From a virus, in the IMG/VR virus record IMGVR_UViG_3300047319_000144, positions 1 through 28,188 of that record: a DNA stretch of 28,188 bases; one strand, given 5' to 3'. The translations under genes were made by a program, and so were the position numbers. The notes under the pieces were generated by a model that had not been told where the DNA came from, did no database searches, and worked only from the letters and a program-made list of their open reading frames with translations. Shown here piece after piece: positions 1 through 28,188 of the stretch. Each line of letters starts with the position of its first letter. Position 1 is the first letter of the stretch.

Positions 1-205
1 GGACGGCCTTGGTCTTGCCGTCCATGTAGGCGTAGACGCGGTCGATGGTGGTTATTCTCGGGATCTTGCCCTCCTCTACACGGGAAATGAAATGGCCGTC
101 GCCCGCGGCCTTGACGCCGAAGGCGGTACGATCGATGCCGACCCGCGCGCGATACGCCTCGATGTCAGCGAGCAACTTCGTTGCAATGGGATGTAATTTT
201 GCCAT
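1..205 (-). CDS. Repressor-like helix-turn-helix protein (3' end outside window)
   Basis: The first 68 residues of a small DNA-binding protein are visible; the rest lies beyond the window edge. A conserved-looking core (AFGVKAAGD, then FISRVEEGKIPR and TTIDRVYAYM) reads like the recognition part of a Cro/C1-type helix-turn-helix, a pattern I recognise from small alphaproteobacterial phage regulators. The ATG at 205-203 has no Shine-Dalgarno sequence. It lies seven bases after a good -10 box, which suggests a leaderless message as in phage repressor genes. The gene diverges from the small genes starting at 310, so it probably controls that promoter and its own. The family is inferred from the motif; the biological role as repressor is inferred from position. 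Confidence 0.8.
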   Translation of the reverse strand, partial: MAKLHPIATKLLADIEAYRARVGIDRTAFGVKAAGDGHFISRVEEGKIPRITTIDRVYAYMDGKTKAV

Positions 206-212
206 CCGGCGG

Positions 213-241
213 GGTATAATGGGTTTTGCTCAATAAGTCAA
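213..241 (-). promoter_or_regulatory. Promoter of the repressor-like gene, probably leaderless
   Basis: Read on the minus strand, TTGACT (241-236) and TATACC (218-213) are separated by exactly 17 bases, a good sigma-70-type match. Seven bases later comes the A of the ATG at 205, where transcription would be expected to start. No ribosome binding site could fit. Confidence 0.65.
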
Positions 242-260
242 TGTGAAAATAGCAATTGAC
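237..260. promoter_or_regulatory. Inverted repeat joining two -35 boxes, candidate operator
   Basis: GTCAAT (237-242) and ATTGAC (255-260) form a perfect 6-bp inverted repeat with 12 bases between. Each arm overlaps the -35 box of one of the divergent promoters, so a dimer bound here could block both. Part of the symmetry follows automatically from two opposed TTGAC boxes. A second short inverted repeat, TGATG (271-275) with CATCA (290-294), brackets the rightward -10 region. Confidence 0.35.
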
Positions 261-284
261 AAAGACCCATTGATGTGCTAGGTC
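256..284 (+). promoter_or_regulatory. Rightward promoter of the small-gene cassette
   Basis: A perfect TTGACA (256-261) is followed after 17 bases by TAGGTC (279-284), preceded by a TG one base upstream as in extended -10 promoters. The -10 match is weak (2 of 6). The position fits the downstream genes, whose first start codon is at 310. Confidence 0.45.
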
Positions 285-309
285 ATGTTCATCACAACAG
301 GAGTACCCG

Positions 310-486
310 ATGAGCATTATCCACTTCCCCGACAGCGGCGACACGGTCCAGATGGACCGCACCGCGGCGGGCGTCTATGTCGCGCGTCTCATTCTTGAGG
401 ACGGCGAGACCTCGCCGGAGTATGGAACCGGCGACACCGAGATGTCGGCGATCGCCGACCTCGTCGAAGCACTGGCAGGAGAGTAA
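310..486 (+). CDS. Small hypothetical protein, 58 aa
   Basis: I do not recognise a family. The 58-residue product is acidic and soluble, starting MSIIHFPDSGDTVQM and ending in a short helix-like tail (LVEALAGE). The ATG is preceded by CAGGAG eight bases upstream, a good ribosome binding site. It is the first gene after the divergent promoter region, and its end carries the Shine-Dalgarno sequence of the next gene. Position next to the repressor suggests an early phage gene. Confidence 0.7.
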   Translation: MSIIHFPDSGDTVQMDRTAAGVYVARLILEDGETSPEYGTGDTEMSAIADLVEALAGE

Positions 487-488
487 CT

Positions 489-806
489 GTGCAAATCCCC
501 ACCACCTATTTTTCGCTGCACGACGTCACCGCGCTCAAGGCCGCGGCGCTGACTACGCTCGACACGCCGCTTGTCCTGAGCATCGAGACGCCGCACGGCG
601 GCATGCAGATCAGCCTCTACATGAACGATGTCGAAGCCAGCAGGATCGAGCGCATCGCGGCCGCCATCAACGCGATCCTGAAGGAACCGGAGGCGCCGAA
701 GATCCCATGCCCGGTCGAGACCGCCGCCTATGCCTCCGCCGACGAGTATTGGGCTTCTCTGAAGCGCGACCTCGACGCGCGTCCGATCGGGAAGGCCGCC
801 GAATGA
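489..806 (+). CDS. Hypothetical early protein, 105 aa, GTG start
   Basis: The product is 105 residues with no recognised family. The N-terminal half looks like a beta-rich segment (LVLSIETPHGGMQISLYM), followed by a helix (EASRIERIAAAINAILK) and a charged C-terminal tail. The start is GTG at 489. It is chosen because AGGAGAG lies just upstream, overlapping the previous stop codon, and because the gap is only two bases, so the two genes are probably translationally coupled. It overlaps the next gene by four bases (ATGA). Confidence 0.75.
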   Translation: MQIPTTYFSLHDVTALKAAALTTLDTPLVLSIETPHGGMQISLYMNDVEASRIERIAAAINAILKEPEAPKIPCPVETAAYASADEYWASLKRDLDARPIGKAAE

Positions 807-901
807 ACTACGATCTCACCTACATCGTCGCCGTCACGCTGACGGTGGCCTGCCTGATCGCGATCTGGGCCTGCGTCGTCGCTGAATTGAGGGCGCCATG
901 A
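803..901 (+). CDS. Tiny single-span membrane protein, 32 aa
   Basis: A 32-residue peptide begins at an ATG that overlaps the previous stop (ATGA) and ends in another ATGA overlap with the next gene. Residues 7-27 are an uninterrupted hydrophobic stretch (YIVAVTLTVACLIAIWACVV), enough for one membrane helix, with a short polar tail ELRAP. Overlaps on both sides with otherwise well-behaved genes make chance unlikely. The function is unknown; small membrane peptides in early regions of temperate phages sometimes modify host functions, but nothing here shows that. Confidence 0.6.
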   Translation: MNYDLTYIVAVTLTVACLIAIWACVVAELRAP

Positions 902-1161
902 GAACCCGGATGCTGGAGGACATCGGCAACCACTTCTCCGATCGCGTCGTCGACCTGATCGTCGACACGCTCGACACCTGCCGCCTCATGGACGTGCCCT
1001 ACAAGGATGCCAAGTCGATGGTCGCCGCCGTCGTGGCGGCGCATCTCGCGGAAACCTGTCTGGTGTTCCGGATGTCACAGGAAGATTTCCTGAAGCTGGC
1101 CGCAATGGCCTACCAGCGCCACGCAGGCGCGCGGCGCAAGGCGCCACGTCGCACCAAATAG
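898..1161 (+). CDS. Hypothetical protein, 87 aa
   Basis: This 87-residue, mostly helical product has no recognised family. It contains an acidic N-terminal half (FSDRVVDLIVDTLDTCRLMD), an Ala-rich helix and a strongly basic tail (ARRKAPRRTK) that could touch nucleic acid. The ATG overlaps the preceding stop by four bases. The gene is the last of the rightward cassette and ends three bases before a strong hairpin, so transcription of the cassette probably stops there. Confidence 0.7.
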   Translation: MRTRMLEDIGNHFSDRVVDLIVDTLDTCRLMDVPYKDAKSMVAAVVAAHLAETCLVFRMSQEDFLKLAAMAYQRHAGARRKAPRRTK

Positions 1162-1163
1162 AA

Positions 1164-1205
1164 AAGCGCCCGGCGGGGGCAGGGGGTGCTGGTCGCCGGG
1201 CGCTT
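1164..1205 (+). terminator. Hairpin terminator after the small-gene cassette
   Basis: AAGCGCCCGGCG (1164-1175) pairs perfectly with CGCCGGGCGCTT (1194-1205): 12 base pairs around an 18-base G-rich loop. It starts three bases after the stop codon of the 87-aa gene. The trailing T run is short (GGGTTTG), so termination may be incomplete. The hairpin separates the early cassette from the secreted-protein unit. Confidence 0.7.
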
Positions 1206-1268
1206 GGGTTTGCTCGTCCATCACAACAAGCGGGAGCACTGTACCCCAAATCTATCGGATGGACTAGG

Positions 1269-1294
1269 GGAACCCGGAGGCGTAGGCTGGCGTC
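1269..1294 (+). promoter_or_regulatory. Possible EcfG-type (general stress sigma) promoter
   Basis: GGAAC (1269-1273) is followed after 17 bases by CGTC (1291-1294). The alphaproteobacterial general-stress sigma factor EcfG is known to use GGAAC, 16-17 bases, then CGTT, so this is one mismatch from consensus. The expected start near 1300 lies about 25 bases before the ATG at 1327. No good sigma-70 boxes were seen in the same interval. A near-palindrome, GTACCCC (1241-1247) with GGGGAAC (1267-1273), overlaps the -35 element. Confidence 0.35.
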
Positions 1295-1326
1295 ATTGGT
1301 TCATCACAATTGCCCCGGAGCCTCCC

Positions 1327-2127
1327 ATGAAAAAACTGCTGATTGCCGCCGCGGCGCTGGCACTTATGGCTGGCGTGGCGCGCGCCGACACCTTCGTCAC
1401 CCTCGGCGGCGTCGACTGGAACACCACCAATTCCGGCAACGCCACGCTGGCCGCCACGGTGCCGGGCGGCAATCAGCCGCAGAACGCGCCGTGTCTGGTC
1501 TGCGGCGCGACCCAGCCGCAGCAGCCTGCGGGCTTCGGCTACAACGACTACTCCAACGGTGGCAACACCAGCGCGATCACAGCATTCTCCGATCAGGGCA
1601 ATGGTGGCCGGAATACGTTGCTCGACAACACGATCAGCGTGACAAATCCCGGCTACAACATCGGCGACGGCTCGCTGTTCAAGGCGTTCCTGCTGGCGAA
1701 CGGCGACACCGCTGGCAATCTCGGCTTCTCGATTGGCGTCGACATCAACTCCACAAACCAAGCGCAGACGCTGAACTCATTTTACTTCCTCGACCTGACC
1801 ACGCACACGGTGATCGCGTCGTACACGGGCGGCACGGCTGGCAACGTGCCGGACATCAACAACGGCACCGGGTTTCCCGACTACACGCTGTCGGGCTTCA
1901 CGCTCAACGGTGTCAACCCCGGCGATCAGGTCATGTTCGTCGCGCGGATGTCCGGCTTGAATGATGGCCCCGACAGCTTCTTCCTTGAACCGGGTCCGGC
2001 GGCTGTTCCCGGTCCGATCGTGGGCGCGGGCCTGCCGGGCCTGCTCGTCGCCGCCTTTGGCCTGTTCATGCTGAACCGCTACCGCCGCAACAAGCGCGAC
2101 GGCGGCTTCCATGCTGCGATGGCTTAA
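1327..2127 (+). CDS. Secreted protein with PEP-CTERM-like C-terminal sorting tail
   Basis: The 266-residue product starts with a clear signal peptide (MKKLLIAAAALALMAGVARA, cleavage expected before DT). It ends with a tripartite anchor: a VPGPIVGAGLPG motif near residue 227, a hydrophobic helix and an RYRRNKR cluster. This is the architecture of PEP-CTERM/exosortase substrates, and the VPGPI-GAGLPG variant is one I associate with Bradyrhizobium. The middle is Gly/Asn/Thr-rich and probably beta-rich, with one CxxC pair (CLVC). The start at 1327 is chosen because the signal peptide begins there and GGAG precedes it; an upstream in-frame extension would run back into the terminator. Unusually, nine residues follow the basic cluster. 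The gene is not a virion gene by appearance and looks like cargo. Confidence 0.85.
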   Translation: MKKLLIAAAALALMAGVARADTFVTLGGVDWNTTNSGNATLAATVPGGNQPQNAPCLVCGATQPQQPAGFGYNDYSNGGNTSAITAFSDQGNGGRNTLLDNTISVTNPGYNIGDGSLFKAFLLANGDTAGNLGFSIGVDINSTNQAQTLNSFYFLDLTTHTVIASYTGGTAGNVPDINNGTGFPDYTLSGFTLNGVNPGDQVMFVARMSGLNDGPDSFFLEPGPAAVPGPIVGAGLPGLLVAAFGLFMLNRYRRNKRDGGFHAAMA

Positions 2128-2353
2128 GCGAAAACTTCGCCCGCCTCTCCCGGCGGGCGAACCCTATCTGAGCGACCCGACACCGGAAAACCTCTACGCT
2201 TTGCTCAAGAGGCGCTGCCCGGTATGCGGACTTGCGCCGCCGGAGTGGCTGGAGGGGCTGGCGGCGCGAGATGCGGTATGCGCCCGCTGTACCGCGCATT
2301 ATCACGCCGACGAGAAGGACAGGACCGCCTTCCGGGTCAATCGGATGCGCTAG
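2111..2353 (+). CDS. Small four-cysteine (zinc-ribbon-like) protein, 80 aa
   Basis: The 80-residue product has two CxxC pairs, CPVCG at 36-40 and CARC at 57-60, with His63 and His65 close by, a spacing that could bind zinc. The N-terminus is basic (MLRWLKRKLRPPLP). The ATG overlaps the end of the secreted-protein gene by 17 bases, so both are probably translated from one message. Its 3' end overlaps the end of the oppositely oriented amidase gene by 17 bases. No ribosome binding site is obvious. Family and role are unknown; an alternative is a structural protein with disulfides, though the reducing cytoplasm favours metal binding. Confidence 0.7.
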   Translation: MLRWLKRKLRPPLPAGEPYLSDPTPENLYALLKRRCPVCGLAPPEWLEGLAARDAVCARCTAHYHADEKDRTAFRVNRMR

Positions 2354-3302
2354 GGTGCGGGAAGATCACTTCAACTTCATCATCGGTCTCCAGCCCGAGA
2401 TCGGCCAGCAGGCCGGGTGACAGGTCAGCGATCCGGCCTGTATCCTCATGCGGCCCCCAGTCCGCCGGGAAGGCTGCCAGCTCCTGCCCGGTCGAGGGCA
2501 CCCGCACCAGTGCGACGCCGTCCGCCAGCATCTCCTTGGACGTGACGTCGTAGTTCCACCTGCAGGCGATGTAGTGGACATAAGGATTGAGGCGCCGCGC
2601 CAGACCTGAGCTGCCGGACGGCTGGTAGGGCAGGAACAGATGCTGGTTGTCGGCGGTGACGTCGAAGTGCAGCGCCAGTCCCTCGTCGGAACTGACGCCG
2701 ATGTCCTCCGGCCCACCGAACTCCGAGCAGGCGCCGATCGCGCGGAACAGCGCCTCGCCGCCCGGCGGCGCGAAGATGTCCTCGTCCTCGTCGTCGCCGC
2801 CTGCCACGTCGGCGAGGCTGTCACAGATGTCCTCGAAATTTTCGCGGTAGATCCCGGCGTCAGCTTCACTGTCAACGAAGCATATCTCCAGCAATGCTGC
2901 TGGCATTGCCGTGCTGTTCAGGAAAAACAGATCCTTGCGCTTCTTTGCGCCGCGGTCGACGAAGCCACAAACAGCGATCGCCGCGGACAATTTGGCCGCC
3001 AAGGCCTGCTGGCTGTAGTAGAGCACCTCACAGCCAACCGGTTCAGAAGTTTCAACATGGGCGTTGAAGTGGATGCTAAGGTCCAGATCCCGCGTCTGAC
3101 TGTTGTGCCAGTCGACGATACGGTTGAGGTTCTCGTTCTGGCTGGTGCTCACCGTGTCGTGGTAGGTCATCACCTCATGGCCACGATCGCGCAGGTCAAT
3201 CGCGAGCTGGTTGGTGACGCGGGTGGCCTCGGTGACTTCGTTGAGGATGCCGGAGGCGCCTTGGCACTCGGTGGAGTGGCCCGACGAGATACAGATGCGC
3301 AT
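2337..3302 (-). CDS. Endolysin: N-acetylmuramoyl-L-alanine amidase with C-terminal double-psi beta-barrel-like domain
   Basis: The 321-residue enzyme should cleave the amide bond between N-acetylmuramic acid and L-alanine at lysis. Residues 1-165 fit the Amidase_3 family: zinc ligands His9 (SSGHS), a glutamate near residue 22-25 and His78 (SIHFNAH), with catalytic Glu139 (LLEICFVDSEAD). An acidic linker (GDDEDED) leads to a second domain, residues about 185-315. There, PADWGP, TGRIADLS and LGL..DDEVEV resemble the GP..GRIIDLS pattern of RlpA-type double-psi beta-barrels. There is no signal peptide, so release would need a holin. The ATG follows GGGGGTAA, which overlaps the stop of the tiny gene ahead. 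It is the last gene of the late operon. Confidence 0.85.
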   Translation of the reverse strand: MRICISSGHSTECQGASGILNEVTEATRVTNQLAIDLRDRGHEVMTYHDTVSTSQNENLNRIVDWHNSQTRDLDLSIHFNAHVETSEPVGCEVLYYSQQALAAKLSAAIAVCGFVDRGAKKRKDLFFLNSTAMPAALLEICFVDSEADAGIYRENFEDICDSLADVAGGDDEDEDIFAPPGGEALFRAIGACSEFGGPEDIGVSSDEGLALHFDVTADNQHLFLPYQPSGSSGLARRLNPYVHYIACRWNYDVTSKEMLADGVALVRVPSTGQELAAFPADWGPHEDTGRIADLSPGLLADLGLETDDEVEVIFPHPSASD

Positions 3303-3306
3303 GGCG

Positions 3307-3417
3307 TTACCCCCGTATAAGCATGAAGATTACGCCCATCGTTCCAATTCCAGCCGAGAACCCGGCCATGAAGATCATGGCCCTTTCCCATGTTTTGGTC
3401 TCAGTGATGTCAATCAT
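3307..3417 (-). CDS. Tiny membrane protein in lysis cluster, 36 aa
   Basis: A 36-residue peptide starts at the ATG at 3417-3415 and stops four bases before the amidase start. After a polar N-terminus (MIDITETKTWER) come about 20 residues suitable for one membrane helix (MIFMAGFSAGIGTMGVIF), then LIRG. It is one base downstream of the stop of the preceding tiny gene, and its own end supplies the amidase ribosome binding site. Tight packing just ahead of the endolysin makes a lysis role, such as a small holin or holin modulator, plausible, but no family is recognised. Confidence 0.6.
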   Translation of the reverse strand: MIDITETKTWERAMIFMAGFSAGIGTMGVIFMLIRG

Positions 3418-3418
3418 G

Positions 3419-3508
3419 TCAACCCCACAATATCTGCACCAGCAGCGCCAGCAGGGCGATGGTTGTAACAGCCATCAGCACCAGCCACCAGTCGCTGCGG
3501 TGTATCAC
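3419..3508 (-). CDS. Tiny membrane protein, 29 aa (GTG start), possibly the 3' half of a split gene
   Basis: The frame runs from a GTG at 3508 to a TGA one base ahead of the next ATG. Residues 7-28 are strongly hydrophobic (WWLVLMAVTTIALLALLVQI), a good membrane helix. The frame stays open upstream of the GTG but offers no better start codon, and no ribosome binding site is convincing. The ORF just upstream (3510-3557) would join it to give one 44-residue protein if a single T were skipped at TGC-TGA-C. It may therefore be an independent peptide, a recoded gene, or a decayed one. Confidence 0.45.
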   Translation of the reverse strand: MIHRSDWWLVLMAVTTIALLALLVQILWG

Positions 3509-3509
3509 G

Positions 3510-3557
3510 TCAGCAGCCGCGACATATCTTGGGCTGGCCGGTGTCCAGCGGAGGCAT
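3510..3557 (-). other. 15-codon ORF, possible 5' half of the split membrane-protein gene
   Basis: An ATG 13 bases after the stop of the two-helix membrane protein opens a short frame encoding MPPLDTGQPKICRGC, then TGA. The CRGC ending is followed, one base out of frame, by DVIHRSDWW and the membrane helix of the 3419-3508 ORF. The position fits a real gene start; the length alone does not. Confidence 0.3.
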
Positions 3558-3570
3558 CGGGTCTATCTGC

Positions 3571-3783
3571 TCAGCGAAAGGGGTGCGGCACGCCGCCCGT
3601 GGTGAAGGCGGTGATGGCGTAGATGATGATCAGCAGCAGGAAAATGAACCATATCCCCTGCTCCAGCTTTGGCGGGATCGGTGTGACGAAGTTGTTTATG
3701 CCGTACAGCACCAGATAGATCACGCCCGCAAGAATGATCGCTCCGATCAACAGCCATAGCAGTGAAATCGCAATGCCAGCCAT
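3571..3783 (-). CDS. Two-helix membrane protein, holin candidate, 70 aa
   Basis: The 70-residue product has two long hydrophobic segments, about residues 2-27 (ISLLWLLIGAIILAGVIYLV) and 44-62 (GIWFIFLLLIIIYAITAF), joined by a short polar loop (NNFVTPIPPKLEQ). It ends in a small polar tail with one Arg. Two membrane helices, small size and location upstream of the endolysin fit a class II holin. A GTG one codon earlier is also in frame, but a perfect AGGAGG sits five bases from the ATG at 3783 and only two from the GTG, so the ATG is preferred. No sequence family is recognised. Confidence 0.65.
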   Translation of the reverse strand: MAGIAISLLWLLIGAIILAGVIYLVLYGINNFVTPIPPKLEQGIWFIFLLLIIIYAITAFTTGGVPHPFR

Positions 3784-3792
3784 CACAGCCTC

Positions 3793-3915
3793 CTATCGGT
3801 CGTAAGACCTTTCGATCGCGCGCAATATCGCATGCCGCATTCGGCGGTGGCAGTGGTCCTCGCGCATCACCTCGACCAGCATCCGCAACAGCGCCCTGAC
3901 TTCGTGTCTGCTCAT
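3793..3915 (-). CDS. Small basic protein, 40 aa
   Basis: The 40-residue product (MSRHEVRALLRMLVEVMRED, then HCHRRMRHAILRAIERSYDR) is rich in Arg and His and looks like one amphipathic helical hairpin. The ATG overlaps the preceding stop by four bases (ATGA) and has GGAGGTGG upstream. The stop lies close to the AGGAGG of the next gene. It has no recognised family. The frame is open further upstream, but that part is antiparallel noise over a real gene in another frame. Confidence 0.6.
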   Translation of the reverse strand: MSRHEVRALLRMLVEVMREDHCHRRMRHAILRAIERSYDR

Positions 3916-4133
3916 TGGCCACCTCCATGTTGTTTCATCTTGTTCCGCACCTCGTTGCACGTCTCGGTGACGGTGACGAACTTGCCGTCGACCATGTTGA
4001 CCTGACAGCGCACGTTCGGCGTGAAGGCCGGATTGCTTGGCTCCGGGTTGCGCAAATTGGTGATGGTCGCCGTGTTCAGGTCGATGGCGGTGCCTGAGCC
4101 TGAGTGCAGGATGATCATCACAAGCCAGATCAC
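3912..4133 (-). CDS. Small exported or membrane-anchored protein with two cysteines, 73 aa
   Basis: The 73-residue product begins with a short hydrophobic run (IWLVMIILHSG) and continues with a polar domain containing Cys43 (NVRCQVNMVDGKF) and Cys59 (VTVTETCNEVRNKM), suitably placed for a disulfide outside the cytoplasm. The GTG start at 4133 overlaps the stop of the tail-fibre gene (GTGA), which supports coupling; an ATG five codons later is the alternative. It lies between tail fibre and holin candidate. A spanin-like role is conceivable but there is no lipobox. Confidence 0.6.
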   Translation of the reverse strand: MIWLVMIILHSGSGTAIDLNTATITNLRNPEPSNPAFTPNVRCQVNMVDGKFVTVTETCNEVRNKMKQHGGGQ

Positions 4134-5863
4134 GCTGGCTTGGCGTCAAGCCGCCCCTCAAGCTGCGCCACCCGCGTCCGCAGCGCCTTCAATTCCTGCA
4201 ACAGCACCGGGACGTACTTGGAATAGTCCACGCCCCAGAAATCATCCTCCTGCCCGTCCTGCTGGCTGTGCGTCACCGCCATCGGGTAGACCTCGACCGC
4301 CTGCTGCGCGATCACGCCGTAGGAACGCTCGCCGGTTTTCTTCCACGCGAAGTCATAGACGTTGGTCTGGTCGATGATGTTGCCCGCATCGAAGGACTTG
4401 AGGTCTTCCTTCAGTTCACCGCTGGATGAGGTATTGAAGGTGACGGCTCCAGAAGTTTCGCCAATGCTTCCTACCGTAGTACCAACTGAATTGTTAAACA
4501 CCATCATGTTTGTGCCGTCAGTAATGGCCTGCAAACCAATGCCATACTGCGTACCGCCGCCTGCGCAGGTAAGTTTCAGGGCACAGGCGTTGGCAGCCAG
4601 ATTTCCTCCGAATGGATTGATAACGACCCATCCCGAAGCATCCAGTTCCAGCACCGCCTTGTTAGCTGCAACGCTTGTCCAGATCAGATTGTCCGACGTG
4701 CTGCCGCCGCCGAGAACGGCGGATCGGTGCCCCTCGAACCATTTGGTGACCGAGTTCTTCTGCCAAGAAATGAATGCACCGCCATTGGTCGCGCCACCGC
4801 CGTTCATGACCAGATTGGAGCCTGCCGCCGTTGCCCCTCCCGGCCCGCAGACGATGTTTCCGGGCGCGACAAGTGAGCCACCCAACAGATTGAAATTGGT
4901 GCCGTCGTAACTCAGCGACTTGGTGCCGCTGTTGCCGAAGTAGTAGCCGCCGGTGGTCGCTGTTTTTGCGGCGTAGAAATCGGCCCCGTTGACGAACAGA
5001 TTGCCGCCATTGAAGTTGAAGTTGGCGCTGTCGAAGGTCAGCGACTTGGTGCCGCTGTTGCCGAAGTAGTAGGTGCCGGTGGTACCCGCGTTGCCTGCTG
5101 TGATGCCCTGTGCAAACGACGCCAGCCCGCTCGAACGACTGATACTAAGCGGCGCATCAATCTGAGTTCCGGCATCGGCATATCGAATGAGCGCAAAATC
5201 GGAGCCTGCGTTGCTGCCGCTCTCCGCAGCCGCGTTACCAAACCTCATCTGCCAGCGAGATAGCCCGGCTGTTGCCCCCGTGATGATGTTGTTTTGTCCC
5301 GCAGCGGTCTTGTTGAGCGTGAATGACGGAAGGGCGTCGGCGATTGTCAAATCTCCCGTCATGGTGTCGCCGGTCACGTTGACGTAGGCGGCGTCGAGGT
5401 CGGTGGAAGCTCCTGCCTGCTGCTTCCACGCAGCCCACACGCCAGCCGTCTTTTGCCGCAGATACTTCAAGCCCGTCGTGACGTCGCGCGCCTCGATGAA
5501 CATGTTCTGCCCGGCAGGCACCGCAGGCGGCACCACCGCAGGGTCGGAGGTGTAGCACTGCCCGATGAAGGCATTGGCTGTCGGTGCGGACGTGGCACCG
5601 GCTGCGGAATAGAACGACCCAGACACGAACGGATAGCTGTCGTAGTTGGTGACCACCTGATAGGCGACATCGCCCTGCAACGACGTCATCGCATCGCGCG
5701 CGTTGTTCGCGCCGGTGCCACCGGCCACGATGGGTCGGGGCAAGTTCAGGTCTTGCGTCACGTCGGCGACGAAGCCGTTATACTTCGTGCTTTCGACCGT
5801 GTAGTTGGTGATACCGTTGGTGCCCGGCGGCGGGGCGTATTGGGACAGACCATCTCTCGGCAT
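4130..5863 (-). CDS. Tail fibre/spike with C-terminal S74 intramolecular chaperone
   Basis: The 577-residue protein has a short N-terminal virion-attachment-like segment with LPRPIVAGGTGANNA, a motif common in phage tail fibres. A Gly/Asn/Thr-rich repetitive shaft follows, and the last 95 or so residues form a Peptidase_S74 chaperone domain (ELKEDLK, then YGVIAQQAVEVYP and DYSKYVPVLLQELK). In this family the chaperone trimerises the fibre and cuts itself off with a Ser/Lys pair five residues apart; Ser480 and Lys485 fit, although the usual Asp after the Ser is Ser here. A final coiled coil (LLQELKALRTRVAQLEGRL) closes the protein. Two 42-residue shaft units are near-identical. It likely binds the host surface. 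A CAGGAG precedes the ATG. Confidence 0.9.
   Translation of the reverse strand: MPRDGLSQYAPPPGTNGITNYTVESTKYNGFVADVTQDLNLPRPIVAGGTGANNARDAMTSLQGDVAYQVVTNYDSYPFVSGSFYSAAGATSAPTANAFIGQCYTSDPAVVPPAVPAGQNMFIEARDVTTGLKYLRQKTAGVWAAWKQQAGASTDLDAAYVNVTGDTMTGDLTIADALPSFTLNKTAAGQNNIITGATAGLSRWQMRFGNAAAESGSNAGSDFALIRYADAGTQIDAPLSISRSSGLASFAQGITAGNAGTTGTYYFGNSGTKSLTFDSANFNFNGGNLFVNGADFYAAKTATTGGYYFGNSGTKSLSYDGTNFNLLGGSLVAPGNIVCGPGGATAAGSNLVMNGGGATNGGAFISWQKNSVTKWFEGHRSAVLGGGSTSDNLIWTSVAANKAVLELDASGWVVINPFGGNLAANACALKLTCAGGGTQYGIGLQAITDGTNMMVFNNSVGTTVGSIGETSGAVTFNTSSSGELKEDLKSFDAGNIIDQTNVYDFAWKKTGERSYGVIAQQAVEVYPMAVTHSQQDGQEDDFWGVDYSKYVPVLLQELKALRTRVAQLEGRLDAKPA
4912..5072 (-). repeat. 35-bp direct repeat within the tail-fibre shaft
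   Basis: The 35 bases at 4912-4946 recur identically at 5038-5072, 126 bases (42 codons) apart, and similarity continues for about ten bases beyond. They encode the shaft unit TYYFGNSGTKSL at residues 264-275 and its copy YYFGNSGTKSL at 307-317. The near-absence of silent changes suggests a recent duplication or gene conversion. Confidence 0.85.
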
Positions 5864-5880
5864 CAGCGTTGCTCCTGTTG

Positions 5881-7446
5881 CTAATTCATGAAGCCGCGGT
5901 TGCGCAGCTGATCCAGCAATTGCAGCGTAATGGCATTGCGGCTGCTCTCGGCGACGTTACCCAGTCCCGGCCCCGCAATCATGGGCGCGTTTGCCGCCGC
6001 CTCGCGGTATAGCGGCGAATTTTTGGCAAGCGTAGCGGCAAGATCGGCCGCGCCTTGGCCGGCAACATGCTCGCCGTATTTACGCACGCCGTAGCCGATT
6101 GCTGGAATACCCAGCCCGGCAACCAGCGGTTTCCAGTCCCCGGTCATGAATGCTGTCGCAGCACCGCCAGCGCCTATAGTTCCAGAATAGGGTGTGAGCT
6201 GTCCACCCAGCATATTGCCCGCACCGCTCAGGATGTTGCCCATCGTGTAGCGGTTGGTGGTCGAGCGGATGGCGTCCTTCTCGTCCGGGGTAAACCACTT
6301 GCCCTCGCGGCTCTTGGGATTGAGCAAGCCAACCAGCGCCTTCTGCGGCGTCACGCCCTTGTCCTCGGCGAACTGGTTGATCTCCTCGATGGTCTGCGTG
6401 CGCTTCCCGGAGCGGTAGTTGCCGCGCGCCTTGTCAAGACTTTCGATGACAGCCGCGTGGTCAGCTGGCGTTCCCCCGGCCACAGCGTGCGTCGATTTCA
6501 TGAAATCATCCAGCCACTGCCGCACCGCCGATGCCCCCTTGGCACTGACGCCGGTGAGTTGCTGCCGCGCCGCGTCGATCTCATAAGGCGTCACGACACC
6601 GGGCGTGGATCCGGTCTGCTTGCGCGCATAGTCGAGCACGGCCCACACCGGGTTGTCCGGCGTCTTGACGACGCCGCCCGCCGGGCTTTGCAGGTGCGTC
6701 TCCAGCGCGTCCAGCCCGCCCTGATACATGCTGCGGTCATACTGCATCGGCGAGGTGTGGGTGTCGGTATAGTTCTGCCGCGCCGCGCCTTTCAGATCCA
6801 CCGAGCCGGGCACGGCCGCCGCTGATCGCGGCGCCACATTGGCGAAGGCGCCGAACGGCGCGCCGATGAGACCACCAAACGCGCCACCAAGCATCGCGTT
6901 CTTGGCGTAGTCGGACGGGTTCTCGGTGTAGGTGTGCCCCGCGGCCTGCGCGCCGCCCAGCAGCGCGCCCTCGGCGCCGTAGCCAGCCGCGCGTGCGGCC
7001 AGACCACGCACACCGGCATTGGCGCCGCCTAGCGCCAGCGAGGTGGTGCGGCCGACCACGCCCGCGCCGGGCACGAAGGCTTGCGCCACACCGCCGCCGA
7101 CGTCACCAGCTATTGATAGATATGGACTGCGCTCGCGCCGCATCTTGGTGTCAGCCACGGCCTGATTGACGCCTTCGGAGTAGCTCGGCGCATCACCGGT
7201 GGCGTAGCTCTGCAGGCCGCGAAGCCGGTCGGTACCACCGAACGTGAACATATTGGAAGCCGCGTTGAGCGTGTCCGCGGTATTGCTCATGAACGTCGCC
7301 GGATGTGCGTAGTCGAACTCGGACCCGCCCGCCGGAAGGTACGGGTTCGGCCCGGAGACCGGCACCTGCGGCGGCTGGTTCCGCGTCAGCAGCGGTGACT
7401 TCTCCAGCTCAGGGTCGTCGAGGTAGGGATTGCGATCGTTCGCCAT
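5881..7446 (-). CDS. Probable internal virion/ejection protein, glycine-zipper rich, 521 aa
   Basis: No enzymatic family is recognised. The N-terminus is polar with repeated NPYL (RNPYLDDPELEKSP, PNPYLPAGG). Residues about 110-210 form a long Ala/Gly-rich stretch with many small-xxx-small steps (GAFGGLIGAPFGAF), and a second Gly-rich hydrophobic patch lies near residues 400-455 (IGAGGAATAFMTG). Between them is a charged helical part. Such patterns are typical of membrane-inserting proteins that podoviruses eject with DNA. The position between tail-fibre and another ejection-like gene agrees. The ATG at 7446 directly follows the previous stop. The function is inferred. Confidence 0.6.
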   Translation of the reverse strand: MANDRNPYLDDPELEKSPLLTRNQPPQVPVSGPNPYLPAGGSEFDYAHPATFMSNTADTLNAASNMFTFGGTDRLRGLQSYATGDAPSYSEGVNQAVADTKMRRERSPYLSIAGDVGGGVAQAFVPGAGVVGRTTSLALGGANAGVRGLAARAAGYGAEGALLGGAQAAGHTYTENPSDYAKNAMLGGAFGGLIGAPFGAFANVAPRSAAAVPGSVDLKGAARQNYTDTHTSPMQYDRSMYQGGLDALETHLQSPAGGVVKTPDNPVWAVLDYARKQTGSTPGVVTPYEIDAARQQLTGVSAKGASAVRQWLDDFMKSTHAVAGGTPADHAAVIESLDKARGNYRSGKRTQTIEEINQFAEDKGVTPQKALVGLLNPKSREGKWFTPDEKDAIRSTTNRYTMGNILSGAGNMLGGQLTPYSGTIGAGGAATAFMTGDWKPLVAGLGIPAIGYGVRKYGEHVAGQGAADLAATLAKNSPLYREAAANAPMIAGPGLGNVAESSRNAITLQLLDQLRNRGFMN

Positions 7447-9237
7447 CTACTGCCCCCCGCTCCGGCGCGCGGCGCGCTTGGCCCGCGCTATCTCCAGATC
7501 GGCCGAGCCGGGGCCGTAGGCTTGGTCGAAATAGATCTTGTGCAACGCCGCCTGCCCCGGATCACCCTTCTGGGTGTCGAGGAACATCTTCAGCTTGTCT
7601 CCCGGTGCAGTCGGCAGCGGATTGGTGGCGTAGTAGGACGCCTGTGGATGCACCCCGTGCGGCGATCCCTCGCCTAAGAAGTTGTGAACCAGATCCTCGT
7701 AGCGGTTTATCCTTGTATTGTTGATCTCGGCGGCGCGATCCATCAGGGTCTTGATGGTTTTCATCTGCAGTTCCGGGTTGGTGCCCTGCAGATCCTGCGA
7801 GATGGCCAGATCTCTGTCAGTCACACGTCCTCCGACGCCGTTGATGGTCTCGATCGCCTGCTTCAAACCCGCCTGCAACGAAGCACGCATGATCTCGGTA
7901 TTGGAGGCATAGTCACCCTGCAGTCCGTTCTTGAGCGCCCAGTCGGCGAATTTAGCGGCCGCCACCTTCATGCTCGAACCGTAGCCGGTAATGACGCCAT
8001 CACGGATTGCCGCGCGCGCCAATTGTTGCGCGTTCTGGCCCTTGACGATCTGATCGACCGCACTCTTTTCCGTATCGAGGTTGCCCCAGAACACGTCCGG
8101 CGTCTTGCCGGTGCGCTTGACTATGTCGGCTCCGGCAGCCGCGACTGCGGCCTTGCTGCCAGCTTCTTCCAACTGTTTCTGCGCCACGCCCTTGCCCTGC
8201 TGGGCGCGCTCCTGCTCCAGTATGCGCTGGGTTTCCTGTTGACGATCGAGCCGGTACTTCTCCTGCAAGTCAGCATTCTCTCTGTCTCGCTGCTCCTTGC
8301 CCAGCTTCTGCAGCAACTGGCCTTGCGCGATCGCGCGCGGATCGCCGCGCTGGTTGCCCCACTGCTCCAGATCGGCGCCCTTCAGCTCCATCTGGTTGTA
8401 GGGCGCGTTTGGCGGCTGTTGCACCGGTCCCGGCTTTGGCGCCGCCACCGGTGGCCACACTTGGTTGATCTCGGGGATGTCAGGCGCGGTGCCCGCGGCT
8501 TGCGCCACCTGAACCGGCTTGATGTCAGTCTCGATCGGGCGGTTCGGCTTAAGTGGGGAACCAAGGAGAGACGGGTCCGGGCTTAAATCCGAGGGGGCGG
8601 AGGCGGGCTGCTGGCCCGCCAGCATAGGGTTTGGTTGCGGCCCTCCCTGCCGCGCCTGCATGAGCTGGGCGATGCTGGCGCGTACCGCGGCGGGATTAGG
8701 CTGGCCGGTGGGCGCGCCCACCGGAGCTGCGTCGCTCATGGTGCCGGTGTCGGCCGAGGCCAGCTGCGGGGCACCGCCTGCATCTGCGACCGGCGGCAGG
8801 GCATCCGCGGGCTGGTAGGCATCGTTGTTGGCGGCGGCCTGCAGCAGCGGCGCGGCCGCGGCGGGAACCGGTGAGGCGTCCGCTACCGCCGGTGCGATCG
8901 GCGGCATCTGCGGCGACGCCTCGGCGCGCGGTCCGGTCGCCGCGGCCGGTGGATTGGTCTGCTGCATCAGCGAGGACGCGGACGGCGGCGGGTGCTCGAT
9001 GTTCCACTTGTCATAGGCCGCCTGCTGCGCGTCCAGCTGCGCCAGCTGCGAACGCTCTCCCAGCGCGTCTCCGATCGCGGTCAATCCCTCGCCGACGTTC
9101 TTGGGATAGCCTTTGCGATCGCGCCCCAACATCGCGATCGCGATCTTGCGGCGGGTCTCCAGCGCCTGCGGGCTGCCGGGATCACCGGCGGGCGCGCTGC
9201 CGCTGAAGGCATAGGTCAGATTGTCAAATAGTCCCAT
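7447..9237 (-). CDS. Probable internal virion/ejection protein, 596 aa
   Basis: The protein has three zones: a conserved-looking N-terminus (FDNLTYAFSGSAPAGDP, then RKIAIAMLGRDRKGYPKN), a disordered Pro/Ala-rich linker at about residues 83-285, and a Gln/Glu/Arg-rich coiled coil at about 303-368. A folded helical C-terminal domain follows, with ETINGVGGRVTDRDLAISQD and an NTRINRYEDL segment, a pattern I recognise from uncharacterised podovirus structural proteins. There is no visible lysozyme or transglycosylase motif. The ATG at 9237 overlaps the preceding stop (TGATG); a GTG one codon earlier is the alternative. A role in DNA ejection is inferred from neighbours. Confidence 0.65.
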   Translation of the reverse strand: MGLFDNLTYAFSGSAPAGDPGSPQALETRRKIAIAMLGRDRKGYPKNVGEGLTAIGDALGERSQLAQLDAQQAAYDKWNIEHPPPSASSLMQQTNPPAAATGPRAEASPQMPPIAPAVADASPVPAAAAPLLQAAANNDAYQPADALPPVADAGGAPQLASADTGTMSDAAPVGAPTGQPNPAAVRASIAQLMQARQGGPQPNPMLAGQQPASAPSDLSPDPSLLGSPLKPNRPIETDIKPVQVAQAAGTAPDIPEINQVWPPVAAPKPGPVQQPPNAPYNQMELKGADLEQWGNQRGDPRAIAQGQLLQKLGKEQRDRENADLQEKYRLDRQQETQRILEQERAQQGKGVAQKQLEEAGSKAAVAAAGADIVKRTGKTPDVFWGNLDTEKSAVDQIVKGQNAQQLARAAIRDGVITGYGSSMKVAAAKFADWALKNGLQGDYASNTEIMRASLQAGLKQAIETINGVGGRVTDRDLAISQDLQGTNPELQMKTIKTLMDRAAEINNTRINRYEDLVHNFLGEGSPHGVHPQASYYATNPLPTAPGDKLKMFLDTQKGDPGQAALHKIYFDQAYGPGSADLEIARAKRAARRSGGQ

Positions 9238-9503
9238 CACCCTGCTCCCAGCTGCTGTTGCAACGCCAACCTGCGCTGCGCTTCTTCTTCCGCGGCCTGC
9301 TGCTGTTGCACGGCCTGTTGCTGCTGCGCCTCCGCCTGCGCCTGTTGCTGCTGCGCCATCGCCATTGGATCGACCGGCGGTGGCACGGCGGGACGCTGCT
9401 TCTGCGCCATCATCCGCTGCGCCATCACCTGCTGGGCAATGCGCTTACGCAGCTCCAGCTGCTGATAACCGAGTGCTGCGACATCTTTCGGCACGTTGAC
9501 CAT
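9237..9503 (-). CDS. Glutamine-rich small protein, 88 aa
   Basis: The product begins with a short charged helix (MVNVPKDVAALGYQQLELRK) and then becomes almost entirely Gln, Ala and Met with runs such as AQQQQAQAEAQQQQAVQQQQ. It is probably one long helix or coiled coil. It starts one base after the stop of the upstream gene and ends in a TGATG overlap with the ejection-protein gene. Together with the Gln-rich stretches of its neighbours it suggests an oligomerising or scaffolding helper, but nothing more can be said. Confidence 0.6.
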   Translation of the reverse strand: MVNVPKDVAALGYQQLELRKRIAQQVMAQRMMAQKQRPAVPPPVDPMAMAQQQQAQAEAQQQQAVQQQQAAEEEAQRRLALQQQLGAG

Positions 9504-9504
9504 C

Positions 9505-10902
9505 CTAAGCTGCCCTGATGATGGATCCCATCACCTCGCGGGGTCTGATGTACTTGACGCCCTCGTGTTCCTCGACCGCGCTTGGCTCGATGCGCTCGAC
9601 ATCCTGCGCCATCGGACCGATGTGACGCGTCGACGAAGGATCGTCCTTGTAGCTGTACTGGTAGATCGGCAGCTTCCTGCGCGCGCCGTCGGTATTGGCG
9701 GCGAACACGGTGCCGATCCTGTCGATGTCGTCCTTCTCGCGGCGGTCCGATTTCAGCGCGCCAGCGCCGAGGCCGAGCACGCCGCCGATCAGCGCGTTGG
9801 ATTGCTGCATCTGGGTATTGTACAGCCCCATCTGGTTCTGGAAGCCCTGCTGGGTGATGCCTGCGATGTCGGTGGTTGGAATTTGAGTTGACGGCGCGTT
9901 GACGAAGTTGGGCGAGGTAACTTGGCTGCCGCTCATCAGCGCGGAGATCTCGTTGATGGGCTGATTTCTATTTGCGTACTGCTCCTGCAGCCACTGGTTT
10001 CTGGCGGCCTCGGCCGCGTTGAAGCCCGACTGCGCCTGACTGGTCTGCTGCGCCAGCCCGGCATTGGCGAACGCCGCCTGCGCCGCGTTCTGCGTGAACA
10101 GCTGGTTCGCCGCCTGATTGTAGAAGGTGCCTTGGCCGAGGTTCTGCTCGTAGCCCTGCTGCTGCGCCGCGTTCTGGAACTGGGCGCGCTGCGCCGCCAT
10201 CGCGTCCATGCGCTGCTGTTCCTGCCCGGCCTGCGAGATCGCGCCAAATCTGGCATCGTTGGCCTGCTGCTGGTAGGTCCGCATCGCGTCGTTGTAGGCT
10301 TGGCTGCCGTAGCGGATGCCTTGGTCCGCCAGCTGCTGCTGGACGCGGCTTTCCTCCTGCTGCAGCGACGGGTTCATCCGCGCCATCAGGCTGTCCTCGA
10401 CGCGCTGGCGATCGGCGGAGTAGTTGTCGGCCGGTCCGTAGTCCTGCGTAATCTGTCCGCCCTGATCGAAGCTGGTCTGCAGCGGGATGCCCGCGTTGAA
10501 ACTGGTCTGCGCCTTCGGCACGTTGCTGATGGTGGAACTATCGCCCGCGGCCGGTCCTCCGCTCGGATTGAACGGGGTGGACAGCACGTTGCCGACGCGG
10601 TTGGTCTGCTGGTTGGCGACGTTGGCGAGCTGCTGCTTGGTGGCGTCCTGCGTGTTCTTCAGCGCAAGACCTGTAGGGGAGAGGCTCTGCGTCGCGGTAA
10701 AGGTCGGGATGTTGTAGGTCTGTCCCGTGCTCGGATCGGTGAAGGCGTAGCTGCCGCTCGGATTGTAGCTCAACGAGCCGTCCGGCGTGTTCTGGTTGAT
10801 GTTGCCCAGATACGCGTTCGCCACTGCCGTCGAAACATTGGTGCCGGTCTGCGCCCGCGCGGTGGCGGCCGGATCTGGAGGGGTAGGTGCGTCAGGCTTC
10901 AT
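9505..10902 (-). CDS. Tail protein with C-terminal S74 chaperone domain, 465 aa
   Basis: The N-terminal part carries a conserved phage pattern (PPDPAATARAQ, ANAYLGNINQNTPDGSLSY) known from many podovirus and siphovirus structural proteins. The middle, about residues 150-320, is a long Gln/Asn/Ala-rich helical stalk with heptad-like spacing. The final 80 residues form an S74 chaperone domain: SDRREKDDI with Ser385 and Lys390 at the five-residue spacing used for self-cleavage, then IGPMAQDVERIEP. It is the second S74 protein of the window, so two separate trimeric appendages or internal components are likely matured the same way. The ATG lies three bases after the preceding stop. Confidence 0.8.
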   Translation of the reverse strand: MKPDAPTPPDPAATARAQTGTNVSTAVANAYLGNINQNTPDGSLSYNPSGSYAFTDPSTGQTYNIPTFTATQSLSPTGLALKNTQDATKQQLANVANQQTNRVGNVLSTPFNPSGGPAAGDSSTISNVPKAQTSFNAGIPLQTSFDQGGQITQDYGPADNYSADRQRVEDSLMARMNPSLQQEESRVQQQLADQGIRYGSQAYNDAMRTYQQQANDARFGAISQAGQEQQRMDAMAAQRAQFQNAAQQQGYEQNLGQGTFYNQAANQLFTQNAAQAAFANAGLAQQTSQAQSGFNAAEAARNQWLQEQYANRNQPINEISALMSGSQVTSPNFVNAPSTQIPTTDIAGITQQGFQNQMGLYNTQMQQSNALIGGVLGLGAGALKSDRREKDDIDRIGTVFAANTDGARRKLPIYQYSYKDDPSSTRHIGPMAQDVERIEPSAVEEHEGVKYIRPREVMGSIIRAA

Positions 10903-10905
10903 GGC

Positions 10906-11250
10906 TCAGTATCCCTGTCCCTGTGGCGGCGGCATTCCACCCGGCTGCGGTGCCGCGCCGGGCATTGGCGCGGCTCCGGGCTGCATCGGCGGCGGCGCGG
11001 CTCCGGGTGCACCGGGCTGCCGTGGAATGATCGGCAAGGACGGCGGCGCCATGCCGGGCAGCGGCGTGCCGCCCTGCGGCATGCCCGGCGGCGAATAGGG
11101 CGGCGGCATCGGCTGGCCCTGCTGCGGGATCGGCGAGGGGCCTTGCGGGAACTGCGGCGCTACACTGGGCGGAGGACTTGCAATGTTCATCAGCGCGCTC
11201 GTGATGCTGTTGCGCTGGTTGTCGACGCCGGGCGGCAGATAGGGAGGCAT
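10906..11250 (-). CDS. Proline-rich low-complexity protein, 114 aa
   Basis: The 114-residue product starts MPPYLPPGVDNQRNSITSAL, the only part with folded character, and continues as Pro/Gly/Ala/Met repeats (GAAPMPGAAPQPGGMPPPQG) with no predicted fold. The start at 11250 is chosen because its ATG overlaps the stop of the acetyltransferase gene (TGATG); the longer reading to 11340 would run through that gene. It belongs to a block of disordered proteins downstream of the tail nozzle gene and is probably a minor virion or assembly protein. Confidence 0.65.
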   Translation of the reverse strand: MPPYLPPGVDNQRNSITSALMNIASPPPSVAPQFPQGPSPIPQQGQPMPPPYSPPGMPQGGTPLPGMAPPSLPIIPRQPGAPGAAPPPMQPGAAPMPGAAPQPGGMPPPQGQGY

Positions 11251-11729
11251 CAGGCGGCCTGTGCTTTCTTCAGCGGGTGGTGCCGCCGATCGCGCTTGTT
11301 GAACTTGTTGTCGACCCAGTCCTCGAACGTCAGCGTACACAATACGCAGTTCCTGTCGTGGCCGAGCAGCCGCGGCACCAAGATGAAGCCGTAGCCGATC
11401 GCGGCCAGCACCCGCAGCAGCGAGGTGTTCTTTTCCTCGACCCGCATCAGCACCATCTGGCAGCCGATTTCGAGGAACGGATAGTCATAGATCCGGCGCA
11501 GCGTCTCGCTCGTCAGCCAATACTTGCCCGGCAGTGCCGCGCCCGACATCTCGATCACGCCCGCGCCGATGTCGAAATTATGGTAGACGAGGCCCGCGAT
11601 CAGCTTGCCGTCGTCGACAATTCCAATCGCCTTCGACGCCTTGGAGAAGCCGCGCTCGCGCACAGCCGGGATCAGCGCCGCCACGAACTCGGCGACGAGT
11701 TGATCGTGTCCGTAGACGTAGTCGAGCAT
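11250..11729 (-). CDS. GNAT-like acetyltransferase encoded in the late operon, 159 aa
   Basis: The 159-residue protein has the size and layout of a GNAT N-acetyltransferase: a beta-rich N-terminal half (AIGIVDDGKLIAGLVYHNF, then GVIEMSGAALPG), an acceptor-side segment (YPFLEIGCQMVLMRV), a helix (NTSLLRVLAAIGYGF) and a closing strand (CVLCTLTFEDW). The pattern resembles a group of phage-borne GNAT proteins I recognise from alphaproteobacterial phages. The classical acetyl-CoA loop is not textbook here (VEEKNTS at its place), so activity is uncertain. It is overlapped on both sides (TGATG). It could modify a virion or host protein; the target is unknown. Confidence 0.75.
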   Translation of the reverse strand: MLDYVYGHDQLVAEFVAALIPAVRERGFSKASKAIGIVDDGKLIAGLVYHNFDIGAGVIEMSGAALPGKYWLTSETLRRIYDYPFLEIGCQMVLMRVEEKNTSLLRVLAAIGYGFILVPRLLGHDRNCVLCTLTFEDWVDNKFNKRDRRHHPLKKAQAA

Positions 11730-12712
11730 CAGATCGGACCTCCGCCATAGCCGCCCCAGCCGAGGGCACTGTCGCCACCGCCAAATGCCGCGCCGTTGGC
11801 GCCGCCCACAGGACCCAGCGCCTCACCAGTTGTGCCGCCCCAGCCCATCGCGGCACCGGCAAGGCCTCCGCTGCTGGCAATGCCGCCGCCGCCCCAACCG
11901 GGGCCAAACCCTACGCTGGAGGGTCCGCTGACGGCGACCCCGTTGACGGCTTGACCATCGAAACCTGTCGCGCCGTAGCCGAAACTGCCGGGACCGTTGA
12001 CGCCTTGGCCGGGCGTTCCGATGCTCATGCCGACCGGGCCGGTGGCGTTGGGAGCATTGGCGGCCTGATTGGCTTCATTAGAACTTATTCCGTTCGGGCC
12101 GACTGCCGTATTGCCCGGACCGAATGGACTGTTGTCGCCGCTGGGCGCGCCGCCGCTGCTCATACCCGCATCGCCACTATTGCCCGGCCCGCCTAGCCGC
12201 TCGTTGACCCATTGTATGGCCGCCTGATCGCCCGCCATCCGCTTAAACGTCTCCCAGTCGCTCTTACCCAACATAGACATTCCGACATCATTCACGGCGC
12301 CGATGCCTTGGCGCGACCAGTAGTCCGGGTTGGCGCGGGCCATCGAGCCGCCGCCGATCCACGGTGAGCCGCCGGGGGGCGGCGTTCCGGGCTGGCCGCC
12401 CTCGGTGACACCGCCCTGCCACGGCATCAGGGCGTTCATCCAGCCAACATCGGTAGGGCTGCCGCTGGGCGCGCTCTGCGGCTGGAAATACTGCGCATAG
12501 TCACCGTAGGGACTGGCCTGCGACTGCTGCGCCTGCTGCGCCATGACCGCCTGCGCGATCGCGTTGCGCGTCGCGTCCTGTTGCTGTTGCAGGGCTGCGT
12601 AATAACCGGACATATCCGGCGCCGCGCCTCCACCGCCGCCGCCACCAGACTGCGGATCAGGAACTTCGATGCCGCCGCCGCCCTCGTCGCCTGACGATGC
12701 GTAGATCTTCAT
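11729..12712 (-). CDS. Glycine-rich low-complexity protein, 327 aa
   Basis: The product begins MKIYASSGDEGGGG, has a short Gln-rich helix (YYAALQQQQDATRNAIAQAV) and a small charged helical part (KSDWETFKRMAGDQAAIQWV). Otherwise it is a Gly/Pro/Asn/Ala sequence with tandem near-repeats built on GNGP- or GFG-like units. The ATG at 12712 is chosen because it overlaps the preceding stop (ATGA); an upstream in-frame ATG at 12742 lies inside that gene. Its stop overlaps the acetyltransferase start (TGATG). It has no known family and is a probable minor virion component. Confidence 0.7.
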   Translation of the reverse strand: MKIYASSGDEGGGGIEVPDPQSGGGGGGGAAPDMSGYYAALQQQQDATRNAIAQAVMAQQAQQSQASPYGDYAQYFQPQSAPSGSPTDVGWMNALMPWQGGVTEGGQPGTPPPGGSPWIGGGSMARANPDYWSRQGIGAVNDVGMSMLGKSDWETFKRMAGDQAAIQWVNERLGGPGNSGDAGMSSGGAPSGDNSPFGPGNTAVGPNGISSNEANQAANAPNATGPVGMSIGTPGQGVNGPGSFGYGATGFDGQAVNGVAVSGPSSVGFGPGWGGGGIASSGGLAGAAMGWGGTTGEALGPVGGANGAAFGGGDSALGWGGYGGGPI

Positions 12713-13317
12713 GAGCTGGCTCCCGGAACTTGAGGCACCCACTGCTGCGGACCCTGCGGCACCACGTTGGAGCCGCCGCCGCCCGGGAAGCGGGTGTCGA
12801 AGTTTTCAGACGGCCCGGTCAGGCTGGGATCTGGAGCGCCTTGGAACCGCTGCTGGAACGGCGTCTGCTGTGGTTGCTGTGGCGTGCCACCGCCGAAGAA
12901 ATCGCTACCGCCGTAGCCACCACTGGCCAAGCCGCCACCGCCGATATTGGTCGGCGGCAGTCCGGCGCCGCTGAAGGCGTTGTAGCCGCTCGGGATCTGC
13001 GGCTGGCTCATCGCGCCGCCGCCGTAAGGCCCGGCAACGCCGGTCGGGATCTGCTGTCCCGCCATCACCCGTTTGTAGAGCATGATGTCGGTCGGCGACA
13101 TGCCCATCTGCATGTACTCGGCATCCGACTTCAGCGGCTGCGACGACGGCGCGCCCGGCGCGCTGTACTGCACGGTGCCGCCGCTCAATGCCTGCTGCGG
13201 CATCATCGCATTGGCGATGTTGTCGCGCTGGTAGTTGGCCTGCAGCTGCGCGGCCTCGGCCGGGTGGAGGCTCGAATAGGTCGGCCACCATCCTTCGCGT
13301 GTCGGATCGCCTGCCAT
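12709..13317 (-). CDS. Gly/Pro/Gln-rich protein with shared short motifs, 202 aa
   Basis: A conserved-looking N-terminus (GDPTREGWWPTYSSLHPAEA, then YMQMGMSPTDIMLYKR) is followed by a disordered Gly/Pro/Gln region. In that region PFQQRF (153-158) and SENFDTRF (170-177) echo PFASRF and PENFEDRW in the product of the gene just upstream. The start overlaps the stop before it (TAATG) and the end overlaps the next start (ATGA). The family is unrecognised; with its neighbours it forms a set of related disordered proteins. Confidence 0.7.
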   Translation of the reverse strand: MAGDPTREGWWPTYSSLHPAEAAQLQANYQRDNIANAMMPQQALSGGTVQYSAPGAPSSQPLKSDAEYMQMGMSPTDIMLYKRVMAGQQIPTGVAGPYGGGAMSQPQIPSGYNAFSGAGLPPTNIGGGGLASGGYGGSDFFGGGTPQQPQQTPFQQRFQGAPDPSLTGPSENFDTRFPGGGGSNVVPQGPQQWVPQVPGASS

Positions 13318-14180
13318 TATGACCTGCCTTCCATGACTTGGGGCCTTAGCTGATTGGGGTTCAGGGCTCCGCCCGGATTGTCGGGTCCGAACTGGCTCTC
13401 GAAGCCCGGCGGCAGGTTCGGCTGGAACGTCTGGCCCTGCACGTTGGTGTAGGGCGAGGCGGTGTACTGAGAAGGCGTACCCTGCTGGAAGCCGGGAAGG
13501 GCGCTGAACCGGCTGGCGAACGGATTGGGGTCGAACTGCTGCGCCGCCGGATTGTAGCCCAATAGCGCCTGCGGGTTCGGGTTTGACGGCGGCGACATTG
13601 CCCCGCCGCGCATCCAGCTATCGTCGTAGCCCGGAGTTTTTGGCGTGAGGCCCTGTTGTTGCTGAGGCGCGGTAAGCTCGGTGAAGTATTTGCCCCAGTC
13701 CTGCGTGACCGGCTGCTGCGGCGGAGGCGGTACGGCCGACGTGGGCGGATACTGGCCGCGCGTGTTGTCCCAGCGGTCCTCAAAATTCTCTGGCTGCTGC
13801 GGCGGCGTGGTTTGCTGTGCCCACGGCTGCGACTGCGCCGCCGATGCGCCGCCATACAGCCAGCTATCGTCGTAGCCTGCGGTCTTGGGGGTATAGCCGC
13901 CCTGCTGCGCCATCGGCGTCGGCGACAACAAACCGCCTCCGCCCTGCCGCGGAACGGGGAGCTGGCCGTAGGCGGACTGGTCAAACACCGACCCCATGCC
14001 ACTCGGCTCACCAACGCCGCGGCCGTAGGCGGCGCCGAGGCCGGAGTAGTAATCGGTCTGCTGGCCGAAATTGCCGAAGATATTGTTGAGCTGCGCCTGT
14101 CCTCCCGCGCCCACGCCGCCGGGGCCGAACCCCATCGAGGCGTTGATCTGGTCGGCGCTCATCCCACCAAAGTCAGCCAT
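13317..14180 (-). CDS. Repetitive Gln/Pro/Gly-rich protein with GYDDSW repeats, 287 aa
   Basis: The N-terminus has some folded character (MADFGGMSADQINASMGFG, then QLNNIFGNFGQQTDYYSGLG). The rest is disordered and Pro/Gln-rich. A 14-residue unit occurs twice: TPKTAGYDDSWLYGGA at 97-112 and TPKTPGYDDSWMRGGA at 179-194, with an identical 18-base core in DNA. GMGSVFDQ (61-68) recurs as SMGSVFNQ in the upstream neighbour, and ENFEDRW and PFASRF recur in the downstream neighbour. Both ends are TAATG overlaps. Its role is unknown; a multivalent docking protein in the virion or assembly is one possibility. Confidence 0.7.
   Translation of the reverse strand: MADFGGMSADQINASMGFGPGGVGAGGQAQLNNIFGNFGQQTDYYSGLGAAYGRGVGEPSGMGSVFDQSAYGQLPVPRQGGGGLLSPTPMAQQGGYTPKTAGYDDSWLYGGASAAQSQPWAQQTTPPQQPENFEDRWDNTRGQYPPTSAVPPPPQQPVTQDWGKYFTELTAPQQQQGLTPKTPGYDDSWMRGGAMSPPSNPNPQALLGYNPAAQQFDPNPFASRFSALPGFQQGTPSQYTASPYTNVQGQTFQPNLPPGFESQFGPDNPGGALNPNQLRPQVMEGRS
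13614..13877 (-). repeat. Two copies of an 18-bp core encoding GYDDSW
   Basis: The 18 bases at 13614-13631 are identical to 13860-13877, 246 bases (82 codons) apart. Surrounding codons are similar at the protein level but diverged in DNA, which points to selection on the motif rather than a very recent copy. Confidence 0.75.
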
Positions 14181-14641
14181 TACGATACCCCCAGCATGAC
14201 TTGCGGCGGCGTCAGCCCGGCCGCGACCGGGCCGCCGCCCGAATACGGACCGCCGGAAATGTTGGCGGGCAGCATTTGCGCGGTGGGCTGCGTCGCGGCG
14301 GCTTGCACCACTGGCGGCGGGGGGACGTAAGGCGGGATCACCGGATTGGTGACCGGAATGAAGCCCTGATTGAACACGCTGCCCATCGAGGAATTGGGGT
14401 CGTAGGCCGCCACACCGGGATCGTAGGCTGCTTGCGGCTGCGCGCGGTTGGTCGCGGCGCCTGCGGGGCCGACGTCCGGGATGGACTGATAGGCATATTG
14501 CGCCGGATCGTCGGTGGCAGTGTCCGGGTATTGCGGAGAGCTATAGCCGGGCAGATACGGCGCAAGGTGAAACGACGGCCCGCCTTGCCCTACGTCCGGG
14601 ATGGACTGGTAGGCATATGTTTTCTTTCTTGGCGCCGTCAT
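14180..14641 (-). CDS. Repetitive small protein with two YAYQSIPDVG units, 153 aa
   Basis: The product starts MTAPRKKTYAYQSIPDVG and repeats YAYQSIPDVG at residues 9-18 and 49-58. It then shows a doubled AAYDP unit (71-82), SMGSVFNQ (85-92) and a Pro-rich tail (IPPYVPPPPVV). It is probably disordered with Tyr-rich linear motifs. The ATG at 14641 is preferred over an upstream one inside the preceding gene; GAGG lies upstream. The stop overlaps the next start (TAATG). No family is recognised. It is the first of the low-complexity block, directly after the tail nozzle gene. Confidence 0.65.
   Translation of the reverse strand: MTAPRKKTYAYQSIPDVGQGGPSFHLAPYLPGYSSPQYPDTATDDPAQYAYQSIPDVGPAGAATNRAQPQAAYDPGVAAYDPNSSMGSVFNQGFIPVTNPVIPPYVPPPPVVQAAATQPTAQMLPANISGGPYSGGGPVAAGLTPPQVMLGVS
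14472..14618 (-). repeat. 27-bp direct repeat encoding YAYQSIPDVG
   Basis: Bases 14472-14498 and 14592-14618 match at 26 of 27 positions, 120 bases apart. The single difference is silent (TAT/TAC). This is either a recent duplication or homogenisation of a short functional peptide. Confidence 0.85.
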
Positions 14642-14648
14642 CCATGCC

Positions 14649-16346
14649 TCACACGTTGACGCCTGCACCGTCGTAGGTCGCCGCGATCGAGATCAATTCG
14701 ACGATCGGCAATGCCTGTTGCGCGATCGTCACCTGACAGATCGGCGCGTGCGAAAAGCCCGTATATCCAATGGACACCCACATCGTGTTCTGCACCGTCG
14801 CCGTCGAAGGAGCGGGCTGGTCCCACTGCGCGTATTGCGCGATCTCTGGTGCGGTCGGCGCGTGCGGGCCGGGTGGCGTCGGCCCGGCATCCGGCCCCCA
14901 TAGGCCCTGATCCCAGACATCGAGCGGGCCGGGATCCGGCGCCGCCGACGGCGGTGGCGGCACCACGATCACATAATCGGTGGTGGCACTAAGCTGCGGC
15001 TGGAACGGCTCGCCCGCTCTCGCCCGGAACGAAGCCCGCGCCTGCCGCCACACGATCGTCGCCGACTGCGAGGAAAACATCTCCCAGCCGCCGACCATTG
15101 TTGCGGTGTAGGGCGTGCCGTCGTCGGTGCCGGTGCGCTCGAACTGGATGATCTTGCCGCCTTGGGTGCCAAAGAAGGCATCGGCGCGCAGCTTGCCGAA
15201 GCACATTACGTCGAGGCCAGTGTACCGCGTCCATGCGCCGGTGGCGATGTTGGCCGCGCCCATCGTGTAGCTGCCCGGAATGCCGCCGGGCCACGTCACG
15301 AACAGCCCGCCGAACTCGTCCCATTTGAGCATCGTCCACGGCAGCGCGCGTTTGGCGTTGACCTCGTCGCGCCACATCGACTTGATCGGCAGCGTGATCG
15401 CGGCGAGTTCGAGCTGCGAGCTGTCCTTGGTGATGGACGCCGAGATCGGAATGATACCGTCCACGGTGGCAATCAGCACATCGCCACCGATCGGCTGCCA
15501 GCAGTTCATGCCGAGCGGGAAGCTGGTGGCGTATCTTCCCTCCTGCCGCCAGTTCGCGACCGTGGAGGGATCGCTGCCGGTGAAGATCAGCAGCTCGCCC
15601 TGATCGGTCATGAAAACGCATTTGTCGTCGATGCCGTCGCCCGCGTCGATGCTCCATGTGAAGCCGCACAGCAGCTTGCCGCCCTTCGTTGCAGCTCCGG
15701 CCAGCGGGATCTGCAGGATGCGGCCTTGAAAAGCATTTGTGGGCAGGTACCACGCGTTCATGGTGCCGCCTTCAACGAAGAAATATCGCCCTCGATACTT
15801 CCACACATACGTCAAATTGTGGCCCGCGACACAGGACGGTGGCGGCGTGATGGCGGGGTCCGCGTTGATCTGGCTGGCGTTCAGCGTCGTCCACGTCGTG
15901 CCGTCGAAGTGCAGCAGGAAGTCACCAGCGTCGTTGGCGACCAGCATGTGGTCGCCAGCTTGGTTCGCCAGCTGGCTTGCCACGTAGTTGCCAGACAGTT
16001 GACCTGTCTTGATCGACACCGGCGTCGAGGCGGTGACGTCGTACAGCTTGGTGGCGTTGCCCGCGTACATACGCTGCTGGTTGCCGCTGATGAAGTTGAA
16101 CATCGAGATGACAGGCGTCGTCTCCGGCAGTTGCGCCCATGTCTTGGTGCCGCCGCGCAGCTTGATGCTCTTTGTCGTCGGCAGCCAGTTGTCGAGCACC
16201 AGCGCGCCGCCGGGCTGCATGAAACTCTCGTTCTCATTCAGAATGAGACCTCGCGTCGGCGCGGGCAGCGTCACGGTCTGCAGCTGCTGCGCGACCTGTG
16301 CCGGAACGGCCTGACGGCGGAAGCCTTGGTAGGCGGCGACGTTCAT
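14649..16346 (-). CDS. Tail nozzle/packaged-DNA stabilization-type protein, 565 aa
   Basis: The protein has a mostly beta-strand composition with repeated aromatic/Gly-rich units of about 40-60 residues (YAGNATKLYDVT, DFLLHFDGTTWTT, YVWKYRGRYFFVEGG, FMTDQGELLIFTG), as expected of a beta-propeller. In podoviruses the nozzle (T7 gp12) and the P22 gp10 stabilization protein occupy the place just after the tail adaptor, as here. Its N-terminus includes PAPTRGLILNENESF and LDNWLPTTKSIKLRGG, a pattern common in this protein group. A Pro-rich insert near residues 460-510 is unusual. Its start overlaps the adaptor stop (ATGA). The role is inferred from fold and order. Confidence 0.7.
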   Translation of the reverse strand: MNVAAYQGFRRQAVPAQVAQQLQTVTLPAPTRGLILNENESFMQPGGALVLDNWLPTTKSIKLRGGTKTWAQLPETTPVISMFNFISGNQQRMYAGNATKLYDVTASTPVSIKTGQLSGNYVASQLANQAGDHMLVANDAGDFLLHFDGTTWTTLNASQINADPAITPPPSCVAGHNLTYVWKYRGRYFFVEGGTMNAWYLPTNAFQGRILQIPLAGAATKGGKLLCGFTWSIDAGDGIDDKCVFMTDQGELLIFTGSDPSTVANWRQEGRYATSFPLGMNCWQPIGGDVLIATVDGIIPISASITKDSSQLELAAITLPIKSMWRDEVNAKRALPWTMLKWDEFGGLFVTWPGGIPGSYTMGAANIATGAWTRYTGLDVMCFGKLRADAFFGTQGGKIIQFERTGTDDGTPYTATMVGGWEMFSSQSATIVWRQARASFRARAGEPFQPQLSATTDYVIVVPPPPSAAPDPGPLDVWDQGLWGPDAGPTPPGPHAPTAPEIAQYAQWDQPAPSTATVQNTMWVSIGYTGFSHAPICQVTIAQQALPIVELISIAATYDGAGVNV

Positions 16347-17047
16347 GTCGGCACCGGGAACGGATAAGCGGTGCGAACACCACCACCCATCGGGCGTCGA
16401 CCGATAATGATCGGTGCCGGGCTGTCATGCCCCATCGCGATCGACAGTGCATCCGAGTAGGTACCCATGTCCTCGGCGTAGCTGGTGCCCTTGTTCTGCT
16501 TCCACTGCCAGATCATGCCGAGCTTCAGGAGCCTCTCGTCGAGCCGGAAGCTGTCGGTGTCGGCCATGAAGCTGTCACCGTTGCCACCGCTGGTGAGGCT
16601 GACGCAGTTCTGTTCGAGGTAGGGAAAGTAGACGGTGGTGCCGAGCGCAAGCACCGGCGCGATCAGCATCTGGCCTCCCATGATGGTCCACTCTCCGGCC
16701 GCGTCGTAGTAATTTCGCGCGCGGCGGTTCAGCCACTCATCGGTATCAGGCACGAACAGCATCGGATACAGCGTTTGCGTCGATCGCCACACGCTCGACG
16801 TCAGCAGCATGCGCTGGTAGTCGGCCGGAAGATTGAACGAAGTCTTTACACCGTCGCCGGTGAAGGTGTTCACCTTGCGAAACAGCGTCCAGTCGCGGGT
16901 ATCGTAGGCGATGCGCTGCGCCATCTCGTTGGCCAGCGCCAGCATCTCCTGCATGGTGCGGTTGGCGACGATGTTGGTGGTGACGGACGACGGCGCCTGT
17001 ACGCCAACCACGGCGCAGACATCCTTCACCACCGACAGCAGCGTCAT
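16343..17047 (-). CDS. Head-tail adaptor (T7 gp11 / P22 gp4-like), 234 aa
   Basis: The 234-residue helical protein begins MTLLSVVKDVCAVVGVQAP. Features include helices rich in Ala/Met (MQEMLALANEMAQRIAYD), a DWTLFRKVNTFTGDG turn, an LPADYQRM segment and EWTIMGGQMLI followed by a YFPYLEQNCV strand. This order is what I recognise in podovirus tail adaptor proteins that bind under the portal and connect to the nozzle. It lies between capsid-associated genes and the nozzle gene and overlaps the latter by four bases. The subfamily is not certain; length is slightly above P22 gp4 and T7 gp11. Confidence 0.7.
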   Translation of the reverse strand: MTLLSVVKDVCAVVGVQAPSSVTTNIVANRTMQEMLALANEMAQRIAYDTRDWTLFRKVNTFTGDGVKTSFNLPADYQRMLLTSSVWRSTQTLYPMLFVPDTDEWLNRRARNYYDAAGEWTIMGGQMLIAPVLALGTTVYFPYLEQNCVSLTSGGNGDSFMADTDSFRLDERLLKLGMIWQWKQNKGTSYAEDMGTYSDALSIAMGHDSPAPIIIGRRPMGGGVRTAYPFPVPT

Positions 17048-17048
17048 G

Positions 17049-17768
17049 TCATGCGACCTTGTCCGGCCGTGAGTTCTTGGCCATGCGCCGGAGCGCGTTG
17101 CGGTTCAGCGCGCCGAGCGGTGCCTGACCTGTTTGTTCAGTGATATACGCGCGCAACTCGATCAGCGACATCTCGTCGAACTCATCGTCGGAAGAAGCTG
17201 TTTCAGCTTCCTGCCGCGCCTTCTTGATCTTCATATCCTCCTCAAGAACCGCGTTGCGCGCTTTCAGCGCCGCCAGCTCCTCGACCATCTGCCTGTTCGG
17301 CGCGGACGCACGGCCCTCCTCGATGAAGGCCTCGGCGGCGTTCTTCATCTCCCTGCCACCGGGTCCGAGGTTCTTCAGCTCGGCGCCTTCTACGGCAGCC
17401 AGCTGCTCGATGGTGTAGATGTTCTGCGCCTTCAGCTCGGAGCGGCGGCCTTCGGACAGGAACAGCGCGAAGTCGAGCGGCGTGCCGGTCTTGGTCTGCG
17501 AGGCCTTGGCCTTGAACTGGCGATATTGATGCGAGAAGCGTTCGGCGTAGCTCTGCTTGGTCTGCTCGCCGGTCATGGGATCGTCGATCCAGCGCGCGAA
17601 GGCGTTGGCCGGAAACACTTTTACGTCTTTTGATCCGGGCGCGCGGATCTCGCAGATCTCCTGATCGTCGAAGATCGGCCGACCTTCGGCCAGCGACTTC
17701 GGCTTGTTCTCGGTGGCGAGATGCTTGAACAGCACGACGAGCAGATCATCAGGGTCTTGAACGGGCAT
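17049..17768 (-). CDS. Conserved virion-associated protein with HeH/LEM-like C-terminus, 239 aa
   Basis: The N-terminal part contains patterns seen in a conserved phage family (LAEGRPIFDDQEICEIRAPG, then KDVKVFPANAFARWIDD). This is followed by a helical region with SEGRRSELKAQNIYTIEQLA, a coiled coil at about residues 158-193 (MVEELAALKARNAVLEEDM) and a final small domain (EMSLIELRAYITEQTG, then LNRNALRRMAK) resembling HeH/SAP-type nucleic-acid binding modules. It sits between major capsid and adaptor. It may be a head-completion or DNA-contacting capsid protein; that is inference. GGAAGGA precedes the ATG. Confidence 0.65.
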   Translation of the reverse strand: MPVQDPDDLLVVLFKHLATENKPKSLAEGRPIFDDQEICEIRAPGSKDVKVFPANAFARWIDDPMTGEQTKQSYAERFSHQYRQFKAKASQTKTGTPLDFALFLSEGRRSELKAQNIYTIEQLAAVEGAELKNLGPGGREMKNAAEAFIEEGRASAPNRQMVEELAALKARNAVLEEDMKIKKARQEAETASSDDEFDEMSLIELRAYITEQTGQAPLGALNRNALRRMAKNSRPDKVA

Positions 17769-17795
17769 GGGTAGTCCTTCCTTGTTGAAACGGTC

Positions 17796-17846
17796 CGGGC
17801 CGCCTTCGCGGAAGGAAGGCAGAATGACCTACACGTCAGCGGCCCG
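17796..17846 (-). other. Nested hairpin in the gap after the capsid gene
   Basis: The 113-base gap between capsid and HeH-like genes holds an outer stem CGGGCCGC (17796-17803) / GCGGCCCG (17839-17846), with an inner hairpin CCTTC-GCG-GAAGG (17803-17815). No T run follows on the minus strand, so it is not a classic terminator. It could attenuate transcription, stop 3' exonucleases or be a processing site that raises capsid output. Confidence 0.5.
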
Positions 17847-17881
17847 GTGTACTCGGTTCGCCTGTCAGCTGTTCGGCTTGC

Positions 17882-18901
17882 TCAGGCGGCCGGGTTGCTG
17901 TCATACATCCGCCAGTTGAACAGCGGATTGGTCATCGTGAGTTCGCCCATCCAGCCAATAAATTGCGCGATGGCGTCCTTGTCGATGGGCATTTGTCCAT
18001 CGCCGTCGAACAGCTTGTCGAAGTTTCTGGCGCTGTTGTAGCGAAGCCGCAGCGTGTCGGTATTGATGCCGAACGTGGTATTGGCAGGCATGTTGCTGCC
18101 GATGCCACCGTCGAGAACGATCTCGGCTCGCTTTCCGCCGCCGATGTATTCGAGCGCGCTGAAGCCGAGTTTGCCGAGCGAGGTCTCGTTCTGTTGACGC
18201 TGGATGGCAACCGTGGCGGCATCATAGGCCGCGTAGTGCTCCGGCGACATAAGGAGAAGATCCGCGTAGTCGCGGCCGCGGCTGCGCTGCGTCATGACGT
18301 AATTCAGCATCGGGCGGATCGTTGTCGAGGACACCTGCGTGCTTCCAGATAGGAAGCTGTTGGCGTCGAAGGTCGCGGTGCGCCAGATCAGCGCGCTGCC
18401 GCGGTCGATGCCGCCATAGACACCGGTGGTGTTTGCGATCGGGATGGCGGTGGCGAGGCCAGTGATCTGTTTGTTGCCGTTGGCGGTGCCGTCCGAGTAG
18501 ATGCCCTGATCCATCGCATCTTCCAGCGCCTTTTCCGCCGCCGAGATGTAGCTCTCGTAGACATCCATCAGCTGGTTGTCGCCTTGGTTGTTGAGGATCT
18601 CCTGATAGCTCAGGATGATCGGGATCACGACCATCTTCGGGTCGAAGAACGCATCATTGAATAAGTCTATGGCAGGATTGAGCAATTGGTCGTAGCCGGA
18701 ATACCATTGCGCGGATTGTTTTCCTATCTGCAGGGTCTGGCGGATCTTGGGACCGGAGTAGGTCTGCCAAAGTCCCTTCCTTCTCATGACCGCGAGCAGC
18801 GCGTTGTTGTTGCTCACGAGATCTTCGTAGCCGGACGATCGATCCTCGATCGCCATCGACAGGATCTGTTGATAGGCGGCATTACTGGTGACGTTGGGCA
18901 T
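17882..18901 (-). CDS. Major capsid protein, 339 aa
   Basis: The 339-residue protein matches the pattern of a podovirus/siphovirus major capsid family that I recognise, with an HK97-type fold expected: MRRKGLWQTYSGPKIRQTL, WYSGYDQLLNPAIDLFNDA, FDPKMVVIPIILSYQEIL, the GIYSDGT..GNKQITGL segment and GVYGGIDRGSALIWR. The C-terminal half includes LLLMSPEHYAAYDAA and an FIGWMGELTMTNP strand. The length is typical. It directly follows the scaffold gene with GGAGAGG upstream of its ATG. A structured gap behind it may help give it the high expression a capsid needs. Confidence 0.92.
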   Translation of the reverse strand: MPNVTSNAAYQQILSMAIEDRSSGYEDLVSNNNALLAVMRRKGLWQTYSGPKIRQTLQIGKQSAQWYSGYDQLLNPAIDLFNDAFFDPKMVVIPIILSYQEILNNQGDNQLMDVYESYISAAEKALEDAMDQGIYSDGTANGNKQITGLATAIPIANTTGVYGGIDRGSALIWRTATFDANSFLSGSTQVSSTTIRPMLNYVMTQRSRGRDYADLLLMSPEHYAAYDAATVAIQRQQNETSLGKLGFSALEYIGGGKRAEIVLDGGIGSNMPANTTFGINTDTLRLRYNSARNFDKLFDGDGQMPIDKDAIAQFIGWMGELTMTNPLFNWRMYDSNPAA

Positions 18902-18920
18902 GGTTGCCTCTCCAAAGGGT

Positions 18921-20192
18921 TCAGATCTGGCCGTTCAAACGCGCGATCGCGTTCGCAACAGCTGCGCGAGGGGTTGGACTGGCCGTCCGCGGTCGCCTCG
19001 AAGTCCCGTTGGCCGGGCCTATCTCGTGGGTGCCGTGGATCGAACGATCCGGTTCTCGGGTCTGAGCCGATTGGGTGCGGGTCTGAGCCGCGTGGGTGGC
19101 CGGGTAGAGACGCTCCGCCCGCCGGTAGGCCGTCTCGAGATCGAAACCGAGCTTCAGTTCCTGCTCGATCGCAGTCCCGAGTTCGTCAAAGCGCGGATGG
19201 CTGTCGGCGAAAACATCGATGGCGGACCGGGTTTGGACGAACTGCTGCTGAGTATGCATCTGTTGCACGGTCTGCTGCAAGTGCTGGATATGCTGGTGCA
19301 GGGCACCGATCTGCTGGCTGGCCGCGCTCTGCTGGTTGCCCATCTGCAGCTGCTTCAGCTGGTCCGGCGATTGTGACAGCACGTGGTAGGCGATGTCGCG
19401 CAGGCCGATCTTCTGCCCGTCCGGCGTGCGCAGGTTCAGATTGTTGACGATGACGTCCAACCCCGCGACCGGGTCCGCCCGCAGCTTCTGTTCCATGCCG
19501 ACATAATTGGTCAGCGCCTGATGCAGCGTGGTGCCTTGGTCCGACGCCATCTTGTGGAAGTGGCGGATCTTCGACATCTCGTCGAAATCACCCTTATAGG
19601 CGCGGTAGGCGTCGCCGAACTCCTTGTGCATCCGGCCAACCTCGCCGCGCACGCTCTCTGGAGTAGCGTGCCAGTCCGCCTTGGCGTGCTCGCCCATCCG
19701 CTGCGGCGGCTGCGCGTAGGGCGCATCGGCGGGCAATTGCCGGACCGGCTGTCCCGGTTGCGCGCCTTGCGCAACATTTTGCGCACCTTGCGTTGCGGCT
19801 GGCGCCGTGCGCGGCGCGAACCGGCCGCGATCGCGCGGCTGGGCGGCGGACGGCACCGCGGCTTCCGCCTGCGGCCGCTTGCGGAGATTGAGGGCTTCCG
19901 GCTTGGTCTCCTCCGGCGGCTGATTGTGGCCAGCCTTGGCCTCGGCGGCCGGGGCGGTGCGCTGGGCTGGCCGCTCGCCCTTCGGCGGCGGGGTATTGGC
20001 GCGGTCGAAGGCGCGCTGGATGGCCGCCCTGCGGCCCTCCGCCGCGTCCGGCGGGGTTTGCGGGGTCTGCGGGCCAACCGGGTTCGGCGAGTTGACCGGG
20101 TTCTGGTTGATCGGCACTTCGGTACGAGCCGGGGGGTTAGGCTGCGTCTGTGCTGGTAAGGGTGCCGCAGGCGTAACTGTCGTGTCAGACAT
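18921..20192 (-). CDS. Scaffolding protein, 423 aa
   Basis: The protein lies immediately upstream of the capsid gene and has the composition of a scaffold. Its Pro/Ala/Gln-rich disordered N-terminal third contains AGHNQPPEE, a motif often seen in such proteins. A helical middle follows (FGDAYRAYKGDFDEMSKIRH), then a Gln/His-rich coiled coil at about residues 285-325 (LHQHIQHLQQTVQQMHTQQQ). A basic C-terminal tail ends in AVANAIARLNGQI, suited to binding coat protein. It would drive procapsid assembly and then leave. AGAAGGA precedes the ATG. No protease gene is visible nearby. Confidence 0.8.
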   Translation of the reverse strand: MSDTTVTPAAPLPAQTQPNPPARTEVPINQNPVNSPNPVGPQTPQTPPDAAEGRRAAIQRAFDRANTPPPKGERPAQRTAPAAEAKAGHNQPPEETKPEALNLRKRPQAEAAVPSAAQPRDRGRFAPRTAPAATQGAQNVAQGAQPGQPVRQLPADAPYAQPPQRMGEHAKADWHATPESVRGEVGRMHKEFGDAYRAYKGDFDEMSKIRHFHKMASDQGTTLHQALTNYVGMEQKLRADPVAGLDVIVNNLNLRTPDGQKIGLRDIAYHVLSQSPDQLKQLQMGNQQSAASQQIGALHQHIQHLQQTVQQMHTQQQFVQTRSAIDVFADSHPRFDELGTAIEQELKLGFDLETAYRRAERLYPATHAAQTRTQSAQTREPDRSIHGTHEIGPANGTSRRPRTASPTPRAAVANAIARLNGQI

Positions 20193-20209
20193 GGTTTTTT
20201 CCTTCTGTT

Positions 20210-20226
20210 ACGGCCTGTTGGGCCGT
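20210..20226. other. Small hairpin ahead of the scaffold gene
   Basis: ACGGCC-TGTTG-GGCCGT is a perfect 6-bp stem with a five-base loop in the 48-base gap between the 102-aa gene and the scaffold. On the plus strand it is followed by T-rich sequence (TTTCATTTATTTCATTT), so it looks like a terminator against antisense transcription. On the minus strand it lies in the leader of the scaffold gene, upstream of its ribosome binding site. Confidence 0.45.
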
Positions 20227-20240
20227 TTCATTTATTTCAT

Positions 20241-20549
20241 TTAACCCGCACGGACGCGCTCGATCGCCTTCTTAAGTGAAACGCGGCGCGCCTCCTTGGC
20301 CTCGCGGGTCTGTGACGGCCTTGTGGTCCGCGGCTTCGGCTTCTCGTTGCCGACCTCGATCAATCCGTGGGCCTTGCCGACCGCGCGGAACTCGCGCTTG
20401 GAGGTGTAGAACCGCCCATCAACCTGCTCGACCGGGTCCATGATGTCGCTGATGACGTAAGGCAGCGGCAAATTGGAACGGGCAATCTTTTGTGACACCT
20501 TTTTAACGCGCCACCGCCCCGGTCCGATTTCCTCCAGCTCGACCGTCAT
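20241..20549 (-). CDS. Conserved hypothetical phage protein, 102 aa
   Basis: The 102-residue product (ELEEIGPGRWRVKK, then PLPYVISDIMDPVEQVDGRF, YTSKREFRAVGKAHGLIEVG) belongs to a small protein family I recognise from the capsid module of alphaproteobacterial phages, usually without assigned function. A basic Lys/Arg-rich tail follows (LKKAIERVRAG). Its ATG overlaps the preceding stop by four bases. The invariable position before scaffold and capsid suggests a head-assembly role. Confidence 0.7.
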   Translation of the reverse strand: MTVELEEIGPGRWRVKKVSQKIARSNLPLPYVISDIMDPVEQVDGRFYTSKREFRAVGKAHGLIEVGNEKPKPRTTRPSQTREAKEARRVSLKKAIERVRAG

Positions 20550-20746
20550 TTCGGATGCAGGCTCCCGTCCGTCTTTACGACCAAGAAAGTCACGGCGAGG
20601 CCGCCCAGCGGAGCGACCACCTTGGTGACCGCCATGCCCTTGCCGTTGAGGGCCTCGGTCACCGCCATGCCCAGCTTAGGGTTGGTGGCGGTAACGTCGA
20701 CCACGGGCCGACCGCCCGTGGCCACGGTAATGACGCTGACGGCCAT
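20546..20746 (-). CDS. Small hypothetical protein, 66 aa
   Basis: The product is a short, beta-like, hydrophobic protein (MAVSVITVATGGRPVVDVTA) in which MAVT occurs twice (LGMAVTEAL, KGMAVTKVV), giving an internal near-repeat. The ATG lies one base after the stop of the preceding Ig-like gene, and the end overlaps the next gene (ATGA). A similar layout occurs in other phage head modules, but no function is known. Confidence 0.6.
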   Translation of the reverse strand: MAVSVITVATGGRPVVDVTATNPKLGMAVTEALNGKGMAVTKVVAPLGGLAVTFLVVKTDGSLHPK

Positions 20747-20747
20747 G

Positions 20748-21227
20748 TCACTTCTTCCTTGCCGACGAGCGCGCGATCGGCAGGAACTCGAACTCGACCG
20801 GATCGGAGATCTCCGGCCCGTTCCTGATCTGGACCTGCACCGTTGCCGGTTCCGTCCACAGGCTTGGCTTCACTCCTGTGGACAGCGTCTTGGCCTCGGC
20901 GTCGAACGTGGTTGGCTCGTCGTGTCCGGCGAAGTGGATCACGCTGTCGTTGAAGAAGTTCTCGCCGGTGACCACCAGCTGGAAGTCCGGGTCGCCGATC
21001 ATGCAGTCATAGGGGTCGTAGCCGGTAATGACCGGCTTCGGCACCGTCACGCCTTCGGGTAGGGGCAAACTAACGGTTTGCGGCTCGTTGATCGAGGCCG
21101 AGAACGGAAACGCCGCTGGCGGCGCCTCAGTCTTGGGCGCGGCCTTGGCCTCGGACTTGGCTTTGCCCTTCGCCTCGTGCTCGTGCTCGTGCTCGTCGTG
21201 CTCGTCGTCGTGCTTTTTCGTGGTCAT
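20748..21227 (-). CDS. IPT/TIG-like (Ig-fold) protein with charged N-terminal tail, 159 aa
   Basis: An extremely charged tail with His/Asp/Glu and Lys repeats (KKHDDEHDEHEHEHEAKGK) is followed by a folded domain of about 90 residues resembling IPT/TIG immunoglobulin-like domains (PKPVITGYDPYDCMIGDPDF, QLVVTGENFFNDSVIHFAG, then VQVQIRNGPEISDPVEFEF). The start at 21227 is chosen because it overlaps the previous stop (ATGA). Ig-like domains in phage head modules often decorate the capsid surface; that is inferred here. The His/Asp-rich tail could bind metal. Confidence 0.7.
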   Translation of the reverse strand: MTTKKHDDEHDEHEHEHEAKGKAKSEAKAAPKTEAPPAAFPFSASINEPQTVSLPLPEGVTVPKPVITGYDPYDCMIGDPDFQLVVTGENFFNDSVIHFAGHDEPTTFDAEAKTLSTGVKPSLWTEPATVQVQIRNGPEISDPVEFEFLPIARSSARKK

Positions 21228-22069
21228 GTGATTGTCCAAGTTTGAGGGGCCGTGGTCACCACGCCGCCGGTGACGACTGTCACCGCCGGAGTACCGGCCG
21301 CCGCGGGCGGGGTGGCCAGACAGGTCAGCGACGTCGCGGAAACGAAAGTGGTCGCCTGCGGCACGCCAGCGATCACAATTCTGGACTGGCGGGTAAATCC
21401 AGTTCCCGTCGCCGTCATGGTGATGGCGGCAGTGCCATGAACGCTCGTCGTTGGTGCAATGGTGGTCAGCGTCGGATTGGTCGCCGGGCTGAGACTGGAG
21501 GCGTGGTTGGTGTTCGGCGAGACCGGCGCACCGGCGTCGGTGGTGGCTTTCACCAGTGCCGGACCGGCGCCAACCGTCACCAGCGGGATCGGGGCATAGA
21601 TCGCGCTCGAGTAGCTCGCGGTCGCTACCGTCTCGGTGCCGAGGCCCTCGGCGGTGGCACTGGCGGCGGCCGGGACGAGGCCGGAGGCGACGCCGGGATA
21701 GCTGCCCAGAACACTGTTGAAGCCGTCGCCACCAGCGCCTGCGGCGTTGGTGCCGGGTGTCGTTCCCGTATTGTTGTCGGCGGCGGAGGTGCCACCCGCC
21801 AGCGCGGCGGCGGAGGCCGCAAACGCCGTCGCGGTCAGTGCCGCGCCGTCGTCATAGTAAGGCGGCGGGCTCTGGTTGACGCCAACGCCGGGGATTGTCT
21901 GCACCGGTCGACCGCCGGAACCATCGGCCGCCACTGCCGACATGTTGGCCATGTTGGCATAGTTTCCCCGCGTGAAGTTCGGCGGGTTCGGTCCGGTGGC
22001 GCCGGTGGTGGCGAAGTTGGTCGGCGGTGTCGGGTTGGGCGGGGTAACAGTCAGAGCTGATTGCGCCAT
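21224..22069 (-). CDS. IPT/TIG-domain structural protein, 281 aa
   Basis: The first 190 residues or so are low-complexity (Ala/Gly/Thr/Pro/Asn) with PPYYDDGAALTATAFAASAA, probably flexible. The last 85 form an IPT/TIG Ig-like domain (LTTIAPTTSVHGTAAITMTA, GTGFTRQSRIVIAGVP, then TPAVTVVTGGVVTTAPQTWT). The ATG at 22069 overlaps the preceding stop (TAATG); longer in-frame starts lie inside the upstream gene. Together with its neighbour this gives two consecutive Ig-like genes between portal and scaffold, which suggests capsid decoration or head-fibre proteins. Confidence 0.7.
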   Translation of the reverse strand: MAQSALTVTPPNPTPPTNFATTGATGPNPPNFTRGNYANMANMSAVAADGSGGRPVQTIPGVGVNQSPPPYYDDGAALTATAFAASAAALAGGTSAADNNTGTTPGTNAAGAGGDGFNSVLGSYPGVASGLVPAAASATAEGLGTETVATASYSSAIYAPIPLVTVGAGPALVKATTDAGAPVSPNTNHASSLSPATNPTLTTIAPTTSVHGTAAITMTATGTGFTRQSRIVIAGVPQATTFVSATSLTCLATPPAAAGTPAVTVVTGGVVTTAPQTWTIT

Positions 22070-24426
22070 TACATTTTCTCCTCGGGTTGATAGTCGCCTG
22101 TTGCTGCCAGTGCTCCGAGCGGCGCAGCGCCTGCCGCCATCCAGCCGCTCGGGTGGCGGCGAAACCACTCATAGTAATTGTCGACCACTTCCTGCGTGAC
22201 AGGTTGGACCTGCGGAATGTCTTTCGGCAGCCCGCGCATCACCTGAATGGCTGGCGTGGTGGCGGCCGAGACACCTTGGTTGACCTTCGGCACCAGCCCG
22301 CGGTGCATGTCCGGCGACAGCAGCGAGAACGGCAGGCTGCCCGGCGCGCGGTAGGCTTCGCCCTTCTGGCCCATCCATGTGATTGGGTAATTAGAGTGCA
22401 GCGGATGCTCGGTGACGCCGACATCGGGTCGCATCCGGCCGACCAGCAGCCCGGCACTGCCGCTCGGCGTATGGTACAGCTCCGGCATGGTGTTAGCCAG
22501 CCGCGCCTGTCCTACATCGACGCCGGTGGCTTTCAGGATCTCCTTGGTGTCGATGCCCTTGGTGAAGGCGGTGCGCGCGGGCAAGCCGCTGTCGAGCCAT
22601 TGCTGGAACGCCTCGCGATTGGCAAAGTCCGGCGCGTTGCCGCCCTTCGCCGCGATCGACGCGTTGATCTTGGCGATGGCGTCCGCGTTCGGCTCGGCCT
22701 GCCGCACCAGCTGATGCACGGTATTGGCCATCTGCTTGGCGCTGTCGCCCGCGCCGTGCGTCATCGCGACAGGCACATAATAAGGCACACCGCCGCGGTT
22801 CAGGATGTCGGTCGCCCGCTCCTGCGGCACTTTCGCGGCCGTTCTGGTTGTCGCCGCATAGAGCGGATCGACATCGGCAGGCATGCCGGGTATGGCGGCG
22901 CCAGCGTTCTTCGGCGTGAAATTGTAGCCGCCTTCCTGCGCCACCGGCGTGGCCAGCTGCTGGCCGCCGACATGCGTCACCTCGCCGCCGCCGCGCAGGC
23001 GATCGGTCGGGCCGAACACCAGCTCGGCCTTCTCCTTCTGCAGCTTGGCGATGTCGAGCGGCGGCAGCGTGTAGCCGGGATCGTTGGCGACCGTGAACGT
23101 CATATCCGCGGGCTTGGCGCCGGTTTTCAGCGTCGAGAAGGCGTGGCCGGTGTCGCCGGACTTGTTGACGAAGGCGGGCGCTCCGGTGTTCGGGTCGTAG
23201 CGCAGCAGCCAGTTCTTGAAGGTGCCCTGCGGCGTCGAGCCGAAACCCATCTCAGGAGCCGCTGGAACGTCCTTGCTCAGTTGCGGCTGTTCAACGATGT
23301 CGGAGCGCGGGTACCGGATGAACTGCTTGTTGTAGGGAACGTCCTGCGACGTCTCCGACCACGGCGGCACGTTCTTCAGGCGGCCCGGCGTCCAGTCCGC
23401 GCGGGTCTGCACGTTGCGCGCCTCAACCTCGCCAGCGAGCCGCTTGTAGCCTTCCTGCACCGCGTAATCCTGCGCGGAACGATCTAGCATCCGCATGCGC
23501 TCCGGGTCGCGCATGATCTTCTGGTGCTCTTTCAGATAGTCTGCGTAGCTATACTCAGGACCGAACACGCCGCTTTCCGTCAGGTACTTCTCGGTCGCAG
23601 GCGTCTGGATCGCCTTGAGCCGCTCTTGATAGAGACCCCAGCCCGGCGACTTGGTGGTCAGGCCAAACGTGTTTCCGCCGGTGGCAAAGCCTTCGATGTC
23701 CTGAATACCGTGCTGCATTTCGTGCAGCAGTGTCGAGCGCATGCCAGCCGGATCTCGCGCGCCTACTGTCAACGTAGGCGGGCTGCCTTCGCCGCCTGCC
23801 TGATAGCTGCCCTTCATGCCGCCTGTGCCGTGGCTGATGTTGAGGTCCGCCTCGGCGAGCTGCGGATAGGCCGCGTATAGCTCGGGATGCTCGAATACGT
23901 CGCCGAGCGCGGCGGTGCCATAGTGCGAACGTGTGCCTGCAGGCGATACGTTGGTGAACTGATCCGGCGTATCGCGCCATTTGCTCGCGGTGTCTGGTAT
24001 TTCAAAACGCCACTGGGCGTCCGGTCCCTGAAACCAGCCGGTGGCCTGCCGTATCTTGTACTGGGACGCGTTGCGCCCGGCCATGTCCTCGGCCAGTTTA
24101 AGTGCGCCCAGATCGGCCGTCTTGGCCAGCTTACCGCCAAACGTCAGCCCACCTCCCGAGAACGCCAGTGCCGTGCTTGTCGCCTTGTCAACATCCTGCG
24201 GCGTGATCATGCCGCCTGCGGTCTGGTAGCCCCACAGATCGGTGCCGCGCGCATCGGTCGGCTGGTAGGCGCGCTGTTGCGCAATCGCACCCATCGCAAA
24301 AGGTTGCAGATCGGCCTGCCCGTAGTCGGTGACTTTGGGCGGCGCGACTTGCGGCGCGCCGATCGGCGCGCCCGTCATCGGGTCGAAGCCATACTCGTCG
24401 TCGCGCGCGAGATCGCCCAGTGGCAT
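22069..24426 (-). CDS. Large phage protein with zincin-like HEMQH motif, 785 aa
   Basis: The protein follows the portal gene, the place of MuF-like proteins, but has a different make-up. Residues about 115-145 carry MAGRNASQYKIRQATGWFQG and WRFEIPD, and residues 230-248 carry STLLHEMQHGIQDIEGFA. Both match what I know of the LPD-type (large polyvalent protein) metallopeptidase-like domains, probably LPD23. His235, Glu236 and His239 would be zinc ligands and base. A C-terminal part of about 180 residues (YYVPVAMTHGAG, YRAPGSLPFSLLSP) is conserved-looking but unassigned. The ATG at 24426 is chosen from the TGATG overlap with the portal stop; a longer reading uses portal DNA. It may be packaged and injected. 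Confidence 0.75.
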   Translation of the reverse strand: MPLGDLARDDEYGFDPMTGAPIGAPQVAPPKVTDYGQADLQPFAMGAIAQQRAYQPTDARGTDLWGYQTAGGMITPQDVDKATSTALAFSGGGLTFGGKLAKTADLGALKLAEDMAGRNASQYKIRQATGWFQGPDAQWRFEIPDTASKWRDTPDQFTNVSPAGTRSHYGTAALGDVFEHPELYAAYPQLAEADLNISHGTGGMKGSYQAGGEGSPPTLTVGARDPAGMRSTLLHEMQHGIQDIEGFATGGNTFGLTTKSPGWGLYQERLKAIQTPATEKYLTESGVFGPEYSYADYLKEHQKIMRDPERMRMLDRSAQDYAVQEGYKRLAGEVEARNVQTRADWTPGRLKNVPPWSETSQDVPYNKQFIRYPRSDIVEQPQLSKDVPAAPEMGFGSTPQGTFKNWLLRYDPNTGAPAFVNKSGDTGHAFSTLKTGAKPADMTFTVANDPGYTLPPLDIAKLQKEKAELVFGPTDRLRGGGEVTHVGGQQLATPVAQEGGYNFTPKNAGAAIPGMPADVDPLYAATTRTAAKVPQERATDILNRGGVPYYVPVAMTHGAGDSAKQMANTVHQLVRQAEPNADAIAKINASIAAKGGNAPDFANREAFQQWLDSGLPARTAFTKGIDTKEILKATGVDVGQARLANTMPELYHTPSGSAGLLVGRMRPDVGVTEHPLHSNYPITWMGQKGEAYRAPGSLPFSLLSPDMHRGLVPKVNQGVSAATTPAIQVMRGLPKDIPQVQPVTQEVVDNYYEWFRRHPSGWMAAGAAPLGALAATGDYQPEEKM

Positions 24427-26825
24427 CAGATCGCTCCCGGTGGCCGCTGCGTCATCTGCCGCATCCGCATCGCCTCCTGCCGCTCGCCCTGCCGTGCCGC
24501 CATGTCCTGCTGCTTCATGGCGTGCTGGCTCTGCATCAGCGCCGCCTTCTGCTGCGCGGTCTGCATGTCGAGCTGCGCCTTCTGCAGCGTCATCTGGTGC
24601 GCCTCGCGGCTCTCCTGCATCTTCTGGCCCTGCACCGCCATGTCGACCTGTTGCTCCTGACCTTCGCCCTGCACTTTCATCTGCGCGATCTGGCGTTGCG
24701 TAGCTAACTCCCACTGCTTGTGGCGATCAGCCAGATCCAGCTTGGCCTGCTCGATCTGCCTTTCCATCTCGTTCTTTTCTCGCGCGGTCTGCTGCTTCAT
24801 CTGCTCGATCTGCAGCGCGGTCTGCGCCTGTTGCGTCGCCGGATCGGTGGCCTGCGGCTGGTTCGCCTTGTCCTTCATCTGCTCGACCAGATCGTCGATC
24901 GCGCCATCCAAGCTGCGACCGGCGCGGAACGGCGCGGTGGCGAATTTTAACACTTCACCACAAAATTGCGCGGTCTTGGGGTCGGCTTGGATCATTTGCG
25001 CGAGTTGCGGCAGCAGCCCGCCGAGCACCTGCGTGAACTCCGTACGCCGCTGCTTTTCGGCGTCCTCATCCGCCATGATGGTGCTGTCGGTCTCGATGTC
25101 GAGCGTGAACGACTTCGCACGCGTGTCCTTCAGGAAATACAGCACCTGCTCGATCGTGACCTCGTTCTGCAGCTGCTGGAGCTGCGTCATGCCCTGCTGC
25201 ATCGCGGCTTGCGCCTGCTGGATAATCTGCTGCGCCGGATCACTTGGAGGCTGACCCGGCGCAGCACCGGAAGCACCGGGGACAGCAGACGGCGGTGCGC
25301 CCGAACCGTTTTGCGGTGGCGGCAGTTGCTGTTGCGGCTGCTGCTTGGCCTCTCGGATCTGCTGCATCGCTTGGCTCTGGATCTGCTGCAGCTGCTGCGT
25401 GACCTGTTCGACGTCCTTCTCGACCATCGACTGTGTACGTAGTTGCGTCTGCGACATCTCGACGATCGTCACATCATCGAACTTCTCGGTGATGATCTCG
25501 GATGCGATCTCGACCAGATCGCGCGCGACGCGGACCAGCTCGCTTTGTTTGTCTCTTATCCGCGTGGTGCCGTACTGGTTCTTGAGCTGCTGCGCGCCCA
25601 ATGTCTCGTTCGGATCGGTGTCGCCGCGCATGATGTCGGCCATGCCGGTGATCTGGTAGATGTCCTCGATGATCTGTTTTCGCAGCATCACCAGCGCGGT
25701 GATGGTCGATGCGATCATGTCGATCGGGATCCAGACGATGATCTCCTTGGTGCCACCGAACGCCGCCCAGTTCGAGATCGGCACCAGCATGCGGCCGGAC
25801 GTGTGCGTCGTTACCGCGGCCTGCACCGCCTCGGCCAACTCCGCTCCTCCAGCTGGGTAGAAGCCCTTGGCCTCCAGCGCGTCGCTCAAGGCGTGGATGC
25901 GGCCGGTCAGAAGGTTTATTTCATCGAGCTGGTCCTTGTACTGCATCACGTCGGGCACGGGCACGAGGCTGCCACGCTGCAGCGTGCCATACGCAGGCCG
26001 TGGACACGGGAAATAGTTCTGCAGCTCCAGATGCGGGTCGGCCTCGTCGAGGATGTCCTCGCAGCCGTGCGCGACCCAGATGACTTTCTTGTCACCCTTG
26101 CTCCAGATCTCCCAGAATTTTGCGCGCTCGCGGTTGTCGCCGCCGCCGATTTCCTTTGCTTCCTTGTCAACCTTGTACTCGGCCTGTTGATAGGTGTCGC
26201 CTGAGTGCTTGCGAAACCGCTTGCGCGCCTCGCTGCGCGTCAGGTAGGAGGCGGCCGCGACCCACGTGACTTCCCTCCAGTTGGCAGAGAGGGAATGCAG
26301 AAAGTCGCGGCGTCCCTTGAAATCGATGCAGACGCGCTCGGAGGCGTAGTGGCCCTCGCCCTTGCTCTCGTATCTGCACCACGGCACGCCGCGGCCGATC
26401 AGAGCCAAGTCATCGCGCACCAGCTTCATCAGGTCGTCGATGCGGATCAGGTCGAAGGCGACCACGCAGCAACGCTCCATCACTTCGCTGGCGGCCTGAT
26501 ACACCGGTCTCCTGTCCTTAAATTTCGGCGTCACCACCGGCACCGGCGCGCTGGCGTAGATCGTCGGCTTGATCACTTCGCAGTTGGCCCAGAACATCGC
26601 GAACTCGCGATCTCTGATCGCGCGTCCGCTTGTGGCGTTGGTGGCGAGGCGCTCAAGGCTCGCATAGACCTTGTCAATGTTGTCGCAGTGATCGTGCCAA
26701 CGCTCGAACGCGTCCTCGCTCTCCTCCAGACGATTGAGCCACGCCTTGCTTTTCTTGGCGGGCTGGACATCCGGGTCGAACTCCAGATCGTCGTGCCGGA
26801 CGTCATCGCTGTCGGTGTCAGCCAT
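24426..26825 (-). CDS. Portal protein, 799 aa
   Basis: The length and pattern fit the P22-type podovirus portal: an N-terminal helical part (WLNRLEESEDAFERWHDH), MFWANCEVIKPTIYA with the following APVPVVTP, the DQLDEINLLTGRIHALSDAL stem helix and the DIYQITGMADIMRGDTDPNE segment with LGAQQLKNQYG. The last 330 residues are Gln/Met-rich coiled coil (about 465-560 and 640-799), comparable to the barrel of P22 gp1. It forms the dodecameric ring through which terminase packs DNA. It overlaps both the gene before it (8 bases) and the one after (TGATG). Confidence 0.92.
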   Translation of the reverse strand: MADTDSDDVRHDDLEFDPDVQPAKKSKAWLNRLEESEDAFERWHDHCDNIDKVYASLERLATNATSGRAIRDREFAMFWANCEVIKPTIYASAPVPVVTPKFKDRRPVYQAASEVMERCCVVAFDLIRIDDLMKLVRDDLALIGRGVPWCRYESKGEGHYASERVCIDFKGRRDFLHSLSANWREVTWVAAASYLTRSEARKRFRKHSGDTYQQAEYKVDKEAKEIGGGDNRERAKFWEIWSKGDKKVIWVAHGCEDILDEADPHLELQNYFPCPRPAYGTLQRGSLVPVPDVMQYKDQLDEINLLTGRIHALSDALEAKGFYPAGGAELAEAVQAAVTTHTSGRMLVPISNWAAFGGTKEIIVWIPIDMIASTITALVMLRKQIIEDIYQITGMADIMRGDTDPNETLGAQQLKNQYGTTRIRDKQSELVRVARDLVEIASEIITEKFDDVTIVEMSQTQLRTQSMVEKDVEQVTQQLQQIQSQAMQQIREAKQQPQQQLPPPQNGSGAPPSAVPGASGAAPGQPPSDPAQQIIQQAQAAMQQGMTQLQQLQNEVTIEQVLYFLKDTRAKSFTLDIETDSTIMADEDAEKQRRTEFTQVLGGLLPQLAQMIQADPKTAQFCGEVLKFATAPFRAGRSLDGAIDDLVEQMKDKANQPQATDPATQQAQTALQIEQMKQQTAREKNEMERQIEQAKLDLADRHKQWELATQRQIAQMKVQGEGQEQQVDMAVQGQKMQESREAHQMTLQKAQLDMQTAQQKAALMQSQHAMKQQDMAARQGERQEAMRMRQMTQRPPGAI

Positions 26826-27003
26826 CGGTCGGCTCCTTCTTCGGCGTCAACGCCTCGGCTTCCTCCAGCATCTTCGCCAGCAACGACGCCGCGTTGCGCA
26901 TGCAGGCGGCCATCCGCGCGTTGCCGTACTGGTCCGACGCCTTGGCGTAGATCGACAGCTCGGAGACCAGCTTGAAGGCCATGTCACACTGCGCCTCGGT
27001 CAT
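26818..27003 (-). CDS. Small helical protein, 61 aa
   Basis: The 61-residue product (MTEAQCDMAFKLVSELSIYA, then GNARMAACMRNAASLLAKML) appears entirely helical, with a charged tail (EALTPKKEPTDG). Its start overlaps the preceding stop (ATGA) and its end overlaps the portal start by eight bases. No family is recognised. The position between terminase and portal suggests a packaging or head accessory. Confidence 0.65.
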   Translation of the reverse strand: MTEAQCDMAFKLVSELSIYAKASDQYGNARMAACMRNAASLLAKMLEEAEALTPKKEPTDG

Positions 27004-27281
27004 TTCGCCACCTTCCGCAGATATTTCGACTTGCGCCGGAACGGCACGATCTTGCGATCGGCCTTGTTCGTCAGCGCAAACCAGTCGTTAAGGTCGCGGA
27101 CAATGGCGTGGTAGACGATCTCGGCGGTGGCGAGCGCGTCGTCACTGGCCCCGCCCTCGCGCCAGATCGCCTCGGTCAGCGCGCCGGTCAGCACGACAAC
27201 GGCGTTGCCGCGCGCCTGCGCGTTGACGATCCTGCGCGACGCCTTGCGCAGGCGCACCGCGGCGCGTTTCTTGAAATACAT
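27000..27281 (-). CDS. Small basic protein, 93 aa
   Basis: The 93-residue product is basic at both ends (MYFKKRAAVRLRKASRRIVN, then KIVPFRRKSKYLRKVAK) around an Ala-rich helical middle (LTEAIWREGGASDDALATAE), which could bind nucleic acid. The ATG at 27281 overlaps the terminase stop (TGATG); a GTG one codon earlier is possible. No family is recognised. Confidence 0.65.
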   Translation of the reverse strand: MYFKKRAAVRLRKASRRIVNAQARGNAVVVLTGALTEAIWREGGASDDALATAEIVYHAIVRDLNDWFALTNKADRKIVPFRRKSKYLRKVAK

Positions 27282-28188
27282 CACAGCAACAGCCCTCCGC
27301 GGCGGCTTTCGTTTGGCGGCGGAATGCGCCAGCCACTCTGTATCGGCTGCCTGACGATCTTGAGCGGCGCCGGGCGCCAGCTCTGGCTCAAATATCGAAA
27401 AGCGTCAGCTGGGTTGGATGACCAGTCGTGCAGTGGTTTTGGGGTGAAGCACTTTTTATCGTCGTCCCATTCCCTTCGATACTGTTCGAGCGCGCTGATG
27501 CCACCATCCTCAGTGCGCGGGTGAAACACACATAGAGGGAGCGTTCGTCGTACGGCGTTAATACCGTCATCGATGGTTGCGAGAGGAACGAGGACAGGTT
27601 TAAGGCCAAGTGCTGACATGGTTTCAACGCGCGTCCTCCCTGATCCCCATTCCTTCACCTTGGCGTCGTGCGGCACGTAGGCGCTGCCGCGCTTCCAGCC
27701 ATATAGCTTCTCGCGCTTCTCGATCTGTTCGAGGTAGTGTTCGAGGCCGTGGCCCGATGCGGCGTAGTGATCGAGCAGCACCAGCTGCGCGCCTTGGCTC
27801 TGAAACCACCAGATCGACGTGTCGTCACCGACGCCGAGATCCCAGCAGGTCTGCACCGGCCTGTCCTCGATCGCCTCGACGTCGAGGATGCGGCCCTCGC
27901 TGCGCACGTCGTGCATCTCTCTGCCGTAAAACGTGCCCAGCAAGGCTGCATTAAATGAACACATCATTTCCTGCTCGAACATCGCCGTGCCCGCGTCCTC
28001 GCCGTAGAGCGATTGATACTCGCTCAGGGCTTCGGCAACAGCTTGGTGTGAGAGAGCAGACGTATCGTCGACGGTGAGGATCTCGGAGAACCAGCCTCTT
28101 GTCCGGGTGGCGTGCTGGTAGAGCTGAAGTAGATGATTGCGTCCTCGGGGAGTAGAGATCCAGCACGCCCAGCCCTTGTTTTCCTCCA
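27281..28188 (-). CDS. terL: Terminase large subunit (5' end outside window)
   Basis: The last 301 residues of the packaging motor are present. The fragment opens at the end of the ATPase domain with WISTPRGRNHLLQLY (coupling motif ISTPxG) and EQEMMCSFNAALLGTFYG. It continues into the RNase H-like nuclease domain, where Asp116 (TCWDLGVGDD), Asp174 (YVPHDAK) and Asp261 (HDWSSNPADAFRYL) are the expected metal ligands. Walker A and B motifs would lie upstream, outside the window. The frame stays open to the window edge. With the portal it drives DNA translocation and makes the end cut. Confidence 0.93.
   Translation of the reverse strand, partial: EENKGWACWISTPRGRNHLLQLYQHATRTRGWFSEILTVDDTSALSHQAVAEALSEYQSLYGEDAGTAMFEQEMMCSFNAALLGTFYGREMHDVRSEGRILDVEAIEDRPVQTCWDLGVGDDTSIWWFQSQGAQLVLLDHYAASGHGLEHYLEQIEKREKLYGWKRGSAYVPHDAKVKEWGSGRTRVETMSALGLKPVLVPLATIDDGINAVRRTLPLCVFHPRTEDGGISALEQYRREWDDDKKCFTPKPLHDWSSNPADAFRYLSQSWRPAPLKIVRQPIQSGWRIPPPNESRRGGLLL

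Follow-up and report, generated by a model that had tools for sequence, protein, structure and literature searches.

Phage morons and lysogenic-conversion genes are extra genes that lie outside the particle structure and occupy variable places. In Gram-negative bacteria, PEP-CTERM tails co-occur with EpsH (Haft et al. 2006, PMC1569441), and in the accessible part of that paper, where the word "phage" occurs 0 times, exosortase substrates combine a signal peptide and diverse ectodomains with a C-terminal motif, a hydrophobic segment, and a basic cluster. MYXO-CTERM is a further tripartite C-terminal sorting tag, with an invariant Cys in its motif, and the intramembrane protease myxosortase described in the accessible text of PMC11980579 sets a precedent for a tail with an enzyme of its own. 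Ltp-type superinfection-exclusion lipoproteins, as the accessible part of PMC3952083 presents them, are phage-encoded and exposed on the host surface. Among the titles listed in the literature searched, whose coverage mostly leaves out subscription journals and preprints, none described phage-encoded PEP-CTERM proteins.

The locus described here lies in what we call the window, the whole stretch of DNA analyzed, which is one entire viral record of 28,188 bases. Its tailed protein has the signal peptide, the motif, hydrophobic segment, and basic cluster, and the diversity of ectodomains seen in PEP-CTERM substrates; the tails of some relatives of its type A ectodomain, and of the alternative type B ectodomain, match PEP-CTERM models, and the remote relatives of type A are PEP-CTERM proteins encoded on chromosomes. 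Unlike those proteins, it is encoded by a phage, and phages exchange both its ectodomain and its tail; moreover, its own tail, of a kind we call VPGP-GAGLPG, fails the PEP-CTERM models, and the bacterial bearers of this tail that were searched lack the EpsH family. The tail shares its tripartite form with MYXO-CTERM but has no Cys. By analogy with Ltp, we propose that the tailed protein could work alike from the host surface, although Ltp has a different anchor and belongs to phages of Gram-positive hosts. As with morons, the gene is extra, variously placed, found beside an integrase in some phages, and, to judge from its signals, not part of the particle, and its homologues are mobile between unrelated phages; unlike morons, it holds a constant slot in the window's lineage, where no recombinase was found, and lies in packaging clusters elsewhere.

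Gene order, protein build, and upstream signals

The window runs from a + strand operon through the tailed gene and a four-Cys gene to a convergent endolysin and structural genes on the opposite strand (Table 1). This order agrees with an earlier note on this DNA, which had placed the unit between early and lysis modules, and both of the genes that the note described there are real: the small four-Cys protein is encoded as proposed, and an open reading frame, signal peptide, C-terminal helix, and basic cluster were all confirmed for the signal-peptide protein. The small operon is retained in three of five close relatives (L076, L077, and L079), while the four-Cys protein was seen only in the window's lineage and in L070 when viral contigs were searched (4 of 16 stretches). 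In relatives, the HTH-like gene at the left end heads a divergent left operon, as seen in L426 and L427; it likewise opens a divergent operon in G203, the other genes of which we take, on an unscanned reading, for replication genes.

Table 1. Features of the window discussed in the text
Feature	Position	Strand	Remarks
HTH-like small protein, N-terminal part	2-205	-	weak HTH_31 and phrog_7669 matches
Small operon	310-1161	+	upstream of the tailed gene and running toward it; 58-, 105-, and 87-aa proteins
Hairpin	1164-1205	+	3' of the operon; inverted repeat and fold
Intergenic region, possible leader	1206-1326	+	between hairpin and tailed gene
Type A tailed protein, predicted to be exported	1327-2127	+	266 aa
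Exchangeable ectodomain segment	1400-1990	+	DNA identity drop against L076 and L158
Coding region of tail signature VPGPIVGAGLPGL	2005-2042	+	exact match to the narrower tail pattern
Four-Cys protein, CPVC...CARC	2111-2353	+	zinc-ribbon-like, 80 aa; overlaps the tailed gene by 17 nt
Endolysin	2337-3302	-	Amidase_3 / phrog_435; convergent with the tailed gene
Tail fibre	4130-5863	-	Peptidase_S74 chaperone domain at the C terminus
Several low-complexity proteins	9237-14668	-	Pro/Gln/Gly-rich; within the structural region

The tailed protein comprises a signal peptide (residues ~1-21), an ectodomain (~22-224), and a tail (227-259) made of VPGPIVGAGLPGL, a hydrophobic helix, and the basic cluster RYRRNKR. 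Hydropathy peaks at residue 4, in the N-terminal signal peptide, and at residue 235, in the C-terminal helix; the structure model places helices at 2-15 and 237-259 around a beta-rich ectodomain. No Pfam, NCBIfam, or PHROG family matched the protein, and no PEP-CTERM model (TIGR02595 / PF07589) matched its tail at E <= 1. Alongside the signal peptide, the tripartite build of Pro-rich motif, membrane helix, and basic cluster is present, so that by sequence the tail is PEP-CTERM-like in build, and we recognize it as a sorting-type tail because the type A ectodomain bears PEP-CTERM or VPLPA-type tails in other phages. The exosortase-type tail of the earlier note is upheld on these two points but not by the PEP-CTERM models themselves.

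The hairpin folds at -35.1 kcal/mol (z = -4.74; 0 of 200 shuffles equally good), with a perfect 12-bp outer stem around an inner GGCAGGGGGT. Matching hairpins lie at about 1895-1935 in L074 and about 4895-4935 in L157, where the stem letters differ yet remain complementary and the inner GGCAGGGGGT is conserved; because the stem changes are compensated in these relatives, we regard the hairpin as a real element, probably a terminator or a processing element. A terminator had been proposed at this place, and the strong hairpin speaks for it, but the T-tract is weak and a terminator scan gave no + strand entry here. The separate promoter proposed with it was not recovered, since a sigma-70 scan of positions 1-4500 returned a sole site at 2417-2446 (1.2 expected) and none in the intergenic region before the tailed gene. 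The 120 bases upstream of that gene are 85-97% identical to L076 and L158, and they hold two of the three window copies of the motif TYCATCACAAY (288, 1217, and 1300; 0.54 expected, with 3 of 100 shuffles reaching the same copy number). The intergenic region with this motif could be a leader or promoter element. TYCATCACAAY was also found before genes in L157, L158, L160, L079, and L074, often immediately ahead of the ribosome-binding site.

Exchange of ectodomains and tails between phages

Relatives were sought in viral contigs with the endolysin (best 80 of 118) and the four-Cys protein, and five with endolysin identities of 79-90% have a readable slot (L074/L080, L076/L078/L160, L077/L158, L081/L157, and L079); a sixth, L109, was left out, its contig ending short of the slot. 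The earlier note had pictured a moron-like segment that relatives might lack. Instead, a protein with signal peptide and tail fills the slot in all five, a departure from the moron pattern which indicates that, in the window's lineage, the slot is constant and its content variable, and which does not support an optional insertion. L074 carries the window's type A ectodomain, and the other four carry the unrelated type B ectodomain, with the signal peptide kept in all four and a window-like tail in three; the fourth, L079, has a canonical PEP-CTERM tail and is missing the four-Cys gene.

DNA identity to L076 and L158 is ~82-100% up to position 1340, 10-60% over ~1400-1990, and 87-97% over 2018-2120, and this drop and return indicates that the exchange occurred within the gene, with signal peptide and tail retained. 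Type A and type B are likewise swapped in a second lineage (L290 and L193, with 71-92% over most flank pieces) and in a third (L182 and either L008 or L006, with 88% in one flank piece for L008 and 84-85% in the signal-peptide region), the flanks, signal-peptide region, and tail being common in both cases and the ectodomain not. The pairs L221/L198, L319/L351, L007/L341, L312/L374, and L002/L175 were rejected as swaps, their matches being tail-only, short, or partial. In L070, a different phage, the tail is near-identical to that of the window (pN/pS 0.09) and the ectodomain far diverged (0.87).

Searching viral contigs with the window protein gave 76 stretches, 75 of which encode a relative; one of these, L076, is the type B protein matched by its tail, which leaves 74 of type A. 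At least 74 viral contigs besides the window, most of them from unrelated phages, encode the type A ectodomain at the sequence level, and a profile of 43 type A proteins reached 210 viral loci, the best 80 of which were retained. Setting L070, L074, and L076 aside, along with isolated weak matches at a few other loci, the window's other genes are almost absent within ~6 kb of the 75 loci. Together with the window, these 76 loci form 12 gene-sharing groups, a grouping that used raw ORFs of at least 90 aa with overlapping false frames included, such that two shared ORFs may be one gene; false frames merge groups and do not split them, and short contigs may fail to join.

The type A ectodomain bears VPGP-GAGLPG, PEP-CTERM-like, or VPLPA-like tails (28 PLP, 16 VPGP, and 10 PEP among 54 distinct proteins), and the kind of tail tracks the group: four groups have VPGP/VPAP, another four PEP, and three PLP, with the tail of the singleton L032 unclassed and a PEP tail in L023 inside the large group. 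The place of the tailed gene also varies, from the gap between TerL and portal (L016) to positions past TerL (L035), past the portal (L017), near the major head gene (L022), or beside an integrase (L006 and L007). The cargo character claimed for the gene in the earlier note is thereby borne out in that the ectodomain has passed between unrelated phages, occurs at varied positions, and is swapped inside the gene, but not in the constant slot of the close relatives. In two PEP-tailed lineages, a second signal-peptide protein is encoded directly 5' of the tailed gene (L011 5186-5935 and L012 3407-4102).

Beyond viral contigs, no relative of the window protein was found among 50,697 isolate phage records, nor among 84,980 genomes searched with this single protein, a route that reaches close relatives only. 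The type A profile had 0 matches in the family of G003 (198 genomes), an empty answer which, without a positive control, alone shows nothing; it matched 4 of 385 genomes of the class, the best two matches spanning about half of the profile, and the distant relatives L436 and L437 are chromosomal PEP-CTERM genes.

Type B was found in 44 of 46 stretches of viral contigs, a count that includes L215, which is the L070 phage and was matched through the tail; the 36 distinct type B proteins carry 27 VPGP, 6 PEP, and 3 PLP tails. A type B profile matched 2 of the 385 class genomes, all seven matches falling within the tail or the stretch just before it. The C terminus of the L212 type B protein, VPGPVAGVPEPATWAMLLIGF, resembles a VPGP tail fused to a PEP-CTERM one. 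When viral contigs were scanned for VPGP-GAGLPG tails with a broader pattern, at least 120 stretches came up; in those 120 loci there are 135 tailed ORFs (122 distinct), and the 119 whose ectodomain has at least 60 aa divide into type A (43), type B (31), four families of 10, 10, 7, and 6, and 12 singletons, some of which may be bacterial sequences that entered the viral collection. Same-strand tandem pairs of different families occur at 12 of the 120 loci, some of them probably one phage sampled twice. Given the A/B swaps and at least four further ectodomain families on this tail, the window protein appears to be one of a set of interchangeable tailed surface proteins of phages.

The type A ectodomain has pN/pS values of 0.26-0.42 in nine of ten comparisons, L070 being the exception, and by this measure it is under purifying selection. 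Its structure model is poor (pLDDT 67.6): the best VIA match has Z 6.1 and rmsd 3.1 over 111 aligned residues, and the matches listed are all weak, unrelated beta folds, with no Foldseek match at E <= 0.001. The type B model (pLDDT 85.7) is CBM29-like (Foldseek E 1.6e-4; VIA 1w8u, Z 8.1, rmsd 3.4, 120 aligned) and also matches a toxin C-terminal domain by VIA (6sms, Z 8.8, rmsd 3.8, 121 aligned); the carbohydrate-binding-like arrangement of this model is a common fold that does not of itself indicate function.

The VPGP-GAGLPG tail and bacterial sorting machinery

For genomes, a narrower tail pattern was used than for viral contigs, in a slightly shorter form for the family of 198 genomes. The narrower pattern occurs at 91 of the 120 viral loci versus 12 stretches in 84,980 bacterial and archaeal genomes, the soil viral contigs being a biased sample. 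Its bacterial bearers, in which the tail terminates secreted-looking proteins, are Bradyrhizobium and alphaproteobacterial soil MAGs and one Acidobacteriaceae MAG; as hosts they are candidates only.

Among ten relatives scanned, the TIGR02595 cut-off of 16 bits was passed by two, L017 (type A, 20.0) and L079 (type B, 18.7), and the PF07589 cut-off of 20.7 bits by L079 (26.2); L009, L015, L058, and L062 gave sub-threshold PEP-CTERM or VPLPA matches, and the four VPGP-tailed relatives of this set gave no PEP-CTERM match. The dependence on host exosortase proposed in the earlier note was not supported in the genomes searched. PF09721, the EpsH family, was found in none of five genomes with the VPGP-GAGLPG tail, and TIGR02602 exceeded its cut-off in none of five such genomes (G001-G004 and G085), with both positive controls passing; the tail-bearing genomes are mostly MAGs of unstated completeness; by comparison, PF09721 is present in three of the four alphaproteobacterial genomes with type A profile matches, where the tails are canonical PEP-CTERM or VPLPA-like. 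In the family of one tail-bearing genome, PF09721 occurs in 3 of 198 genomes and the tail itself in 4 of 198. As EpsH-family models are absent from the searched bearers of the tail and present in most of the genomes with canonical tails, we put aside an exosortase-dependent reading of the window's own tail.

In Bradyrhizobium-like MAGs without the EpsH family, VPGP-GAGLPG tails stand on many unrelated secreted-looking proteins (L161-L172 and L429-L435). These tails possibly represent an undescribed C-terminal sorting system.

Proposed role and alternatives

We favor, with a probability of roughly 0.55, the reading that the tailed gene is phage cargo, an exported ectodomain with a sorting tail that the host sorts to its surface, with phage exclusion or a change of polysaccharide as the likeliest benefit. 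The independent swapping of ectodomain and tail between unrelated phages suggests that phages use the protein-sorting machinery of the host to redecorate the infected cell. The protein would be synthesized in the infected cell, or perhaps in the lysogen in other lineages, and exported by Sec; the tail would hold it in the inner membrane, and C-terminal sorting machinery of the host would process it or route it to the surface. There, the beta-sandwich ectodomain would bind or mask a surface component, most likely a polysaccharide, and competing phages may be kept off (superinfection exclusion) or the polysaccharide coat altered. Exchange of the tail would fit the protein to the sorting system of the host, and exchange of the ectodomain would vary its target. 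Counting against this account are the absence of the EpsH family from the VPGP-tail genomes searched, the poor type A model, how widespread the fold of type B is, the possibly bacterial singletons, and the window's lineage without a recombinase of the two families searched. Exclusion of other phages is our best guess at the benefit, its main rival being a change of aggregation or biofilm in lysogens.

That rival takes the protein for a lysogenic-conversion adhesin that serves to alter aggregation, biofilm, or rhizosphere behavior of lysogens and not to keep phages out, which we consider unlikely. It draws on the tyrosine integrase PF00589, present in 11 of 30 viral records with such genes and less than 0.7 kb away from the tailed gene in L006, L007, and L182 (1.8 to >30 kb in the remaining eight), on the need for host PEP-CTERM proteins in Zoogloea floc formation reported in the accessible part of PMC9012009, and on a weak floc_PepA match of the L079 type B protein (21.4 bits against a cut-off of 80). 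However, the integrase family is absent from 19 of the 30 records, which may be incomplete, and the five records of the window's lineage are all among these 19; the serine recombinase PF00239 was found in 0 of 6 records searched; with no recombinase of these two families there, lysogenic conversion is unproven in that lineage. Nor was any such prophage seen in the family of the tail-bearing genome, where the type A profile came back empty.

A periplasmic, membrane-tethered partner of the endolysin, acting late in infection, is improbable. The tailed gene does adjoin a convergent endolysin in the window, L074, L076, L077, L079, and L081, and a lysozyme-type gene lies nearby in L006, L007, and L070 (PHROG-confirmed in L007 only), but it stands on the strand opposite the lysis operon, is found elsewhere close to head genes or in the gap from terminase to portal, and has, unlike spanins or holins, variable ectodomains and, at some loci, a second tailed gene in tandem. 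Its location within packaging or structural clusters in L016, L017, and L022, together with tail-fibre and tail proteins among the Foldseek viral-model matches for type B, would suit a virion component or a product displayed on particles; yet the position relative to structural genes is not fixed, and a signal peptide and membrane tail would divert the protein from cytoplasmic virion assembly, which makes this a slighter prospect still. Position and signals led us to put both readings aside. Least credible is that ordinary host surface genes sit in misclassified bacterial DNA, as the few bacterial-looking singletons, L401 with its tails on opposite strands, and the chromosomal relatives might suggest, for this is contradicted by the phage contexts of type A (terminase, portal, head, or endolysin genes nearby in L016, L035, L017, L022, L007, and the window), by its lack of relatives in the bacterial and archaeal genomes, where only close ones were reachable, and, for type B, by the window's close relatives.

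More broadly, and at somewhat under even odds, soil phages may share modular, retargetable surface proteins built from at least six ectodomain families and at least three host-matched sorting tails, with VPGP-GAGLPG marking an undescribed, EpsH-free pathway of Bradyrhizobium-like bacteria. If the cargo reading is true, phages place proteins of their own on the cell surface by means of Gram-negative sorting tags, the tag being matched to the host, and the tail on a shared ectodomain could predict the hosts of uncultured soil phages. The VPGP-GAGLPG tail itself would suggest sorting by an enzyme that is not of the EpsH family, and the exchange of ectodomains provides ready natural chimeras for testing the role of each part.

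Follow-up and report, generated by a model that had tools for sequence, protein, structure and literature searches.

A hypervariable slot of disordered-protein genes in the structural operon of uncultured soil phages, and a candidate docking motif common to slot and ejection-type proteins

The window analyzed here is a 28,188-nucleotide stretch of viral DNA (IMGVR_UViG_3300047319_000144:1-28188) whose structural operon harbors a block of five genes encoding Gly/Pro/Gln/Asn-rich proteins (p153, p287, p202, p327 and p114). The block lies between a tail nozzle gene and an S74 tail protein gene and is interrupted by a GNAT gene between p327 and p114, exactly the layout that an original prediction made from the sequence had described. 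Structural genes, block genes and GNAT are all encoded on the minus strand, and each gene either directly adjoins its neighbor or shares a few bases with it. The operon runs nozzle, slot (the four genes between nozzle and GNAT), GNAT, p114, S74/ejection-like protein, ejection-type proteins and fibre. T7 genes gp12-17 provide a reference for this order: the window's nozzle, GNAT at the gp13 position, proteins at the gp14, gp15 and gp16 positions and fibre families follow the same succession; the agreement is one of order, and for gp15 and gp16 the case for homology is weak. The genes concerned are as follows.

18921-20192, minus strand: putative scaffold, located upstream of capsid
14649-16346, minus strand: tail nozzle (phrog_5107), bordering the block and adjoining p153
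14180-14641, minus strand: p153, slot gene 1, predicted disordered, with MGSVFNQ once and YAYQSIPDVG twice
13317-14180, minus strand: p287, slot gene 2, predicted disordered, with a conserved head and C-terminal segment and variable cassettes between (alignment, pLDDT 50)
12709-13317, minus strand: p202, slot gene 3, predicted disordered (dN/dS 0.30 against L038)
11729-12712, minus strand: p327, slot gene 4, predicted disordered (dN/dS 0.31-0.44)
11250-11729, minus strand: GNAT-fold protein, which forms the slot's conserved downstream border (phrog_4470, E=1.5e-33)
10906-11250, minus strand: p114, Pro/Gln/Met-rich, near-universal in the clade
9505-10902, minus strand: S74 protein (PF13884, E=8.5e-11)
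9237-9503, minus strand: p88
7447-9237, minus strand: p596, putatively ejection-type
5881-7446, minus strand: p521, at the gp16 position, putatively ejection-type

GNAT aside, no block protein matched a family in PHROGs, Pfam, NCBIfam or PADLOC. The scaffold is putative, identified from position, composition and a match to phrog_25516 (virion structural protein). We infer that p596 and p521 are ejection-type from synteny and a weak PHROG match (p521 to phrog_342, internal virion protein, E=3e-5); the S74 protein itself has a DNA-ejection match (phrog_4287, E=0.007). A fold search with the p521 model (pTM 0.49) returned no PDB match at E<=0.001 and no named match.

All of the short motifs quoted in the original prediction (MGSVFxQ, ENFxxR[FW], PFxxRF, and YAYQSIPDVG and GYDDSW twice each) are present, at the following checked positions.

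14588-14617, minus strand: YAYQSIPDVG copy 1, p153
14468-14497, minus strand: YAYQSIPDVG copy 2, p153
14366-14386, minus strand: MGSVFNQ, p153
13977-13997, minus strand: MGSVFDQ, p287
13860-13877, minus strand: GYDDSW cassette copy 1, p287
13770-13790, minus strand: ENFEDRW, an FxxR[FWY] motif, p287
13614-13631, minus strand: GYDDSW cassette copy 2, p287
13506-13523, minus strand: PFASRF, an FxxR[FWY] motif, p287
12844-12861, minus strand: PFQQRF, p202
12787-12807, minus strand: ENFDTRF, p202

The claim that these motifs are not random low complexity held only in part within the window: the 10-residue YAYQSIPDVG repeat was equalled by none of 1000 shuffles, but the GYDDSW repeat is marginal (length 6 was reached in 13 of 1000), MGSVFxQ is common to genes 1 and 2 at p of about 0.013, and ENFxxR, the strongest match that genes 2 and 3 share, has p of about 0.25 and is not significant alone. 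Across relatives, FxxR[FWY] occurs 46 times in 169 slot proteins against 1.45 in shuffles and MG[GSDTE][LVT]F (MGxxF) 65 times against 0.65, counts that come from related homologues and so are not independent samples, with regular expressions (these two and that for the scaffold motif below) composed after the sequences had been seen. These two motifs are family-wide, being conserved at this position in relatives, whereas GYDDSW and YAYQSIPDVG are genome-specific cassettes. MGxxF is not exclusive to the block, since it is also found in 25 of 77 S74 proteins.

Relatives were collected with the nozzle as query: the sequence alone retrieved 111 IMG/VR relatives and a nozzle alignment 549; 178 loci were analyzed, with genes called by a simple chaining script. 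GNAT has 111 homologues among these relatives. Of the 118 loci with both borders present, 14 have a nozzle-to-GNAT distance of 0-16 bp and the other 104 one of 426-2995 bp. The empty slots belong to cultured phages (RHph_N2, RHph_I3_18, pCB2047-C and EBPR podovirus 2), to alphaproteobacterial genome contigs (Mesorhizobium, Taklimakanibacter and others, retrieved with the nozzle alignment at 32-44% identity), which are probably prophages, and to two close IMG/VR relatives, L132 and L138, in which the slot is empty beside a normal nozzle and the p114 gene is still there. A first scan of the genome contigs, before the nozzle alignment was used as query, gave no match. RHph_N2, pCB2047-C and EBPR podovirus 2 have homologous flanking genes in the same nozzle-GNAT-S74 order, but the nozzle lies directly beside GNAT and both slot genes and p114 are absent before S74; no relative of p287 or p114 was found in cultured phages.

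Where the slot is filled, its contents are replaced while flanking genes remain up to 100% identical. In three relatives (L021, L025, L050) whose capsid protein is 100% identical to that of the window, the four-gene set has given way to one protein of 600-700 residues and an 80-residue Cys protein. p153 has a 99% identical copy in L007, and its head is conserved in type-A relatives. The nozzle-GNAT block is a hypervariable slot in the operon with which uncultured soil phages build their virions. It was originally suggested to form a tail-core or injected assembly: the block does adjoin injected or core-type proteins, but an essential tail core is unlikely, because the slot is empty in L132, L138, the cultured phages and the prophage-like contigs.

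Slot proteins are composed to about 60% of G, P, Q, N, S and A, and an AlphaFold2 model of p287 built with 11 homologues has a mean pLDDT of 50 and a pTM of 0.17, in agreement with the disorder first proposed. Their architecture resembles beads on a string, in which conserved heads are combined with cassettes repeated inside and between genes; in the p287 family, the head (about 55 residues) and the C-terminal segment are retained while the middle changes. One cassette, YLPGGGLDPNDPGNIAQYYRLMGGG, is found in all three L059 genes, and another, NPYASTGWW..FVQ..GPEAA, in all three L052 genes. Copies of most cassettes differ mainly synonymously: the GYDDSW copies show 6 synonymous and 0 non-synonymous differences, all four codons of the TPKT just before GYDDSW differ synonymously, and the only differences between the two YAYQSIPDVG copies are at three third codon positions. 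Together with dN/dS values of 0.11-0.47 across the block genes, indicating purifying selection, these data support a view of the slot proteins as intrinsically disordered, multi-motif proteins with repeats under selection, and they bear out the earlier suggestion of evolution by motif duplication. Cassettes are shared across genes in 19 of 62 pairs (30.6%) within loci and in 199 of 1292 (15.4%) between loci, the latter figure being raised by homologous genes that occupy shifted positions and are counted among these pairs; an excess as high was seen in 1 of 2000 permutations. A strict rule of one cassette per genome was rejected, as gene 2 of L038 has two copies of GGGLYLD while genes 1 and 4 of that locus have GYDDSW.

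A further motif, R[DN]xI[AT]xx[LMV]M, connects the slot with genes downstream. Its copies in the window are listed below, as is a basic variant that p88 and p596 carry close to their N-termini; p153 and p287 contain no clear copy (p=0.34 for p287 with the position-specific scoring matrix, or PSSM, described next).

13201-13236, minus strand: candidate docking-type motif NYQRDNIANAMM, p202 (p=0.0025, PSSM from p114 homologues)
12542-12577, minus strand: candidate docking-type motif DATRNAIAQAVM, p327 (p=0.0025, PSSM from p114 homologues)
11188-11223, minus strand: motif DNQRNSITSALM, p114 (position checked)
9423-9458, minus strand: basic variant in N-terminal LELRKRIAQQVM, p88
9127-9162, minus strand: basic variant in N-terminal LETRRKIAIAML, p596
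5914-5949, minus strand: motif in C-terminal ESSRNAITLQLL, p521, modelled at low confidence as a separate helix

The PSSM was trained on p114 homologues only (NDQRNAITQALM) and then applied to other families at a cut-off of p<0.01, and because training and tested families are separate it is a cleaner test than regular expressions. It detected the motif in slot genes 1 to 4 (30/70, 18/50, 20/21 and 2/2, respectively) and in the post-S74 families postS74_1 (21/69) and postS74_2 (23/55), in 1/70 scaffolds, and in none of the controls (0/70 each for nozzle, adaptor, capsid, GNAT, S74 and g239, and 0/27 portals). The strict pattern occurs 42 times in slot proteins (57,122 residues) against 0.05 expected, 15 times in ejection-type proteins against 0.08 expected, and in 66 of 70 p114 homologues, with no occurrence in other virion families, capsid, portal, nozzle and adaptor among them, or in the non-structural parts of eight near-complete relatives (270 ORFs, 56,922 residues). 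Among loci having a slot protein, 39 of 103 carry it there, and an N-terminal LRxRIAxxMM is present in 33 of 69 postS74_1 proteins. As with the other motifs, these counts come from related sequences and are not independent. The motif is specific to the block, p114 and ejection-type genes. Its position varies from residue 13 to residue 486, or is C-terminal, so that it is not merely a relic of one ancestral gene start, and it occurs in contexts that cannot be aligned and in ejection-type proteins, which are unrelated. This pattern, the most informative of the motifs, is absent from the original prediction.

The putative scaffold contains two sites of a similar but not identical kind, RREAIQxAFDRAN and RREAIQNAIRRVN (pattern RREAIQxA[FI]); in the window the former appears as EGRRAAIQRAFD, near residue 52. 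At p<0.01, PSSMs built from the two sites matched 20/70 and 13/70 p114 proteins, 6/90 and 15/90 slot proteins, and 24/57 and 32/57 of the scaffold's own other copies, with control counts mostly of 0-2 and 5/90 in the adaptor family for the C-terminal PSSM. These matches suggest that the scaffold motif is related to that of p114 and the slot.

The most plausible reading of a helix that ejection-type proteins have in common with the variable disordered proteins, and that is related to a scaffold helix, is a signal for docking or packaging; the slot proteins, linked by it to scaffold-like and injected-protein genes, are probably extra head cargo carrying a common docking tag. We give an even chance to a model in which the block encodes disordered, hypervariable cargo of the virion interior, brought in through a docking helix common to scaffold and ejection proteins. 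The cargo slot would head the internal-virion-protein part of the late operon; many of its products would carry a short amphipathic helix (consensus (Q)R[DN]xI[AT]xAL[ML]), with a helix of the same pattern near the C- or N-terminus of downstream ejection-type proteins and two copies of the related RREAIQxA[FI] in the putative scaffold. As the prohead assembles, the helix may dock disordered proteins, ejection proteins and scaffold on a common partner (coat, portal or the scaffold itself), and the disordered proteins would be packaged around the portal and exit with or before the ejection proteins at infection. Cassettes (GYDDSW, YYRLM, TGWW and others) would represent the exchangeable payload: selection maintains them in several copies, and phages differ in which ones they carry, presumably reflecting variation in the binding partners. 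The sequences show the genes, the motifs, the variability of the slot, the selection and the specificity of the motif; packaging, docking partner, ejection and cassette binding targets are what we infer here. The original prediction took the block for a family of multivalent scaffolds or docking proteins; the block's proteins look less like a self-contained scaffold family than like clients of a common dock, because R[DN]xIAxxLM is also found in ejection-type proteins and has a related form in the putative scaffold. More tentatively, and with some doubt, one short helical motif, related to one in the scaffold, might be the family's universal loading tag, carrying an open-ended and rapidly exchanged set of disordered, multi-cassette cargo into the host. 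The sequence-level basis on which podophage proteins are chosen for the head is poorly defined, and a nine-residue motif on slot cargo, p114 and ejection-type proteins, with a relative in the putative scaffold, offers a directly testable packaging signal that would also help to recognize virion cargo not yet annotated in uncultured phages. The cassette slot is, in addition, an unusual case of fast modular evolution within a structural operon.

The targeting sequences of T4 internal proteins are N-terminal and are cut off by the prohead protease. T4 packs a variable set of such proteins (IPI-IPIII, Alt) by one targeting sequence; hypervariable, with little in common except that short sequence, and recruited into a scaffold-containing prohead (PMC3012670), they are analogues where the original prediction knew of no described equivalent. 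A short sequence common to otherwise unrelated variable proteins is found here too; however, it is internal or terminal, starting anywhere from residue 13 to residue 486 or sitting at the C-terminus, it is common to ejection-type proteins, and the slot proteins are long and predicted to be disordered. The slot proteins would differ from known internal virion proteins in being disordered, multi-cassette and rapidly exchanged. A second analogue is provided by T7 gp6.7 and gp7.3, whose genes lie elsewhere in the T7 genome. These small accessory virion proteins are likewise podovirus proteins held by short segments, in a phage with a similar nozzle/internal gene order, and the sole modelled part of gp7.3, a short C-terminal loop, anchors it to two nozzle subunits (PMC11784390). 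Unlike the slot proteins, they are not described as hypervariable or cassette-built. In P22, the ejection proteins gp7, gp16 and gp20 enter the procapsid with the scaffold, which has been proposed as their dock during procapsid assembly, and are ejected upon infection (PMC12005531); they differ in being required, whereas slot genes are missing in L132 and L138, and they are not known to share a scaffold-like motif. A search of the openly available literature found no described motif linking scaffold to ejection proteins.

The gp7.3 precedent (PMC11784390), together with the position of the slot directly after the nozzle gene, would also fit assembly factors of the tail channel or nozzle, residing in the tail lumen or nozzle-adaptor joint, where they aid nozzle attachment or plug the channel and the helix binds nozzle or adaptor. 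We regard this as unlikely, since the motif in ejection-type proteins and its related form in the putative scaffold point inside the head, and L132 and L138 combine an empty slot with a normal nozzle. Improbable, too, is that the proteins are first of all injected host-directed effectors (anti-defence or periplasm-acting, for example) whose cassettes bind variable host targets, the helix being incidental to virion loading. Cassettes are indeed swapped between closely related phages, modules are repeated and the slot accepts enzymes (an F420 ligase in L006), but the searches of PADLOC, Pfam, NCBIfam and PHROGs gave no match, the genes are embedded in a structural operon, and the motif is specific to proteins of that operon. 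Effectors would be compatible with the cargo model if first packaged. Very improbable, finally, is drift of weakly constrained low-complexity genes at a recombination hotspot, with slippage repeats and motifs inherited by duplicated genes from a common ancestor. In its favor are the high divergence, the low complexity and GC-richness of the sequence, the slots that are empty in some phages and the near-chance motif sharing inside the window, but this explanation is already disfavored by the dN/dS values and the mainly synonymous differences between repeat copies, and by a motif recurring in non-alignable contexts and in unrelated ejection-type proteins.

In the hypervariable slot between the nozzle and GNAT genes, which encodes disordered, cassette-built proteins, the related locus L006 carries a full F420-0:gamma-glutamyl ligase gene (L006:6033-6809; PF01996, E=5e-75), an auxiliary metabolic gene within a structural operon. 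Type-A slots, from relatives sharing the conserved p153 head with the window, harbor an 80-90 residue protein with the motif HCGICxYYxGxxxCSxVxGxISP, placed before GNAT:

L017:6872-7120, HCGICxYYxGxxxCSxVxGxISP protein (also in ~18 other slots)

One copy was searched against Pfam and PHROG, with no matches in either. In some slot proteins of three further loci (L124, L126, L141), the cassette consists of NPDVxxAG(x)HYxxxGxxEGR-type repeats. Several close relatives (L021, L025, L036, L050) have a nozzle protein with an insertion of ∼55 residues compared with that of the window.

Three window genes lie near the putative scaffold gene, which was assigned by position:

22069-24426 (-), LPD23-domain (PF18838, E=4.5e-17) polyvalent protein
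21224-22069 (-), first TIG/IPT-like domain protein (Pfam), upstream of the putative scaffold
20748-21227 (-), second TIG/IPT-like domain protein, also upstream of the putative scaffold (domain match below the Pfam cut-off)

The LPD23 gene, which lies between those for the portal and the putative scaffold, also encodes a metallopeptidase-like motif, LLHEMQHGIQ. The two TIG/IPT-like proteins are perhaps involved in capsid decoration. A tRNA-Gly called by ARAGORN at 19829-19926 (+), antisense within the putative scaffold gene, is probably spurious.
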